Shown piece by piece: positions 1 to 64,000 of a stretch of 64,000 nucleotides of DNA (positions are counted from its first letter, which is position 1; each line of letters starts with the position of its first letter). The stretch comes from Desulfurococcaceae archaeon (GTDB taxonomy: Archaea > Thermoproteota > Thermoprotei_A > Sulfolobales > Ignisphaeraceae): NCBI GenBank assembly GCA_020832925.1, contig JAJHRF010000002.1, forward strand, positions 31,425 through 95,424. The letters are read 5' to 3'. The notes under the pieces are model-generated. The model was not told where the DNA came from. It ran no database searches and saw nothing but the letters and a program-made list of their open reading frames with translations. The position numbers and the translations under genes are program-made.

Positions 1-1998
1 TGGGAATGTTATTGTTCCTGGTGGTGGTTCATTTATAGGTCTACTTGTTGGTGTATCAATTTTAGATTTAACAGGAATCAAATTACCAATAACTTGCTGG
101 GTCATCTGATTACCCCATAGTTTTATACCTGTGTAGAAGTTGTATGCATTTGGCCAATTAGTCCAATAATCAGTTAGTACCGGTAGTAGTTTCTTACAGT
201 CACCTGCCCATATGACAGGCATATCTTTAATCATAGTTAGTATAGCTTCTTTCAATGCTTTTATAGCTTCGGGACTACCAGGAGGATTACTTAAAGCTTT
301 TAGAAGTGCTTCATCAAATTTCGGATTACAGTATCTTACACCATTTGGTGAGTAGTTACCTATGGGTTTTACGTATTCACATCTCCATCCCTCGAAGTGT
401 ATAGGCATTGCATTAGGATCGTTACCACTTATACCCCAGTAAGAACCTACTTCGAAAGCTCCATAGTTTAATTGAGGTGTCCAGAATGTTGCAGCTTCTA
501 ATGGCACTACTTCTACATCTATTCCGAACTTCCTCCACTGTTCTGCTACAGCAAGTCCAAGATCTATAGCGTCGTACTCAAAACCTGCTGGTATATTGAG
601 TTTCATTTTCCATGGTGTTCCATCTGGTAATCTCCATTTTCCATCGGGTCCTCGTCTAAATCCAAGGTTTTTAAGTATTTGTTCAGCTGCATCTGGTGCG
701 TATCTCCACCAACCAGCACCCCAAGCCCATCTAATCTCAGATTCCGTTAAATCTTTTGTTAATAAACCTTGTGATTTTGCCCATTGATAAACTTTAAATG
801 GTATAGTTGGATCATAAACTTTTATCTTAGATCCATTTGGTAATGTTATAGTCATATTCAACAAATCATCCAATAGCAATGTGTATGTTAAAAACGCTTC
901 AGCAGGCCATGCAGCAGCGCCAGGAACAACAGTCATCCTCTGAACACCTTTATAACCGATAGTCATAACTTCACTCATATCGATAGCAAGTACTAACGCC
1001 CATCTAACCATAGTTATATTATATGGGTACTTCATATTGTTGAAGTATATGCCTCTAACTGTTGTATCGTAACCCCAGAAATAGGGATAGTATGGTAACC
1101 ATGCTTGAACTCTATCACCAAGCATAGCTCTTAATGATTGCCATGCTTGCCAAGTTGCATCAAAAATCCAATCAAGTTCACCTCTAGCCATAGCGATAAC
1201 TTTATCAGTTTCAGTCTTAAACACTCTATACATAACATATTTTGGTCCTGGCCATAGAATAATCTTTTGATTGTATAGAGGCATTATTGATGATCTATTC
1301 CAATCATCTCTCCTCTTCCAAAGGAACCAAGTACCACCAGGATCATATGAATGTAATACATATGGACCTATACATAGTGGTGGATTGTATAGATCTGTAT
1401 GTACATTTTCAGGTGTTATACCTTTAGCTTTATAGTAATGTTCAGGCATCATGAAGTTGTATATCCCAGGACCTATTAATGTGAAAGCTAGGTAATGGAA
1501 GTAAGGGTTAGGTCTCTTAAGTTTTATTGCAAGAGTATAGTCATCAACTACCCATGCTGAATCAACCCAGACCCTTAAAGCAGCATAAGCTCCTAGCTTG
1601 CTGTTAGCTTTAGAAACATTTATCGCAAAAACAATATCTCTAGCTGTAAATGGATGCCCATCACTCCAGTAGATACCTTTCCTAATCTTTATAGTTAACA
1701 TTGTGTAATCAGGGCTGTAAGTAGGTAGAGCTTCGGCTACCCATGGTTTTGTAATACCATCTTTATAATCTGTATAGTACAGAACTGAGAAACAGACTTG
1801 GTTAATACCTATAAGTGTTGCTTGTGCACCAATAACCCATGGATTGAAGTTATCCGGGTTAGCGACACTACTTATCTGAACATCAAGGATTACTGTTTCT
1901 TCTCTTTTAACGCCTGGTGGTAGAACTAGTTGTGCATTTAATGTTGTGGTAATCGTTGTTAATAGGACTATCGATATTAAGGCTATCAATATTAACAT
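1..1998 (-). CDS. ABC transporter substrate-binding protein, family 5 (3' end outside the window)
   Basis: An open frame runs from an ATG at 1998 to the window edge: 666 codons with no stop. The N-terminus is a hydrophobic secretion segment ending near an NAQ motif. Family-5 solute-binding features follow: an FNPWV stretch, IRKGIYWSDGHPFTARDI (the usual family form is LRKGVKFHDGTPFTADDV), and a periplasmic-type fold rich in Trp and Tyr. The visible C-terminus enters a Pro-rich linker (NEPPPGTITFP), as in crenarchaeal binding proteins anchored by a C-terminal membrane helix; that helix would lie outside the window. Its role is extracellular binding of oligopeptides or, as often in crenarchaea, oligosaccharides. 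It lies downstream of and codirectional with the beta-glucuronidase gene, which favours a sugar ligand (inference). The start is uncertain: the signal peptide begins without a basic residue, while the untranslated in-frame codons just upstream encode R-V-S-I-F-R with no ATG/GTG/TTG before a stop. Confidence 0.85.
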   Translation of the reverse strand, partial: MLILIALISIVLLTTITTTLNAQLVLPPGVKREETVILDVQISSVANPDNFNPWVIGAQATLIGINQVCFSVLYYTDYKDGITKPWVAEALPTYSPDYTMLTIKIRKGIYWSDGHPFTARDIVFAINVSKANSKLGAYAALRVWVDSAWVVDDYTLAIKLKRPNPYFHYLAFTLIGPGIYNFMMPEHYYKAKGITPENVHTDLYNPPLCIGPYVLHSYDPGGTWFLWKRRDDWNRSSIMPLYNQKIILWPGPKYVMYRVFKTETDKVIAMARGELDWIFDATWQAWQSLRAMLGDRVQAWLPYYPYFWGYDTTVRGIYFNNMKYPYNITMVRWALVLAIDMSEVMTIGYKGVQRMTVVPGAAAWPAEAFLTYTLLLDDLLNMTITLPNGSKIKVYDPTIPFKVYQWAKSQGLLTKDLTESEIRWAWGAGWWRYAPDAAEQILKNLGFRRGPDGKWRLPDGTPWKMKLNIPAGFEYDAIDLGLAVAEQWRKFGIDVEVVPLEAATFWTPQLNYGAFEVGSYWGISGNDPNAMPIHFEGWRCEYVKPIGNYSPNGVRYCNPKFDEALLKALSNPPGSPEAIKALKEAILTMIKDMPVIWAGDCKKLLPVLTDYWTNWPNAYNFYTGIKLWGNQMTQQVIGNLIPVKSKIDTPTSRPINEPPPGTITFP

Positions 1999-2052
1999 AC
2001 GAAATATGGATACTCTACCCGTTTAACACCACCCAAGAACTATTCTTAAATA

Positions 2053-2068
2053 CTTTAGTTTTTAAATT
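2053..2068 (-). promoter_or_regulatory. Putative TATA promoter of the solute-binding protein gene
   Basis: On the minus strand an A/T box (AAAATTTAAAAAC) lies upstream of the binding-protein gene and about 26 bases before an AAGAATAG transcription-start-like region near 2040. A GGGTGGTG ribosome-site-like sequence follows at 2025-2032, but it is more than 20 bases from the only in-frame ATG, which is unusually far. Assigned by eye. Confidence 0.35.
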
Positions 2069-2152
2069 TTTATGAAGATATTAATACAATTACAAGATAC
2101 ATATGTAAAAAATTTGGATTAATTGATTTAGAGGTTTCCCAGTAACCGGTAA

Positions 2153-3895
2153 TTACTGTTGCATATGTGTTGGTATTTTGTTGAATAGGTCTTTCATTAT
2201 TAATGCTGATAGTTTTGGCTGTCTATCTCTTGTGAATACACCTTTTCTATTCAGTATCGTTCTCCCCGGGTTCTGAGGGGTTCTGAAGTCTGCAAAATTC
2301 CATATATGTAGTCCGACGATGTAGTTTTTCTTTGTTAAAGTCTCTATGTATTTTTTCAGCATTTCTGCTTGGTATTCCTCTGACCACATCTGCGGTGGAT
2401 CACTGTGAAGCCCTGTAATAGCGTCTGCACCAAACTCTGTTATAATTATTGGTTTATCTGGGAATCTTCTGTGGATTTCTTCAAGTTCTTTCAGCATAAC
2501 TTCTATACCTTTATCTATATCACCCCACTCGCTGTACCATCCACGGTAGTAGTTAAGTGAAATAACATCTACATAGCCTAGAGCTAGATCTGCTACAGAT
2601 CTATGAGAAGCAAATGTTACTGGTCTTGAAGGGTCTAACTCTTTAACGAACTGTACTAACTTCTTGATGAACTCAGCTACCTCAGGTATATCGCTTGGAG
2701 GCTCATTTGTAACACTGTACATTATAACCGATGGCCTGTTCTTATGCTGTTTAACCATCTCTTCTACAAACTTCTTCGCTTTCGCTATATAGTCATCTCT
2801 ACTGAATAGCTTTACAATTTCATCTCTACTAAGTATACGTCCAATACCTGAGTAACATGTCGACGGTTCTAGTATTACCATGAATCCGAACTCATCTGCA
2901 AGATCTAGATGTTCATCTGAATATGGGTAATGCGATGTTCTGAACGAGTTTGCCCCTATCTTCTTCATCAAATAGAAATCCCTTATGAGAACGGCTCCGG
3001 GTAGGTATTTCCCTGTCACCGGGAAATCTTCATGTCTTCCAAAACCTTTTAAGAATACAGGTTTTTCATTGAGGTATATCCTACCATTTTTAATCTCGAT
3101 ATCTCTAAAACCGATACGTTCATAGATAGAGTCTCTGAGAACACCATCGATTACAATCTCTACTACGAGTATGTAGAGGTTAGGTTCTTCGGGATTCCAA
3201 GGTTTTACACCATTAACTTTCTTCTCGTATACATATCTACCAGGTTTAACATTCCTGATATATTCTTCGAGAACAACTTTCTTCATCTCTTTATCCAACA
3301 ACTCGATCCTCAGATCAAAAACTCTATCACATACAGTATCGATAGATGTTTTCAGCATTCCATCAGCTTTAGTATACACAGTCATATCATCGATGTAACA
3401 GCTATCTGTAAACTCTAGGTACACAGGTCTATGTATTCCTCCGTAGTGGAAGAAATCGAATGCTGTTACATTGACCTCTCTTGCAGGGGGTAGAGCATCT
3501 ATAGAGGGTGTGTTATCTATTTTAACAACAATTCTATTGAAATCGCCGTAGCTGACCTTATCAATTCTGAACTTGAACTCTGTAAAAGATCCTTCATGTT
3601 CGCCTACGGAAATACTGTTTACCCATACCTTAGTTCTATAACCAGCACCTTTAAATACAATCCAGGCAATTTTATTTCTTAGATTTGTATCGATGTAGAT
3701 ATCTTTTTGATACCAAGCAATACCTGTATACTGATCCCATTCAGGGTTCTGCTCATTCCAAGAAGAAGGTACGTAAATCAAATCGCTAGATACGAACCCT
3801 TCGAACCACTTCTCCTTCTCACCTATTCCCTCTCTATCCACCTTAAACTTCCAAAAACCATCAAGCTGAATCCTAGGTCTAAACCAGGACCTCAA
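2153..3895 (-). CDS. Beta-glucuronidase, glycoside hydrolase family 2
   Basis: A 580-residue GH2 retaining glycosidase, close to the roughly 600 residues of E. coli UidA. It has an N-terminal sugar-binding jelly roll (about 1-165, with HYGGIHRPV near 150-158), an immunoglobulin-like domain (about 166-265) and a TIM barrel. The acid/base is E398 in VTNEPP and the nucleophile is E487 in ITEFGAD. The C-terminal half follows UidA closely (GLHS, MWSEEYQ, WNFADF, KGVFTRDRQPK). It carries the N-x-K motif (N549-R-K551) that in known beta-glucuronidases contacts the uronate carboxylate, which is why I call glucuronidase and not galactosidase. There is no signal peptide, so it should release D-glucuronate inside the cell from imported glycosides. 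The start is TTG at 3895, with a TATA box about 40 bases upstream. It is divergent from a PfkB kinase. Confidence 0.92.
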   Translation of the reverse strand: MRSWFRPRIQLDGFWKFKVDREGIGEKEKWFEGFVSSDLIYVPSSWNEQNPEWDQYTGIAWYQKDIYIDTNLRNKIAWIVFKGAGYRTKVWVNSISVGEHEGSFTEFKFRIDKVSYGDFNRIVVKIDNTPSIDALPPAREVNVTAFDFFHYGGIHRPVYLEFTDSCYIDDMTVYTKADGMLKTSIDTVCDRVFDLRIELLDKEMKKVVLEEYIRNVKPGRYVYEKKVNGVKPWNPEEPNLYILVVEIVIDGVLRDSIYERIGFRDIEIKNGRIYLNEKPVFLKGFGRHEDFPVTGKYLPGAVLIRDFYLMKKIGANSFRTSHYPYSDEHLDLADEFGFMVILEPSTCYSGIGRILSRDEIVKLFSRDDYIAKAKKFVEEMVKQHKNRPSVIMYSVTNEPPSDIPEVAEFIKKLVQFVKELDPSRPVTFASHRSVADLALGYVDVISLNYYRGWYSEWGDIDKGIEVMLKELEEIHRRFPDKPIIITEFGADAITGLHSDPPQMWSEEYQAEMLKKYIETLTKKNYIVGLHIWNFADFRTPQNPGRTILNRKGVFTRDRQPKLSALIMKDLFNKIPTHMQQ

Positions 3896-3930
3896 CGGCT
3901 TTACCCCGTAGCCAACAGATAATGCTTAGT

Positions 3931-3942
3931 TTTATAAATTTG
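3931..3942 (-). promoter_or_regulatory. TATA box of the beta-glucuronidase gene
   Basis: The minus strand reads CAAATTTATAAAAC, a good archaeal TATA element. The expected start of transcription, about 26 bases downstream near 3911, leaves a leader of about 16 bases before the TTG start at 3895. This supports that start. Confidence 0.5.
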
Positions 3943-4031
3943 AATCAAAATAAGCTCTTATACGTAACTACTCAACTCCTTACACATATCATAGCGGTAA
4001 ACACAACATAATTGTTGAGAAACATCAGCAA

Positions 4032-4043
4032 AGTATATATTTC
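4032..4043 (+). promoter_or_regulatory. TATA box of the PfkB kinase gene (leaderless)
   Basis: AGTATATATTTC is centred about 30 bases before the TTG at 4068 and 33 before the GTG at 4071. This is the spacing of a leaderless or near-leaderless archaeal mRNA. No ribosome-binding sequence precedes the gene. Confidence 0.5.
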
Positions 4044-4067
4044 TAATTTCTATGGCTTTACTAAAAC

Positions 4068-5096
4068 TTGGTGCAAGCTACTATGTCTATAATGTTGACA
4101 GGTTTTTTCGTTGTCGATGTTATAGCGTATAATTTGGATAGAATTCCGGAACCTGGTGAAATTGTTAGAACTAGCTATTTCTATGTATCTACAGGTGGTC
4201 ATCCACTTAACATAGCTATAGACCTTGTGAAGCTAGATCTTGAAGGTTCTGATATCCTTGTCTGTGGCGCTATGGGGAATGATCTTTTCTCGAAGTCTAT
4301 CATCGAAATTTTGAAGAGCTATAACGTGAGGATGTGTACAAAAGTTGTTGATAATGTGTATACCTCTACAACTTTGATTCTTGTTGAGAAGGGTAAGGAT
4401 AGAAGGTTTGTGAACTATATAGGTGCTAATGCTTATCTAGATCTAGACCACGTCATTAGATGTTATAACGGGGTAAAGCCTAGGTATTTCTTCTTAGCTA
4501 TGGGTGCTCTAGGAGATTTCGATAATGTTGCATATAAAGCTATAGAAAAAGTTAACAACGATAATGTTCTAACGTTTACAGATTTTGCTCTTGGTCAACA
4601 AGAGAAGATACCCTATATACTGAAAGCCGTTAAATACTCCGATATTGTTCATTGTAATGATCTAGAACTTAGATCTGTAACAGGTGAGGATGATATTGAT
4701 AAAGGAGCTAAAATCCTTTTAAAGAACTCGAACACCAAGTTACTGTTTATAACGTTGGGTAGCGAAGGAGCTATCCTCTACACCCGAAATGGGTTAAAGA
4801 TAACACAGAAACCATTCAATGTAGAAGTTGTGGATCCTACAGGAGCTGGAGATGCTTTCGATGCTGGAGTTCTCTACATGATATATAGGAACAACATCGA
4901 TAAGAAGAAGCTAGAGAACCTCGGTATCGAGGAACTAATAGAGATATTGATATTTGCACAAGCAGTAGGAGCAGCATGTGTAACAATGCCCGGTGCAATT
5001 ACAGGTGTTTCAAAAGAAACTGTTGAAAAGCTTTTAAAACATCAATATAATGATATAAGACAGAATACAAGGATGGAAAAGTTTATGATTGAATAG
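4068..5096 (+). CDS. PfkB-family sugar kinase
   Basis: A 342-residue ribokinase/PfkB-family ATP-dependent sugar kinase. The N-terminal family signature is at residues 42-53 (TGGHPLNIAIDL). The C-terminal signature DPTGAGDAFDAG is at 256-267, with D262 as the expected catalytic base in the GAGD anion hole. The sugar cannot be read from the sequence. Its divergent partner is a beta-glucuronidase, so 2-keto-3-deoxygluconate or another glucuronate-derived sugar acid is a reasonable guess (inference). The reading frame opens at TTG 4068, but GTG 4071 and ATG 4083 are alternatives; the TATA position favours 4068 or 4071. After residue 300 the protein continues with a short helical tail. Confidence 0.85.
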   Translation: MVQATMSIMLTGFFVVDVIAYNLDRIPEPGEIVRTSYFYVSTGGHPLNIAIDLVKLDLEGSDILVCGAMGNDLFSKSIIEILKSYNVRMCTKVVDNVYTSTTLILVEKGKDRRFVNYIGANAYLDLDHVIRCYNGVKPRYFFLAMGALGDFDNVAYKAIEKVNNDNVLTFTDFALGQQEKIPYILKAVKYSDIVHCNDLELRSVTGEDDIDKGAKILLKNSNTKLLFITLGSEGAILYTRNGLKITQKPFNVEVVDPTGAGDAFDAGVLYMIYRNNIDKKKLENLGIEELIEILIFAQAVGAACVTMPGAITGVSKETVEKLLKHQYNDIRQNTRMEKFMIE

Positions 5097-5185
5097 AGTG
5101 AACTACTCATGTGCGAGCTCTAGTAAACTTCTACTCTCACAATAACTTTTCAAATGATCTGTTCTGCTGTGATATAGAGAAGTTC

Positions 5186-5230
5186 AGATGGGAATCTCGT
5201 GGTGTTAGGCTCGACAGTACCCATGATGTG
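5186..5230 (+). repeat. Degenerate second copy of an IS607 tnpB 3' segment
   Basis: This stretch resembles 5431-5474 inside the mini-IS607 just downstream: both share AGATGGGA, then GGCTCGACAG, then CCCATGA with similar spacing. It appears to be an older, more decayed remnant of the same tnpB region. No coding potential remains. The rest of 5097-5315 shows no gene. Confidence 0.5.
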
Positions 5231-5315
5231 TAGACAATGCTAGAAACTTACACAGAGGTACAACTCTGCTAACAGAATTACAGCTATTCACAGATATCAT
5301 CAAATACCGCTAGCG

Positions 5316-5570
5316 GGCTGTTTCATAGTTGATGTTTAGGAGTTATATTTATAAGCTTTGATTCTACCTACATTTCCCAGGATCGTCTAGGCGATGGGAG
5401 CTCCGCTCTAAGCCTAGGCGGATTCACACTAGATGGGAGCCCTCTTCCGTTGGGCTCGACAGCCGCCCATGAACCTACAGGGATTCCCAGATCCCTGTGG
5501 GTGAGGTGGAAGTCCCTAGATACAACGAATAAACATGAACTGATGAGAACGAGCATCTAGGGACGAACGG
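5316..5570 (+). mobile_element. Internally deleted, MITE-like IS607 derivative
   Basis: The left 45 bases (GGGCTGTTTC, TAGTTGATG, then ATTTATAAG) match the left end of the full IS607 copy at about 57696 read on the minus strand. The right end (CATCTAG-GGAC-GAACGG) matches the right end of that copy next to position 55723. Both outer junctions carry GG, the dinucleotide at which IS607-family elements are known to insert. The tnpA gene and most of tnpB are missing. A TATA box survives at about 5347-5357, pointing into the element. At 255 bases it would be non-autonomous. Confidence 0.75.
5378..5560 (+). pseudogene. TnpB C-terminal remnant inside the mini-IS607
   Basis: In one plus-strand frame the sequence ends W-K-S-L-D-T-T-N-K-H-E-L-M-R-T-S-I-stop. 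This is nearly identical to the end of the full TnpB at 55733 (RRKSLDATNK, HKLMRMNI). Further upstream, T-L-D-G-S-P-L-P-L and H-E-P-T align with T-L-K-G-L-V-P-L and S-E-P-T. The RuvC core and zinc ribbon are absent, so no protein function remains. This DNA corresponds to the region from which TnpB guide RNAs (omega RNAs) are normally made. A 62-codon minus-strand ORF over the same DNA is a shadow. Confidence 0.75.
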
Positions 5571-5995
5571 ATTCTGTAGAGAATTAAAACCAGCAATACT
5601 ACCAAAAAGAAGAATTACAATATAAAGTCAGCTTAGGTGTAGAGCTTTTTAACAAGTTAATGAGAATAAAATAATAACTCGATAATTTATTTCATGAATT
5701 TTTAAGAGTAACAACTTTACATTTTCTAATCTCTAATTAGATATATATTCATTTACTAAAATGTTGGAACATTATTGCAGTTTCGTAGTGTCAATGATAA
5801 GTGATCTTATAGATTTAGGATCTATGGATAGAGATGCTGTAATACGTATTCCAAATCAGTATATGTAGAACTGATTACAATTTTGTCTTTTGAAACGCTA
5901 AAAATGTTCTGCATTGTATTTTATAGGATTATCAATATCTTTATTCCGATAAAGATATATTCTTATTCTAAACTTTTTATTAAGGTTGTGAGGTG
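5571..5995. other. AT-rich intergenic stretch
   Basis: About 425 bases with stops in all frames. I see no RNA gene or repeat in it. The end, before the TTG at 6003, contains a GAGGTG ribosome-binding site at 5989-5994 for the next gene. Confidence 0.6.
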
Positions 5996-6002
5996 CTAGA
6001 TC

Positions 6003-7112
6003 TTGAATTCCGAAGCTGTTATAGAGAATATCTTGGATAGAAATAAAGGTATCTTGAGGTTAAAACCTAATTTTGTTGCAAGGTTTTACCCTGCTTATGG
6101 TAGACTTGGTATTAAGGAAATTTATGTTCCTGGTCGTGGGTGGTATAGTGAGAGATGGTTAGCATCATGTGTAACTGTTCTAGGTTCTTCTACCGAAGGT
6201 TTATCTAGAGTTGATCTGAATGGTAATGATATATTCTTTAGAGATGCTATAAAAGCTCTACCTGAGAGGATACTAGGATCTGTTTACGCTAAACTTAATA
6301 ACTATAGTTTTGGAGTACTAACAAAGATTCTAGATCCTGGTATCCCCATTCCATTGCATTTCCATGCTAAAGAAGTTCACGCTAAAAAATACTGGAATTC
6401 TAATCCAAAAGAAGAAGCTTATTACTATTTAGAGCATTCCTTAGGTCCTACACCCTATATCCACCTTGGTTTTTTCTCTGATGTATCTGAAGAAGAGGTT
6501 CTTAATTATTTGAAACAATGGAAAGGAGATAATATACTTGATCTATCTCCTGCATACAGATGTAGAGTTGGAGAAGGTTTTCATGTTCTTGCAGGAGTTG
6601 TTCACTCTCCATGTACACTACTCACCCTAGAGGTTCAGGAGGAATCTGATGTAGGTACTATTATTCAAGCTGAATACCAAGGAGGTGTAATTCCTAAAGA
6701 TCAGTATCTTCTCAATGGACCTAGAAATGAGGAGGAAGTTATCGAGATGATTGATTGGCAAATAAATAGAGATCCAGAATTCCATAGAAAATATAGACTT
6801 AAACCTGAGGTTGTATACTTAGATAGTAGTGTAGTCGAGAAATGGGTTATTTCACCGAAAAAAGTAAAGAAGTTTTCAGTATTAGAGGTTAGGATAGCAC
6901 CAAATACAAAAGTTAAACAAAGTAGGAAAGGTCCATTCCTACTATTTGCATATAAAGGGAAAGGCTCTATAAATGGAGTTAAGATTGAAGGTGGTGTTCC
7001 TGGTATGGATGAAGTATTTGTAACTTTTGAAGCTATGGAAGACCATATCATCTCAAATGAAAGTAATGAATGGCTTGTTGTATACGAGATTTTTGGACCT
7101 CATGTTTACTGA
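6003..7112 (+). CDS. Cupin-type sugar isomerase-like protein
   Basis: 369 residues. Two blocks resemble the metal site of class I mannose-6-phosphate isomerases and related cupins: IPIPLHFHAKEVH (H119, H121, E124, H126) and GFHVLAGVVHSPCTLLTLEVQEESDV (H194, H201, E210, E213). A C-terminal half-cupin follows. The likely role is metal-dependent isomerisation of a sugar or sugar phosphate in the cytoplasm; the substrate is unknown. The start is TTG 6003, chosen because GAGGTG lies 8 bases upstream. It stands alone between the IS607 debris and a membrane-anchored protein gene, near other sugar-catabolic genes. A uronate isomerase is possible given the upstream glucuronidase, but I cannot show this. 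Confidence 0.55.
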   Translation: MNSEAVIENILDRNKGILRLKPNFVARFYPAYGRLGIKEIYVPGRGWYSERWLASCVTVLGSSTEGLSRVDLNGNDIFFRDAIKALPERILGSVYAKLNNYSFGVLTKILDPGIPIPLHFHAKEVHAKKYWNSNPKEEAYYYLEHSLGPTPYIHLGFFSDVSEEEVLNYLKQWKGDNILDLSPAYRCRVGEGFHVLAGVVHSPCTLLTLEVQEESDVGTIIQAEYQGGVIPKDQYLLNGPRNEEEVIEMIDWQINRDPEFHRKYRLKPEVVYLDSSVVEKWVISPKKVKKFSVLEVRIAPNTKVKQSRKGPFLLFAYKGKGSINGVKIEGGVPGMDEVFVTFEAMEDHIISNESNEWLVVYEIFGPHVY

Positions 7113-7210
7113 ATTCAAAGATAAGGAACACTATATAGTAACTTAGTTTTTCGACCGTAACGACAAAAGTTTATAAACTATTTTGAGAATTGAAAATGTA
7201 AGGCGAGATA

Positions 7211-7885
7211 GTGTTTAAAATGTTAAAAATATTGATTTCAATAGTCTTGCTATTCATCTTACTAATAATTAATACCACTATATGCTTTGCATTCTATAGC
7301 ACAGGTGACTGGTTTATCTATAGAATAACACAACGTGTAAATAACTTTGAATGCATACTATACCAAAAAGTTATAATCAAATCTATAGATATCGATTTAG
7401 GATATATATCGTATAGCGTTGATTATTTGAAGATACAAGGCGATTATTGGGCATGTGTTAAATTTTTCTCTTTAAAGGATAGACCTTTACTTGTATACGA
7501 AAACATTGAGAAAGAACCGAAAACAGCATCTCTATTTATAGATCCTCAACATACAGGAACCTTCATCATCAACAATACTATACTTAAATATCAAAATGGT
7601 GTACTAGTTTATGTAGCAAATTATTCCCAAATTCAAATAGGTGCATGCTGTACATTTATCTCAGCATATACTATAGAGTTAGTGAATTCAAGTAATCAAG
7701 ATCTCTTATTAACAATAATTTCAAGAAACACCACTACTACTAAATCTACAACCTCGGTTGTAGAAGAGATATTTAGAAATATGAATAAAGCATTGCTTAC
7801 AACTATTATCCTAATTATAGCTTCCTTCATATTAGGTTCTCTTATAGGATATTATTTAAGTGCAAAAAGCTTAAAGAAAGCCTAA
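7211..7885 (+). CDS. Hypothetical membrane-anchored extracellular protein
   Basis: I do not recognise a family. The 224-residue product has an N-terminal signal peptide or anchor (about 4-27), an extracellular domain of about 165 residues rich in Tyr, Ile and Asn, a short Thr/Ser stretch (TTTTKSTTS near 175), and one C-terminal membrane helix (about 194-216) with a basic cytoplasmic end (SAKSLKKA). The layout is that of many crenarchaeal surface proteins tethered by a C-terminal helix. Three cysteines lie in the outer domain. The frame opens at GTG 7211; ATG 7220 is as likely. A GTTTATAAAC promoter element precedes it near 7169. Confidence 0.6.
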   Translation: MFKMLKILISIVLLFILLIINTTICFAFYSTGDWFIYRITQRVNNFECILYQKVIIKSIDIDLGYISYSVDYLKIQGDYWACVKFFSLKDRPLLVYENIEKEPKTASLFIDPQHTGTFIINNTILKYQNGVLVYVANYSQIQIGACCTFISAYTIELVNSSNQDLLLTIISRNTTTTKSTTSVVEEIFRNMNKALLTTIILIIASFILGSLIGYYLSAKSLKKA

Positions 7886-8340
7886 GGTAGATGTGCTTGA
7901 ATTATGTAAACTTAGAAATTAAATTGTGATCAAGAATTTCTTGATGAAAAGACGTTGAATAATCTATGTTTATCGTAATTACATTAACGTATATCTATAT
8001 TTACTTTATGTAATGAAGTATCTTTGTATCTTATATACGATCTATGATCTTAGAGTTAAAATCTAAAATATGAATTACTTGATATAAGTCTACTATATGG
8101 TATTAATACATAGATACGCATTGAATATATACATACTGTACATTGATAACAAAATTTGGATAACTATGTAGAGATCCTTAGCATACTCGAACATAAACAT
8201 GGTAATTTCTGATACTATATCGATACATTGACATAAGTAGTCCCTAATCTAATCACAGATTAATAATGTAAACTCAATTTAAATTTACAAGAATTTATAT
8301 ACTACCCTACAAGGCACCTTCTTGTACTTGGTGAACATGT
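7886..8340. other. 455-base AT-rich gap without a gene
   Basis: Very AT-rich, with stops in every frame, and no tRNA-like cloverleaf, C/D box pair or tandem repeat that I can see. It ends in the promoter (TATA about 8292-8303) and the GGTGA ribosome site (8330-8334) of the next gene. Confidence 0.6.
8292..8303 (+). promoter_or_regulatory. TATA box before the sugar isomerase gene
   Basis: AATTTATATACT predicts transcription from about 8322. A GGTGA ribosome site then lies about 7 bases before the TTG start at 8341, which supports that start. Confidence 0.45.
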
Positions 8341-9150
8341 TTGGTAAAACTAGCAGTAATATCTGATGAGATTTCACAGGATTTTGAACATTCATTAAAG
8401 GTTATTAAAGAATTAGGAGCAGAGTATGTTGAGCTAAGAACTCTTTGGAATAAGTATATAGTTGATTTCTCTGATAATGAGTTACATGAGGTGAAGAGGC
8501 TTGTTAATCGTTATGGGCTTAGGGTTTCCCATGTATGTTCACCAACTTTTAAGATCTATATAGATGATAGTAAAGGTTATGAGAAGCATCTCTCCATATT
8601 GAGAAGAGCTATAGAGTTAACAAAGCTCTTTGATTTAAACTATACAAGGATCTTCACATTCTGGTGGCAAGGATCTCTAGAACTCTACATAGATAAAATT
8701 GTTGAGAAGCTCCAACCAGCTATAGAGATTGCTGAGAAAGAAGGTGTTTACTTAATAGTTGAGAATGAGTACTCGTGTTTTGTTGGAACAGGAAACGAGC
8801 TTAGGTTACTCTTAGATAAACTGAAAAGTAAATGGGTTAAAGTTCTATGGGATCCTGGAAACGCTTTCTTTGCAAGAGAAACACCTTATCCATATGGATA
8901 TGAAAAGATTAAGGACTATGTAATGTATATGCATATAAAAGATGCGGCTGTTGAAAACGGTAGATTCGTATTTAAACCTATTGGGAAAGGTATGATAGAT
9001 TACGAAGGTCAGATAAGAGACGTTATAAATAAAGACATAGTTATATCTCTAGAAACACACTATGCTCCACCATCTGGAAGTAAAGAAGAAGGGACGAGAG
9101 AATCGTTCAAAGGGTTGGTAGAGATTGTAAAGAAAGTCTTAAAGAAGTGA
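8341..9150 (+). CDS. Sugar phosphate isomerase/epimerase, TIM-barrel family
   Basis: 269 residues of the AP-endonuclease-2/xylose-isomerase-like TIM barrel family. It starts with the usual VKLAVISDEISQDFEHSLK. Metal-ligand positions are typical: an E in VEN (near 140), a D in LWDPGNA (near 177), the HIKDA strand (near 203) and a final E in SLETHY (near 239). Members isomerise or epimerise sugars or sugar acids with a divalent metal; the substrate is not evident. The downstream Gfo/Idh/MocA dehydrogenase and a second member of this family (10280) suggest one oxidation-epimerisation route, a pairing common in inositol and rare-sugar breakdown. Confidence 0.8.
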   Translation: MVKLAVISDEISQDFEHSLKVIKELGAEYVELRTLWNKYIVDFSDNELHEVKRLVNRYGLRVSHVCSPTFKIYIDDSKGYEKHLSILRRAIELTKLFDLNYTRIFTFWWQGSLELYIDKIVEKLQPAIEIAEKEGVYLIVENEYSCFVGTGNELRLLLDKLKSKWVKVLWDPGNAFFARETPYPYGYEKIKDYVMYMHIKDAAVENGRFVFKPIGKGMIDYEGQIRDVINKDIVISLETHYAPPSGSKEEGTRESFKGLVEIVKKVLKK

Positions 9151-9209
9151 TGTAGGTATTAACACTAAATTTATATACACAAACTTGTATAGTTGATGAG
9201 GGGGTATCT

Positions 9210-10280
9210 ATGGTTCGTAGAATAGGTGTTGCTGTTGTTGGTCTTGGAGCTATTGGGCGTGTTCATGTTGAAGCTATTAAAGATCTTGAGAAGTCTACAG
9301 ATTATGTAAAACTTGTCGGAGTTCATAGCTTAACCAGATCTCGTGTTGAAGAGTTTGCATCTAAGTATAGCTGTAAAGCTTATTATACATATGACGATGT
9401 TGTTAAAGATCCTGAAGTAGATGTAGTCACGATTGCTACTCCACACTATGTACATGCATGGCAAGCTATGTACGCTATGGAGTACGGTAAACATGTTATT
9501 GTTGAGAAGCCTATGGCTACCACAGTAACAGCAGCTAGGGAGATGATTTCGAAAGCTAAACGTAAAGGTGTTAAACTTGGTGTTGTATACCAAGGTAGGT
9601 ATGCTGATGGTGTGGTAGAGTTGCTGAACTATATTAATAGCGGGGTTCTTGGTAAGATCTATCTCGTTGTCGGGGAGATGATGTGGTGGAGGGATGAGGC
9701 AACATACTATCTCAGAGATGAGTTTGCTAGAAGTTGGAGAGGTACGTGGGGTACTGAAGGTGGTGGTGCATTAATTAACCAGGCTATACATACTATCGAT
9801 TTAATGTTGATATTCGGAGGAGATGTTGATGAAGTTGTTGGTTATATAGATAATCTTGCACATCCATCTATATCTGTTGAAGATATGGGTGTAGCTATTA
9901 TGAAGTATAGAAACGGCGGTTACGGTGTGTTAACAGCTAGTCTCAATACGAAGCCTGCTACACATCAGTATAGAAGGATAAGAGTATTCGGTTCTAGAGG
10001 ACAGGCTGAGTTATGGGATAACGAGCTGGTATTGCTGAAGACAGAGAATGGAGTATCTATAGAGAGACAACCTGGATACAGAGCTGAAACACTGAAAGTT
10101 CCTGGAGGACTACATAGAAAACTTTTCGAAGATTTCTTAAAGGCTTTGTATGAGGGTAGAGATTTCCCGATAACAGGTGAAGAGGGTTTAAAGAGTTTAG
10201 AGATTGTTAGAGCTATATACTACTCAAGTACAAGAAGAACATATGTAAAACTACCGTTACCAACCGACGGTGTATTCTAA
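9210..10280 (+). CDS. Gfo/Idh/MocA-family NAD(P)-dependent sugar dehydrogenase
   Basis: 356 residues. The N-terminal Rossmann fold has VVGLGAIGRVH (residues 9-19). The family's EKPMATT block near 97-103 provides the conserved Glu-Lys-Pro, and the C-terminal alpha/beta substrate domain contains a GGGALINQAIHTIDLM stretch with the catalytic-type Asp and His (near 183-198). It oxidises or reduces a cyclic polyol, sugar or sugar acid. It has its own promoter (AAATTTATATAC at 9167-9178) and a GAGGGGG ribosome site. Its stop overlaps the next start by one base (TAATG), so it is translationally coupled to the second TIM-barrel isomerase. Confidence 0.85.
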   Translation: MVRRIGVAVVGLGAIGRVHVEAIKDLEKSTDYVKLVGVHSLTRSRVEEFASKYSCKAYYTYDDVVKDPEVDVVTIATPHYVHAWQAMYAMEYGKHVIVEKPMATTVTAAREMISKAKRKGVKLGVVYQGRYADGVVELLNYINSGVLGKIYLVVGEMMWWRDEATYYLRDEFARSWRGTWGTEGGGALINQAIHTIDLMLIFGGDVDEVVGYIDNLAHPSISVEDMGVAIMKYRNGGYGVLTASLNTKPATHQYRRIRVFGSRGQAELWDNELVLLKTENGVSIERQPGYRAETLKVPGGLHRKLFEDFLKALYEGRDFPITGEEGLKSLEIVRAIYYSSTRRTYVKLPLPTDGVF

Positions 10281-11077
10281 TGAAGATCACATTCACAACG
10301 CTAGCCTATCCCCATCTAAAACTTGGGGAGGTTCTTGAAAGAGCGAAAAGATTTGGTTTAGATGCTATAGAGCTTAGAGTAGCTGATGATGGTATCCATC
10401 TAAAACCTCACCATCCTGTAGATAGGAAGGTGTTGAAAGTTATAGAGAGTAGCGGTATAAAGATAGCTTCTATTGCAGGTTACGCTAGGTTCTCTATGAT
10501 AGATATAAACGAGAGGTTGAGAAACGAAGAATTACTCAAAACACTTATACTGATGGCAGAAGAAGTTGGGGCAAAAGCTGTAAGAGCTTATGCAGGTAGA
10601 TTTCCGGATAGTGTTGAGAACTCTATTAATAGAGTTGCGGAGAGTTTGAATAAGCTAGCTGATTTCGCAGATACCCATGGAGTATATATAGCTATAGAGA
10701 CCCACGATGAGTTGACACGTTTAGAAATACTGCTAAAACTTTTCAATAAATTAGATCCTAGGATAAAGATTCTATACGATGTAGCTAACATGATTATGGT
10801 TGGAGAAAAACATGAAAATGTATTCCCACATATATCTAATAGGATAGTCCATGTGCATATAAAAGACTTCATCATGGTTGAAGGTAAAAGGATTTTTGTG
10901 AGACCTGGTAAAGGGGTTGTACCTATATGTAGAGTCGTAAAAGATCTTAAATCTACAGGATTCAAAGGCTATATATCAATTGAATGGGAGAAAATGTGGC
11001 ATCCAGAACTAGAAGACCCAGATATAGTGATACCTCTTTACATAGAATTCGTAAAGAAATGCTTAATAGAAACATAA
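10280..11077 (+). CDS. Second TIM-barrel sugar isomerase/epimerase
   Basis: 265 residues, in the same superfamily as the gene at 8341 but clearly diverged. It begins MKITFTTLAYPHLKLGE. Metal-site motifs are AIETHDE (Glu near 136), ILYDVANM (Asp near 166), HVHIKDF (near 192-198) and SIEWEKMW (Glu near 236). The conserved G-K-G of the family appears as RPGKGVVP. The start ATG overlaps the stop of the dehydrogenase gene, so the two are one transcript and probably act on consecutive intermediates. The substrate is unknown. After the stop, 11078-11270 is AT-rich and empty. Confidence 0.8.
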   Translation: MKITFTTLAYPHLKLGEVLERAKRFGLDAIELRVADDGIHLKPHHPVDRKVLKVIESSGIKIASIAGYARFSMIDINERLRNEELLKTLILMAEEVGAKAVRAYAGRFPDSVENSINRVAESLNKLADFADTHGVYIAIETHDELTRLEILLKLFNKLDPRIKILYDVANMIMVGEKHENVFPHISNRIVHVHIKDFIMVEGKRIFVRPGKGVVPICRVVKDLKSTGFKGYISIEWEKMWHPELEDPDIVIPLYIEFVKKCLIET

Positions 11078-11270
11078 TTCAACATTTTTACTTAATAAAC
11101 AAACATACAACAATTCATACCTCTTGATAGAATACATATCACTGAAATCATATTTTCTGAAGAGAAACCAAAGAAACTATTCCTTCTATAATTTATTACA
11201 AATAAGATAAGAAAATTTATTCTATTTCAAAACCTTAGGGTTCTGTAAATAGTAGGCTATTGACCATGTA

Positions 11271-11280
11271 GATTTATAAG
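11271..11280 (+). promoter_or_regulatory. TATA box of a leaderless gene
   Basis: GATTTATAAG is centred 27 bases before the ATG at 11303, so the mRNA should start at or next to the start codon. Confidence 0.45.
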
Positions 11281-11302
11281 TCTTCTAAATGTTTAGAAAT
11301 TT

Positions 11303-11740
11303 ATGCATAAGTTTGCCAAGTATATTGTTGAGTTATTTATTGTTTGGAGCATATCTATGGTCATTATTCTACTGTTTTCATTATTGATGAACCTTGGTTT
11401 AATTTTTGGTATAGGGATCTACATCGCTTTATTCTCTTGGTGGGGATGGCCATTAAGAACCTTTGAATTAAGTAATCTATCCTATACATTGTATGCATTA
11501 ATTATTCCTATAGCATTTTCAATAATTATAAGATTAATATTAGAGAATATAGTGAAAAAATCTTGGGTTAATCTCTATGTATCAATTATAGCTTACTATA
11601 TAATAGGAACAATATATTACTTTATTTTTCCTTATATAAAACCTGACGTCGATATAATCATAGCGTTCTTCATTTGGATACCTTGCCTAATAATGTCGTG
11701 TTTTATTGTACAAAAAATTCTAAAGTTTTATAGATATTGA
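11303..11740 (+). CDS. Small integral membrane protein, unknown function
   Basis: 145 residues with four predicted membrane helices (about 10-35, 36-65, 88-110 and 118-138) separated by short loops. The N-terminus is MHKFAKYIVELF. I recognise no family or motif. The gene is monocistronic and probably leaderless. It stands between a sugar operon and the aromatic operon and seems related to neither. Confidence 0.6.
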   Translation: MHKFAKYIVELFIVWSISMVIILLFSLLMNLGLIFGIGIYIALFSWWGWPLRTFELSNLSYTLYALIIPIAFSIIIRLILENIVKKSWVNLYVSIIAYYIIGTIYYFIFPYIKPDVDIIIAFFIWIPCLIMSCFIVQKILKFYRY

Positions 11741-11952
11741 TCAGTTTTAATATTTTAAACATATAGTATATAGAATATAAGAACACTGTGATCGTATTTG
11801 AATAATTGCGTATATCCTTTATATTAATTAGCTGTTTTAGAAACTATATAGAATTGAAAATATTAGGATTACGTAAAGAAAGAAAAAGATAGTTTCATTA
11901 GAATAGTATTAATAAATTTAACAAATAATAAACAATCTCTAACTCTAAATAT

Positions 11953-12861
11953 ATGATTAGTCAGCATTATGAATTATCTATGTTCAAAGGAATTCGTATC
12001 ACTTATTCAAACAAAAAGTTTTTAAACAGGTTCTACAAAATGGTTTATCCTGGTGTCCTAGATGGAATTCCAATTCGAATGGTGAAGGGAGATGCAGAGC
12101 CAATATTAAATAGTCGTGAGTTAGACGAAATTGAACAGCTGATTAACTTAGTTGAAGAAGCTAGAAAAGATCTATTGATAATGTATCAATATGATAAGCA
12201 TATACACTTAGAGTCATCGCTTACTTCTCTTGAGATATTAGCTACGATTCATCTATTCAAGAAGTCATCTGAAAATCTTGTAGATAGGGATTGGTTAATT
12301 TTAAGTAAAGGTCATGCAGCTCCAGCGCTTTACGCTATACTTGCTGAACTTGGTGTAATACCGAAGAGCGAGCTTATCAATATCAATTCCATTAATTCTA
12401 TTCTTCAGAATCATCCAGAGATATCGATACCAGGTGTAGATGTTTCTACAGGGAGTTTAGCTCAAGGGCTTAGTATTGGTGTGGGTATCGCTACTTGGAT
12501 TAAAAGCGTTGGGGGTTGTGGTAGGGTATTCGTTGTTATGGGCGATGGTGAGAACGACGAAGGTCAGGTTTGGGAATCTATAACGCATGCCGCTATGTTA
12601 AATCTTAACAATTTGATAGTTGTTGTTGATTGGAATGGTCATCAACATGATGGTAGTGTTAGAAAAGTTAAACCGAAGGATTATCTACCGCTTGTATGGA
12701 GAGCTATCGGTTGGAGAGTTCTATGGGCTAATGGACATGACATCGTCAGTCTTATGATAGCTATTGAATCTGCTCTGAAATCTGATAGACCGACAGTTAT
12801 CTTTGCTCAAACTGATAAGAATAGAAGAGTAGCTGTAGATGTTGATCTCTATGCTGAGTAG
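11953..12861 (+). CDS. Transketolase, N-terminal (TPP-binding) subunit
   Basis: Up to 302 residues: the thiamine diphosphate-binding half of a split archaeal transketolase. Motifs (11953 numbering) are SKGHAAP at 118-124, GSLAQGLSIGVG at 167-178, and the TPP/Mg signature GDGENDEGQ at 197-205 followed by NLIVVVDWNGHQHDG. Together with the next gene it would make erythrose 4-phosphate, the DAHP synthase substrate, which explains its place at the head of the aromatic operon. The start is unsure. The first 40 residues do not look conserved; ATGs at 12040 and 12079 are alternatives, and a TATA-like GTTTTTAAAC at 12018-12027 would suit the 12079 start. Confidence 0.9.
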   Translation: MISQHYELSMFKGIRITYSNKKFLNRFYKMVYPGVLDGIPIRMVKGDAEPILNSRELDEIEQLINLVEEARKDLLIMYQYDKHIHLESSLTSLEILATIHLFKKSSENLVDRDWLILSKGHAAPALYAILAELGVIPKSELININSINSILQNHPEISIPGVDVSTGSLAQGLSIGVGIATWIKSVGGCGRVFVVMGDGENDEGQVWESITHAAMLNLNNLIVVVDWNGHQHDGSVRKVKPKDYLPLVWRAIGWRVLWANGHDIVSLMIAIESALKSDRPTVIFAQTDKNRRVAVDVDLYAE

Positions 12862-12890
12862 CTAAGCTCCTCGGTGTTGAGGGTAACTAG

Positions 12891-13832
12891 ATGTCTAGTT
12901 GCAAAAGTTTTAGAGAAGAATTCGGAAAACTACTCATCGAGATCGGGGAGAAATCGGATAGAGTTGTAGTTGTAACAGCTGATGTAGGGCTATCAACAAG
13001 AGCATCGATGTTTGGTGAAAAGTTTAGAGATAGATATTTCAATGTTGGTATAGCTGAGCAACATTTAATCGGATTCGCAGCTGGGTTAGCTATTGCAGGT
13101 GCTATACCTATTGCAACAGCTTTTGCAGAATTCATTTTGAGAGGCTGGGAGCAGATAAGGAATAGTGTTGCTAGGATGAATCTAAATGTAAAAATTGTAG
13201 CTACGCATGCTGGTTACAGTGACCATGCTGATGGAGCTAGCCATCAAGCGTTAGAAGATATAGCGTTGATGCGTGTTCTACCTAACATGGCTGTTGTTGT
13301 ACCAGCTGATACAGCTGATCTTAGGAGATGTTTTGAAAAACTTGTTCTAGAGTACAGAGGACCTACATACATCAGGCTTGGAAGAGATTACGCACCGCCG
13401 GTAACTGAAGATGTTGACTACGAATATGAAGTTGGTAAAGCATATATTCTTAAAGATGGCCATGATGTCGCTATTATTGGTGCTGGAGTAGTTCTACATG
13501 AAGCACTTGTAGCTGCTAAAGAGTTAGATAAACGTGGGATAAGTGCATGTGTTGTAAATTTGCTGAACATCAAGCCAATAGATGTTGATACTATAGTTGC
13601 TGTTGCTAAGAAGACTGGGAGAGTTGTTGTTGTTGAAGAACATATGGTTTACGGAGGAGTTGGAAGTGCTGTAGCAGAGATCTTGGTGCAGAGATACCCA
13701 GTGCCTATGAGGCTCCTCGGTGCTACATCTTTTGGAAGATCTGCTAAGAGTCAGCAAGAACTTCTAAGCTACTACGGGTTAGACAATAAGTCTATAATTA
13801 AAACAGTTCTCGAGGTGATGAATCACGAGTAA
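12891..13832 (+). CDS. Transketolase, C-terminal subunit
   Basis: 313 residues: the pyrimidine-binding plus C-terminal domains of the split transketolase. It has the catalytic-type Glu in FNVGIAEQHLIGFAAG (near 42-57), a GYSDHADGASHQALEDIALMR block (near 109-129) and the C-terminal transketolase domain from about residue 180. It pairs with the N-terminal subunit 30 bases upstream. Its last codons contain the GAGGTGAT ribosome site that serves the next gene; its stop TAA at 13830-13832 lies within the first codons of that gene in a different frame. Confidence 0.92.
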   Translation: MSSCKSFREEFGKLLIEIGEKSDRVVVVTADVGLSTRASMFGEKFRDRYFNVGIAEQHLIGFAAGLAIAGAIPIATAFAEFILRGWEQIRNSVARMNLNVKIVATHAGYSDHADGASHQALEDIALMRVLPNMAVVVPADTADLRRCFEKLVLEYRGPTYIRLGRDYAPPVTEDVDYEYEVGKAYILKDGHDVAIIGAGVVLHEALVAAKELDKRGISACVVNLLNIKPIDVDTIVAVAKKTGRVVVVEEHMVYGGVGSAVAEILVQRYPVPMRLLGATSFGRSAKSQQELLSYYGLDNKSIIKTVLEVMNHE

Positions 13833-14874
13833 TGATGAAATCAATGTTCTGCGGAAAGAGATTGAGGAGATCGATAAAACTATAGTAGAACTGCTTGTAA
13901 AAAGATTAGAGATCTCTAAAAGGATTGGGTATATGAAACAGAGATTAGAACTCCAAGTACTCGATATACAGAGAGAAACAGAGGTAATTTTGAACTGGAG
14001 AAGTTTTGCTACATTACATAACCTCCCTATAGATGTTGTAATGGGTATAGCTAACGCTATACTAAAGTTATCGAGATATGTACAAACCAAGTTAGTGAAT
14101 ACTGCAAAGGTATGTGTAGATAGTATCTCTATTGTTGGGTATGGAGGTATGGCTAAATTACTTGCAAAAACTTTTGCTAACGAAAAATACAGAGTTATTA
14201 TTACAGGTAGAGATTATGAGAAAGCTCAGAAAATATCTAAAGAAATAGGTGTAGAGTTTAACGATATTGAGAAAGCGTTGCATGAAAGCGATGTCGTGAT
14301 CATAGCTTTACCATCTGAAGCATTTAGAGATGGATACGTAGAGACAATAGCGTCTCTACTGAAGGATAAGCTTGTCATGGATATACTCTCAGCAAAAGCT
14401 AAGCTCTTCAAATACATAGAGGATCTATCTGAGGAATATAGCTTTAGATATATCTCTACACATCCGTTGTTCGGCCCATATACACCGCCCTATGGAGAAA
14501 AAGTTGTTCTAATACCGTCGAAAACAGGTTTCAATAGTATTAAATTTGCTGAATGTCTCTGGAGATCTATTGGGGTTGAACCAGTTATAGCTACTCTTGA
14601 AGAACACGAGAAAGCTATGGCTTTAGTCCAAGTTTTAACACATTTCATACTTATTGCTTATAGAGATTTTGTTGAACAGAAAGCTAGCGAATTCAAAATC
14701 GATTTAAATAAATTCGCTACAGCAACGTTCAGAGATGTTCAATCTGTTATCTATAGGCTTAGGAAAATAGAGAACGTTGTTAAAGAGATTGGGGAAGAGA
14801 ATATCTACTCCCAGCATATCAAAAACGATTTTTTGAACCACCTCATGGTGTATACAAAGAAGTATTCGAGGTGA
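13822..14874 (+). CDS. tyrA: Chorismate mutase-prephenate dehydrogenase (bifunctional TyrA)
   Basis: The frame encodes an AroQ-type chorismate mutase helix (LRKEIEEIDKTIVELLVKR, then ISKRIGYMKQ). A prephenate dehydrogenase follows, with an NAD-binding SIVGYGGMAK, VVIIALPSEAF and the substrate-site STHPLFGP. The mutase domain begins upstream of the first ATG (13933): that ATG would cut the mutase helix in two. Between the preceding in-frame TGA (13819-13821) and 13933 there is no ATG, GTG or TTG. The GAGGTGAT ribosome site at 13811-13818 points to initiation at ATC 13822 or a codon just after it. I give 13822 as the limit; about 350 residues. It makes hydroxyphenylpyruvate or its precursor on the tyrosine branch. 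The stop is followed closely by the DAHP synthase start. Confidence 0.85.
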   Translation: MTSNDEINVLRKEIEEIDKTIVELLVKRLEISKRIGYMKQRLELQVLDIQRETEVILNWRSFATLHNLPIDVVMGIANAILKLSRYVQTKLVNTAKVCVDSISIVGYGGMAKLLAKTFANEKYRVIITGRDYEKAQKISKEIGVEFNDIEKALHESDVVIIALPSEAFRDGYVETIASLLKDKLVMDILSAKAKLFKYIEDLSEEYSFRYISTHPLFGPYTPPYGEKVVLIPSKTGFNSIKFAECLWRSIGVEPVIATLEEHEKAMALVQVLTHFILIAYRDFVEQKASEFKIDLNKFATATFRDVQSVIYRLRKIENVVKEIGEENIYSQHIKNDFLNHLMVYTKKYSR

Positions 14875-14878
14875 TGTT

Positions 14879-15868
14879 ATGCTCTTCATTCTAAAGAAAG
14901 GAGTAGACCCATCTACGCTTATAGAGAAGATTAAAACAGGTTCAGCATCTTATAGATACATAGACTTGGATGGTAGGGGTATAGTGGTTGCATGGCCAGA
15001 TAAACTAGTAGAGAGTATAGATGATGAAACTGTGGAGCTTAAAGTTAAAGTATCTACACCTTATCAATTAGCTTCAAAAGTTTGGAGAGACAAGACCATT
15101 GTTAATATTGGTGACGTTGAGGTTGGGGATAGGAGGGTTGTTGTAGCCGCAGGTCCATGCTCAATCGAGGATGAGAATACCTTTATGGAGATTGCGAATG
15201 CTGTAAAAAGAATTGGGGGATCTATGCTGAGGGGTGGAGTTTTCAAGCCTAGGACAAGCCCGTACACATTTCAAGGACTTGGTGTAGAAGGGTTAAAGAT
15301 CTTGAAGAAAGTTAGAGATGCAACTGGTTTACCTATTGTTACAGAAGTTCTCGATACAAGAGATGTTCCGCTGGTTATGCCTTATGCTGATATGCTTCAG
15401 ATTGGAGCTAGAAATGCTCAGAATTTTGCGTTACTGAGAGAAGTTGGTAGAACTAGAAAACCTGTACTGTTAAAGAGAGGTATGTGGATGACTATTGAGG
15501 AATGGCTTCTATCTGCTGAGTATATACTTCTCGAAGGTAATTTCAGTGTTGTTCTCTGTGAACGTGGTATTAGAACTTTTGAGAAAGGAACTAGATTCAC
15601 CATGGATATCGGGGGGATGGTTTACACTAGGACCCAGACCCATCTACCTATAGCAGCTGATCCAAGCCATCCAGCAGGTAGGAGAGATCTTGTAGAACCA
15701 CTAGCTCTAGCAGCTGTTGCTGCTGGTGTTGATATGTTGTTAATCGAAGTTCATGTAAGACCTGAGAAAGCGTTGAGCGATAGTGAACAGCAACTTTCTA
15801 TCGAAGGTTTCGAGAGGTTAATGAAGAAACTAAAACTTGTTGCTGAAGCTATAGGTAGAGAGCTATGA
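14879..15868 (+). CDS. 3-deoxy-7-phosphoheptulonate (DAHP) synthase
   Basis: 329 residues of the type I-beta (KDO8P synthase-like) DAHP synthase family. The first 70 residues form a ferredoxin-like regulatory domain. The TIM barrel follows, with AAGPCSIED at 90-98, KPRTSPY at 123-129 (phosphoenolpyruvate binding), KRGMWM, CERGIRTFEKGTR and DPSHPAGRR. It condenses phosphoenolpyruvate with erythrose 4-phosphate as the committed step of the shikimate pathway. The N-terminal domain is the usual place of feedback control in this subfamily. The start ATG is 4 bases after the tyrA stop and shares its GAGGTGATG ribosome site; the end overlaps aroB by 4 bases. Confidence 0.95.
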   Translation: MLFILKKGVDPSTLIEKIKTGSASYRYIDLDGRGIVVAWPDKLVESIDDETVELKVKVSTPYQLASKVWRDKTIVNIGDVEVGDRRVVVAAGPCSIEDENTFMEIANAVKRIGGSMLRGGVFKPRTSPYTFQGLGVEGLKILKKVRDATGLPIVTEVLDTRDVPLVMPYADMLQIGARNAQNFALLREVGRTRKPVLLKRGMWMTIEEWLLSAEYILLEGNFSVVLCERGIRTFEKGTRFTMDIGGMVYTRTQTHLPIAADPSHPAGRRDLVEPLALAAVAAGVDMLLIEVHVRPEKALSDSEQQLSIEGFERLMKKLKLVAEAIGREL

Positions 15869-16938
15869 GGGTTATCGAAGAGGATATCTGTTGCACTAAG
15901 ACAAAAGTTTTTATAGGTAGAAGAGCTCTAAATGAAGCTATTCGCGAGATACCTGAAGATAATAAGATTGCTTTAATTAGGCAAGACTCTATAGATCCTA
16001 GCTATATACATCAGAATGTTAAAAGAATTTCACTTGAGATAGTGTTGAAAGGTGGTGAAGAGAGTAAAAATATTGAGAACGTACTTAAGATTGTTAGTGA
16101 ACTATATAGCAAAGGGTTCGATAGATCAGACTACTTAATAGCTCTTGGAGGAGGTTCATTAACAGATACAGCTGGCTTAGCTGCTGCTCTATATCTTAGA
16201 GGATTAAATTTAGTCAATATACCGACAACGATACTAGGTATGGTTGACGCTTCTATAGGTGGAAAAGTTGCTGTAAATCTAAAGAATATGAAGAACGTTA
16301 TAGGGGTTTTTTACAACCCAACGATGGTTATTATGGATTTCAACTTCCTCAACACTTTACCGCAGGAAGAATTTATCAATGGATTAGCAGAAGTAGTTAA
16401 ACACGCTTTCACTCTCGATCTAGATCTCTACAACTATCTACGTAATAATGTCTCCTCTATTCTTAGTAGAGACGACGCCCTACTTGAAGAAGTTATCGCT
16501 ATGAATGTACGCGATAAACTTTCTATCGTTAAAATGGATCCCTATGAAACGAAAGGAATTAGGATTGTTTTAAACTATGGTCATACGATTGGTCATGCGA
16601 TAGAAACTTTATCTCAGTTCAGGGTAAGCCATGGGAAAGCTGTGGCTATTGGAATGGTTTACGAAGCTATGATCGGTGTTGAGCTTGGCTATACAAAACC
16701 TTATATCGTAGATAAGATTAAAGAGATTCTTCTCATGCTCGGGTTGCCGATAAGTCTTAAGGATGTTGGTTTAGGAGATAATGTTAGTATTGAACAGCTG
16801 AAGAATGTTGTTTCTAGGGATAAGAAGATTCGTAGGGGAAGGCTAGCGATACCTGTGGTTGTTGATATTGGTAGTTGGAGAGCTGTTGAAGTAACTGTTG
16901 AAGAGTTTGTAGAGGTGTTTTTGAAATGCGTGAAATAG
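15865..16938 (+). CDS. aroB: 3-dehydroquinate synthase
   Basis: 357 residues, the normal AroB length. NAD-binding ALGGGSLTD is at 93-101, IPTTILGMVDASIGGK at 119-134 (with the catalytic-site Lys), the metal ligand E176 lies in AEVVKH, and the later metal-binding histidines are in YGHTIGHAIE and RVSHGKAVAIGM. It converts DAHP to 3-dehydroquinate. The start overlaps the DAHP synthase stop (ATGA) and the end overlaps aroE by 13 bases, so the genes are translationally coupled. Confidence 0.96.
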   Translation: MRVIEEDICCTKTKVFIGRRALNEAIREIPEDNKIALIRQDSIDPSYIHQNVKRISLEIVLKGGEESKNIENVLKIVSELYSKGFDRSDYLIALGGGSLTDTAGLAAALYLRGLNLVNIPTTILGMVDASIGGKVAVNLKNMKNVIGVFYNPTMVIMDFNFLNTLPQEEFINGLAEVVKHAFTLDLDLYNYLRNNVSSILSRDDALLEEVIAMNVRDKLSIVKMDPYETKGIRIVLNYGHTIGHAIETLSQFRVSHGKAVAIGMVYEAMIGVELGYTKPYIVDKIKEILLMLGLPISLKDVGLGDNVSIEQLKNVVSRDKKIRRGRLAIPVVVDIGSWRAVEVTVEEFVEVFLKCVK

Positions 16939-17732
16939 ATAGCGGGACAGAGTTATATGGATTAATTGGAAGTGGAATCGCTTATACACTTTCTCCGGCT
17001 ATTCATAATTACGTGTTTGAAAAACTTAATCTTAACGCTATCTACTATCCTTTCGATATCCCAGTAGAGAAGTTTGAAAAAACTGTAGGTGCTTTGTTAG
17101 AGATTTGCAAGGGACTTAACGTAACAATTCCATATAAAGAAGTTATCATACCATATCTAAGTTCATTAGATGAAACTGCTGAAAAAGTTGGTGCTGTAAA
17201 TACTGTATATAGATTGAAGGGGTATAATACAGATTACATAGCTTTGAAAAAACTTGCATCAAGATATAGAGACATTATCGAGAACTCGACGTGTTATATC
17301 TTTGGTGCTGGAGGAGCTGCGAAAGCTGTTGCTATTGCTCTTGGGGAACTAGGTTGTAGAGAAATAGTTGTTGTTAATAGGACTCAGAGAAGAGCTATTA
17401 ATATGGTTCAGAAGCTTAGGAATATGGGTTTCAATGCAGAGGTTGGGGATAGGGATTATGAGAAGAGATGCGATGTTGTTGTAAATGCTACTCCTAATCC
17501 TGATTTCGTACCTGATACATGTGTTGAAAAATCGCGTCTTGCTATAGAACTTGTCTACAGACCCATCGAAACTTCGCTTATAAGAAGAGCTCTAAAAGCT
17601 GGTGCTAAAATTGTGAATGGTCTCGAGATCTTAGTTGCTCAAGCATTAGAAGCGCAGAAGATTTGGTTTGGGGTAGAGTACCCTATCGATGATGTTTTGA
17701 GGTATCTCTATGCCAGGAAACTCGTTTGGTAA
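16926..17732 (+). CDS. aroE: Shikimate dehydrogenase
   Basis: 268 residues. The shikimate-binding SPAIHN is at 23-28, NVTIPYKE has catalytic Lys71, NTDY has Asp103, and the Rossmann motif FGAGGAAKAVA is followed by VNRTQRRA. The NRT motif favours NADPH in known AroE proteins. It reduces 3-dehydroshikimate to shikimate. It overlaps aroB upstream and aroC downstream by 13 and 23 bases. Confidence 0.96.
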   Translation: MREIDSGTELYGLIGSGIAYTLSPAIHNYVFEKLNLNAIYYPFDIPVEKFEKTVGALLEICKGLNVTIPYKEVIIPYLSSLDETAEKVGAVNTVYRLKGYNTDYIALKKLASRYRDIIENSTCYIFGAGGAAKAVAIALGELGCREIVVVNRTQRRAINMVQKLRNMGFNAEVGDRDYEKRCDVVVNATPNPDFVPDTCVEKSRLAIELVYRPIETSLIRRALKAGAKIVNGLEILVAQALEAQKIWFGVEYPIDDVLRYLYARKLVW

Positions 17733-18879
17733 GATTTTCAAGGTAACAACTTTTGGAGAAAGCCACGGAGTTTTAATTGGTGTTGTTGTAGATGGTGTCC
17801 CAGCCGGATTACCGTTGACTGAAGATGATATAAACTTTGAGTTGAAGTTCCGTAGACCAGGAGCTTTATATACATCTCCGAGGATAGAGGAGGATAAGGC
17901 TAGGATTGTAAGTGGTGTACTTAACGGTAGGACTACAGGAGCTCCTATAGCTATAGTTGTTGAGAATAGAGATGTTGATACAAGTTACTACGAAGAGATA
18001 AAATATACGCCGAGGCCTAACCATGCTGATATGGCTTATATCTTTAGGTACGGTTTTGAGAACTGGGATTATAGAGGTGGGGGTAGGGCTAGTGGTAGAG
18101 AGACTGTAGCAAGAGTTGCTGCAGGTGCTATAGCTAAAAAACTCTTGATGTTAATAGGGACACAGGTTGCTTCTTGTGTAGAATCTATAGGGGAGGCGAC
18201 TATCGATGGAGATATAGATTTTGAGAATGCTCTTAAATCTCGTTTACTATCCACTAGAGCTTGTAGAAAAGAATATGATGAGAAGTTCAGAGTTCTACTT
18301 GAGTTAATTTCGAGTGAAGGTGATAGTGTAGGAGCTGTTATCAGAGGGATCGTTATCGATGTTCCGAGAGGTTTAGGAGAACCTGTGTTTGATAAAGTTA
18401 AAGCTGATTTAGCGAAAGCAATGTTCTCGATACCTGGTGTTGTAGGTTTTGAAATCGGGCTTGGGTTTAACGCGGCTTTGAAAAGAGGTAGCGAAGTTAT
18501 GGATGAGATAGTGGTTATGAATGGTGATATAAGGTGGAAAAAGAATATCTATGGAGGTATCCTTGGTGGGGTAACCACCGGGGAACCTATAGTATTTAGA
18601 GTAGCATTCAAACCAACAAGCTCTCTCAAAAAACCTATGAGAACTGTTGACCTAAGGACGATGAAAGAGGTAGAGATTGTTGTTAGAGGTAGACATGATC
18701 CCTGTATAGGTATTAGAGGAGCAGCTGTAGTAGAAGCTATGACTGCGCTAGTTCTTGTAGACCATGCGATGAGATCCGGGTTGATACCGACGACAAAACT
18801 TTCCCAGAAAGATATTGAGATAATTAGCGAGAGATGGGAGAGGTATAGAAGATGTCTGCTTGGGCAGGGATATCAGTAG
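17710..18879 (+). CDS. aroC: Chorismate synthase
   Basis: 389 residues. It begins [20 protein letters not shown], the first family signature, with the conserved His19. The RPNHADMAY and [12 protein letters not shown] signatures follow, and the C-terminal block ([24 protein letters not shown]) is intact. It eliminates phosphate from EPSP to give chorismate and needs reduced FMN; no flavin reductase is evident in the operon. The start lies 23 bases inside aroE; the end overlaps the shikimate kinase gene by 28 bases. Confidence 0.96.
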   Translation: [389 protein letters not shown]

Positions 18880-19652
18880 TCAACGCTCTTCCATCAGGAC
18901 TAGGAGCAGCTACTGCAATAAGTCTACGAGTAGATGCCACTCTATCTAATACCTGTACAGATAGTGAAAATCTATCGCAACTCGTGAAGACAATCCTAAA
19001 GTATTTCGAGAACCGCTATAGTTTACCTAAGTTTTGCGTAAAAATCCTATCTCAAGTACCGCCAGGTAGCGGTTTGAAGAGTAGTAGTGCTGTAGCTGTT
19101 GCATTGATCAAAGCTATTATCTACAAGTATTCTCTCTACGAACCTAATATACCTAGGTTAGCAGCTGAACTTTCAAAAATAGCTGGTGTATCTTTTACAG
19201 GTGCTTTAGATGATGCAGCTGCTGCTTACTACGGAGGTATTGTTTTTACCGATAATACCAATATGAAGATTATCAGGGTTGACGATGTAAGAGATGATTT
19301 AAATGTTGTTATCCTCATACCTAGAGATATCAAAAGACCGTATATAAGTTTAAACGAGATGAGAAGATACAGTAGCCTATTCAATACAATATTTGAGCGT
19401 GCATTTCAGGGAGATTTCTTCAAAGCTATGACGATGAACGGTATAGCTATAGCTAAGATCCTATACCCTAACCTCGAAGATATTATTGTTAAAGCTTTAA
19501 AACTTGGTGCACTAGCAGCTGGTGTATCAGGTAATGGTCCAAGCCTCTTTGCTGTGTGTAGAGAAGGTGATGAAGAGTTTTTTCAAGAGCTTTTCTCTAG
19601 CTACGGAGATGTGCTTAAGGCTAAGTTTGTAAGGTTTGGTGAAGAAATGTGA
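18852..19652 (+). CDS. aroK: Archaeal shikimate kinase, GHMP family
   Basis: 266 residues of the GHMP kinase superfamily, the archaeal non-homologous shikimate kinase. The phosphate-binding loop is QVPPGSGLKSSSAVAVAL (about 68-85), there is a mid-protein SFTGALDDAAAAYYGG block and the C-terminal SGNGPSLFAV motif. It phosphorylates shikimate at O3. Operon position between aroC and aroA supports shikimate over homoserine or mevalonate as substrate. It overlaps both neighbours. Confidence 0.94.
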   Translation: MSAWAGISVVNALPSGLGAATAISLRVDATLSNTCTDSENLSQLVKTILKYFENRYSLPKFCVKILSQVPPGSGLKSSSAVAVALIKAIIYKYSLYEPNIPRLAAELSKIAGVSFTGALDDAAAAYYGGIVFTDNTNMKIIRVDDVRDDLNVVILIPRDIKRPYISLNEMRRYSSLFNTIFERAFQGDFFKAMTMNGIAIAKILYPNLEDIIVKALKLGALAAGVSGNGPSLFAVCREGDEEFFQELFSSYGDVLKAKFVRFGEEM

Positions 19653-20890
19653 AAGCTGTGGTTGAGCCTTCGAAAGTTTTCGGAAAGATAAAAGCTCCTC
19701 AGTCAAAGAGCTATGCCATTAGATATATATTCTCAGCAATACTTACAGATATCGAGATTCTGAACCTTATTGAATCTAGCGATATAATTGACGCTATTAA
19801 TGCTGTATCGATATTCAGTATCAGAAGAGAGGGAACAAGGTTTCGTAGACCAGCAGAACTTTCATTGAGAAGCGATATGGTTTTCGTAAAAGGTTCTGCA
19901 ACTGTATTAAGGATGCTGATACCTATCGTAGCTGTTGTTGGAGGTAGGCTTCATATAGATGGTGGTGAAACGCTTAGGAGAAGACCTCTAAAAACTATTG
20001 TTAAAGCGCTATCGAGTAAGGGTATATCCTTCTCTAGTGATAGTCTACCGCTGATTATGGAAGGAAAGCTGAGGGATAACTACATAGAGCTAGACGGTAA
20101 TGAAAGTAGCCAATATATCACAGGTTTTATGTATGCATTTGCACTCAGTGGTGGGGGAACTATTGTTGTTAAACCTTCAATACCGTCGAAAATCTATATC
20201 TACTTAACAGCTCAAGTACTTAAGGAAATAGGGATCGATGTTCATGTCTATGAGAATAGAGTTGATGTAGAGGTATACGATAAACCGCGTAGCATTAGTG
20301 TAGAGGTTCCAGGAGACTTCTTACTCGCATCATTTTATGTTGCTGCATCTCTTATCACAGGTGGTGAGATAGAGATCTACGGATTACCGAAGCTAGGTAG
20401 AGATCCTAGGTATCACCCGATAGTCGATGTATATAGGGGTATGGGGGCTTATAGCGTGTTTAAAGATGGTGTATGGATAGCTTCTGCAGCTAGAGATTAT
20501 AGAGGTGTTGTAGTTGATGTTGAGCAAGATCCTGATATAGCTCCTTCGGTAGCCGCCCTAGCTAGCGTTGTGCAGGGGGAGACTATTCTCCTCAATGTCT
20601 CTAGACTTAGAATTAAGGAAAGCGATAGAATTGAGACTATAACAAACGTTTTACAGAGTTTCGGAGTAAAATGCTGGTTCGATGGCTCCAACATGCATAT
20701 CTATGGAGGTACTTTGAGGAGGTCTAGAATTGTATGCCCTGATGACCATAGAGTAGCTATGATGGGAGCCGCGATAGCGACAAAAGTTGGTGGGGAAATC
20801 GATAGAGCTGAATGTGTGGATAAAAGTAATCCAGGTTTTTGGTCAGATCTCATGAAGTTGAACATTAGAGTATCTCTGGTATCGTTATAG
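19649..20890 (+). CDS. aroA: EPSP synthase (3-phosphoshikimate 1-carboxyvinyltransferase)
   Basis: 413 residues with two inside-out alpha/beta domains. The N-terminal KAPQSKSYAIR (about 15-25) is the substrate-binding Lys-Ser loop. GSATVLRML corresponds to the family GTAMRFL region. RIKESDRIE and the C-terminal DDHRVAMMGA block are intact. It joins phosphoenolpyruvate to shikimate 3-phosphate. The start is GTG at 19649, overlapping the aroK stop (GTGA). The GSAT motif differs from the usual bacterial GNAGT. Confidence 0.94.
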   Translation: MKAVVEPSKVFGKIKAPQSKSYAIRYIFSAILTDIEILNLIESSDIIDAINAVSIFSIRREGTRFRRPAELSLRSDMVFVKGSATVLRMLIPIVAVVGGRLHIDGGETLRRRPLKTIVKALSSKGISFSSDSLPLIMEGKLRDNYIELDGNESSQYITGFMYAFALSGGGTIVVKPSIPSKIYIYLTAQVLKEIGIDVHVYENRVDVEVYDKPRSISVEVPGDFLLASFYVAASLITGGEIEIYGLPKLGRDPRYHPIVDVYRGMGAYSVFKDGVWIASAARDYRGVVVDVEQDPDIAPSVAALASVVQGETILLNVSRLRIKESDRIETITNVLQSFGVKCWFDGSNMHIYGGTLRRSRIVCPDDHRVAMMGAAIATKVGGEIDRAECVDKSNPGFWSDLMKLNIRVSLVSL

Positions 20891-20904
20891 TAGGGTTGTG
20901 TAAC

Positions 20905-21537
20905 ATGGTTAAGAGACCTTATATTGTTGCTTCAATACCTATTAAGAGTCTTGAGGATCTAGGTTTAGCGCTAGGTATAGAGGATGCTGATTTTGTTGAA
21001 CTTAGGCTTGATTACTATGAAAAACCTGAGGAGATTGAATACGAGGGGTTAAAGGGAAAGAAGTTTATAATGACTTTGAGAGAACCTGAGGAAGGTGGAT
21101 ATAGGAAGTTTAATCCATTTGTTAAGAAGAAGCTTATTAATATTTGGAGAGAATTCGGATTTATCTACGATGTTGAGATGAGATTTATTGAGAAATGGGG
21201 TATTGATTATGAAAACGCTATCGTATCTATCCATATCTTTGATGAAGTACCTCTAATAAGTAGTGTTATCAATACCATTGCTAAATATATAGATAAAGCT
21301 TTTGCTGTTAAAATCGCTGTTAAACCATTCAAAGGTTACAAAGTGTTTCTAGCTTCTTTACTAGAGTTAGGTGAAAATATAGCAGTTATGCCTATGGATG
21401 TCGATGAAGTTGAGAGAATTGCTTTTGCTTTACTAGGTTCAAAACTTGTCTACGGCTATGTAACACAGCCAACTGCTTCTGGGCAGCCTCATTATAAAAA
21501 ACTTATCGAAATCTTTAAAAAGATATTCACTAACTAG
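20905..21537 (+). CDS. aroD: 3-dehydroquinate dehydratase, type I
   Basis: About 210 residues. Counting from ATG 20905, the catalytic His is H110 in VSIHIF and the Schiff-base Lys is K136 in AFAVKIAV; VELRLDY and FIMTLREPEEGG are the usual early strands, and ATASGQP is present as PTASGQP near the end. It dehydrates 3-dehydroquinate. A TTG at 20896 would add three residues (MCN); I prefer ATG 20905. It lies between aroA and the prephenate dehydratase gene. It is shorter than the bacterial enzyme (about 250) but usual for archaea. Confidence 0.93.
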   Translation: MVKRPYIVASIPIKSLEDLGLALGIEDADFVELRLDYYEKPEEIEYEGLKGKKFIMTLREPEEGGYRKFNPFVKKKLINIWREFGFIYDVEMRFIEKWGIDYENAIVSIHIFDEVPLISSVINTIAKYIDKAFAVKIAVKPFKGYKVFLASLLELGENIAVMPMDVDEVERIAFALLGSKLVYGYVTQPTASGQPHYKKLIEIFKKIFTN

Positions 21538-21540
21538 AGT

Positions 21541-22608
21541 GTGATCTCTGTGAGCAAGGGTATGGATGAAGAGGTAAAGGTTCTAGATAGAGAGCTTGTA
21601 AAACTCTTAGTGAGAAGATTAGAGCTTTCGAAAAATATTGATGAAGCTAAACTTAGGTTACTCAATGTCGAAGCTTATAATAATCTAAAAGATACTCTTA
21701 TAGAGGCAGGGGTTTCAGAGTATTACGCATCTCTATTCGCAGGACTCTACATAGCTACTCTTAGTCGAGGTAATAGTGTAAAAATTGCATATCTTGGTCC
21801 TAGAGGATCTTTTTCAGAAGAAGCTACACTAAAGATATTCAAAAACATGAAAATCGTGTTGATACCTCAAAACAGTATTTCAGCTGTTTTCAGAGTTGTT
21901 GAGGAGGGAGATGCAGACTATGGTGTTGTCCCTTTAGAGAATTCTCTAGAGGGTAGCATAGGAGAGACTATAGATATGCTTGCAGAAACAAACCTGATGA
22001 TATGTGGAGATACAGAACTTAGGATAAAGCTAAATCTAATAGTTAAACCTGGTACAAAACTTGAAGATATAAAAGTTGTTGTTAGTAATCCCTATGCTTT
22101 AGGTCAAGCAAGAAGATTTATCGAAACATTCTTAAAGAATACTAAAGTAGAGATTGTTTCTAGTACAGCTGAAGCTGTTAAAATAGCTGTTTCAACAGAT
22201 GGTGTAGCAGCAATAGGCTCAGAATACGCTGCCATACTCTACAACGGTGAGATACTGCTACACAGTGTAGAAGATTATAGAGAGAACTATACTCGCTTCA
22301 TAGTAATTGGGAGAAAACCTCTCATAATTTCTAATAACACTAGCAATAGTTCGTATAGAACAGCTGCTATATTCATTGTTAAACATGAACCTGGAGCACT
22401 ATACAAAGCACTTCAACCATTTGCAGAAAGAAAAATAAATTTAACAAAAATAGAGTCTAGACCTATTAAAGGAAGACCTTGGGAATACAAATTCTTTATA
22501 GAATTCGAAGGAAACTTAGAAAATGTTAACATTTCTCAATCAATAGAAGAGCTTAAGAAAAGAACAGAATTCCTAAAAATACTTGGTTCATATCCACGGA
22601 TACCATAG
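21541..22608 (+). CDS. pheA: Prephenate dehydratase with N-terminal chorismate mutase-like domain and ACT domain
   Basis: 355 residues in three parts. An AroQ-like helical segment (about 8-80, LDRELVKLLVRRLELSKNI) comes first. The prephenate dehydratase domain (about 83-265) has YLGPRGSFSEEA, PLENSLEGSIGE and the catalytic NYTRF. The C-terminal ACT domain (about 275-350) has GALYKAL and the phenylalanine-binding ESRP motif (IESRPIKG). It makes phenylpyruvate from prephenate or chorismate and should be inhibited by phenylalanine through the ACT domain. The start is GTG 21541, 3 bases after the aroD stop; the internal GTG 21550 and ATG 21562 are possible. It is the last gene of the aromatic operon. 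Confidence 0.93.
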   Translation: MISVSKGMDEEVKVLDRELVKLLVRRLELSKNIDEAKLRLLNVEAYNNLKDTLIEAGVSEYYASLFAGLYIATLSRGNSVKIAYLGPRGSFSEEATLKIFKNMKIVLIPQNSISAVFRVVEEGDADYGVVPLENSLEGSIGETIDMLAETNLMICGDTELRIKLNLIVKPGTKLEDIKVVVSNPYALGQARRFIETFLKNTKVEIVSSTAEAVKIAVSTDGVAAIGSEYAAILYNGEILLHSVEDYRENYTRFIVIGRKPLIISNNTSNSSYRTAAIFIVKHEPGALYKALQPFAERKINLTKIESRPIKGRPWEYKFFIEFEGNLENVNISQSIEELKKRTEFLKILGSYPRIP

Positions 22609-22642
22609 GCACAGTCATTAGCTTCACTACCTGAATCTATAG

Positions 22643-23203
22643 CTAGTCATATCGTTGAATTTCTAGACTTTTTAAAGATATATCTATGTAGAATGGTGCT
22701 ATAGCGAATATCGATATAAGTTCTGGTATTGCTGCACCCGAAGGTATTCTATAGTATATGTGTAGTACCCAAGAGGTTACCGCTACTATTAGCAATACTA
22801 AAGCTGATACCCTCTTCACCGTGTTTCTCGAAATTAAGCTATATATGATTAGGGATGCTCCTAGAGATAAGAAGAATGCTACTGATACCCAGTAGTGAAG
22901 TTTTCCATAGACTTCATCGAAAACAGCTACAAGAATTAAGAAATACCCTGAAACACATAATGAAATTGCCAAAACCTTACTTATCCTAGTTATGAGTATA
23001 GTAGCTGTCAAAATTGCTAGCACACCACCAAGACTTAGACCAAGGTTAAATAGAGGTGCAACACTACTCCTAGTTGCATGACCTAGATCGCTCAAAGCAT
23101 TCTTCACGATATTGAACCACGGAGATAAAGCTATAGACACCGTTATCATGATGAGAGGTACAGCTAAACTAAATATAGGTAATACAAGTAAAGGTTTCTT
23201 CAT
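22643..23203 (-). CDS. DUF998-type membrane protein
   Basis: 186 residues with six predicted membrane helices. The SPWFNIVKNALSDLGH motif between helices 1 and 2 is characteristic of the DUF998 family, whose function is unknown. It is convergent with the aromatic operon (35-base gap). The gene is monocistronic, with no functional link to its neighbours that I can see. Confidence 0.75.
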   Translation of the reverse strand: MKKPLLVLPIFSLAVPLIMITVSIALSPWFNIVKNALSDLGHATRSSVAPLFNLGLSLGGVLAILTATILITRISKVLAISLCVSGYFLILVAVFDEVYGKLHYWVSVAFFLSLGASLIIYSLISRNTVKRVSALVLLIVAVTSWVLHIYYRIPSGAAIPELISIFAIAPFYIDISLKSLEIQRYD

Positions 23204-23385
23204 ATCGCTTCACCATAGAGCTACACCAAATACATAGAATAAAAACTGTTATCAGTATCCCCTACCGAAGCTAACCCATAGAAATCTCTGTACTTAACAC
23301 AGTTGTTGACAAGAACTTCGATAGTTAATCTTTAAAATTTTCTAACATTTTATATTCTAGGAGTTTTGAATAGGGTACACTATAT

Positions 23386-24081
23386 ATGAGCGTAGATGTA
23401 GAGTTAAAGCGAAAGTTTTTAGAGTTTTTGAAAAGTGATGAGGAGTTTAGGTTAGCTGTAGCTGGTTTAATAGGTCTAGATACTATTATCAGCGAGTTGA
23501 AGAAGCTTAGAGAAGATTTCTTAACTTTTGTTAATATTCAGGAGAAGAGATGGGAAGAGAACAATAAGCGTTGGGAAGAGAATAATAGGAGATGGGAAGA
23601 AGCTTATAAAAGATTTGAATCTCTAGAAAACGAACTTAAAAAACTTAGAGAAGATTTTAATAAGCTTTATGAAAGTGTTATGAGGAGGATGGATTCTTTC
23701 GAAAGAAGACTTCAAGCTTTAGGTGCTAGATGGGGTATAGAGTCTGAGGAAGCTTTTAGAAATGCTATGAAAGGTGTTGTTGAAGAACTTCTTGGTGTTG
23801 CTAAAGTTGAGAAATGGGTATACTTCGATGAGAAAGGTGAGGTACTAGGATATCCATCGCGGATAGAGGTAGACATAACTATAAAAGACAATGCACATAT
23901 TCTTATAGAGGTTAAGTCAAGTGCATCTGATGCAGATATTTCTAAATTATGGAGAATAGGAAAACTATACGAAAAAGTAACAGGTATTAAACCGAAGCTA
24001 ATCATGGTAACACCATTCATAGACGAAGACGGTATAGAGACAGCTAAGATCCTTGGTGTAGAGGTATATACAAAAACATAG
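23386..24081 (+). CDS. Coiled-coil protein with PD-(D/E)XK nuclease-like domain (DUF3782-like)
   Basis: 231 residues. Residues about 32-110 form a long coiled coil, including three near-repeats of RWEENN (55-72). The C-terminal 115 residues carry a PD-(D/E)XK core: RWGIESEEAF helix, D163 in IEVDITI, and E175-V-K177 in LIEVKSS, then LIMVTPF. All three metal-site residues are present, so nuclease activity is possible but unproven; such proteins are very abundant in crenarchaea and uncharacterised. A TATA element (ATTTTATATT near 23348) precedes the ATG by about 35 bases. Confidence 0.7.
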   Translation: MSVDVELKRKFLEFLKSDEEFRLAVAGLIGLDTIISELKKLREDFLTFVNIQEKRWEENNKRWEENNRRWEEAYKRFESLENELKKLREDFNKLYESVMRRMDSFERRLQALGARWGIESEEAFRNAMKGVVEELLGVAKVEKWVYFDEKGEVLGYPSRIEVDITIKDNAHILIEVKSSASDADISKLWRIGKLYEKVTGIKPKLIMVTPFIDEDGIETAKILGVEVYTKT

Positions 24082-24156
24082 AGTTGATTTTCATGAATTT
24101 CAATATATCTCTAAATTGTTACCCTAAATCTTTATCTTTATGGTCTATACCCTGTA

Positions 24157-24945
24157 TTATCGAAATACTTTAGATAGCCATTCTATTGTTGATATAAATG
24201 AAGGTCCGAAGTGTGCTAGATTTACATATCTACTTTCTACTACTAAGATAATCTTGTTTTCTTTGAATGCTTTTGTTGTTGAAAGTTCTTTTCTTATACT
24301 TCTATACTCCTCCAACGTTATCTTGTTCATCTCGGGTTCTATGTTTACGATTACTAGCTCTGGGTTTCTTTCAATTATATCTTCGTTTCTTGGGTTGAAG
24401 AATTCTTTTGGTGTATCGTAGAATATGTTTTCTCCTCCAGCAATCCTCACCCCATCGTCGATGTACGTTAACGATCCTGCTGTTGAATACGTTTTATCAG
24501 GCCATAGATACTCAATATATGTCCTGATTCTCTTTTCCCTTCCCGTTTTCTTGATAATCTCGGCTATTCTCTCAGTTAGTTTATCAGCTAGTTCTCTAGA
24601 TTCATAGTATCTACCTACGATTGCTCCGATGTCTAGCACTATATGGGATATTATTGCGTTTACATTTGTTGGTAGAGGTACTAGGTATACGTTAAACTCT
24701 GCTGATTTTACTTGGTGGAAAATTTTATCGTGAACTCTAGATTGTAGGAAAACTATATCTGGGTTAAGCTTCTTCAGCTTATCGATAGGTACATATGTAT
24801 AGGTACCTGCTATCTCTTTATCCACAGGGTTTCTAAGGTATAGTCTACACCATGGTGTAACCCCGACAATCTCATCTTCTAAACCTAGTTCAACTAGTGT
24901 TTCGGTTACAGAAGGTGATAAACTGACGATTCTCGTATATTTCAC
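24157..24945 (-). CDS. BtuF-like corrinoid-binding protein without signal peptide
   Basis: 262 residues of the periplasmic-binding-protein-2 (helical backbone) fold. It begins MKYTRIVSLSPSVTETLVELG, as in mature BtuF, with GVTPWC and LNPDIVFLQ typical of cobalamin binders. There is no signal peptide, lipobox or membrane helix, so it would stay in the cytoplasm unless the start is misjudged; the start is GTG 24945, and upstream codons up to the divergent promoter show no hydrophobic stretch. It is divergent from cobT across 70 bases and so is probably part of corrinoid salvage, perhaps as a carrier or sensor (inference). Confidence 0.7.
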   Translation of the reverse strand: MKYTRIVSLSPSVTETLVELGLEDEIVGVTPWCRLYLRNPVDKEIAGTYTYVPIDKLKKLNPDIVFLQSRVHDKIFHQVKSAEFNVYLVPLPTNVNAIISHIVLDIGAIVGRYYESRELADKLTERIAEIIKKTGREKRIRTYIEYLWPDKTYSTAGSLTYIDDGVRIAGGENIFYDTPKEFFNPRNEDIIERNPELVIVNIEPEMNKITLEEYRSIRKELSTTKAFKENKIILVVESRYVNLAHFGPSFISTIEWLSKVFR

Positions 24946-24968
24946 CGTGTGGTTAGGGTAGCCATATA

Positions 24969-24982
24969 GATTTTTAAATTTT
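24969..24982. promoter_or_regulatory. Shared A/T-box promoter between the BtuF-like gene and cobT
   Basis: GATTTTTAAATTTT is near-symmetric and can serve as a TATA box on both strands. It lies about 40 bases before the GTG of cobT and about 28 bases before the start of the divergent BtuF-like gene, so the two directions may be co-regulated. Confidence 0.4.
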
Positions 24983-25015
24983 GTTTACAACTACGTTATC
25001 GATACCTCTTCATCG

Positions 25016-26116
25016 GTGATCGTTTTGGGTAGAAACTTTAGAGGGATCATAACTGTTAGAGGAGGTATTGGCGAAGAGCTTCTGTATGAAGAATCTATGT
25101 GTATATACGTTATAGCATCTACAAAGACTTCAACAATCCCAGGTATATCGTTAGCTGGTCAAGCTCCTCTACTCACCTTATTCACACCTGCTCTAGATGT
25201 TGAATATCTTTACCATGGCAAACCTGTGTCTTTTTCTATCATACCTACAACTCCTGAAGGGATCCCTACCCCTGCTATCATAACGCGTACAGCTCTCAAA
25301 CTATCTAATACACCTTTCATTGTTGTTGATGCAGGTTCCTTTGTAGAGCCTAAGATACCTACTCTAAAGCTTTCCTCTAGATCTGTTGGGGGTAGGATAG
25401 ATATTGAAGATGCTCTTCCCCCGGGAACATCTAGGAGATTATTCGAGGAAGCTAAAGATATTGGTAGAACTCTAGGTTCTTTCGTTGATGTAGTTGTTGT
25501 TGGGGAGAGTATGCCTGGAGGAACAACAACAGCTTTAGCTATAGTCAAAGCTTTAGGTTTCGGGGATTATAATGTTGTTAGCAGTTCTTCAAAACATAAC
25601 CCTGTAGATCTTAAGAAGAATGTTGTTGAGAAAGCTCTTAACAGATTAGGTTTTGAGAAAGATCCTTTCAAGGTGAACGATGTTCTCGGAGATCCTCTAC
25701 ACATAACTATCGCTGGTATAGCTCTAGGAGTAATTGAGAAAGGGTCTACTGTTGTTCTAGCTGGTGGTACTCAGATGCTTGCAACTCTATCCCTTATAAA
25801 GAGTATAGATCCTCGTTTTAGTGGAGAAAGAGTTGTTCTAGCTACTACTAGATGGATATACATAGATAAAGGTAGAGAGATACTCAGTATCCTAGACAAG
25901 CACTTCCCTAACATAACTTTTACATATGTAGATCTAAACTTCTCTGATGCTCCTTATAAAGGTCTTAGAGCTTATGAAGAAGGTTTTGTTAAAGAAGGTG
26001 TAGGAGCTGGTGGAACAGCTTTCTTAGCTCTGCTTAGAGGAGTTGATGTAGAGGATCTGAAGAAAGGTATATACGAAGAGTATAGAGGTATCGTAGGTTC
26101 TGGCGATACTCTATGA
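25016..26116 (+). CDS. cobT: Archaeal CobT (nicotinate-nucleotide:base phosphoribosyltransferase type)
   Basis: 366 residues of the archaeal CobT family. GESMPGGTTTALA, SSSKHNPVDLKK and VVLAGGTQMLATLSLI match the phosphoribosyltransferase core, and GAGGTAFLALLRG lies near the end. It would activate the lower-ligand base of the cobamide as its ribotide. The start is GTG 25016. It begins a tightly packed operon and overlaps the next gene by 4 bases (ATGA). The family is less well characterised than bacterial CobT, so the accepted base is open. Confidence 0.88.
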   Translation: MIVLGRNFRGIITVRGGIGEELLYEESMCIYVIASTKTSTIPGISLAGQAPLLTLFTPALDVEYLYHGKPVSFSIIPTTPEGIPTPAIITRTALKLSNTPFIVVDAGSFVEPKIPTLKLSSRSVGGRIDIEDALPPGTSRRLFEEAKDIGRTLGSFVDVVVVGESMPGGTTTALAIVKALGFGDYNVVSSSSKHNPVDLKKNVVEKALNRLGFEKDPFKVNDVLGDPLHITIAGIALGVIEKGSTVVLAGGTQMLATLSLIKSIDPRFSGERVVLATTRWIYIDKGREILSILDKHFPNITFTYVDLNFSDAPYKGLRAYEEGFVKEGVGAGGTAFLALLRGVDVEDLKKGIYEEYRGIVGSGDTL

Positions 26117-27228
26117 CTAGGGTTGTTGAAAGCAGTAGCGATGTTTTGGTATTAGATCTCGAGAAAGATATGGTTGTTCTATCTACAGCTGGATGCCCAA
26201 AGATCTTCAACTACATAAGGTATGTAGTATTTAAACGTGTTCCAAAAAATTTCGGTTATACGGATCTCGATAAGTATTGTCAAGAGTTATCAGAAACACT
26301 CAACCTAGATTACCAGAGAACCACGATATTCTTAACAGCTGTAGATATCTCGACATATAGTTCCGCTAAAACCTTTTACAGAGATGTGGAAGCAGAGGTA
26401 TTTATAACACTCGGTATAAATACCCCCTCATGTGTAAGCATAGAACAGGATAACAGTTTCGAAAAAACTGTAGGGACTATAAACATAGCTATTGTGGTGA
26501 ATAAACCTCTTAGTAGATTAGCTCTTCTAGATCTCTTTAGACTTGTTTCAGAAGTTAAAGGAGCGTTAATAGCTTTAGGAGGTCCTCAATGTATCAACGG
26601 TGTATCGATAGGAACAGCATCTGATGCAACAGCTGTTATCGCTCCAGAGGGTTTTGAGAGATTCGCAGGTATTGCTACAGATGTTGGTATAGCTGTGTCT
26701 AAAGCTCTTGTGAAAGCGTTGACAAATCTCTTGACCAAGGGTAATGTCGGTGATTATGTAGCTCAGACATTGGGGTTGAAGAGTTTCGATGATGTTGTTA
26801 GAGTAGCTGAGAAGATCTATAGCTACGCACCTATACCTAGGCTAGAGAAGAACGTTGTTGTTAAAGAAGTTGAGGAAGAACTTCTTAAAGCATTGAGAGA
26901 CCCCAATATCCAGATCCTTGTAAGAGGTATGAAGCTTGCTGAAGTATGTGCACAACTAGGTCTTATACCCTCTATAACATTCAAAGAGTTTTCATCTGAT
27001 ACCCCTAGGATAATAGTTGATGAACTTGTAGGGAAAGCTCTATCAGAGTATATCAATGGTTTCAAAGGTTTGCTAGCTTATTACTGGGTAGAGAGGCTTA
27101 AGGAGAGAGGGGGTATTCCTGAAGTAGGGATGCTCCCGCCAATCGCAGACGATCTTCTAGGAGCTCTTGTAGGAGCTACTCTTAGCAGGGTATACGATAG
27201 GTATGCGCAGAACAGGGGTGGGGAATGA
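26113..27228 (+). CDS. CbiZ-CobZ fusion: adenosylcobinamide amidohydrolase plus alpha-ribazole phosphatase-like domain
   Basis: 371 residues in two domains. Residues about 1-225 are CbiZ-like (STAGCP, TAVDIS, NIAIVVNKPL, GTASDATAVIAPEG, GIATDVGIAVSKAL). CbiZ cuts the aminopropanol arm from adenosylcobinamide to give adenosylcobyric acid, the archaeal salvage route. Residues about 235-371 resemble phosphatidylglycerophosphatase A/CobZ (FSSDTPRIIVDELVG, EVGMLPPIADDLLGALVG); CobZ of methanogens removes phosphate from alpha-ribazole 5'-phosphate. The fusion joins the start of the nucleotide-loop pathway to a late step. It overlaps cobT and cobY. Confidence 0.82.
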   Translation: MTRVVESSSDVLVLDLEKDMVVLSTAGCPKIFNYIRYVVFKRVPKNFGYTDLDKYCQELSETLNLDYQRTTIFLTAVDISTYSSAKTFYRDVEAEVFITLGINTPSCVSIEQDNSFEKTVGTINIAIVVNKPLSRLALLDLFRLVSEVKGALIALGGPQCINGVSIGTASDATAVIAPEGFERFAGIATDVGIAVSKALVKALTNLLTKGNVGDYVAQTLGLKSFDDVVRVAEKIYSYAPIPRLEKNVVVKEVEEELLKALRDPNIQILVRGMKLAEVCAQLGLIPSITFKEFSSDTPRIIVDELVGKALSEYINGFKGLLAYYWVERLKERGGIPEVGMLPPIADDLLGALVGATLSRVYDRYAQNRGGE

Positions 27229-27770
27229 AGGTATTGATAATGGCTGGTGGAAAAGGGTCTAGGCTTGGAGGGGTTAAGAAACCATTTCTACGTATATGCG
27301 GTAGAAGGTTGATAGATGTTGTAGTAGAAGTTGCGAAAGATATAGCTAAAGATGATAAGGTCTACGTATGTCTACCCGGAGAAGATACCCCATACCTAAG
27401 CGGTTTAGAAGATGTAAACTCGATTGAGTGCCCAGGTAAAAACTATGTAGAAGATCTTGTATATGCTCTCGAAAGAGTAGGAACACCTGTACTCGTTCTT
27501 CCAGCTGATATGCCTTTCCTTACAGCTGATATAGTTAAAGAGTTTCTACAGAAAGCACAAGACCTTGAAGGCGATGTAGTTACGCTCATGGTCTGTGGTA
27601 AAGATGGTTGCAGAGAGTCCGGTATATCATTGTTCAGAGGTTTAGGAGGTTCGTGGAGCAATGTCTACTTCGATGAAGTTCCTCAGCTAAGAGATGTAGA
27701 TACATATGAAGATTTGAAGTGGGTTGAAGAGGTTTGCGGATCCACGGCGGTGATAGGAAGGCTAAACTAG
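27225..27770 (+). CDS. cobY: CobY, adenosylcobinamide-phosphate guanylyltransferase
   Basis: 181 residues: the archaeal nucleotidyltransferase that replaces bacterial CobU. The N-terminal nucleotide-binding MAGGKGSRLGGVKKP (6-20) is followed by VLVLPADMPFLTADIV, with the metal-binding Asp in PADMPF. It makes adenosylcobinamide-GDP. It overlaps the CbiZ-CobZ gene by 4 bases and the cobD gene by 37 bases in another frame. Confidence 0.9.
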   Translation: MKVLIMAGGKGSRLGGVKKPFLRICGRRLIDVVVEVAKDIAKDDKVYVCLPGEDTPYLSGLEDVNSIECPGKNYVEDLVYALERVGTPVLVLPADMPFLTADIVKEFLQKAQDLEGDVVTLMVCGKDGCRESGISLFRGLGGSWSNVYFDEVPQLRDVDTYEDLKWVEEVCGSTAVIGRLN

Positions 27771-28777
27771 ACTTTAGCTCTAATATTAATCCTTTAGCAC
27801 CTCCGGAATCTGTATACAGAGTTTTGCGTATATGTTTAGAGAGTAAAGTTCTCGAGATGTATCCTGACTATAGATATGAAGAACTACGTAAAGCTATTTC
27901 AAAGTTTTACAAATGCGATGAAGAGAACGTTATCCCTACAAACGGTGCTCATGAAGCGATAAATTTAGCGATAATAGCTTTAAATCCTAAGAGAATAGTT
28001 GTTGTAGAGCCTTCCTACGGTGAATATGAAGATCTATCGAGAACCTTAGGTATAGAATATACACCTCTACTCTACAGACGTAGAGATAACGAGTTTTATC
28101 TAGAGTTAGAAGATTTTGAGGAATTCTGTAACGATAGAGATACTCTTATAGTCGTTACTAACCCTAGCAACCCACTCGGTATCTATATAGATAAACAAGT
28201 TCTATTAAATAAGTTATCTAGGTGTAGAGCTAGAGTACTTATAGATGAAGCTTATACCGAGCTCTGCTCCACTTGCCCTATAGAGATCGGATTCTCTACG
28301 CCTGAGAACGTGGTTATCGTTAGGTCTATGACTAAATGGCTTGGATTACCAGGTCTTAGACTAGGCTTCCTCTACACATCATCGAGAGAACTCCTCAATA
28401 GAATTGATATTCTTAGACAGCCATGGAATGTCAATAGCTTAGCTGAGTGTTTAGCTATAGAGTTTTTTAATAGATTTGAGAACGATGTTAAGAAGTTCAT
28501 AGAGATTTCGAGAAAGTTTATAGATGAGGAAAGAGGTAGGGTTTCGCAAGAGTTAAGAAATCTAGGGTTCAAGGTATTCAGAAGTGTTACAAATTTCATT
28601 CTCGTAGAGATTCCAAACGGTTTAAACGTTGTAGATATGCTTAGAAGAGAAGGAGTTGCTGTTAGAAGTTGCTCAAGTTTTAAAGGATTGGGACCTGATT
28701 TTATAAGGATAGCTATAAGGAAGAGAGAGGAGAACGATATCTTGATCAAGTTGTTGAGGGAGGTGTACAGAGTATGA
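27734..28777 (+). CDS. cobD: L-threonine-O-3-phosphate decarboxylase (CobD type)
   Basis: 347 residues of PLP fold type I. It begins MRIHGGD, then LDFSSNINPLAPP, the signature that separates CobD from histidinol-phosphate aminotransferases. VTNPSNPLG, the PLP-ring Asp in LIDEAYTEL and the Schiff-base Lys201 in SMTKWLGLPGLRLGF are present. It makes (R)-1-amino-2-propanol phosphate, or ethanolamine phosphate from phosphoserine, for the nucleotide loop. The start is TTG 27734, inside cobY. The kinase that supplies its substrate may be the SerK-like gene 1.8 kb downstream. Confidence 0.88.
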   Translation: MRIHGGDRKAKLDFSSNINPLAPPESVYRVLRICLESKVLEMYPDYRYEELRKAISKFYKCDEENVIPTNGAHEAINLAIIALNPKRIVVVEPSYGEYEDLSRTLGIEYTPLLYRRRDNEFYLELEDFEEFCNDRDTLIVVTNPSNPLGIYIDKQVLLNKLSRCRARVLIDEAYTELCSTCPIEIGFSTPENVVIVRSMTKWLGLPGLRLGFLYTSSRELLNRIDILRQPWNVNSLAECLAIEFFNRFENDVKKFIEISRKFIDEERGRVSQELRNLGFKVFRSVTNFILVEIPNGLNVVDMLRREGVAVRSCSSFKGLGPDFIRIAIRKREENDILIKLLREVYRV

Positions 28778-29568
28778 GAAGTATTCTCAAATCTCTTTCT
28801 ACACTCCTATGTTTTTTCACATCCATACCTCTACCTAGGAAACTCTGTAGCTCAACTGAGTTTAGATCTCTATACCTAGTACCGCTTGTAGGATTCGTCA
28901 AAGGGTTTGTAGTAGCAGTTCCTATAGCTATTCTAAAGAATTACCTATCTCTAGATGTAGCTATTGTATCCTCTATAGCTATTCTCCTCCACTTCTCTAT
29001 ACAAGGATTTCTACATGTTGATGGATTCATAGATTTCTCCGAAGCTTTGATTGCATCTAGGTTTGGTGTAGATCCTTACAAAGTTGTTAAGGATAAGTAT
29101 AGAGGTTCTTACGCTATAGCCACATTCTCTACGTATATATTAATCCTCTACACCTCTATCTACACCTTAACAAAGATACTGAATCCTATACCTCTACTAC
29201 AGCTCCTAGTTTTAAGCGAGGTATGGAGTTCAATAGTATTCCTAGTACTACCCTATATAGCTCCAGCTCCACCAAATGGTTTAGGTAAGAAGTTTAAGGA
29301 TAGCGTTAAATTTGTAGACATCGTAATGGGGATCGCGATAGCTATTATCTTGACATGTATCTTAACCTTGTGTACAGGGAATCCTATGAAAGGTTTCTAC
29401 ATAGTGTTCTACTCTTTACCAGCTGTAACTATATCCACATTTATAACCTATACCTTGAGTATGAGAACACTAAGGTTTGTTAATGGTGATGTTCTTGGAT
29501 TTGCTTTCGAGATCTCCTACCTACTAACAATACTTGCATATGTAGCTACGGTGTCTACATGGATATAA
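28774..29568 (+). CDS. cobS: CobS, adenosylcobinamide-GDP ribazoletransferase
   Basis: 264 residues with five or six membrane helices. The family's acidic motif appears as HVDGFIDFSEAL (about 87-98; usually HLDGLADTADG), followed by DPYKVVKDKYRGSYA. It joins alpha-ribazole (phosphate) to adenosylcobinamide-GDP at the membrane. It overlaps cobD by 4 bases and the cbiB gene by 10. The unusual second half of the acidic motif (FSEAL) is typical of some archaeal homologues. Confidence 0.88.
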   Translation: MRSILKSLSTLLCFFTSIPLPRKLCSSTEFRSLYLVPLVGFVKGFVVAVPIAILKNYLSLDVAIVSSIAILLHFSIQGFLHVDGFIDFSEALIASRFGVDPYKVVKDKYRGSYAIATFSTYILILYTSIYTLTKILNPIPLLQLLVLSEVWSSIVFLVLPYIAPAPPNGLGKKFKDSVKFVDIVMGIAIAIILTCILTLCTGNPMKGFYIVFYSLPAVTISTFITYTLSMRTLRFVNGDVLGFAFEISYLLTILAYVATVSTWI

Positions 29569-30539
29569 CATTCATTTACCCTAAGAACATAGCCGAATAC
29601 ATATGTATACTCTTCACAGCTATAGTACTCGACATTGTCTATCCATACCATAGAGGAATCCTATACCGTGTACACCCTACGCATACAGCTTATGTATACG
29701 CTCTATCTCTATATAGAAAATTGCCTAAGACAAAGATTTCTGGAATAGTGATATGGTTGATAGTTGTTTTCAGTCACATCATCTTATACGGAGGTATGCT
29801 GTACATAGCTAACAAGATCTCTAGGATTCTATGGCTAGTTATATCCATCTATGTAACCAAGGTCTCTATATCGATTAAGCTCTTGATAAACTACGTAGTG
29901 GATACAGGGAGATGTTTAGAGAAAGGAGATATAGGGTGTGCTAGAGAAACTGTTTCTCATATAGTTAGAAGAGATGTGCATAGCCTTGGGGAAGGTCATA
30001 TAGCTTCAGCAGCTCTAGAATCGCTTTTCGAAAACATTGTCGATAGCTTTACATCGCCTATACTTTTCTACCTATTGCTAGGACCTCTAGGAGCTCTTAT
30101 CCAGAGATTGGTAAATACTTTAGATTCAGCTCTAGGCTATACTGATCCAGGTTTCAGAGAAGTTGGGTGGATGTCTGCTAAAGCTGATACCTATGTAAAT
30201 TTCGTACCTGCTAGAATAACAGCTTTGATAACAATAGCTTTATGTCCGCTTATCGGAGGATCTTGGGCAAATTCTCTAAAAATCTGTCTAAGAGATAAAA
30301 GGAATACCCAGAGCTTAAACGCGGGATACCCAATGTCTTCGGCATCTGGATGTCTATCTATTAAGTTAGAGAAGATAGGGTTCTACACGATAGGGTATGA
30401 ATACCCCTTGCCAAGCTATACAGATATCTACAGAGGTATTAAGCTAGGACTCTACGTAGCTACAACATTCACAGTTTTATCAATTCTACTCTATCCACTT
30501 GTAAACCACATCTTCTCCCAGGTGGTTAACTACGGTTAA
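29559..30539 (+). CDS. cbiB: CbiB, adenosylcobinamide-phosphate synthase
   Basis: 326 residues, an integral membrane protein. The family core is clear: DIVYPYHRGILYRVHPTH, ARETVSHIVRRDVHSLGEGHIASAALESLFENIVDSFTSP and VNTLDSALGYTDPGFREVGWMSAKADTYVNFVPAR. It amidates adenosylcobyric acid with aminopropanol (phosphate), reversing the CbiZ cut with a new arm. It overlaps cobS by 10 bases. Together with CbiZ this is the archaeal remodelling pathway. Confidence 0.93.
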   Translation: MDITFIYPKNIAEYICILFTAIVLDIVYPYHRGILYRVHPTHTAYVYALSLYRKLPKTKISGIVIWLIVVFSHIILYGGMLYIANKISRILWLVISIYVTKVSISIKLLINYVVDTGRCLEKGDIGCARETVSHIVRRDVHSLGEGHIASAALESLFENIVDSFTSPILFYLLLGPLGALIQRLVNTLDSALGYTDPGFREVGWMSAKADTYVNFVPARITALITIALCPLIGGSWANSLKICLRDKRNTQSLNAGYPMSSASGCLSIKLEKIGFYTIGYEYPLPSYTDIYRGIKLGLYVATTFTVLSILLYPLVNHIFSQVVNYG

Positions 30540-30585
30540 TACTGAACTTCGCCGTATAAAGAGATCGGGTTCTAGAGATGTAGAG

Positions 30586-31239
30586 GTGGTATTCCTAAAT
30601 ATCGAGGATTTAGTTCCTCACGAAGCTGTAAATCTTGATCACCTCAGATATGTTCTCAAAGAGATCAAATCTAGAGGTATTGTAAAACCTATTATCGTTG
30701 ATAAAGTAAAGAACTTAGTTATAGATGGTCATCACAGAGTCGAGGTTTTGAAGCTTATGGGTTTAAAGGTTGTGCCAGCTGTAATCGCTTCTTATGATAG
30801 AGATATACATAGGGTAGATTCCTGGGCTTATGTCGCTAATTTCGGTGAAGAGGTACATAGATTAGCTAGAGAATTTCTTGGAGAGATTATGTATAGTGTT
30901 AAGAAGGGTGATAAAGAGGTTTGTATGAAGATAGGGTTTGAAAATACATGTATATCTGTTGATGCTATCGATTTCTATCTCTTATTAAACGAGGTGAGTA
31001 GATGGAGAGAGTTCAGTATCTTCAGTAAGATGTTTAAGAAGACTCCGTTCAACCATGCTATCTATAGAGAATATGATGTTTGTATAGCTCTGCCCAAGCT
31101 ATCTGTTGAAGATATCTATAGAGTTGCTATGGAGAATCTTACGCTACCTCCTAGAACTACATACCATAGAACATACTTAAAGAAGGTAGATATGTATATA
31201 CCTCTAAAATTCTTGGCGAAGATATCGAAGAGGTTGTGA
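30586..31239 (+). CDS. SerK-like (ParB-fold) free amino acid kinase, candidate threonine/serine kinase for cobamide synthesis
   Basis: 217 residues. The N-terminal ParB/SerK nucleotide-binding fold has IEDLVPHE (residues 6-13) and VIDGHHRVE (45-53), and near the C-terminus PPRTTYH precedes YIPLKFL. The same three landmarks mark the ADP-dependent serine kinase SerK of Thermococcus kodakarensis as I recall it: PHE, VDGHHR and PKTTRH. That enzyme phosphorylates free L-serine. The position just after cbiB, 1.8 kb from cobD, suggests that it makes threonine- or serine-O-phosphate for CobD (inference). The start is GTG 30586; in-frame codons back to the cbiB stop also look coding but lack a start codon. 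Confidence 0.75.
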   Translation: MVFLNIEDLVPHEAVNLDHLRYVLKEIKSRGIVKPIIVDKVKNLVIDGHHRVEVLKLMGLKVVPAVIASYDRDIHRVDSWAYVANFGEEVHRLAREFLGEIMYSVKKGDKEVCMKIGFENTCISVDAIDFYLLLNEVSRWREFSIFSKMFKKTPFNHAIYREYDVCIALPKLSVEDIYRVAMENLTLPPRTTYHRTYLKKVDMYIPLKFLAKISKRL

Positions 31240-31242
31240 TAT

Positions 31243-31866
31243 ATGCGTATAGCGTTTCTATCCGGTGGTAAAGATTGTTACTACGCTTTATATAGACTAG
31301 GTCTAGGTGTTGATCTAGGTCTTGTACTGGTTTACGAATTCCCTCGCCCAAGTCCGCATACTCTTAACCTTGGTAAAACAGTTGAAACTATCCTCTTAGC
31401 TAAGATACCTGTTGTAGTAGCTAAACTTAGCAAAGGTAGAGAATTCGAGGAAACAGCTAAGATCTTGAAGATGTTGTCTGCGGATACTATAGTTGCAGGA
31501 GATGTATATATAGAAGATCATCTAAACTATATGGAGAGACTAGCTAAAGAAGTTGGCGCATCGTTGATAGAGCCTTTATGGGGGTTAGATTCTGTAGAGG
31601 TTCTGTATAAAGAGGTTGAGGTTGGTATAAAACCTCTTATCATTGGGTGTAGAGAAGGTTTATCTAGATGGTTAGGTAAGTACATAGATAGGGATAACGT
31701 TGATGATTTCATTTACGAAACCCGTAAACACTGTTACGATCCTCTAGGTGAACATGGTGAATATCACACAATTGTTGTTGATGGACCTCTTCATGTATCG
31801 CCACTAAAGTTTAGATCTGTAGATGTAGAGGATTACGGCGATTACAAGATCTTGAGGTTATTGTGA
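31243..31866 (+). CDS. DUF71/Dph6-like PP-loop ATPase, B12-cluster type
   Basis: 207 residues of the DUF71/COG2102 family. The PP-loop FLSGGKDCYYAL is at 5-16, with LIEPLWG mid-protein and the C-terminal GEHGEYHTIVVDGPLH. Dph6 in this family amidates diphthine on elongation factor 2. A subset of archaeal members clusters with B12 salvage genes and has been proposed to act there. This copy sits between the SerK-like gene and an Asn-synthase-like gene in the corrinoid operon, so it belongs to that subset by context. It overlaps the next gene by 4 bases. Confidence 0.78.
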   Translation: MRIAFLSGGKDCYYALYRLGLGVDLGLVLVYEFPRPSPHTLNLGKTVETILLAKIPVVVAKLSKGREFEETAKILKMLSADTIVAGDVYIEDHLNYMERLAKEVGASLIEPLWGLDSVEVLYKEVEVGIKPLIIGCREGLSRWLGKYIDRDNVDDFIYETRKHCYDPLGEHGEYHTIVVDGPLHVSPLKFRSVDVEDYGDYKILRLL

Positions 31867-32639
31867 TGGTTAAGAAGATGCCTTGTCATATATATGAAGA
31901 GATAGTTCTTAAAAAACTTGTAGAGATTGTTAGTAGAAGTAGATGTGATTGCATAGCTCTTAGCGGTGGTATAGATACTTCTACAGTTCTTCTAGCAACA
32001 AAGTTAGCTGGTTTAAATCTTAGAGGATACGTTGTTGTTTATAGAGGTGGTATTCCGAGAGATCTTCCTTACACTATCTACATCTCTAAACATCTCGGTG
32101 TTGATGTTGAGTACATATTCATAGATTACAACGATGTGGAGAACCTTATTAAAAATGTTATCGAATGTATCGGTAGAGAGAATATAGATACCCATGGAGA
32201 TGGTGGGTGTATAGAGATTAGAAACGATATTGTTTTCTACACTGTTCTAAAGAGAGCTAGAGATGATGGATGTAGATGTGTATTCGTTGGTAGTGGAGGT
32301 GATGAGGTTTTCGCTGGATATAGCTTTATGCTTAGCTTAAGAGAAGATGAGCTTATCAAAACCATAGAGAAGATGTCTAGAGGTAGATTTCCGGAGCTAC
32401 AGATAGCGAAATGCTTAGGTATAGAGGTTTCAGCACCTCTGATAAATCCTGAGCTAGTGGATATAGCTATGGAGATACCCATAGATTGTATAAGGTCTCA
32501 ATTAATGAAAGGAAAGGAAGTTCTAAGATCTATACTCAATTCCTACGGACTTCATATTGTTGGAGATAGAGTGAAGGTGCCTGCGGAAGAGGGTGCTGGG
32601 ACTAGGGAGATATGCAGATCTATTCTCGATAACTACTAG
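31863..32639 (+). CDS. Asparagine synthase-like PP-loop protein without glutaminase domain
   Basis: 258 residues matching only the synthetase half of AsnB: CIALSGGIDTSTVLLATKLA (PP-loop), VGSGGDEVFAGYSFM (the AsnB GEGSDELFGGY block) and EVSAPLINPELVDIAMEIP. No N-terminal Cys-glutamine amidotransferase domain exists, so ammonia or another amine would be the nitrogen donor. Such stand-alone archaeal forms often have unknown substrates. It is coupled (4-base overlap) to the DUF71 protein and ends the operon. A carboxylate amidation within corrinoid or base salvage is possible (inference). Confidence 0.7.
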   Translation: MMVKKMPCHIYEEIVLKKLVEIVSRSRCDCIALSGGIDTSTVLLATKLAGLNLRGYVVVYRGGIPRDLPYTIYISKHLGVDVEYIFIDYNDVENLIKNVIECIGRENIDTHGDGGCIEIRNDIVFYTVLKRARDDGCRCVFVGSGGDEVFAGYSFMLSLREDELIKTIEKMSRGRFPELQIAKCLGIEVSAPLINPELVDIAMEIPIDCIRSQLMKGKEVLRSILNSYGLHIVGDRVKVPAEEGAGTREICRSILDNY

Positions 32640-32650
32640 GGTTTCCTGTT

Positions 32651-32697
32651 TAAACTATTTAAATCCCTTCTAAGAGCAATATTTAAATTATTTAAAT
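32651..32697 (+). promoter_or_regulatory. Promoter with paired ATTTAAAT boxes before the ECF operon
   Basis: Two related A/T boxes occur: TAAACTATTTAAATCC (32651-32666) and the near-palindrome ATTTAAATTATTTAAAT (32681-32697). The second is correctly placed for a transcript starting near 32715, ahead of ATG 32734. The duplication could be an operator or simply two TATA/BRE units. Confidence 0.4.
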
Positions 32698-32733
32698 GTA
32701 TTTTCACTTTCTTCTGAAGCTACAGGGATAGCT

Positions 32734-33483
32734 ATGAAGATCAGAGATCTTGTGTTGTCTATAGTTAACGCATCTCTATACGCATTAATTGGTATAGCTA
32801 CGACCTTCGGGTTGTTCGCTATTATTGTTGGTGGTGTAAGGTTTTGGCCTTCAGTCTTCATACCAGCTGTATTTGCCGAGGTTTTCGGGCCTGTTGTAGG
32901 TGGGTTAGGAGCTGCTATAGGTATATTTGTAAGCGATATGGTTGTACATGGAAATGCTCTTGTAAGTTTATCTATAGGTGTTCCAGCTAATTTCATAGGG
33001 TTCTACGTCCTCGGCTACATAGCTAAGAAGACTAGGAGAGATTCCAAGATCTTAGGTATAGCAGCTATAGTTCTACAGTTTGTACCAGCTATAGCTCTTC
33101 TCTACCTCTACCAGATAGGTTTCCTAGATTTCATAACAACTATTGTTTTCCTAAGCGTAGCTACGCTATCTGCTATAGGTATTGCTATATCTATAGCTAT
33201 TCTAATGTTTAGAAGAGGTAGCTATGTATATCCAAACGAAGCTTTCGCCTACACCGTAGGCTTAATGCTAGGCTCTCTATACATAGGCTTAGGTCTATGG
33301 GCTTACACATACATAGCTAGACTTAGTATAGCTGCTGTTCCTCCGGAGTTCCAGATTAGAGCTCCGTTTACAGCCGCTTTAACATGGTTTCTCTGGACAT
33401 ACTATACAGAGATACCGTTTATGGTATACCTTTCCCCACCTATCGTGAGAGCTATCGAGATCTGGATGAAGAGGTACAGGTGA
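32734..33483 (+). CDS. ECF transporter substrate-specific (S) component-like membrane protein
   Basis: 249 residues with about six to seven membrane helices. The first half (helices with PAVFAEVFGPVVGGLGAAIGIFVSDMV) has the small-residue packing and acidic end of S components in energy-coupling factor transporters. A GHMP kinase gene, an A-component and a T-component follow, which supports the assignment. The substrate is not readable; the operon lies inside the corrinoid-salvage region, so a corrinoid, its precursor or the lower-ligand base is the likeliest cargo (inference). It is longer than a typical S component (about 180-200), owing to an extra C-terminal loop and helix. Confidence 0.7.
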   Translation: MKIRDLVLSIVNASLYALIGIATTFGLFAIIVGGVRFWPSVFIPAVFAEVFGPVVGGLGAAIGIFVSDMVVHGNALVSLSIGVPANFIGFYVLGYIAKKTRRDSKILGIAAIVLQFVPAIALLYLYQIGFLDFITTIVFLSVATLSAIGIAISIAILMFRRGSYVYPNEAFAYTVGLMLGSLYIGLGLWAYTYIARLSIAAVPPEFQIRAPFTAALTWFLWTYYTEIPFMVYLSPPIVRAIEIWMKRYR

Positions 33484-33488
33484 TAACG

Positions 33489-34415
33489 ATGATAAGGAGG
33501 GTGAGAGCAGTAGTTTCTGCAGGTCTTTCAGGGTTCTTCGCTCCTCACATAACTCAGAACTTAGCTGAGACAGGTGCTATCGGGGGAGGTCTAGGTATAC
33601 CTGATGCTGTAGAAGCTGAGGTAGTTGTAGAGCTAGGGAATAGCGATGGGGTTGCCATCGTTAATAAGGTTAACGGTGGGTACCTAGATGGATGTATAGC
33701 TAGATACATAGCCAGGAAAATACTTGGTATAGCCTCGATAAAAAACTGCAGAATATACATAGATCAGAGTATATCTGTCCCCATAGGCGGTGGATACGGT
33801 ACTAGTGGAGGATCGGCTGTAGCTATAGCATTTGCTTTAGCTAAAGCTCTAGATCTAGATATGGATTTCAACGATATAGCTGAGGTAGCTCATGAAGCTG
33901 ATATAGTATGTAAATGCGGTTTAGGAACTGTTGTAGGTATTATAAAACCTTGTAACGGAGTAGTATTGGTAGCGAAACCTGGTGGACCTAAGGTTGCAGA
34001 AGTTAGGTGTATACCTATAGAGTCTGGGGTAGTTGCTTTAACAGCTTTCTATAAACCTATACCGAAGAACACTATCCTAACGAATCCTTCAGATCTAGAG
34101 AAGGTGAAGATGATTGGTTTAGAGACTCTTAAAAGGATCGAGGATAACCCTACGCCGGAGAACTTCATAGAGAACTGCTATAGATTCGCTATAGAGACCA
34201 ACCTTATAACTCCTAGGGTTAAGTATGTTATAGATATGATGAAGAAGGTTAAGGGATGCATAGGAGGGTCTATGAATATGATCGGAGAAGCTGTTTTCGC
34301 ATTCATAGAGGAAGAAAGTGTCGATGAAGTTGTTGATGTAGTTAAGAAAACGAATCCTTTATGGATATACGTTTGGCGTCCTAGCGTTAGCTATGTAAAG
34401 GTTGAAGAGATTTGA
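33489..34415 (+). CDS. GHMP kinase, pantoate kinase-like family
   Basis: About 308 residues from ATG 33489. An earlier ATG at 33384 lies inside the S-component gene and adds unconserved sequence, so I reject it. The N-terminal SAGLSGFFAPHI resembles archaeal pantoate kinase (PAHITGFF). The GHMP phosphate loop is PIGGGYGTSGGSAVAIAFALAKA, and GCIGGSMNMIGEAVFAF is the C-terminal motif. Archaeal pantoate kinase makes 4-phosphopantoate for coenzyme A. The alternative is a PduX-like threonine kinase, which is also a GHMP protein, for cobamide synthesis. Its place between ECF genes in the corrinoid region keeps both options open. Confidence 0.65.
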   Translation: MIRRVRAVVSAGLSGFFAPHITQNLAETGAIGGGLGIPDAVEAEVVVELGNSDGVAIVNKVNGGYLDGCIARYIARKILGIASIKNCRIYIDQSISVPIGGGYGTSGGSAVAIAFALAKALDLDMDFNDIAEVAHEADIVCKCGLGTVVGIIKPCNGVVLVAKPGGPKVAEVRCIPIESGVVALTAFYKPIPKNTILTNPSDLEKVKMIGLETLKRIEDNPTPENFIENCYRFAIETNLITPRVKYVIDMMKKVKGCIGGSMNMIGEAVFAFIEEESVDEVVDVVKKTNPLWIYVWRPSVSYVKVEEI

Positions 34416-35278
34416 TATCCAGAGGAGACTATGTAGATAGTGATGTATGTGACCCTGTAGCTGTAGTAGATAGTGTGTGGTTTAGATATGAAGAAGACTA
34501 CGTTTTAAAGAACATAGCCTTCGAAGTTCTGAGGAAAGATATAGTCGTTGTGATGGGTCCTAACGGTTCAGGTAAATCAACATTGTTAAAGATTTTAGCA
34601 GGGATTTTGAAACCTCAGAGAGGGGAGGTATATATATGCGGTAAAAATGTTAACGAGATGCAGAGCACAGATTTGACGAAGTATATAGGGTTCGTACATC
34701 AGAATCCATGGTTTTACATCTTCAACCTAAAGGTATACGATGAAATCTCTTTCACTTTAAGAAACCTAGGTGTTAATGAGAATATCATCGCCGAGAATGT
34801 TCTTGAGATAGCTACGGAGCTAGATATAGTTGATTTACTCGATAAATCTCCTTTCACGTTAAGTGAAGGTGAAGCTAGGAGAGTTGTAATAGCGTCTGCT
34901 GTTGTTCACAAACCTCTACTCCTCTTAATGGATGAACCTACAGCTGGTCTTGACTACAACAATAAGAAGAAGTTTATAGGTATTATCAGGAGGTTGAACA
35001 AGGTGTTGGGGACAGCTATTGTTATAGCTACACACGATATTGATATACTTGCCATACTTGGTGAAGCGAAGATCGTGGTTATGAACAGAGGCGAGATTGT
35101 TTATAGAGGATATGTTGGGGATATTTTAAGTAATCCGAAGATATTGATAGAGAACAGTTTATCGATACCTGTAGAGATCGAGATAGCGAAGATGTTAGGT
35201 ATCAACTGGAGAAATCTAGAGAACTTCAACAACTTGATAGCTGAAGTGGGTAAGATTAAGGGTTCTCTATGTCGTTAA
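34412..35278 (+). CDS. ECF transporter ATP-binding protein (EcfA)
   Basis: 288 residues. Walker A GPNGSGKST (near 53-61), Q-loop VHQNPW, signature LSEGEARRV, Walker B LLLMDEPTAGLD and the switch His in IATHDID are all present. A C-terminal extension after about 230 is typical of EcfA proteins. It energises uptake with the second ATPase (36020) and EcfT. The start is TTG 34412, overlapping the GHMP kinase stop; the end overlaps ecfT by 10 bases. Confidence 0.9.
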   Translation: MISRGDYVDSDVCDPVAVVDSVWFRYEEDYVLKNIAFEVLRKDIVVVMGPNGSGKSTLLKILAGILKPQRGEVYICGKNVNEMQSTDLTKYIGFVHQNPWFYIFNLKVYDEISFTLRNLGVNENIIAENVLEIATELDIVDLLDKSPFTLSEGEARRVVIASAVVHKPLLLLMDEPTAGLDYNNKKKFIGIIRRLNKVLGTAIVIATHDIDILAILGEAKIVVMNRGEIVYRGYVGDILSNPKILIENSLSIPVEIEIAKMLGINWRNLENFNNLIAEVGKIKGSLCR

Positions 35279-36042
35279 CGAATATATACCTGAAGATATT
35301 CTCCCAGATCTTTGTCTATCATTCTGAAGAAGGTTTTCTAGCAAAACTACACCCATCATCGAAAACTGTGCTACTATTTGTTTGCACAGTTTTAGCTATT
35401 CTATGTACACGAGTTGAAGTACTTCTGCTAACTTTAGCAACGTTAATTATCTTAGCTTCAACATCTATAAATTTGAAGAGGATCAGTTCTATATTTATAT
35501 CGTTAGCCATGTTTATAGCCCCTATGGTGTTCTTCATGATTATCTACATAGCGATAAGCTGTAGATCTCTATATAGATTAGCCGAGACAACGCTATCCAT
35601 AACTATAGCTATGTCTAGACTTGCAGTAATATCTATAGCTTTCTACATATTCTTCGCAACAACTAAACCCCAGTCTATAGCTAGGGCATTGAATAAACTA
35701 GGTATTCCCTATAAATACGGCTACGGTTTTGTTATATCTCTACGCCTTCTATCGATACTTTCAAACGATCTTATCGAGATCATGTCTATTCAAAAACTTA
35801 GAGGTCTCAATATAGGTAACAACTTCTTAAACAAGATTAAGAACTACCTAGCTGTATTCATACCCTTAGCGATATCGACACTTAACAGAGTTGATGAGAT
35901 CACAGTTTCTCTCGAGGTAAAAGGTTTCGGTCTTAAGGATAAGAGATCTTATCTATATGTAGAGCCTTTCAGGTTTACAGACACCATCTTCTCATCTCTA
36001 TGCATAGCCTTAGCTATAGCTACTCTCTACTTCTGCATATGA
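35269..36042 (+). CDS. ecfT: ECF transporter transmembrane (T) component (EcfT)
   Basis: 257 residues with about five or six membrane helices. The LAKLHPSSKTVLLF start is typical of EcfT. The cytoplasmic coupling helices carry ARALNKLGIPYKYGY and SIQKLRGLNI, the positions of the conserved X-R-G motifs that contact the two ATPases. It is the scaffold joining the S component to the ATPases. Its 3' end overlaps the convergent second ATPase gene by 23 bases, an unusual arrangement for two parts of one complex. Confidence 0.88.
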   Translation: MSLTNIYLKIFSQIFVYHSEEGFLAKLHPSSKTVLLFVCTVLAILCTRVEVLLLTLATLIILASTSINLKRISSIFISLAMFIAPMVFFMIIYIAISCRSLYRLAETTLSITIAMSRLAVISIAFYIFFATTKPQSIARALNKLGIPYKYGYGFVISLRLLSILSNDLIEIMSIQKLRGLNIGNNFLNKIKNYLAVFIPLAISTLNRVDEITVSLEVKGFGLKDKRSYLYVEPFRFTDTIFSSLCIALAIATLYFCI

Positions 36043-36856
36043 ATTTCTTTAAACAGATGATAAAATCTTCAGCTTTTCTACAACTTGATCTGAGATACCT
36101 ACATAGCTTCACATATATAGGCTCCTTAATTCCATAATCTTCGGCATTCACATTGTTTAAAACTTCGAGAGGATCTCCATAAGCTACAACTTTCTTGTTA
36201 AGTATAAGCATCTTTGTTGCGTAAGGTAGTACGTAGTCAAGATCGTGTTCAACAACTATTACGGTTACCCCTCCACTTCTCCAGTACATGTATATATATT
36301 CGTAGAACTTCTTCTTCGTTAAAGGATCGAGATATGCGCAAGGCTCGTCAAGGATAAGTATCTTCGGTTTAAGAGCTATTACTGATGCTAATACAACTCT
36401 CTGTATCTGCCCCATAGACAACTTGTTTACAGGTGTTCTCTTCAAATCCTTTAGACCTAGAATCTCCAGAGCTTCCTCGACCCGCTTCCTAATCTCCTCA
36501 GGATCTAGACCAGCATTCTCAAGCGGAAAAGCTATCTCCTCTTCAACAGTTAAAGAGAAAACCTGGTTAACAGGATTCTGCAGAACCACCCCTACTTTCC
36601 CGAAGAGCTTTGCAAAACCGTTTTTAACAACATCAACCCCTAGAACTCTTACCCTACCCTCGATACGAAAACCTTCTAGAACATCCTTGACCCCCAGCAA
36701 AACCTTTAACAAAGTAGATTTACCACCACCACTAGGCCCCGAAACAACTACAAACTCTCCACAGCTTACCGATAGAGATACACCCTCAAGTATCTTAAAC
36801 CCGTTAACTGTTTCAACACTTAGATCCTTAACCTCTACACATATCTCCATAGACAT
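36020..36856 (-). CDS. Second ECF-type ATP-binding protein
   Basis: 278 residues. Walker A GPSGGGKST, Q-loop LQNPVNQVF, signature LSMGQIQRV, Walker B ILILDEPCAYLDP and switch His in VEHDLD are intact. It resembles EcfA of ECF transporters, which use two ATPases. It lies on the opposite strand, tail to tail with ecfT, so it has its own promoter. That may allow independent expression or an older origin with another transporter. Codon use is like its neighbours. Confidence 0.87.
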   Translation of the reverse strand: MSMEICVEVKDLSVETVNGFKILEGVSLSVSCGEFVVVSGPSGGGKSTLLKVLLGVKDVLEGFRIEGRVRVLGVDVVKNGFAKLFGKVGVVLQNPVNQVFSLTVEEEIAFPLENAGLDPEEIRKRVEEALEILGLKDLKRTPVNKLSMGQIQRVVLASVIALKPKILILDEPCAYLDPLTKKKFYEYIYMYWRSGGVTVIVVEHDLDYVLPYATKMLILNKKVVAYGDPLEVLNNVNAEDYGIKEPIYVKLCRYLRSSCRKAEDFIICLKKFICRSRE

Positions 36857-37153
36857 AAACCCCTGCTAACTCTAGGTATACCCCAACCTAGCTTTGTTAC
36901 AGAGCTTATACACCTCAATACGTTGAATAGATAAGCACTACTTTAAATCTACGCAATACTGCTAGTGTATGAGCTATCTATTCCAACTGTTCATAGATTT
37001 ATAAATTGCGCAGTACAGTATATTTAGGTCTGCGAAGTTCTCTAAAATAAGTTGTAATACCGTGTGAAATTCTTGTCTTGGCATAGCTAGAAGGTCATAT
37101 CCTGAACATTTAATACCCGATGAGCTATACATTAAGTAAGGGGGTTAATATAC
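36857..37153. other. Intergenic divergent promoter region, no gene seen
   Basis: About 297 bases separating the minus-strand ATPase gene from the adenosyltransferase gene. It contains an ACATTTAATACC TATA-like element near 37107 and a GGGGGTT ribosome site at 37140-37146 for the gene at 37154. I found no RNA structure, including no cobalamin riboswitch-like core. Confidence 0.45.
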
Positions 37154-37672
37154 ATGGTTTCACAGCCAATCACGACTGTTTATACAAGAGAAGGTGATAG
37201 CGGGGATACCTTGGTAAGAACTATTAGGTTTCCTAAGTATCATCCTTGTATACATTTCATAGGTTCTGTAGACGAAGCTATGGCGTCTATAGGTCTAGCT
37301 ATAGAGAGTAGTAAGGTAGAATCTATTGCTAAGAATCTAGAGTATGTCTACGAATTGCTCTCGAAGATAGCAGGATCTATTCAAACAGAGTGGTGTCCAG
37401 ATGAAGAAGTTATAGCTGAAATCGAGAAGAAGATAGATGAATCTCCTAAACCAAGAACATTTATCCCTAACTACGTTAAGAACCCTCGATACGGAGGTAT
37501 AGCATCTATAGCGATAGCTAGAACTGTTATTAGAAGAGCTGAGAGATGGTTTTGGCAATGCTTCTATGATACAGGGCTTGGGTGTAAGAATATAGGTATT
37601 CTCTTGAATAGGTTATCGGATTTTGTCTTCGTTATACAGTACCAAGCACTTCTGCTAGAAACCTCTACATAG
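37154..37672 (+). CDS. ATP:cob(I)alamin adenosyltransferase, PduO type
   Basis: 172 residues. The ATP-binding VYTREGDSGDT (usual YTRTGDGGTT) is at the N-terminus, ARTVIRRAERW (usual ARTVCRRAER) lies in the third helix and ILLNRLSDFVFVIQY at the C-terminus; these are the three PduO-type signatures. It attaches the 5'-deoxyadenosyl group to cobalt. Lying 40 bases upstream of the adenosylcobalamin-dependent ribonucleotide reductase, it is probably cotranscribed with its client enzyme. The start ATG 37154 follows a GGGGGTT site. Confidence 0.92.
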   Translation: MVSQPITTVYTREGDSGDTLVRTIRFPKYHPCIHFIGSVDEAMASIGLAIESSKVESIAKNLEYVYELLSKIAGSIQTEWCPDEEVIAEIEKKIDESPKPRTFIPNYVKNPRYGGIASIAIARTVIRRAERWFWQCFYDTGLGCKNIGILLNRLSDFVFVIQYQALLLETST

Positions 37673-37712
37673 ATAAAGAACTTTTCCTGTATCGAGATAC
37701 CGAGGTATCACT

Positions 37713-40568
37713 ATGGATGGGGAGGATATGGAGCTCGAACTTATCAAGAGATCTATAGTTGATCCGGATGCTGAAGAAGAAGCAAAGAAAATATTCCTAT
37801 CTAGATTATACGAAGAGGTTCGTAAGAATTACCAGAGGTATGCTAGTAACAGAGGTGAAGTAGTAGAACTACCTGAGTGTGTTAAGAAGAACACAGTATG
37901 TGATGAAGATAAGGTGTTTACGTATAACGCTCTAAAAGTTCTCTACTCAAGATATATCTCTAGGAATAGATTAGGGAAAGCTATCGAGACCCCAAGCATG
38001 GTTTTTAAACGTGTTGCTATAGGGTTTAGAGGTTTTGTCGATGTTGAGAAACTCTACAAACTTATGATAGATAGGAAGCTCTTATTTAACTCCCCAACGC
38101 TCTTCAATATGTATTGCAATGGCGCACGAGGAGCTTTATCAGCATGCTATGTAACACCTGTCTACGACGATCTAAAGAGTATTATGGAAGCTGTAGTTGT
38201 ACAAGCTCTAACCTTTAAGTATGGAGGTGGGCAAGGATTTTCCTTTAGCAACTTAAGACCTAGAGGATCTCTGGTTAAAGGGACAGGTGGGGTTTCATCA
38301 GGGCCGATAAGCTTTATGAAGATATACGATATCGTTACAGAAGCTGTTAAACAAGGTGGTAAAAGAAGAGGCGCCAACATGGGTATTCTACATGACTGGC
38401 ACCCCGATATATATAATCCCAACTTCGATTCTATCAAAGTATTTACTTCAGCTATACCCCAGCCTATAAAAGAGATCATCAGAAACACATTAGATACTTT
38501 AGGCCAAGAATACAACTCTGATCTTTTAAGTAGAATTATCAGCGAACCAGGGGTACCTATAGAGGAAGCTGGTTTTATCCAGATCAAGAGAGGTGCTCTA
38601 GGAGATATATATTTAACGAATTTCAATATAAGCGTAGGTATACACGATTTATTCATGGTTTCCGTTATAGAGGATAGAGATTGGTGGATGGTTAACCCAG
38701 AGTTTTCTAGCGAAACAACAAATGTTGGTGACTACAGAATACATTATGCTGTAAGTAAGGCTACAGGTCTTGGAAGATTAAGAGAGTTTGTTAACGTTAT
38801 AGATACTCCATTCTTCTCTATTCTTGAGGAAGAACTCGAAAAGAGCCTAGGTAAAGCACTAAAAATTGTTGAGAGCCTTGGTATATCTGTTGATCAAAAG
38901 AATCCTTATGCATGGAGAACTAAAGCTAGAGCGATATGGAGAGAAATCGTTAGGAGCGCATGGGAATCAGGGGACCCAGGTGTTATATTCTTAGATAACC
39001 ATAACAAGTGGTGTCCAACACCGTGGCTAGGAAGTGTAGTAACTACTAATCCATGTGGAGAACAACCTCTATACCCATATGAATCCTGTAACCTAGGTTC
39101 TATAAGTATCGAGAAGTATGTTAGAGCAGATGGGAGTTTCGATTTAGAGTCTTTCGCTGAAGATATATATCTAGCTGTAGATGCTTTAGATGCTGTAATA
39201 GATTTGAATAGGCATCCTGATGAAAGGCAAGCTATAGTTAATAGGTTTACGAGGAAGATAGGGTTAGGTGTAATGGGGTTAGCAGACGCATTGGCAAAGC
39301 TCGGATATCCGTACGATAGTGAAGAAGCTGTTGCATTTACACTAGTAATAGCTGCTGCTCTAGAGGTGTTCTCCTGGAAAAGAAGCTGGGAGCTAGGAAA
39401 GGCTAAGGGGGCTGCACCAGCTTTTACTTGTAGATCTTGGGATTGGATAACAATGAAATGCCTAGAGAATGAAGATCCCTCCAAACTTATCGATATGCAT
39501 ACACCAGCACTTGTTAAAGCTGGCTATGTAGTTAATGTTGAAGAAGGTTGGCTTACAGTTAAATACCACGATTTATCTGTACCACAAGAAGTGATAGATA
39601 AGCTCATCGGGGAGGCTAGGAATAGGGTTAAGAGGGATGGAGGTGTAAAACTCGTTAAATTCGAAGTTTTGAGGAAAGTTCTTGAAGATGTTTTTAGAAT
39701 AACTGAGGAACATCTAGCTGAAGCTTTATCAATGCCTGCTGAAGCTCTTGTCAAGAGCCCAAGGCATCTACTAGCTTTAGCAGTATTCTCACCTGTTAAA
39801 GCTTGGAATAAACTTAAGGAGTATGGAAAGAAAATAGGAGCTGTAGCACCTAGGAACACCGCTGTAACCTCAGTAGCTCCAACAGGTTCTATAAGTATTA
39901 TAGCTGGAACTAGCAGCGGTATAGAACCTTACTTCGCTCTTGTCTATAGGAGAGTAGTTGCTGTAGGAGATTTCCTCGAGGTTGTGAAGATATTTAGAGA
40001 CCGTGTTCTACAGATCATTGATAGAATCGGTATCGACAGATCTATAGCAGAGAAGCTTATGGAGATAATCGGAAAGAATAAAGGTAGTATAAGAAAATCA
40101 TTGAAACAAATAGAGTCTGATCTCAACATACCTGAAAACATAGTTAATGAGCTATACAAACTTGCAGAGATATTCCCAACAACACTAGATATAGATCCGT
40201 GGTACCATCTAGCACATCAAGCAGCGGCACAGCTATACATAGACCAAGCGATATCGAAGACGATAAACATACCTAGAGAATCAACAGAACAAACAGTTGA
40301 AACAATATTCCTAGTAGGATGGCTCTTAGGATTAAAAGGTGTAACAATATATAGAGATGAAAGCAAGTCGACCCAAGTAATACAATATAATACAATTAGA
40401 GAAAATAACCAAAAACTGAAGAAATACAGACTACAATTAAACAAAATAAGTGTTACGGAAAATATGAAAAACATAGGAAATAGCCATAGTGAAAACATAG
40501 GTATCGAGGAAACCGAGGTAAAAATAGATCAAGAAACAAATTCAACGTGTAAAACATGTAATATATAG
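37713..40568 (+). CDS. nrdJ: Adenosylcobalamin-dependent (class II) ribonucleotide reductase
   Basis: 951 residues. Active-site features: C145 (SACYV) and C459 (ESCNLG) as the redox pair, thiyl-radical C448 with N446 and E450 in NPCGEQ, and the phosphate-binding APTGSISIIAGTSSGIEP loop. The C-terminal CKTCNI supplies the cysteines that reduce the active site. It makes deoxyribonucleotides without oxygen, using adenosylcobalamin to form the thiyl radical. Two insertions relative to a compact class II enzyme (about 235-400 and 590-700) lengthen it. Its supply chain, the adenosyltransferase and corrinoid genes, lies directly upstream. The tail before CKTCNI is rich in Asn, Lys and Glu and AT-rich. 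Confidence 0.95.
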   Translation: MDGEDMELELIKRSIVDPDAEEEAKKIFLSRLYEEVRKNYQRYASNRGEVVELPECVKKNTVCDEDKVFTYNALKVLYSRYISRNRLGKAIETPSMVFKRVAIGFRGFVDVEKLYKLMIDRKLLFNSPTLFNMYCNGARGALSACYVTPVYDDLKSIMEAVVVQALTFKYGGGQGFSFSNLRPRGSLVKGTGGVSSGPISFMKIYDIVTEAVKQGGKRRGANMGILHDWHPDIYNPNFDSIKVFTSAIPQPIKEIIRNTLDTLGQEYNSDLLSRIISEPGVPIEEAGFIQIKRGALGDIYLTNFNISVGIHDLFMVSVIEDRDWWMVNPEFSSETTNVGDYRIHYAVSKATGLGRLREFVNVIDTPFFSILEEELEKSLGKALKIVESLGISVDQKNPYAWRTKARAIWREIVRSAWESGDPGVIFLDNHNKWCPTPWLGSVVTTNPCGEQPLYPYESCNLGSISIEKYVRADGSFDLESFAEDIYLAVDALDAVIDLNRHPDERQAIVNRFTRKIGLGVMGLADALAKLGYPYDSEEAVAFTLVIAAALEVFSWKRSWELGKAKGAAPAFTCRSWDWITMKCLENEDPSKLIDMHTPALVKAGYVVNVEEGWLTVKYHDLSVPQEVIDKLIGEARNRVKRDGGVKLVKFEVLRKVLEDVFRITEEHLAEALSMPAEALVKSPRHLLALAVFSPVKAWNKLKEYGKKIGAVAPRNTAVTSVAPTGSISIIAGTSSGIEPYFALVYRRVVAVGDFLEVVKIFRDRVLQIIDRIGIDRSIAEKLMEIIGKNKGSIRKSLKQIESDLNIPENIVNELYKLAEIFPTTLDIDPWYHLAHQAAAQLYIDQAISKTINIPRESTEQTVETIFLVGWLLGLKGVTIYRDESKSTQVIQYNTIRENNQKLKKYRLQLNKISVTENMKNIGNSHSENIGIEETEVKIDQETNSTCKTCNI

Positions 40569-40642
40569 AGTTAACCTATTTAGAATCCTTAATGTATATT
40601 TATTTACTAGTACTTCAATAGTTTGTTTCTTGGTGTTTTAAA

Positions 40643-41224
40643 TTGGGTGAAGATATCCGTCAGACTGTTCTAGAACTTGAGGAGAAAGTTTCAGAGCTTA
40701 AGGATCGTGTTGAAAAACTTAGCAATGTTATTAAGTTATTAGCTAGCGCTATTGTTGTTGTTCCTCAAGAACTTGTCGAGGTTAGTAGTAGTTGTAGATC
40801 TGTAGTTAATGATTTTATAGATGCTGTAGCTGGTTTTGAAGATATTTCTCCTGATCTTAAAGATAGGTATAGAAAGATGTTTATATATATGTTAGAAGTT
40901 AAGTTACTTTATTTAAAAACCGGTTTAGAGAATAGCTATTCTATGCTAAGCAATATTATTGAAAGTATTGAAGAAGTAGATAGTATTGTTGGAGAAGCTC
41001 TTGATATCATGGTGCGTGAGTTTATAGGTATAAACCTTGGGTCTGTTGTAGAGGTTATACTATCTATTTCAAGAGAAATCGGTATAGATTTCGAAGAACT
41101 CGCTAAAATACTTGTTAATTCCCTAGGTAAAGATTTAGCGAAAAATATTGTAGATCTTAACTCAATTAAACGTTACTATGGCGATAAAGCTGTACAGCTA
41201 TGGAGAAAAACTCTAGAGAGCTAA
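40643..41224 (+). CDS. Coiled-coil protein of unknown function
   Basis: 193 residues, acidic and almost wholly helical. The first 35 residues form a coiled coil (LELEEKVSELKDRVEKLSNVI). No membrane segment or known motif. The start is TTG 40643 with GGTG 10 bases upstream; a TGTATATTTATT promoter lies near 40593. It ends 6 bases before the esterase gene, so the two are probably one transcript, but the sequence gives no functional link. Confidence 0.65.
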   Translation: MGEDIRQTVLELEEKVSELKDRVEKLSNVIKLLASAIVVVPQELVEVSSSCRSVVNDFIDAVAGFEDISPDLKDRYRKMFIYMLEVKLLYLKTGLENSYSMLSNIIESIEEVDSIVGEALDIMVREFIGINLGSVVEVILSISREIGIDFEELAKILVNSLGKDLAKNIVDLNSIKRYYGDKAVQLWRKTLES

Positions 41225-41230
41225 TTTTGC

Positions 41231-42148
41231 ATGATGATTGATATGAAAGTTGATGCTATCCGTTTAAGAGATGATAGACCTGTTACATTAGCTACTTACC
41301 TACTTGATCTATCTCCTCAGATAGCTTGGGGGAAGAGACCCGCTGTTGTTATATGCCCTGGAGGTGGATATATGTATACATCTGATAGAGAAGCGGAACC
41401 TGTTGCAACTGTTTTTCTTTCTAAAGGATACCATGCTTTTGTTTTAAGGTATACAACAGAGGATATGGGTGTTAAGAAAGTTTATCCTGATGCTCTATAC
41501 GATCTCGCTAAAGCAATAGCTTTAATACGTAGTAGAGCAGATGAATGGGGTGTAGAAAGAGATAAGATAGCTTTAGTAGGTTTCTCGGCAGGTGGTCACC
41601 TAGTTGCTATGTATAGTGTTCAATGGTATAGAGGTTGGTTAGAGAAAGAGCTTGGGATCCCGAAAGAGATGTTGAAGCTTAATGCGGTTATACTTGCTTA
41701 TCCAGCAGGTCTCGATTTCGTTACTATGTACGAGGTTTTCAAAGGTAGAATAGGTAGAGGTGTAGAGGTTTTCCGTAAAATGGTTTCGCTACTACTAGGA
41801 TCATCGGAAGAAGGTATCTCTGTAGATAAGCTAAGAGAAGTAAGCCCTATAACCTACGTCGATAGTAATACTCCACCAACTTTTATATGGACAACAGCTG
41901 ACGACCCTATAGTACCTGTTGAAAGCATTATAGCGTACGTATATACTTTAGCGAGGAATAACGTTCCATTCGAGCTACATATATTCGGACACGGAGTTCA
42001 CGGACTTTCACTATCAACAAGAACTACAGCTAAAACACTTGATCAAATCGATACCCGTGTAGCTAAATGGGTTGATCTAGCTCTTAGCTGGCTAGAGGAG
42101 AACGTATTCAAAGAATCTGTCTACCCCTATCCTCTATCACCGGTATAG
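41231..42148 (+). CDS. Alpha/beta-hydrolase esterase (BD-FAE/acetyl esterase-like)
   Basis: 305 residues of the alpha/beta-hydrolase fold. The oxyanion loop VVICPGGGYMYTSDREAEPVA is typical of carbohydrate (xylan) and small acyl esterases. The nucleophile Ser lies in GFSAGGH (near 118), the acid Asp in TTADDPIVP and the His in GHGVHGLSL. No signal peptide, so it acts in the cytoplasm. Removal of acyl groups from imported plant oligosaccharides is a fair guess in a genome with GH2 and GH3 enzymes. The start is ATG 41231; ATG 41234 is equivalent. Confidence 0.8.
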   Translation: MMIDMKVDAIRLRDDRPVTLATYLLDLSPQIAWGKRPAVVICPGGGYMYTSDREAEPVATVFLSKGYHAFVLRYTTEDMGVKKVYPDALYDLAKAIALIRSRADEWGVERDKIALVGFSAGGHLVAMYSVQWYRGWLEKELGIPKEMLKLNAVILAYPAGLDFVTMYEVFKGRIGRGVEVFRKMVSLLLGSSEEGISVDKLREVSPITYVDSNTPPTFIWTTADDPIVPVESIIAYVYTLARNNVPFELHIFGHGVHGLSLSTRTTAKTLDQIDTRVAKWVDLALSWLEENVFKESVYPYPLSPV

Positions 42149-42181
42149 TTAGTATGGACATGTTTAGCATCTCTTGTTGAA

Positions 42182-42191
42182 GATATAAATA
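42182..42191 (+). promoter_or_regulatory. TATA box before the aldolase gene
   Basis: GATATAAATA is centred about 40 bases before ATG 42227, with GGGGTTGAG as a possible ribosome site just upstream of the start. Confidence 0.45.
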
Positions 42192-42226
42192 GCTGTCAAG
42201 AGGTAGAGTTCTCTAGGGGTTGAGCT

Positions 42227-43042
42227 ATGGTTTTCAATTTCGTTGGTAAGAAGATTAGGTTATCTAGGATACTAAGGGATGGGAAAGCTGTTGTATTCGC
42301 ATTTGATCACGGTGTTGAACACGGCCCAAGTGATTTCCCTCCCGAACACATAGATCCAAGAGTTATACTTAAGAAAGTTGTTGATGCAAATGTTGATGCT
42401 GTTATGCTTCTACCTGGGATGGCTTACCTAACCTACGATATATGGGGGAACAAAACATCTCTAATTATTAAGATAACTAGTAAAACTAACCTCAGACCTG
42501 AAGATCAAAGACTACTTCAAAGTGTTTTCGGCTATGTTGAAGACGCTGTTGCACTAGGTGCTGATGCTGTTGCCGCAACTGTTTACTGGGGTAGTCCTTA
42601 CGAAGATTCTATGCTAAACCTATGGTTCAGTATAAGAGAAGCTGCAGAGAGATACGGTCTACCATGTCTTCAACTAGCTTACCCCCGCGGACCAGCTATA
42701 AAGAATATGTACGATGTCGAGGTAGTTAAATACGGTGTTAGAGCAGCTATTGAGAGTGGTGCAGACCTTATCAAAACGTACTACACAGGTTCAAGAGAAA
42801 CTTTTGCTGAGGTAGTTAAAGTTGCTGCAGGTATTCCTATCCTTATGAGTGGCGGTCCTCAGAGAGAGAAACCTATAGACTTTTTGAGAGATGTTAAGAA
42901 TGTTATGGATGCAGGAGCTCAGGGAGTTGTTGTGGGTAGGAATGTTTTTAGACATAGAAACCCTGGTGGAATGATAAAAGCTGTTATGGCTATTGTTCAC
43001 GAAGGTAGAGAACCAGAGGAAGCTATAAAACTAGTTGAATAG
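42227..43042 (+). CDS. Fructose-bisphosphate aldolase, class I DhnA (archaeal) type
   Basis: 271 residues. AFDHGVEHGP carries Asp27, the Schiff-base Lys is K183 in DLIKTYYTGS, and ILMSGGPQ plus GVVVGRNVFRHR form the phosphate site. This archaeal class IA enzyme interconverts fructose 1,6-bisphosphate and triose phosphates. 2-amino-3,7-dideoxyheptulosonate synthase, a close relative, is less likely because a standard DAHP synthase route is present. A PfkB kinase gene follows after 12 bases. Confidence 0.87.
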   Translation: MVFNFVGKKIRLSRILRDGKAVVFAFDHGVEHGPSDFPPEHIDPRVILKKVVDANVDAVMLLPGMAYLTYDIWGNKTSLIIKITSKTNLRPEDQRLLQSVFGYVEDAVALGADAVAATVYWGSPYEDSMLNLWFSIREAAERYGLPCLQLAYPRGPAIKNMYDVEVVKYGVRAAIESGADLIKTYYTGSRETFAEVVKVAAGIPILMSGGPQREKPIDFLRDVKNVMDAGAQGVVVGRNVFRHRNPGGMIKAVMAIVHEGREPEEAIKLVE

Positions 43043-43054
43043 GGATACCGATAC

Positions 43055-43981
43055 ATGGACCGTAGATATGACCTGGTTACAGTTGGTCACGCTCTTGTTG
43101 ATATAAGGATTGTTGTTGATAGGTTTCCAGCTCCAGATGAAGAAGCTGTAGTACTTAGCCAGACATGGGGTGCAGGAGGATCTGCTGTAAATACAGCAAT
43201 AGATGGTAGTAGACTTGGGTTGAGGACAGCTGTTATAGCTAAGATTGGTTTCGATAGCTTTGGCAGAATTATAGTTGATGAACTTCTCAGGGAAGGAGTG
43301 GATATATCCGGTCTAAGAGTTTCTTCAACAGGTAGAACAGGTTTCACTATAGTTGTTATCGATAGAGATGGAAATATAGTTATGTACGGTTTTAAAGGAG
43401 TTGCGGAAGAGCTAGAGCCGAACGAAGTAGATAACGAGATTATATCTACGGCTAGGTATGTGCATATAGCAAGCCTAAGGCTAGATACATCACTTAAAGT
43501 AGCTGAAATAGCTAGGAAAGCTAGCGCTAAAATCTCTTGGGATCCTGGTAGAGTTCTAGCTAAGAAAGGGTTGAAAGAGCTTGAGAAAATGATTAAGAGT
43601 GTAGATATAGTCTTGGTGAACAAGGTAGAGGCTTCAGCTATAACAGGTCTAGATATTGATAAGTATAGAGAGTCAGCAAAGATATTGAAAGACCTAGGAC
43701 CAGAACTAGTTGTAGTGAAACTAGGTTCCCGAGGTGTATATGCGTTCGGGGATGGAGTAGATGAAGAAGTCCCGGCTGTTAAAGTGGATAGAGTTGTAGA
43801 TACAACAGGTGCTGGAGATGCTTTTGCAGCAGGTCTTATAGCAGGGATTCTAAGGGGTTACTCTTTAAGAAAAGCTCTTCTATACGCAAACGCTGTAGCT
43901 GCTTTGAAGATAACTAAGCTAGGATCTCACGAAGCTCCTACACATAAAGAAGTTGTAGAATATATATGGGAAGCTATCTAG
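43055..43981 (+). CDS. PfkB-family kinase, possibly 6-phosphofructokinase
   Basis: 308 residues. GGSAVNTAIDGSRLG (N-terminal signature) and DTTGAGDAFAAG (C-terminal, with the catalytic Asp) are clear. It follows the fructose-bisphosphate aldolase gene by 12 bases, so it may make the aldolase substrate: some crenarchaea use a PfkB-type ATP-dependent phosphofructokinase. Ribokinase or another sugar kinase remains possible. It is convergent with feoB; only 3 bases separate their stops. Confidence 0.8.
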   Translation: MDRRYDLVTVGHALVDIRIVVDRFPAPDEEAVVLSQTWGAGGSAVNTAIDGSRLGLRTAVIAKIGFDSFGRIIVDELLREGVDISGLRVSSTGRTGFTIVVIDRDGNIVMYGFKGVAEELEPNEVDNEIISTARYVHIASLRLDTSLKVAEIARKASAKISWDPGRVLAKKGLKELEKMIKSVDIVLVNKVEASAITGLDIDKYRESAKILKDLGPELVVVKLGSRGVYAFGDGVDEEVPAVKVDRVVDTTGAGDAFAAGLIAGILRGYSLRKALLYANAVAALKITKLGSHEAPTHKEVVEYIWEAI

Positions 43982-43984
43982 TAG

Positions 43985-46057
43985 CTACAGCATTAGAGCT
44001 ACTAAATACGATAGCAATGCTATTAGATAAGCTGTAGATATCATAACGATAACCGATAGCAATACGTATTTAAAGCTCTTCGACTCACTATATATTGTAG
44101 CAAGAGTAGCTAGACAAGGTATATACAGCGTTATGAATAGTGTGAACGCTATAGCTGATGGTATTGATAACCCTAGTTTTTGAAACGCTTCTTCAAATGA
44201 TGTAGAGTTTGTAGCAGTTACTATAGCACTTACAACAAGTTCTTTAGCTAGGAACCCCATGATTATAGCGTACATAGTTATCCAAGCTTTCTCCCCCGAA
44301 ATACCTAGTGGCGATAGTAATGGTGCTAAGAATCGAGATATCTGAGCAGCTATACTACCCCCTACATCCTCTGTATATTCTGTAGATAAGCTGATGTGTA
44401 GAAGTATCCATGAGATAATGCTTACAGAGAATATAACTGTACCTGCTTTAACTAAGAAATGCTTTAGGTAGAACCATGTAAACCACCAAACAACTCTTGC
44501 ATAAGGTCTATGTAGAGGTGGTAGTTCTAGGAGGAGCTCTGCCTCCTCATAAACCCCTCTCCTCTTGCTGACTACGCTAGCTATATAGCTGAGAACTATG
44601 AAGACAGAGAATGCTACAAAATATGCGAGAGGAACTAGGATAGCTCCAGCAAACCCACCAATAGCTGTTGCTATAGCTAGCAAAACTACTAACCTCGCTT
44701 GACAAGGTATGAAAGGTGTTAATATTACGAGTTTTATTCTCTCTAAAGGGTTGGGGGAAGCTCTGGAACCCATAACACCTGGAACATTACATCCTAGGGA
44801 TAGAGTTATAGGTAGTAGAGAGTGACCTGAAAGCCCTATTCTCTGAAATAAGAGGTGAGTACCTATAGCTATCCTCGTCAATACACCTGAATCTTCGAGA
44901 GCACCAAGTATAGCCATAGCTATAGCTATTAAGGGGATAAATATTAGAACAGATGCTAAACCCCCTAGAACACCGTTGACTATAAACGATGTTAATGGTC
45001 CTTCACCTAGAGTATCCACTACAACATTACCTATGTATTCGAAAAGTTTCTCAACTAAACTTGATAAAGAGTACTCCTCAAAGATGTCGCCGAGTTCGCT
45101 GTACCCGAGGTTTCTGAGGATATCTGATATAGGGTACCCTGTATTCACAATGAACACAGCTAGAAATATTGCTACAATTATGCTGAACGATATTATAGGA
45201 GCTGTAAAAGGATTGAAAAATATTTTATCAATTATACGTTCTTTCCTAACTACCCTATGTTTAATAATAGCGTTTTTAACGATTTCCCGGGCATAGTTAA
45301 ACCTTTTCATAGATATGAAAGCTGCTAAATCTATACCTATCCTCCGCTTAGCTTCTTCCCTAATCTCTTCCAACTCTCTATACTGGTTACCTAGAGCTTT
45401 CCTAAGTATATCCTCTACCTCAGCATCGCCTTCGAGAAACTTTATAGCGAGCCATCTCGTGGGATACCTCAGATTCTCTGAATATCCTTGAACGATATGT
45501 TCTATAGAATCTATGAAAGGCTCTAGCTCTCCATAATCAATTTTTAGCAAAGGCTTCTCCATACCTACAGATCTTATCACGGTATCTAGGAGTCTATCTA
45601 AACCAACTCTTTTTAATGCTGATACAGGGACCACAGATGTGTTCAACCTTCTCTCGATAAGATCGAAGTTTATATGTATACCTCTGCTATGAGCTTCATC
45701 AACTTTAGTAACAGCTACTACAATGTTCCCTACGAGTTCTCTAATCTCTATAGCTAGGTACAGAGTCCTTTCTAAGTTGAGAGATTCTACGAGAACTACA
45801 ACTACATCAGGTTTCTCTTCAACAATAAATCTTCTGGATATCCTCTCCTCTAGAGTTGTATAGGAGAGACCATATATACCAGGCAAATCGATAACAACTA
45901 ATTCGTAATCTCTATAGTTTAAATGCCCCTCATGTTTTTCAACAGTTGTACCAGGCCAGTTAGTTACAATAGCATTACCTCTAGTAATCGCGTTGAAGAG
46001 AGTCGATTTACCAACATTTGGCTGACCAACAAATGCGATCCTTATCGTTTTCCTCAA
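43985..46057 (-). CDS. feoB: FeoB ferrous iron transporter
   Basis: 690 residues. The N-terminal GTPase has GQPNVGKSTLFN (G1, near 10-21), WPGTTVEK (G2), DLPGIYGL (G3) and TKVD (G4). The membrane half has two Gate-type blocks with the conserved Cys of SLGCNVPGVMGSRA and LYIPCLATLATIY. It imports Fe(II). It overlaps feoA by 4 bases (feoA-feoB order). Length is within the FeoB range, without the C-terminal FeoC-like extension. Confidence 0.95.
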   Translation of the reverse strand: MRKTIRIAFVGQPNVGKSTLFNAITRGNAIVTNWPGTTVEKHEGHLNYRDYELVVIDLPGIYGLSYTTLEERISRRFIVEEKPDVVVVLVESLNLERTLYLAIEIRELVGNIVVAVTKVDEAHSRGIHINFDLIERRLNTSVVPVSALKRVGLDRLLDTVIRSVGMEKPLLKIDYGELEPFIDSIEHIVQGYSENLRYPTRWLAIKFLEGDAEVEDILRKALGNQYRELEEIREEAKRRIGIDLAAFISMKRFNYAREIVKNAIIKHRVVRKERIIDKIFFNPFTAPIISFSIIVAIFLAVFIVNTGYPISDILRNLGYSELGDIFEEYSLSSLVEKLFEYIGNVVVDTLGEGPLTSFIVNGVLGGLASVLIFIPLIAIAMAILGALEDSGVLTRIAIGTHLLFQRIGLSGHSLLPITLSLGCNVPGVMGSRASPNPLERIKLVILTPFIPCQARLVVLLAIATAIGGFAGAILVPLAYFVAFSVFIVLSYIASVVSKRRGVYEEAELLLELPPLHRPYARVVWWFTWFYLKHFLVKAGTVIFSVSIISWILLHISLSTEYTEDVGGSIAAQISRFLAPLLSPLGISGEKAWITMYAIIMGFLAKELVVSAIVTATNSTSFEEAFQKLGLSIPSAIAFTLFITLYIPCLATLATIYSESKSFKYVLLSVIVMISTAYLIALLSYLVALML

Positions 46058-46293
46058 CTTGAGTCAACCTTTACAAGAATCTTCTTAGCTATACCTCTAC
46101 CAATAGAAACCTCTGTATCACCTACACGAACAACTACAGGACCTACACCCTTATTAAAAACAACCTCGAGTTTTGAACCAGGAACTATACCCATCTGATA
46201 CAGTCTACGCGACCACCCATAGCTACCGACTTCAACTACAATAACTCTCGAACCTTCTCTCACCATATCTAAGCTTATTATCTCCATACACAT
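46054..46293 (-). CDS. feoA: FeoA, SH3-like partner of FeoB
   Basis: 79 residues of the FeoA/SH3 fold: VREGSRVIVVEV, RRLYQMGIVPGSKLEVV and a VRVGDTEVSIGRGIAKKI end. It assists FeoB at the membrane. The frame opens at ATG 46293; the internal ATG 46287 (MEIISLDM) is a likely true start. The gene sits right behind the palindromic operator at 46306-46321 and overlaps feoB by 4 bases. Confidence 0.93.
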   Translation of the reverse strand: MCMEIISLDMVREGSRVIVVEVGSYGWSRRLYQMGIVPGSKLEVVFNKGVGPVVVRVGDTEVSIGRGIAKKILVKVDSS

Positions 46294-46305
46294 ACAACCA
46301 AGTAT

Positions 46306-46321
46306 TTTAGACGCGTCTAAA
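46306..46321. promoter_or_regulatory. Perfect 16-base palindrome, DtxR/IdeR-type operator of feoAB
   Basis: TTTAGACGCGTCTAAA reads the same on both strands. It has TTAG-N6-CTAA spacing, that of DtxR/IdeR iron-regulator operators. It lies 13 bases before feoA ATG 46293, covering the expected transcription start of the TATA box at 46329-46341. A repressor bound there would block transcription, as expected for iron-replete conditions. Confidence 0.7.
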
Positions 46322-46328
46322 TTCTCGG

Positions 46329-46341
46329 AGATATATAACTT
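46329..46341 (-). promoter_or_regulatory. TATA box of feoAB
   Basis: The minus strand reads AGTTATATATCTC, centred about 26 bases upstream of position 46309. It therefore predicts transcription starting inside the 16-base palindrome. Confidence 0.5.
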
Positions 46342-46440
46342 AAAAAAGCTTTTATGGAGCTCTATATAGACATTTGAAGTTTATTTAAAGAACTTATTCA
46401 AGGTCTAGATCAAGAAATATTGAAATTGTACAAAAATTGC

Positions 46441-46863
46441 TTAGTGTGTACTAGATGTAGTCAGCCTTTGTGTATCCCTAGCTTTCTCCAACTTTATCCC
46501 AAGGTAATCCATTACCTGTTCTAGTAATCTCTGCTTTAGTTCCTCATCGTTAACCACATTGATTAGCTGAAGTAATGCTAAAATCTTTGTATTCTCTTTA
46601 ACTATGTCGACTAGATCATCGATAGAATCTCTTACTTCTCTAACAGTTTGAACAAGGTGATGCATAAGTTCGTATAGATGTGCTACTTCGTGAGCAATAA
46701 TATCAAGACCTACCTCATGTTCATCTACATGTTCTTGGTGAACTTCTTCAGCTACCTCCTCGTTCTGGTTGTTCTCCTCCGGCTCCTCCTTCATAATCTT
46801 TTCCGTAATCTTCTTCAGATCTTCCTCGTTTTTAGGTATCTCTAACCTGCTAATCTTTACCAA
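46441..46863 (-). CDS. Acidic helical protein, unknown function
   Basis: 140 residues. An N-terminal Glu/Gln/His-rich low-complexity segment (about 10-55, including EEPEENNQNEEV and VHQEHVDEHEV) is followed by an amphipathic helical, coiled-coil-like region (about 56-130). No family recognised. The His-rich acidic part could bind metal, but nothing shows it. The start is TTG 46863, preceded by GGTGGC. It lies between feoA and the thioredoxin reductase-like gene on the same strand, with its own gap on each side. Confidence 0.6.
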   Translation of the reverse strand: MVKISRLEIPKNEEDLKKITEKIMKEEPEENNQNEEVAEEVHQEHVDEHEVGLDIIAHEVAHLYELMHHLVQTVREVRDSIDDLVDIVKENTKILALLQLINVVNDEELKQRLLEQVMDYLGIKLEKARDTQRLTTSSTH

Positions 46864-46909
46864 TAGGTAGCCACCTTCAACTCTACGAACTGTATATCCT
46901 TAAGTTTAT

Positions 46910-47884
46910 CTAAAGTCTAAACTTTTTGACAGGTTTCGTTGTCTTCTTCTCCCAATCACTTAAGATATGTTTTTTAATCCCTTTAATATTGTTGACGTAG
47001 TTTATAGCTGATAAAGCTGCTACAACACCTGATGCTGCAGCTATGGCTGCTTGTTTATAAGGTGTTGAAGCTACATCTCCTGCTGCAAAAAGTCCTTCTG
47101 TTTTCGTTCTACCGTAGCTATCCACAATTATCTCACCTTTCTCGTTTACTTCGACGAATTTCTTCAGGAAATCGATTCTTGTTTCGAAACCTAGCTCAAC
47201 GAATACACCATCAACATCAACTTCAACTGTTTCTCCTCGAATACTCTGGATAACGATTTTCTCTACTTTCTGCTCCCCCTTAAGACCTACTATCCTAGAT
47301 CTTGGAAATAGCTTTACGTTTGGTATCTGCTTAGCTTTTACAACAGATACATCTTCTTCAACAGGTGTTACATAGTATATCTCCCGAGCTATATTGCTAA
47401 GCATTTCAAGAGCTTCAACACCTTTCTCACCGAAACTCGCAAGAGCAACTTTTTTACCTCTATACAGAGGTGCATCGCATATAACGCAATAGCTAAGACC
47501 TTTACCAACGAATTTATCCTCCTCAGGAACCCCGAGCCTCTTCGGAGCTTTACCACATGCAGCTATAACAGCTATAGCTCTGAATACCTCTCCTTTCTTC
47601 GTCTTTAAAACAAAGTATGCACCTTCTTTCTCTAAGGACACAACCTCATCTATAAAAACTTCTGCACCAAAAGATGTTGCTTGTTGCTGAACTTTTAGAA
47701 CAAGGTTTAGCCCAGGTAACGGATCAACACCTGGATAGTTCTCTACTAGAGATGCGTAGGATAGCTGACCACCTATATCTATCGTGACTACAGCTGTTTT
47801 CAATCCTTGTCTAGAGGTATATAAAGCTGCTGAAAAACCAGCTATACCACCACCAATAACAACAACATCATACTCGTAAACCAT
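46910..47884 (-). CDS. Thioredoxin reductase-like flavoprotein with an altered NAD(P)H motif
   Basis: 324 residues from ATG 47884, which has a GGTAGGTG ribosome site 6 bases upstream; GTG 47893 adds three residues. FAD motifs: VVIGGGIAGFSAALYTSR, GQLSYASLVENYPG and GLFAAGDVAS. The redox disulfide is in YCVICDAP (C-x-x-C-D, as in thioredoxin reductases). At the NADPH-domain Rossmann position, where GxGxxA/G is normal, the sequence is ASFGEKGVEALEML, which lacks the first glycines and the arginines that hold the 2'-phosphate. It may use another donor (NADH, ferredoxin or F420), as described for some archaeal homologues. Confidence 0.85.
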   Translation of the reverse strand: MVYEYDVVVIGGGIAGFSAALYTSRQGLKTAVVTIDIGGQLSYASLVENYPGVDPLPGLNLVLKVQQQATSFGAEVFIDEVVSLEKEGAYFVLKTKKGEVFRAIAVIAACGKAPKRLGVPEEDKFVGKGLSYCVICDAPLYRGKKVALASFGEKGVEALEMLSNIAREIYYVTPVEEDVSVVKAKQIPNVKLFPRSRIVGLKGEQKVEKIVIQSIRGETVEVDVDGVFVELGFETRIDFLKKFVEVNEKGEIIVDSYGRTKTEGLFAAGDVASTPYKQAAIAAASGVVAALSAINYVNNIKGIKKHILSDWEKKTTKPVKKFRL

Positions 47885-48147
47885 AGATAACACCTACCTA
47901 ATTCTCACTAGCAAATCTATATTAAAGCTACTTTATTTAGTCCAAACATAAGCAAGTACGGAGTTGAATAAATTTAGATATCTGTGGATGCTTAACACTA
48001 TAAAGTATATAGGTGATATTCAAATATCTTCACTCTCACTATAACCTCTTAGATTATCTACACTATAAGTTAGCAGAAATAAAAAATATTTACAGATACA
48101 ATCAAGTACTGTTAATGGGAAACGCTAGGTATTAAGGGTTATTTTAG

Positions 48148-48900
48148 ATGAAGATATTGATTATATCGGATATTCACGGAAACTCCGTGGCGTTGAGAAC
48201 TGTTTTAGAAGATGCTAAAAGATGGGATTATGTATGGGTTCTAGGTGATCTTGTTGACTACGGTCCTGAACCACATATTGTAATAGATATTGTTAGAGAG
48301 TTGAAACCTGATGTCATTGTTATGGGTAACCATGATTACGCTGTAGCATTCAATACTGATTGTAGATGCGATCCTGAGATACATGAGCTTAGCGAATACA
48401 CAAGGAGAAATATCTCGTATAGGTTACTATCGAGAGAGCAGATCGAATGGTTAAAGAGTTTACCAATTAAAATCGAGAAGAATGTTAATGGAAGAAAGAT
48501 CTATATTGTCCATGGCAGTCCCAGGAACCCTCTCTACGGATATCTAAAACCAGATCTATCTAAAGATGAAATTCTTCTCCAGATAACCCCATCTATATAT
48601 GCTGTAAAACCGAGACCTGTAAACGCAGATATAGTTCTCGTCGGACATACACATATACCTACTACAATACTCGTCGATGATAGATATATATTGAACCCGG
48701 GTAGCTGTGGACAACCAAGAGATGGAGACCTTAGAGCATCTTACGCTATATACGATATAGAGAAAGGTGTTTTCGAAATACGTAGAGTTAAATACGATAT
48801 TGGTAAAGTTGTTGAGAAACTTAAAAATCTTAACCTAGAGGAACGCTACCTTAAATGGCTTGAAAATATCTTAATAACAGCGTCTATCCATAGAACTTAA
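48148..48900 (+). CDS. Calcineurin-like metallophosphoesterase (YfcE/MJ0936 type)
   Basis: 250 residues. Metal-binding motifs in order: DIHGN (near 8-12), GDLVDYGP, MGNHDYA, VHGSPRNP and GHTHIPT, then NPGSCGQPRDGD. All conserved ligands are present, so it should be an active phosphodiesterase or phosphatase; substrate unknown. The gene is monocistronic, convergent with the MFS pseudogene. Confidence 0.85.
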   Translation: MKILIISDIHGNSVALRTVLEDAKRWDYVWVLGDLVDYGPEPHIVIDIVRELKPDVIVMGNHDYAVAFNTDCRCDPEIHELSEYTRRNISYRLLSREQIEWLKSLPIKIEKNVNGRKIYIVHGSPRNPLYGYLKPDLSKDEILLQITPSIYAVKPRPVNADIVLVGHTHIPTTILVDDRYILNPGSCGQPRDGDLRASYAIYDIEKGVFEIRRVKYDIGKVVEKLKNLNLEERYLKWLENILITASIHRT

Positions 48901-48917
48901 GAACACTTTACTTACTT

Positions 48918-49991
48918 TCAATGTTTACACATCTTTCTATAGAACATGTATATAGGTATTAAGCCGAGTACTAATGTAGTGAATAATGATACTATGAATA
49001 ATGATTTAAAGCTTCCTGTAACATCTCTAATAAGACCTGCAATAACTGTACCTACAAATACTGCTGTTGAATATCCTGTCATTAGTAGAGGCCATGTTAA
49101 CGAGTATTTATTAGACGAAATAACGGTCCTTATTTCTGTTGGTGCTATAACCATCCAACCGCCTAGGGTTAAGTATATTATTATAGATGTAAGTATAAAC
49201 GTTGTATACGATGGGTATAACCATAGCGTTACTGATGCAAACACTGTTAACAAGTAATTTAGTATTGCTGAGAATAGAAATCCTTTCATATCTATTAACT
49301 TTCCATATACCACCCTACCAATACCGTTGAATATAGAGAAAATAGCTATGAGATAACCCATAACCTCAGGCTTTATAGAAACAATCTCTACTCCAATCTG
49401 TTTAACGTACCCTATATATGCCAAAGGTGTGAATAGTCCTGTGAAGTATTGAAGCCATACGCTCCAGAAGCATTTAGAGGATAGGATATCTATTAGATCT
49501 CTACCTATATCTCCGTATCTCTCTCTCCCTCTAAACTCAGGGTTTACCTTAGCGAAAGAAGCTATAGCTAGAGATACCCCTAGATACGCTATACCTATGA
49601 ATTTCAACATTGTGCTGAACCCATTACTTTGAACATGTATTCGAGTAGCGGTGCTACCACAAGAGAAGATATTCCGAAACCTGTACGAGCTATACCAACA
49701 GCTAAACCAGGTTTATCCGGTATCCAAGAAGTTGCTATAGGCAAAGTCATGCTATCCATAAGAGCTAGTCCAAAACCTGCCAGAAGGTATGATAAACTGA
49801 CCTCCTCCCCGCCCTGAAGGGCGAGGCTTTCAGTTGTAAGGTATCCCCGCTTCCGCAGAGCTGACGCTCCATAGCTTCTGAATCTCGTAACCTATAACAC
49901 TATATGAATACAGTGTACCTCCTAGAAATGTTATTACAAAACACATTCCTGGGTAAACCCATCTACGCTTACTGTTCAACATAAGGATCAT
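48918..49991 (-). pseudogene. Broken MFS transporter (oxalate/formate antiporter-like)
   Basis: Three pieces of one gene lie in order. 49991-49833: start plus MFS helix 1 (RRWVYPGMCF, LGGTLYSYSV, WSVSSAEAGIPY), ending in a stop. 49833-49799: a GC-rich hairpin scar replacing an estimated 60-odd residues. 49799-49612: a middle part in another frame (GFGLALMDSM, then WIPDKPGLAVGIARTGFGISS), typical of OFA-family transporters, which runs into a stop. 49610-48918: 230 residues of the C-terminal half in a third reading phase (WSVWLQYFTG, GRVVYGKLID). One internal replacement and one frameshift make it non-functional. A promoter-like TTTTAAG lies near 50013. Whether the C-terminal part is still translated from ATG 49610 is unknown. 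Confidence 0.8.
49799..49833 (-). mobile_element. IS200/IS605-like end remnant with GC-rich hairpin
   Basis: The minus strand reads GAAAGCCTCGCCCTTCAGGG followed by CGGGGAGGAGGTCA. The core CGCCC-TTCA-GGGCG stem-loop and the GGAGGAGGTCA end resemble the sequence at the right end of many IS200/IS605-family elements, where it forms the scaffold part of the TnpB guide RNA. No transposase gene accompanies it. It interrupts the MFS gene in GC content far above its surroundings. Confidence 0.5.
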
Positions 49992-50090
49992 CGAGATTCT
50001 GCATTTGGGAAGAGCTTAAAAGATTTCTTGATCTTTTACCATCCCAGCGTTAACTTGTAAAATATTCTGATGGAATTGTTGTAGACCGGA

Positions 50091-50888
50091 TTATTTGCTA
50101 TAGTATGCATCTAGAGAAAACATCGCGATAAGACCAATTAATAGAGATAACGTTGCTTTAAGCTCTCTTTTTTCTGCATGGGTCTCGGGAATAACCTCAT
50201 GGCTAACAACGTATATCATAGCTCCAGCAGCAAATGACAACATATACGGCAAAATACTGCGAGATAGAGATGCTAGAATAGCTATTATCAATGCAGCTAA
50301 AGGTTCTACAGCTCCACTCAGAATAGCTATCCACATCGCTTGACCAATTCTTTTACTTGTCGATACAAGTGGTAGAGATACAGCTAAACCCTCAGGGATA
50401 TTCTGTATCCCTATAGCTATAGCTAGAAGAACCCCTCTCTTAAGCGATTCAACAACAGCTGCACCAACAGCCGCACCCTCGGGTATATTATGTATAATTA
50501 TAGCTATGACCAGAAGCCATATCATCCTCATCTTCTTCCGAAGTTTTTCAGACCCTTCAAAACCTTTAACAAGGTGTTCATGGGGTAGAACTCTATTCAC
50601 AATCTCAACGAAAAGTGCTCCACATAGAAAGCCAACAACTGTTGGAAAAATTCCCCCAATTTCTGTAGCTGGTATAAGTAAAGATGTAAAAGATGCTGAT
50701 ATCATAACACCGGCTGAGAAACCCATTCCATAGGGAATTATAGTTTCACCAACTTTAGCACCTAAAAGAGCTGGTAAAGCGCCTAAAACAGTCAATACAA
50801 ATCCTATACATGCTGTGAGAAAACTTTGTACAATTACATTGCTTGAAATACTCTGGATACCTATAACTATAGCTTCAACAGGATCCAT
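50091..50888 (-). CDS. ZIP-family divalent metal transporter
   Basis: 265 residues with eight predicted membrane helices. Helix 4 has IIHNIPEGAAVGAA and helix 5 has IGIQNIPEGLAVSLPL, the ZIP metal-binding signatures (His/Asn-Pro-Glu). Cytoplasmic loop 3 (about 100-125) is short and basic, with few His. It transports zinc or a similar metal into the cytoplasm. The gene is monocistronic, and I saw no palindromic operator in its upstream region. Confidence 0.9.
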   Translation of the reverse strand: MDPVEAIVIGIQSISSNVIVQSFLTACIGFVLTVLGALPALLGAKVGETIIPYGMGFSAGVMISASFTSLLIPATEIGGIFPTVVGFLCGALFVEIVNRVLPHEHLVKGFEGSEKLRKKMRMIWLLVIAIIIHNIPEGAAVGAAVVESLKRGVLLAIAIGIQNIPEGLAVSLPLVSTSKRIGQAMWIAILSGAVEPLAALIIAILASLSRSILPYMLSFAAGAMIYVVSHEVIPETHAEKRELKATLSLLIGLIAMFSLDAYYSK

Positions 50889-51006
50889 ACCTAATCCCTG
50901 TCAAAATTCTCTAAAAATACTTAATCATCAAGATACAAAATTTTACTCTACATCCATATCTATGATGTAGTTTTACAGGTGTATTCCATATCAACAGTTC
51001 TACTTA

Positions 51007-51987
51007 TTACACTAAGTATTTAGGTAGTTGTTCTTCAAACTCTTTTCTTCTCGGGATAGCTGTTACAGCACCTCTTCTAAGACATTTCAACCCTGCAACA
51101 ATATTAGAATATATAACAGCTTTACTAAGCTCTATTTCTTCAAGTAGATAGAAAACTATGAAAGCAGCTGTCCATGCATCTCCAGCACCTGTTGTATCTA
51201 CAGGTTTTATCTTTATAGCTGGTTGAATTGTTTCCTCTTTCTTAGTCTTTACATATGCTCCTTGAGATCCCAGCCTTATAGCTACAATCTCTAGATTCCT
51301 GTACCTCTCCATCAACTTCTCCGATACCCATCTATAGTCTCTCGACATAAACATGTTCTCAAGCTCATCGAAACCCATTGTGATCATCGTCGAGATCTTG
51401 AAGTACTTATCCATAGATTTTAAAGCATTTTCACCGGAACCCCATATATCTTGTCTATAGTTAGGATCTATAGATACATGTAGACCTTTCTCAAAGGCTT
51501 TCTCCATAGCTATATAAACAGCTTCTGATAAAGATGGATATGCTGTTGCAACACCTGATACATGTAGAACTCTAGCCTCTGTAATACCGTTTAAATCTAG
51601 ATCGCTTGGAGATAACATAGTGTCGGCTGTTCTTACCCACGGTTCTCTATAGAAGAAGAAATCTCTTTCACCACCTTCTTTAAGTAGAACAAAAGCTAAA
51701 CTAGTTCTAGCTTTCTTAACTACGAGCCACCTAGTATCAACCTCTTCCACCTCTAGGAACTTCTTAAGCATATAACCAAAAGGATCATCACTTACAGCAC
51801 CAACAAAAGCAGATCTATGCCCAAGTCTAGCAACACCTACAGCAACATTAGCAGGTGCACCACCAAAATGTATCTCTAAAACCATGCCATCCCTATACAT
51901 CCCCACCTCTACAGGTATTACATCAACAAGTATCTCACCCATACAAACAACCTCAACTCTACCCAAAGTACCCACCCCTAGATACAA
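51007..51987 (-). CDS. PfkB-family sugar kinase next to beta-glucosidase
   Basis: 326 residues. VVCMGEILVDVIP, FGGAPANVAVGVARLG (N-terminal signature) and DTTGAGDAWTAAFI (C-terminal, catalytic Asp) are clear. EPWVRTADTML and SIDPNYRQDIW are frequent in fructokinase and 2-keto-3-deoxygluconate kinase subfamilies. The first 11 residues (MYLGVGTLGRV) look like an over-long start; GTG or ATG codons near 51950 are alternatives. It follows the GH3 gene on the same strand and may phosphorylate its product or a derivative. Confidence 0.82.
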   Translation of the reverse strand: MYLGVGTLGRVEVVCMGEILVDVIPVEVGMYRDGMVLEIHFGGAPANVAVGVARLGHRSAFVGAVSDDPFGYMLKKFLEVEEVDTRWLVVKKARTSLAFVLLKEGGERDFFFYREPWVRTADTMLSPSDLDLNGITEARVLHVSGVATAYPSLSEAVYIAMEKAFEKGLHVSIDPNYRQDIWGSGENALKSMDKYFKISTMITMGFDELENMFMSRDYRWVSEKLMERYRNLEIVAIRLGSQGAYVKTKKEETIQPAIKIKPVDTTGAGDAWTAAFIVFYLLEEIELSKAVIYSNIVAGLKCLRRGAVTAIPRRKEFEEQLPKYLV

Positions 51988-52094
51988 CTTTCAGTATTAA
52001 GCTATATATAAACATTGTTGTAGATTATAAATAAAACACAAAATAAAATAAGTTAAAAAAGTTGAGTTAGAGGTAATTACTTAAGATCTGCGTT

Positions 52095-54308
52095 TCAACT
52101 ACATTCGATTTGTATCCACTTAGTGTTGAAGCAGTATTCACGCTCTATTTCTATGCTTTTACTAACCTTTATATCTCTAGACGAAGCCCCTATCCTTACC
52201 TCGTACAAACCTTTCTCAACAACCCATCTACCTTTTACATAACTTGCCAGGTACTTTATTGGGATATCTATAACTACTTCATCTTCTTCTCCAGGCTTAA
52301 GCGTCTTCGTCTTCTTAAAACCTTTGAGTTCTTGGTACGGTTTATCTATGGATCCTCTAGGAGGTTTAATGTATACCTGTACAACTTCTTTTCCTGGGTA
52401 CCCACCTACGTTCCTAATTTTCAACTTTATCTTTATCTTATCAACATCTTTCTCTACATACATATCGCTGAACTCGAATTTTGTGTAGCTCAACCCGTAA
52501 CCGAATTCATATGCAGGTTCAACACCGAATGTATCGTAGTACCTATAACCAACGTATATACCTTCTCTGTATACAAGTTCTTGCCTAGGTTCGTAGGGAA
52601 ACATCCTTGTAGCTGCGTCTTGCTCTAGATCTCTAGGCCATGTTAACGGCAGTTTACCACTTGGAGATACCTTCCCTAGAAGTATATCTGCTAAAGCTCT
52701 ACCACCTTCTTGTCCAGGTAACCATATGACTAGGATAGCGTCTACAAGATCTCTCCAGCTAACGATATCTATCGGGCTAGGGATGTTGAGGACTACGATA
52801 ACCTTCTTACCGTGTTTATGGAAAGTTTCCGAAACTCTTAACAGCAACCTGTACTCATCGTCTCTTAGGTAAAAATCTCCTTCAACTGGTTTCCTATCCC
52901 AACCTTCTCCAGAGATCCTAGAGATAGTTACTATAGCTACATCGTTTCTCTTAGCGATCTCCTCGAGGAACCCGTCGTCGAATGGGTCTTCAGGTAGATG
53001 TAGAGTTCTATAGTACTCGATAAGCATTTCAGATATATCGAAGAGTAACCACGTTAGGAAACCTTTGTTATCGGATTTAACAGCTGTATCTCTTAACCTC
53101 CTAAACATCTCTATACAATCACCAAGTTCGTACAGAGGTAGCATATACCTTCTGTACACTTTCTCCACATCTTCATCTACTTTAAAACCTCGTTCCCTCA
53201 GCCCCTCAGCTATCGAAACAGTATACCTTGCATGTACATATCCACTACCAAGCCCTCCTCTAACAGTGTAGTAGGACCCTCTCCCGAATAAAGCTACTCT
53301 TGAACTGCTCTTGATGGGTAAAGCACCGTCGTTTTTAAGGAGAACTATACCTTCTAAAGCTGCTTCATAAGCTATTCTAGCATGCTCATCTAGATCCGGT
53401 TTGTTAGACCATCTATAGCCTTGGTATTTCAAACTCTTTAAAATAATTGACAGAACCTTTCTATCCCTCTCCTCTATATCTTCTATCCTCAGCTCACCAC
53501 GTTTATAAGCATCGATAAGCTTCTTAACTATACCATCGTCACCAGGCATAATCAGGTCTACCCCTGCTTTAACCTGCTCAATAGGGTTATCCCCTGCGAA
53601 CCAATCCGTCATAACAAGGCCTTCGAATCCCCAATCCTCTCTCAAAACCTTCGTCAACAACCACAGGTTTTGAGTACAGTAGTAACTGTTTAACTTGTTG
53701 TACGCAGCCATGATAGCCCAAGGCTTGGATAACTCTATAGCTATCTCGAAAGCTCTTAGGTATATCTCTCTCAAAGCTCTCTCATCAACAACTATGTTCA
53801 CATACATCCTCCCAGCTTCCTGATCGTTTCCAACGAAATGCTTTAATGTGGCTCCAACACCAACGCTTTGAACACCTCTAACATAGGCAGCTACTATAAC
53901 TCCTGATAGAAGAGGGTCTTCTGAGAAATACTCGAAATTCCTTCCACCGAGAACAGTTCTATGGATATTAAGTGCAGGGGCTAAGAGTATATCTACTCCA
54001 TACTCTTTAGCTTCTTCACCAATAGCTTTACCAACTTTTTCAACAACTTCGAGATTCCATGTAGATGCTAACATGATCGCGTTAGGGAAATGAGTTGCGT
54101 AGAACTCCCCCTGTACACCGAATCTTAGAGGAGCTATCCTAACACCTGCAGGTCCATCAGCTAGAACTATAGCCGGTATACCGAGCCTAGAAATAGACCT
54201 AGTCTCGCCAGCTGCTCCAGGAACTGTTGTTGAAGACCCTGCTCCTACTAGGAGAGATATCTTCTCCTCGATAGTCATCTGCTTCAATATTTCCTCAACT
54301 TTAGACAT
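52095..54308 (-). CDS. Beta-glucosidase, glycoside hydrolase family 3
   Basis: 737 residues with the usual GH3 order: (alpha/beta) barrel (about 1-300), flexible (alpha/beta)-sandwich (about 320-580) and C-terminal fibronectin-III-like domain (about 640-715). The nucleophile is D235 in LVMTDWFAGD; LADGPAGVRI, GRNFEYFSEDP and KHFVGNDQE are the substrate-site motifs. No signal peptide, so it works on imported cello- or gluco-oligosaccharides. The start ATG 54308 is preceded by an A/T-rich region. The gene precedes a PfkB kinase. Confidence 0.93.
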   Translation of the reverse strand: MSKVEEILKQMTIEEKISLLVGAGSSTTVPGAAGETRSISRLGIPAIVLADGPAGVRIAPLRFGVQGEFYATHFPNAIMLASTWNLEVVEKVGKAIGEEAKEYGVDILLAPALNIHRTVLGGRNFEYFSEDPLLSGVIVAAYVRGVQSVGVGATLKHFVGNDQEAGRMYVNIVVDERALREIYLRAFEIAIELSKPWAIMAAYNKLNSYYCTQNLWLLTKVLREDWGFEGLVMTDWFAGDNPIEQVKAGVDLIMPGDDGIVKKLIDAYKRGELRIEDIEERDRKVLSIILKSLKYQGYRWSNKPDLDEHARIAYEAALEGIVLLKNDGALPIKSSSRVALFGRGSYYTVRGGLGSGYVHARYTVSIAEGLRERGFKVDEDVEKVYRRYMLPLYELGDCIEMFRRLRDTAVKSDNKGFLTWLLFDISEMLIEYYRTLHLPEDPFDDGFLEEIAKRNDVAIVTISRISGEGWDRKPVEGDFYLRDDEYRLLLRVSETFHKHGKKVIVVLNIPSPIDIVSWRDLVDAILVIWLPGQEGGRALADILLGKVSPSGKLPLTWPRDLEQDAATRMFPYEPRQELVYREGIYVGYRYYDTFGVEPAYEFGYGLSYTKFEFSDMYVEKDVDKIKIKLKIRNVGGYPGKEVVQVYIKPPRGSIDKPYQELKGFKKTKTLKPGEEDEVVIDIPIKYLASYVKGRWVVEKGLYEVRIGASSRDIKVSKSIEIEREYCFNTKWIQIECS

Positions 54309-54402
54309 AGAACTCCCAGTAATCAGATCAAGACCCTGGTATTTAAGAGTTCCAGAGTAATAAGTATGAAGATGATGCTCATGTAGAACTACGTAGATAT
54401 AG

Positions 54403-55080
54403 TTATAGAGTTGGGTTCTTTTTAACCGAGCTAAGCGTAGCTACTTCGCCGTTAACAACTTCTATAACATTCTTAGAAATATCTTCGAGATCTCTATACA
54501 TGTAGTGTGTAGCTATCACAACTATCCCTCCATCTCTAACGATTCTCTGGATATCCTCTATGAGAAGCTTAACCTTTGTATTGTCTAGGAATGTGAAAGG
54601 TTCGTCGAGAGCTAGTATCTTTGGTTTCAAGATTAAAGCCCTAACAATGGTCATAGCCTTAGCCTGACCTGCGCTAAGCTTATTAACAGGTTTATCTAGG
54701 ACTTCTCTTAACCCGTACCTCGAAATATACTCCAGAACCTCGTCTCCTCTCTTCTCCCCTCTAAGCCTTAGCCCGAGCTCTACATTATATCTAACCGATC
54801 CTCTAAGAAGAACAGGTTTATCGTGAACATATACAATACTTTTTCTAATCAAGGACTTTTCATCATCACCTAAAACCCAGAAATCTCTACCGTTGACAAG
54901 AACACTACCTTTCGAAGGCTTAATTATTAAAGATAATATCTTCAGCAGAGTTGTTTTACCAGAACCATTAGGACCTACTACTACATATAACCCAGGTTCC
55001 CTGAGGACTAGGTTAACATCTTTCAGAACGTATGTATAGCTATCGTAGCTATACCAAATATTCTTCAACTCGATCTCCAT
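54403..55080 (-). CDS. Tungstate ABC transporter ATP-binding protein (TupC type)
   Basis: 225 residues. Walker A GPNGSGKTT, signature LSAGQAKAM, Walker B ILALDEPFTFLD and switch His in IATHYMYRD are intact. No C-terminal molybdate-binding (TOBE) domain, which fits TupC better than ModC. It overlaps the permease gene by 16 bases. Tungsten is needed for the oxidoreductases of hyperthermophiles. Confidence 0.85.
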   Translation of the reverse strand: MEIELKNIWYSYDSYTYVLKDVNLVLREPGLYVVVGPNGSGKTTLLKILSLIIKPSKGSVLVNGRDFWVLGDDEKSLIRKSIVYVHDKPVLLRGSVRYNVELGLRLRGEKRGDEVLEYISRYGLREVLDKPVNKLSAGQAKAMTIVRALILKPKILALDEPFTFLDNTKVKLLIEDIQRIVRDGGIVVIATHYMYRDLEDISKNVIEVVNGEVATLSSVKKNPTL

Positions 55081-55715
55081 AGAACATACTCACCTAGAAC
55101 CTTCAACACAGCAGCTATAGTAGCTGTAATAGCTATGAGTACCCCACCGAGCTGAATAGCTTGCTCGTAATTACCTAGGGATGTTTGTAAAGCTATAGCT
55201 GTTGTCAATACGTTCGTATATCCCTCTATACCCCCACCAACTACTAGAGCTACACCTAGCTCACCTATAGCTCTAGAGAAAGCTAGTAGATAAGAAGATA
55301 TCATGATTGGTACAAGCTCTCTTATAAGTATCTTTACAACATGTTTTTCTGAACCTCCTAGAGATAGAACAAGTTCTCTTACATAGTTCTTCAACTCGTA
55401 TACATATCTAAACATATGGGTTACAGCTATAGGTAGTGCAACTAAGAACTCCCCTATTATTATTGCGTAAGGTGTGTAGAGAATACCTAGAACACCTAGA
55501 GGACCTCTAGGATAGAACAATATGTATAGAACAACGCCTATAACTATCGTTGGGAAACCTACGAAAATCTCGAAAATGCTCAACACCATCTCAGCTCTTC
55601 TCCTAGATAAACTAGATAAAGCTATAGATATAGCTAAAGCTAACGAGAAAGCTATTAAAGATGCTATCGACGATATGTATAGACTTCTCAACGTTACAGA
55701 TGTTATAGACTCCAT
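55065..55715 (-). CDS. Tungstate ABC transporter permease (TupB type)
   Basis: 216 residues with five membrane helices. The coupling motif appears as LVLSLGGSEKHVVKILIRELVPIMISS; early helices carry VGFPTIVIGVVLY and RGPLGVLGI, typical of TupB/ModB. It begins only 8 bases after the right end of the IS607 element, so its natural operon promoter was upstream of the insertion; expression now depends on transcription through or from the element (inference). Confidence 0.85.
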   Translation of the reverse strand: MESITSVTLRSLYISSIASLIAFSLALAISIALSSLSRRRAEMVLSIFEIFVGFPTIVIGVVLYILFYPRGPLGVLGILYTPYAIIIGEFLVALPIAVTHMFRYVYELKNYVRELVLSLGGSEKHVVKILIRELVPIMISSYLLAFSRAIGELGVALVVGGGIEGYTNVLTTAIALQTSLGNYEQAIQLGGVLIAITATIAAVLKVLGEYVLWRSS

Positions 55716-55732
55716 AGACAGCCCGTTTGTCT

Positions 55733-56989
55733 CTAGATGTTCATTCTCATTAATTTATGTTTATTCGTCGCATCTAGAGACTTTCTCCTCATCCACTCCT
55801 TCATTGGTAGCACTGCTACCTCTAGAGTGGGTTCACTGGGCATTGGGGCTAACGGCACGAGCCCCTTGAGAGTTAGATATTTTCTCTCAAGATTCAACAC
55901 GGCTACTACATCTCTACCAGCTTTAAAACCACATCTAGGGCATTTGAGCTGCCTCGGAGCATCGCCCCTCATCAGCTTAGAGCCACAGAACAGACATTTA
56001 GATGAAGTATTTCTCGGATCTACCTTAACCACAGGGACTCCTCTCTCTAAACACTTCTCCTCAATAGCCTTAATCATGCCTCTAAAGCCTGCTTGGTATA
56101 TTCTATGTCTTAACATCGAATCTTTAACATTTTCAATCATGTTCTTAGGACAGTGTTTAGGAAGCTTCTCCAACACGACTATAGCATTGAGGTTCTTAGC
56201 AATATTGGCGATAATGTTCGCAATCTTCAACCTAATATCCTTCTTCCTCCTACGCTCCCTGCCATGAACAGCTCTACCAACATACCCATTGCCCTTAACA
56301 CTCTGCACAGCCTCTCTATATTTAGCGTAGCCAACGGTGATCCTCTTAATCCCAGTCTCGAGAATATACACTTTATTGAGAAGTTTAACAGTCACGTTGT
56401 TCTCATTAACATCAATTGATATGACATGTTTAACATTATTCTCATCAACATTGACAGATTTAACAAACACAAAGTATACTAGTAGCCTCTTATACCTATG
56501 GTCGAGCTTTATCTTCAGTTGTGTTCTCAATATCCATCCACTATTAATATATCTCCAGTACAGCTTGTGGGGGATCAGCTCTACTGGTATCCAGCCCTTG
56601 TGGGTGTAGATGAGGATTGTTGTATACCCTACACGCCTCCACAAGTGGTCGTCTAGCCATATGCTAACTCTATTAATCACAGGCTTCTCAGACTTTGCCA
56701 AACCCTTCTTCCTGAGCTTGTTGAAGCTCTTAATCCTAGTAGAAGCGTCTTGGCAAGCAGTATGGATATAGTGGCTAGGTAGTTGTGGTTATCTTTTGCG
56801 CAACTCACGATACTTATCCCTCTTCAGCCTGGTGAACGAGTCGATGCTGTTTCTAAACCCATAATCTACAAGTTCAACGAGGATCTGCCTATAGAGATCT
56901 TCAAGCTCTCTAAATACTTCAAACTTCTTCTCAGTAAGCTCAACACTCAGCACAACAACTGTCTTAACAACTTCAATCACTCTTATCAA
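55733..56989 (-). pseudogene. tnpB: TnpB (IS607 OrfB) with internal stop codon
   Basis: One continuous frame of 419 codons, broken only by TAA at 56789-56791. Before the stop are 66 residues (MIRVIEVVKTVVV, FRNSIDSFTRLKRDKYRELRKR); after it the same frame continues with PQLPSHYIHTACQDASTRIKSF, so a Tyr codon (TAT/TAC) probably became TAA. The rest is intact: RuvC-like Asp in VISIDVNENN, Glu in VVLEKLP, Asp in KAGRDVVAVLNL, and zinc-ribbon pairs CLFCG and CPRCG. TnpB is an RNA-guided nuclease. A shorter form from the internal TTG at 56701 would lack the N-terminal domain. Confidence 0.85.
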
Positions 56990-57642
56990 CCTCTTCTAGT
57001 ATCTTCTTGAATCCTTCTACAAGCCTCTTCTTCTTATGGCTTCTCAACCCGTAGAGCTTCCCAGCGAAGGAAGTCACGATCTCTATCAAGTCCTCTACAA
57101 GCTCCTGGTAAGCGTCTTTGGGTTTTTCTCCAAATACAACCTCTACTCTAATACCATACTGTTTGAAGAAGTATTCTAAATACTCGAAGCCGAATCTAGT
57201 CAATCTATCTCTATACGTTACTACAACTACGTCTACCTGTCTATTGATAACATAGTTAAAGAGCTTTAGCAAGCCTCTCCTATCGGTCTTCAACCCGCTC
57301 GCAACATCGCTCAGCACATCGACAACTTTGTAACCCTTAGAGGAGCAGTACTGCGTCAAGTACTCTATCTGCCTCTCCAGGTCGTTCTTTTGATCAGCTG
57401 AGCTTACGCGGGCATTACACGATCGCTCTAATCTCTTTGCTAATAGGCAGACCTTTAGCAATTCTTCTAACCTCGCTCTCGGGAACTCTATACTTGCCAC
57501 CGGCAGTTCTAATAGCTCTGATCCTTCCTTCTCTAACCCACCTGGATAGGGTGGAGTAGCTGATGCCAAGCCTCTCACAAACCTCCTTAGGTCTCAACAA
57601 CTTCTCTGAAAACTCTGAAATAACTGACACGAGTAAAAACAA
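56973..57642 (-). pseudogene. tnpA: IS607 serine recombinase (TnpA) with frameshift
   Basis: The N-terminal MerR-like helix-turn-helix (RPKEVCERLGISYSTLSRWV, GGKYRVPESEVRRIA) is in one frame and stops at TAA right after KEIRAIV. The recombinase domain continues in the next frame: N-A-R-V-S-S-A-D-Q-K-N-D-L, RLTRFGFEYLEYFF, then SFAGKLYGLR. The expected junction is IVYARVSS; the sequence GTGTAATGCCCGC becomes GTG-TAT-GCC-CGC if one A is removed near 57418. The catalytic Ser is present in the ARVSS motif. It normally mobilises the element by serine recombination at GG targets. Confidence 0.85.
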
Positions 57643-57697
57643 ACAAAACCAAAACTTATAAATCTAACCCCCAGGTCATCAACTACGAAACAGCCCC

Positions 57698-58612
57698 CTA
57701 CGGTTCTATCCTAGCTAGGTTTTCCCAAGCTTTAAACACAACCTCTTTACTATCTTCAACAGGGTTCAGTAAACCTCTGTACCTCACCCTTATCAATTCT
57801 TGACCACGGGTAAGCAGGTAATCCTTAAGCTTGTAAGCGATGTACCAAGTTAAAGGGTTATCACATGGTTTCGATCTTGATAAATATACTGAGTATACGT
57901 TGATCAGGTATACAGGGTCTTTAAAGAGTATAACTAGATTCGATAGCTTACCCTGTTTCTCTAGGTATAGATAGGTAGCTTCATCACTTAAAGTATAGGC
58001 GTTGAGGTTATCAGCTATGAATAGCGTCTGAACCATCCCCTGACCACTCCTCAAATACCAAGACCTTCCCTCAGGACTATAACCACTTAAATTCCATAAC
58101 AAAAGCTCTCTCACATGTGTCCCAGAGAAATCTCCTCTACTAACAAACTTCGCTAGCCCTTTCTCCCCGGCAAGGTATATCCTCTTGAAGGCGTCTACAG
58201 CGTTTAGAGCTTTACTAACATTTGCAGGATCATTCCCAGGTCCGAGAACTACAAACTCGTTATAAGCAAATATAGTCAATCTCTCTACCTCTCCACTCAT
58301 AAGATATTTAAGCTCGAGAGAGGGTGCATGAACAAAAGCAATACATGTAGAACCATCAGCTAGAAGTTTCAAAGCTTCTCCAGAACCTTTAACTAGAACC
58401 TCGAATTTCATATTTAAACCAGTAGAATTAATGAAATCGTTTAAAAGATCGTTTAACACCCCTAGTTGGTAAAGAGAAGTAGTTGTAGAAACCCTAATAT
58501 ATATACTACCTAGATCCCTAGTGTAGCGACCATAATTATAACCTAGGTAGAAACCTCCTAACAAAGCTAGAACTGTTACAACGAACATCGTAAGTACATA
58601 CTTTGTATCCAT
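57698..58612 (-). CDS. Tungstate ABC transporter solute-binding protein (TupA type)
   Basis: About 304 residues. The N-terminal membrane anchor/signal is MDTKYVLTMFVVTVLALLGG. TupA features follow: STTTSLYQLGVLNDLL, LVKGSGEALKLLADG, AFVHAPSLE, NEFVVLGPGNDPA, FVSRGDFSGTHVRE. I chose ATG 58612 because GGTGAT lies just upstream; an ATG at 58645 would add 11 residues before the anchor. It binds tungstate (or molybdate) outside the cell. Its stop abuts the IS607 left end, so the insertion did not alter the protein. Confidence 0.88.
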   Translation of the reverse strand: MDTKYVLTMFVVTVLALLGGFYLGYNYGRYTRDLGSIYIRVSTTTSLYQLGVLNDLLNDFINSTGLNMKFEVLVKGSGEALKLLADGSTCIAFVHAPSLELKYLMSGEVERLTIFAYNEFVVLGPGNDPANVSKALNAVDAFKRIYLAGEKGLAKFVSRGDFSGTHVRELLLWNLSGYSPEGRSWYLRSGQGMVQTLFIADNLNAYTLSDEATYLYLEKQGKLSNLVILFKDPVYLINVYSVYLSRSKPCDNPLTWYIAYKLKDYLLTRGQELIRVRYRGLLNPVEDSKEVVFKAWENLARIEP

Positions 58613-58710
58613 ATAAATCACCTGGTGTAGATCAAACCGTTTCACTATATCATGATGCTTTTCTTACCCATGATCAGTTTTTAAGTTAATCTAAATTTCT
58701 GGGGTACTAG

Positions 58711-59001
58711 ATGAGTAAACCTCGGAAAGTATATCGTCAAGGAGATCTCCTGCTTATAGAAGAAGAGGATGTAGATCTTAGGTACGCTGTGAAGGAAGGT
58801 GATGTTCTAGAGATTGTTTCTGAGAATGGGAATACCCATAGATTGAAAAGCTCTGTCTACACTATCTACGGTCGTCGATACATCGTTGTTGAGAAACCCT
58901 CGGTTTTATCGCATCTACAGCATCCCGAGCTCATTATAGAGCCTGGTATTTATAGAGTTGAGTTTGTTAAAGATTATGCTCTGGGTAGGTCTATCGATTA
59001 G
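58711..59001 (+). CDS. Small QGD/HPEL-type beta protein, function unknown
   Basis: 96 residues. The pattern RQGDLLLIEEEDV (9-21), a central YTIYGRRYIVVEKPSVLSH (50-68), HPELIIEPGIYRVEFVKDY (71-89) matches a widespread small all-beta protein that usually reads QGD(V/L)LL...H.EH..L.L.PG.Y.V..., whose function is unknown to me. A TATA element (GTTTTTAAG, 58677-58685) lies about 30 bases before the ATG, so it is near-leaderless. A larger partner gene follows after 22 bases. Confidence 0.65.
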   Translation: MSKPRKVYRQGDLLLIEEEDVDLRYAVKEGDVLEIVSENGNTHRLKSSVYTIYGRRYIVVEKPSVLSHLQHPELIIEPGIYRVEFVKDYALGRSID

Positions 59002-59023
59002 AGTAGCTGTACCGTGTTGAGAT

Positions 59024-59962
59024 ATGTTTTGCCATATAGGTTTAGGTAGAGCTTATAGAAGATCATATGAATTTTTTCTATCTGACGTGATTACTAGTAG
59101 CGGTGCTAAGAAGAGGTTTCGGGATATATTTAGAGTTGAAGGATTTCTAGGGTATCCTCTAAGAGTTCTTGTTGAGAAGTTCAAGGATAGCTCTATCTAT
59201 GTTTATAGGTATAGCTGTAGAGAGTACTACGTATTTCCAGAGAAGTTCTACTCTTTGTTTATCTCTGTATACAATCTTATATACGCTTTGAATAAGTATT
59301 ATAGAGGAGATGTTGAGAAGATCTTCAACTATATCGATAGAGTTGTAGAGATGTGTAGAGATGTAGATCAATGCATAGAGATTTTGTCGAAAGAGTTATC
59401 GTATATCGAAGATCTCTACGTTAAAAGAGTTGTTAAAGGTAGGAAAGCTTTAACCACAAGGTTTAAGAGAAGTACGGAGAGGTGTAGAGATGTTGTTGAG
59501 AAATTCTTTCCAGATCTACTTAACCCCTATATACGTAGATATGAAAATTTTGATGAACTTGAGGAATTCCTTAAGAAATTCTTTAGCGATAGAGTTGCTA
59601 GAAGTTATAGAAGATTTGCAGAGCTCCGCAGCCCTATACTTATAACTAGAGACGGAATCATACTGCTGGTCAAGAATAGTCAACCTCTAGACAATTTCTC
59701 TATATACATCGACGACTGTTCTACAACGAGAAGCTATGCAATTACGAAAATCGTCGGTGTAGAAACTCTTAATGGCTACGTATATAGAGTTAAATGGATT
59801 GCTTTACTCGGAATAGACTTCTACACTAAACAGCTATTCCTACACTACATCCCACCAACACTTATCCTACGTAAAGCAGAGCTATGCAGATTATGGGTTC
59901 TAGGGCTTGTAGATGATTTCGGTAGACCTCTATACGAAGATATAACCTTGATAGAGGTCTAG
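59024..59962 (+). CDS. Unknown protein, partner of the small QGD/HPEL protein
   Basis: 312 residues, unrecognised. It is rich in Tyr, Arg and Phe, with Cys-containing stretches (RYSCREYYVF, MCRDVDQC, STERCRDVV). A helical middle (about 85-190) is flanked by probable beta regions; the end (CRLWVLGLVDDFGRPLYEDITLIEV) looks like a folded domain and not a tail. No membrane segments. Cotranscribed with the gene at 58711. Crenarchaeal codon usage like its neighbours, so recent transfer is not evident. Confidence 0.6.
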   Translation: MFCHIGLGRAYRRSYEFFLSDVITSSGAKKRFRDIFRVEGFLGYPLRVLVEKFKDSSIYVYRYSCREYYVFPEKFYSLFISVYNLIYALNKYYRGDVEKIFNYIDRVVEMCRDVDQCIEILSKELSYIEDLYVKRVVKGRKALTTRFKRSTERCRDVVEKFFPDLLNPYIRRYENFDELEEFLKKFFSDRVARSYRRFAELRSPILITRDGIILLVKNSQPLDNFSIYIDDCSTTRSYAITKIVGVETLNGYVYRVKWIALLGIDFYTKQLFLHYIPPTLILRKAELCRLWVLGLVDDFGRPLYEDITLIEV

Positions 59963-60246
59963 CTCTACCTCAACTAGGTTCTCACGGTATATAAACCTTC
60001 TACACATTCTATTGTCTAACAACCACAGTATATACTAAGAATATAGTTAACAAGCTTTAGAATATTCAATTCAAAACAGTCAAACTCTCCAACAGATCTT
60101 CCAAGATAAACAAACCGTTTTGTATTTCTAAAAATCTCTACATTGTTGAAAAACTCCGGTATTTAACTACGTAAACGAATCCCAGTTTCATACAAATTCT
60201 TTAACTACGTTAGAGATAGCTGTATCACCGCAATCTGGTGCTATAA

Positions 60247-60612
60247 ATGAAAATAAGGTCGATGTATATTTCGTGGATTCTGTGTTTCATTGCTTACCTA
60301 TTACCGTGGGCTAGAAGTTTTACGGGTATACTCCTCGGATTCAACTTAACCCCTTTCACAACCCCCTATATCGCTGGCCTAGTTATAGGGTTCCCACAGC
60401 TAGTAACAAAAGCTAAGAAAATTCTACCGATATTAGCCTGCATACTCATGGTATGGGGAGTATTTAACGTAGTTTTCTACTGGTATAATCTCGCTCTACA
60501 CTACATAGCTATAGGTGGTGGTGTAGCTGAGATACTCATCGGTACATGGATAGCTTTAGCTACAGCATTTCTATACCTTGTAGTGACCATCTATAGATAC
60601 CAATCGAGATAA
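60247..60612 (+). CDS. Small integral membrane protein
   Basis: 121 residues with four likely membrane helices (about 8-20, 36-50, 60-80 and 92-115) and short loops. No recognised family. It stands alone, between the QGD/HPEL pair and an ABC transporter operon, with about 285 empty bases on each side. Confidence 0.55.
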   Translation: MKIRSMYISWILCFIAYLLPWARSFTGILLGFNLTPFTTPYIAGLVIGFPQLVTKAKKILPILACILMVWGVFNVVFYWYNLALHYIAIGGGVAEILIGTWIALATAFLYLVVTIYRYQSR

Positions 60613-60902
60613 CCAATAAATAACGTTTCCTAATTAGATGTTTTTGTTTATTTTATGCGTTTTTACCTACATGACATGGTAATGGCAATCTCTATACTGA
60701 TGAATATACTTTTCAGTGTATTAATAAACCTGTATTTCTTGATTATAGAAGCTTAAGCTCTATATAGATTAATTAAAATTTTAATTAGAACTAAGATAGA
60801 TATTGTTGTATTAGGGAATATAAGTTTTTAAAGCTGTGCTATACCAGAGCTTGTGAATCTCTCTGTATACTGTGTATAGCTTAGGTAAGTAGGTGATATG
60901 CT
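60613..60902. other. Intergenic promoter region of the Opp/Dpp operon
   Basis: AT-rich, no gene. The TATA box AGTTTTTAAAG (60823-60833) predicts transcription from about 60853, giving a leader of about 50 bases that carries a GTAGGTGAT ribosome site before ATG 60903. Confidence 0.5.
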
Positions 60903-62438
60903 ATGATGTTTTCACGTAGAATAGTTATAGCAGTGGTTGTAGCTGTAATTGTAATCGCAATCGCTGTACCCTTAGTTATCACAAAATTGACGATATCGCA
61001 ACCTGTTCAGAAAGTACTTGTTGTTGGTACAACATATGATCCTAAGACCTTGGATCCTGCACAAGCATACGATATAGCTTCAGCTATAGTTATACAGAAC
61101 ATCTATGATACTCTTGTAGGCTATAAACCAGGTACATCAGAGCTTGCACCTAAGCTTGCTGAACGATGGGAATCGAATGAAAATGCTTCTGTATGGACTT
61201 TCTACCTGAGGAAAGGTGTGAAATTCCACGATGGTACAGAGCTTACAGCAGATATAGTGAATTACAGTATTGAAAGAGCTAAGAAGCTACAAGGACCTCC
61301 GGCATTTCTTTTAGATGTTATTGATAAAGTTGAGGTTGTCGATAAGTATACTGTGAGATTTGTACTTAAGCATCCCTTCTCACCATTCCCGGCACTCGCA
61401 GCTTTCACTATATTCTCTTCAGTACCGCCTAACGCAACAAATCTGGATGAGAAACCTATAGGTACAGGACCTTTCAAACTAGAATCGTGGAAGAAAGGAG
61501 AACAGGTTGTACTTGTAGCTAATAAGGATTACTGGAGAGGTCCTCCAAAGGTTGATAAAGTCATCATCAGGATATACCCAGATCCAACAACACTTAGAGT
61601 TGCTCTTGAGAAAGGCGAGATCGATATAGCTTTAGGTATACAACCTCAAGATATAGAGGCTTTATCGAAGAATCCAAATATCAAGATGGTTTCTATTGAT
61701 GGTGTTGTTATTGAGTGGCTCGGTATGAACCATAGAAGAGCTCCTTTCAACAACACCTTGTTTAGGAAAGCTATAAACTATGCCATAGACTACGACTACA
61801 TACTAAATATAGTTCTTAGAGGAACTGCTACAAGACTCTACGGACCGTTACCACCAGCAATCTTCGGCTACGATCCCGAGGTTGAGAAGTATGGGTATAG
61901 GTATAACCCTGAATTAGCTAAAAAACTTCTAGCAGAGGCTGGGTACCCAGAGGGTAGAGGTTTAAGAGAATTAGAGCTAATAATAAGTTCTGCTGAAAGA
62001 GCTGAGAGAAAAGATGTTGCAGCAGTAATTCAAAGAAACCTTAAAGAGATAGGTATAAACATTAGAATTGTAGATCTGGACTGGTCTAGTTTCTTAGATA
62101 GGTTATTCAACCACGATTTCGATATGTATATGGTTGACTGGTTCCCAGACTACGTAGATCCAGATGATTGGATAGTACCTCTATTTACAACATATGGTTT
62201 AGGTATTGATGGCTACAACAACACCGTTGTCGATGAGCTTGCACTTAAAGCTAGACAGTTAACAGAGCTTAACGAGAGAATAGCTCTATATAAACAGCTA
62301 CAGAAGATAATTGTTGAAGATGCTCCATGGGCTTTCCTCTACGTACCGAAGCTCTACGTCTTCATACAGAAAAATGTTGAAGGATTTATACTATACCCTG
62401 TATACTACATAGATTTCTACCCTGTCGAGAAGAAGTAA
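60903..62438 (+). CDS. ABC transporter solute-binding protein, family 5 (DppA/OppA type)
   Basis: 511 residues. A membrane-spanning signal (about 5-28) is followed by the family-5 pattern: TTYDPKTLDPAQAYD, YDTLVGYKPGTSELAPKLAERWE, WTFYLRKGVKFHDGTELTAD, GTGPFKLESWKKGEQVVLVANKDYW, RKAINYAIDYD and LLAEAGYPEGRG. It delivers di- or oligopeptides, or oligosaccharides, to the permeases encoded just downstream. Unlike the protein at 1-1998, it shows no C-terminal Pro-rich linker and membrane helix, so it is held by its N-terminal anchor. Confidence 0.92.
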   Translation: MMFSRRIVIAVVVAVIVIAIAVPLVITKLTISQPVQKVLVVGTTYDPKTLDPAQAYDIASAIVIQNIYDTLVGYKPGTSELAPKLAERWESNENASVWTFYLRKGVKFHDGTELTADIVNYSIERAKKLQGPPAFLLDVIDKVEVVDKYTVRFVLKHPFSPFPALAAFTIFSSVPPNATNLDEKPIGTGPFKLESWKKGEQVVLVANKDYWRGPPKVDKVIIRIYPDPTTLRVALEKGEIDIALGIQPQDIEALSKNPNIKMVSIDGVVIEWLGMNHRRAPFNNTLFRKAINYAIDYDYILNIVLRGTATRLYGPLPPAIFGYDPEVEKYGYRYNPELAKKLLAEAGYPEGRGLRELELIISSAERAERKDVAAVIQRNLKEIGINIRIVDLDWSSFLDRLFNHDFDMYMVDWFPDYVDPDDWIVPLFTTYGLGIDGYNNTVVDELALKARQLTELNERIALYKQLQKIIVEDAPWAFLYVPKLYVFIQKNVEGFILYPVYYIDFYPVEKK

Positions 62439-62450
62439 AGGAGTAAATCC

Positions 62451-63461
62451 ATGGCTAGAAATATAGCTCAATATATTTTTTATCGTTTAATTCAAGCGGT
62501 TTTCTCCATATTTGGTGTAATAGTTGTAGTATTCCTTCTATCAAGAGTATTACCGGGTAACCCAGCTATAGCGATTCTAGGACCTAAAGCAACACCTGAA
62601 AATATCGAGAAAGTGACAAGGGAATGGGGGCTAGATAAAAGTTACTTCGAACAATTCTTAATATATATCTCGCGTATACTGCAAGGCGATCTAGGAGATT
62701 CCTATGTAATGGGTTACAGCGTCGGAAGATTAATAGCTGAAAGACTTCCAGCTTCAATAGAGCTTGTAGTATTCGCGTTTGTGCTATCCCTTATCATCGG
62801 GATTCCTCTAGGTATTCTATCAGCTAGAAAACATGATACTAAAACTGATCTTATACTCTCGACGTTAGCAGTTATGGGATTCTCATTCCCTTCTCTATTA
62901 CTAGGTATCCTTCTACTCATATTCTTCGGCATAAACCTAGGTTTACCTGTTAGTGGTCGTATCGACCCTAGGTACTCTATAAACGTTTACACAGGGTTTA
63001 TTCTTCTCGATACACTTCTAAACGGAAATATCAATGCATTCTTAGATGCTTTTTCGAGAATCATACCCCCTGCTCTAACTCTTGCAATACCTCTTGCAGG
63101 ACTACTACTCAGACTTACCAGGAATAGCGTATTAGAGGTAATGATGCAGGATTTTGTTAGAACAGCTAAGATGAAGAAGCTCCCCGAGAACATAGTTATG
63201 TATAAACATATCCTTAGAAATGCGTTACTACCTATAATAACTATTGCAGGTCTTTACTTTGCAGTACTTGTTACAGGTGATATAGTTGTTGAAACGATCT
63301 TCGCTTGGCCGGGTCTTGGAAGACTTATATGGGAAGCTGTTTCGTTAAGAGATTACATGGTTATCCAGGGATCTGTGCTAGTTGTATCGATAATCTATAT
63401 TGTTGTTAATACTGTTGTTGATATACTGTACATGTACATAGACCCCAGGATCAGGGGGTAG
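62451..63461 (+). CDS. ABC transporter permease, DppB/OppB type
   Basis: 336 residues, six membrane helices. The N-terminal IFYRLIQAVFSIFGVIVVVFLLSRVLPGNPA is the DppB hallmark; the coupling (EAA-like) loop is RTAKMKKLPENIVMYKHILRNALLPI. It forms the pore with the DppC-type protein encoded 2 bases later. It starts 12 bases after the binding protein gene, with AAAGGAGTAA as the ribosome site. Confidence 0.93.
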   Translation: MARNIAQYIFYRLIQAVFSIFGVIVVVFLLSRVLPGNPAIAILGPKATPENIEKVTREWGLDKSYFEQFLIYISRILQGDLGDSYVMGYSVGRLIAERLPASIELVVFAFVLSLIIGIPLGILSARKHDTKTDLILSTLAVMGFSFPSLLLGILLLIFFGINLGLPVSGRIDPRYSINVYTGFILLDTLLNGNINAFLDAFSRIIPPALTLAIPLAGLLLRLTRNSVLEVMMQDFVRTAKMKKLPENIVMYKHILRNALLPIITIAGLYFAVLVTGDIVVETIFAWPGLGRLIWEAVSLRDYMVIQGSVLVVSIIYIVVNTVVDILYMYIDPRIRG

Positions 63462-63463
63462 TA

Positions 63464-64000
63464 ATGGTTAGCAGTAGGTTGAAAGTCTTAGAGGAAGTTC
63501 TAAGGATTAAGAGGGTGAGATATGGGATCTTCATCTTGTTATCGCTAGCTATTCTAAGTATCTTTGTAATTCTGTTCTCACCTTTTGAATACGATAGAAT
63601 ATCACCTAGAGTACATCTACCACCTCTCGCCGGCAGCGATACTTCATGGCCCCATATACTGGGTACAGATAACCTTGGGAGAGATGTTTTCACAAGAACT
63701 TTCTACGCATTTGCTCTAGATCTAGGATGCGCACTCGCTGTAGTGATTCTCTCTGGATCCATAGGTTTAGCTATAGGTATTGCCTCTAGCTATCTCGGGG
63801 GTGTAATCGATGCTGTACTTATGAGGATTATGGATATCGTGATAAGTATCCCCGGCTTCATGCTGGCTATAGCGATAGCAGCTGTTCTCGGGTCCAGCAT
63901 ATTCAACGCTATAATAGCTATAGCTATAGTCACAATCCCTGTGTATGCAAGGCTTGTACGAAGCGTTGTGCTGTCGGTTAAGGAGAGCCTTTTTGTATTA
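63464..64000 (+). CDS. ABC transporter permease, DppC/OppC type (3' end outside the window)
   Basis: The frame is open from ATG 63464 to the window edge (179 codons). It shows the first helix (YGIFILLSLAILSIFVILF), the DppC motif WPHILGTDNLGRDVFTRTFY, and SIPGFMLAIAIAAVLG in the core. It is the partner of the DppB-type permease, whose stop is 2 bases upstream. The coupling loop begins at the edge (YARLVRSVVLSVKE). ATPase genes would be expected beyond the window. Confidence 0.92.
   Translation, partial: MVSSRLKVLEEVLRIKRVRYGIFILLSLAILSIFVILFSPFEYDRISPRVHLPPLAGSDTSWPHILGTDNLGRDVFTRTFYAFALDLGCALAVVILSGSIGLAIGIASSYLGGVIDAVLMRIMDIVISIPGFMLAIAIAAVLGSSIFNAIIAIAIVTIPVYARLVRSVVLSVKESLFVL

Follow-up and report, generated by a model that had tools for sequence, protein, structure and literature searches.

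A SerK-fold protein of an archaeal cobamide operon as a probable supplier of phosphorylated hydroxyamino acid to CobD

Introduction

For archaea such as Haloferax, the kinase that acts before CobD in cobamide synthesis (EC 2.7.1.177) is still listed among the gaps of the pathway (PMC8305020). The cobamide (cob) operon of a Desulfurococcaceae archaeon raises the question of which protein provides CobD with its phosphorylated substrate. A sequence-only reading of this locus regarded one gene product as a SerK-like kinase, and proposed it as the missing threonine or serine kinase of archaeal cobamide synthesis. Here we analyzed the gene, its predicted structure and its genomic contexts. The window is the whole stretch of DNA examined, 64,000 nt of contig JAJHRF010000002.1, and unprefixed coordinates are positions in it; the genome of origin (G000) is 99% complete.

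Results

The gene under study is an open reading frame of 217 codons with a GTG start, and lies in the order cobT-cbiS-cobY-cobD-cobS-cbiB-serK-DUF71-AsnS-like (Table 1). The stop codon of cbiB lies 47 bp upstream and the DUF71 gene begins 3 bp downstream, so that the kinase gene reads as part of one operon. The enzymes encoded here are those of cobamide salvage and nucleotide-loop assembly, and the kinase before CobD is the step left without an assigned gene. The sequence-only reading had placed the gene between cbiB and other corrinoid genes near cobD. This placement holds on the upstream side, where cbiB is the neighbor and cobD is found two genes beyond, but the downstream neighbor is a DUF71 gene and not a canonical corrinoid gene. 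Compared with published motifs (PMC3541065), the GEHGEYH of this DUF71 protein is of the DUF71-B12 type, a group connected with B12 salvage; it is a partner of the kinase, not a homologue. The AsnS-like protein lacks a glutaminase domain and is a constant companion of DUF71 in cob operons. CobD, the presumed consumer of the kinase product, matches S. enterica CobD (1lc5) end to end, scores 248.7 bits against TIGR01140 (cut-off 290.55), and shows no C-terminal extension or extra domain. Upstream of the cob operon, a near-complete shikimate and aromatic amino acid cluster forms one run (13933-22608). Rfam and repeat searches returned nothing notable.

Table 1. Features of the cob operon, with positions in the window.
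Feature	Coordinates	Strand	Evidence or residues
Archaeal cobT	25016..26116	+	TIGR00303 6e-96, over cut-off
cbiS (CbiZ-CobZ fusion)	26113..27228	+	NF038002 1e-60, TIGR03161 2e-25
cobY-like guanylyltransferase	27225..27770	+	NF045495 4e-18
cobD, threonine-phosphate decarboxylase-like PLP enzyme, 347 aa	27734..28777	+	TIGR01140 8e-74; 1lc5 E 6e-35
cobS	28774..29568	+	Pfam CobS 8e-31
cbiB, adenosylcobinamide-phosphate synthase	29559..30539	+	NF002281 7e-97; TIGR00380 over cut-off
Predicted kinase of the SerK fold, proposed to act on L-Thr (or L-Ser) and to supply CobD	30586..31239	+	E13, D47-H50-R51, T192/H194
DUF71 ATP pyrophosphatase, C-terminal GEHGEYH	31243..31866	+	NF052347 7e-79, over cut-off
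Asparagine-synthase-like PP-loop protein	31863..32639	+	Pfam Asn_synthase 4e-19

The three SerK landmarks noticed in the initial reading are all present in the 217-aa product: PHE at residues 11-13 (within VPHE), VIDGHHR at 45-51 and PPRTTYH at 188-194. The best NCBIfam match is NF053625, the ADP-dependent L-serine kinase SerK (E 1.9e-12); at 46.9 bits and over residues 2-116 only, it does not reach the equivalog cut-off of 380 bits. The Pfam ParB_N match, at 26.4 bits, is barely above its cut-off of 26.3, no other part of ParB was matched, and Pfam found no GHMP kinase fold in the protein. A sequence search of the PDB retrieved SerK of Thermococcus kodakarensis (TK0378, TkSerK; chain 5x0b, E 2e-8), in an alignment ending at residue 100. 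Moreover, a profile built from six orthologues matched the entire length of SbnI (211 positions, E 8e-15) and the N-terminal half of TkSerK; in TkSerK, a weak second match fell on the PKTTRH motif. The similarity to SerK is well beyond chance.

An AlphaFold model made from a 19-sequence alignment (mean pLDDT 96.4) displays the two-domain architecture of SerK, a ParB-like N domain and the SerK C-terminal domain. When this model was compared with the PDB using Foldseek, the top ranks were all the TkSerK entries, the P. furiosus homologue and three SbnI entries, with E values from 4.9e-13 (TkSerK 5x0g, the best) to 4e-9 and TM scores of 0.6-0.7 across the entire chain; the best SbnI entry, 5uje, gave E 1e-10. 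Matches to ParB and sulfiredoxin cover about 75 residues, in ParB only the N-terminal domain, and neither Pfam nor Foldseek detected the HTH and dimerisation domain of ParB partition proteins in the 217-aa protein. Since TkSerK and SbnI match over the full length and ParB over those 75 residues, the protein as modeled belongs to the SerK/SbnI fold and is not a ParB. The same full-length match rules out a chance ParB-like similarity.

The catalytic glutamate, the DGHHR loop and the C-terminal K/RTT-H motif are all kept. E13 aligns with E30 of TkSerK, which is mutated to Gln or Ala (E30Q/E30A; PHE to PHQ or PHA) in 5x0j and 5x0e, two TkSerK structures with phosphoserine bound. In the cob-linked clade described below, E13, D47, G48, H49, H50, R51, P189, T192 and H194 are invariant, and E13, D47, H49, H50, R51, P189, T192 and H194 are nearly invariant family-wide too. 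Members of this clade also carry R190 instead of lysine, M81 and T196-LK, changes absent from most serine-linked clades and, judging from the alignment, candidates for an altered specificity.

For ALTERNATIVES in the source genome, a single SerK/ParB homologue was found, the product of 30586-31239, and no second one. A PduX homologue in the same organism had been named in the initial reading as evidence that would count against the proposal. We looked for one, and the six GHMP proteins of G000 are each assigned otherwise by best family match (galactokinase, homoserine kinase, mevalonate kinase, beta-RFAP synthase, shikimate kinase and pantoate kinase), which leaves no PduX candidate among them. 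The GHMP kinase encoded close to the operon (33384-34415) was rejected as PduX, as it matches pantoate kinase. Elsewhere in this genome (C50, L147:1186-2376), a SerK-associated PALP enzyme is flanked by a LarE-like gene and one for a Cys/Met-type PLP enzyme. This PALP has no short SerK partner in the genome, the partner being lost or never present. Given this PALP and the lack of a second SerK, cysteine synthesis may also draw on the kinase product.

Homologues at E 1e-6 occur in 169 of the 398 Thermoproteota genomes, and CbiB in 208. In a tree of 78 members, the window gene clusters with those of eight other genomes in a cob-linked clade (G143, G161, G179, G314, G052, Zestosphaera, DRTY-1 and Fervidicoccus ARK-14). 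Inspection of the neighborhoods of SerK homologues for cobD and cbiB, as had been suggested, revealed that cob genes or the cob-associated DUF71-AsnS pair are linked to the kinase gene in 9/9 clade genomes, all of which encode CbiB. The gene is directly downstream of cbiB in five of them (the source genome, G314, G179, DRTY-1 and Zestosphaera), follows a cbiB piece in Fervidicoccus G052 and ARK-14 (where a contig end cuts the locus), lies 2.9 kb from cbiB in G161, and belongs to a convergent module beside cbiB in G143. In Zestosphaera and G161 it is set apart from the DUF71 and AsnS-like genes. Comparison of linked with unlinked members by a Fisher test gave 3e-10, a value that is not a true probability because the members are related; likewise, the nine linked genomes do not represent nine independent events. 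The Fervidicoccus cbiB had been considered a pseudogene owing to reported internal stops, an idea dropped because the ORF of a related isolate is intact (335 aa). The ARK-14 isolate apparently has two cob clusters (L163, L164), only one of which leads into SerK; the other lacks it.

A gene of Ca. Methanodesulfokora, an organism that also encodes CbiB, joins the cob-linked clade at 99/93 support (the bootstrap being rough). This orthologue adjoins methanol-corrinoid methyltransferase genes (MtaB, corrinoid protein, RACo and URO-D methyltransferase), and its cob cluster is located about 44 kb from it in the same contig. In addition, three of the nine clade genomes have a second SerK-like gene outside this locus: that of G143 is TkSerK-like, whereas G161 and G314 have a short SerK gene that neighbors one for a cysteine-synthase-like PALP and is frameshifted in G314. 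In view of these second copies, the cob-linked copy seems to have a separate job of its own. A SerK gene from a different, short subfamily follows cbiB at a distance of 4 bp in G298, in the same orientation and at the contig end, which looks like an independent recruitment.

The gene is present in the cob operon in only one clade of the order, and SerK is absent from inside most cob operons of that order, where another gene or an unlinked SerK must act. Therefore, the claim of an archaeal solution has to be narrowed to one lineage. The joint presence of SerK and CbiB in the order (44/47 CbiB genomes with a SerK-like gene at E 1e-6, and 46/47 with the family profile, one broken copy included) is uninformative because other SerK-like subfamilies are found nearly everywhere.

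Outside the cob-linked clade, many members of the family also adjoin PLP enzymes. True SerK neighbors PGDH and a class-V aminotransferase. A short SerK of about 150 aa lies beside a cysteine-synthase-like PALP at 18 loci (L090:5272-7179 and 17 more), and this PALP bears an N-terminal extension of about 165 aa that resembles a degenerate SerK/ParB domain. The three relatives nearest the cob clade adjoin TrpB2 (L042:9649-11789, L064:9800-10489 and L087:9890-10594; TIGR01415 with 719 bits in L042). As TrpB2 uses O-phospho-L-serine (PMC11917138), the combination looks like a kinase-synthase pair for tryptophan. In Photorhabdus and Photobacterium, a 131-aa SerK-like protein is encoded upstream of a 618-aa nucleotidyltransferase-CobD-like fusion, a pairing independent of the archaeal one. 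These clusters (L096:9995-14222 and L097:9953-14090) also contain genes for an MFS transporter, a Lys/Orn monooxygenase-like protein and a formyltransferase, and probably represent a novel small-molecule pathway. Altogether, these contexts suggest that SerK kinases commonly feed a neighboring PLP enzyme. The Sulfolobaceae subfamily (about 200 aa; L069, L072, L123-L130) does not fit this rule, as it adjoins a GT2 glycosyltransferase and an endonuclease III-like gene.

Discussion

In this study, we asked which protein supplies CobD with its phosphorylated substrate in an archaeal cob operon. Our results indicate that this is probably the SerK-fold protein encoded directly downstream of cbiB, a reading supported by its fold, its intact motifs, the linkage in nine genomes, the second SerK copies elsewhere and the lack of a PduX-type alternative. 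The protein would act as a stand-alone kinase at the metabolite level. Its ParB-like N-terminal domain, through the IDGHHR loop, would bind the nucleotide, which may be ADP or ATP; an ATP-dependent relative exists in Staphylothermus. Glu13 would be the base, activating the hydroxyl in the side chain of the free hydroxyamino acid, and the C-terminal PPRTTYH motif would close the active site for transfer of the phosphate to this hydroxyl. The predicted product is L-threonine-O-3-phosphate or, with lower probability, O-phospho-L-serine. CobD of the same operon would decarboxylate it to aminopropanol-phosphate or ethanolamine-phosphate, which CbiB would then join to adenosylcobyric acid during nucleotide-loop assembly and salvage.

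The usual substrate of CobD, threonine phosphate, favors threonine, and so does the aminopropanol that, to our knowledge, known archaeal cobamides carry. If the protein supplies CobD, threonine phosphate is about twice as likely a product as phosphoserine. A serine kinase in the same role, a variant of this explanation that differs in substrate, is less probable, although it deserves serious attention. Its O-phosphoserine would be converted by CobD to ethanolamine-phosphate and yield norcobamides or mixed cobamides. Serine is the substrate of all characterized members, TkSerK as well as SbnI, an O-phospho-L-serine synthase; the nearest relatives in the tree adjoin the phosphoserine-using TrpB2, and the solved CobD homologue 6oux is labeled "threonine phosphate decarboxylase-like". 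The aminopropanol of archaeal cobamides argues against this variant, as may the R190, M81 and T196-LK changes of the cob clade. TkSerK, the one close relative with a characterized activity, phosphorylates serine with ADP and uses neither threonine nor ATP (PMC5120207). Hence, within the proposal of a SerK-like threonine or serine kinase, the SerK-fold supplier of CobD is supported by fold, motifs, linkage and the lack of a PduX candidate, and threonine specificity is a prediction.

The remaining explanations detach the protein from CobD. A serine kinase that serves cysteine biosynthesis, or serine use in general, and lies in the cob operon by chance is unlikely: pairing with cysteine-synthase-like PALP or PGDH is widespread in the family, and the source genome contains the PALP that usually accompanies a short SerK, but the cob linkage survives rearrangements in all nine genomes and three of these have another SerK-like gene. 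We give still less credence to another substrate of the corrinoid pathway, such as aminopropanol, or to a step shared with the DUF71 and AsnS-like partners. The close coupling with these two genes in seven genomes speaks for such a step, and in Fervidicoccus G052 the trio is accompanied only by the cbiB piece; however, both partners are common in cob operons without SerK, and SerK is split from them in Zestosphaera and G161. Least probable is that the protein binds a nucleotide (CTP or ATP) to regulate the cob operon or act as its scaffold and has no kinase function, since it combines a two-domain SerK fold and the catalytic glutamate with the absence of an HTH/dimerisation domain.

The supplier of CobD that we favor would perform the reaction of PduX and BluE, the L-threonine kinases of B12 synthesis, upstream of CobD/CobC, with a different fold: PduX is a GHMP-fold enzyme and BluE is described as a unique kinase, whereas the 217-aa protein has the ParB/SerK fold. 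In the MM2060-type CobD of another archaeon, which is bifunctional, the same step is handled by a kinase part within an extended CobD; here, a CobD of ordinary extent is accompanied by a separate kinase gene. The sequence-only reading counted a SerK-family enzyme as a third solution next to PduX and MM2060-type CobD. As BluE of Rhodobacter is also a proven L-threonine kinase (PMC6249242, PMC7242693), a SerK-family enzyme would be the fourth. Our literature search, which covered few subscription papers, found no link between SerK and cobamides.

With TkSerK, an ADP-dependent free serine kinase, the protein shares the two-domain fold (TM about 0.71), the PHE/DGHHR/KTTxH-type motifs and the position of the catalytic glutamate. 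It differs from TkSerK in its identity of about 21%, far under the NCBIfam equivalog cut-off, in the arginine for lysine of the C-terminal motif, and in its location in a cob operon instead of serine metabolism. SbnI of Staphylococcus, related by full-length profile and fold matches, is likewise a kinase that feeds a PLP enzyme in a biosynthetic cluster; it lacks the PPRTT-H motif, belongs to a siderophore pathway and is described as bifunctional, with transcriptional regulation.

A broader proposal, that a SerK-fold L-threonine kinase is dedicated to cobamides and that each SerK subfamily feeds its adjacent PLP enzyme (CobD, TrpB2, the cysteine-synthase-like enzyme or the CobD-nucleotidyltransferase fusion of Photorhabdus and Photobacterium), is one that we put forward tentatively, as a possibility close to even. 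If true, the kinase step before CobD would gain an unrelated enzyme of the SerK fold, free-amino-acid kinases would extend from serine to threonine, and many archaeal genes now named "ParB" would gain an annotation. The predicted kinase would account for a reaction to which no gene is assigned in many archaea.
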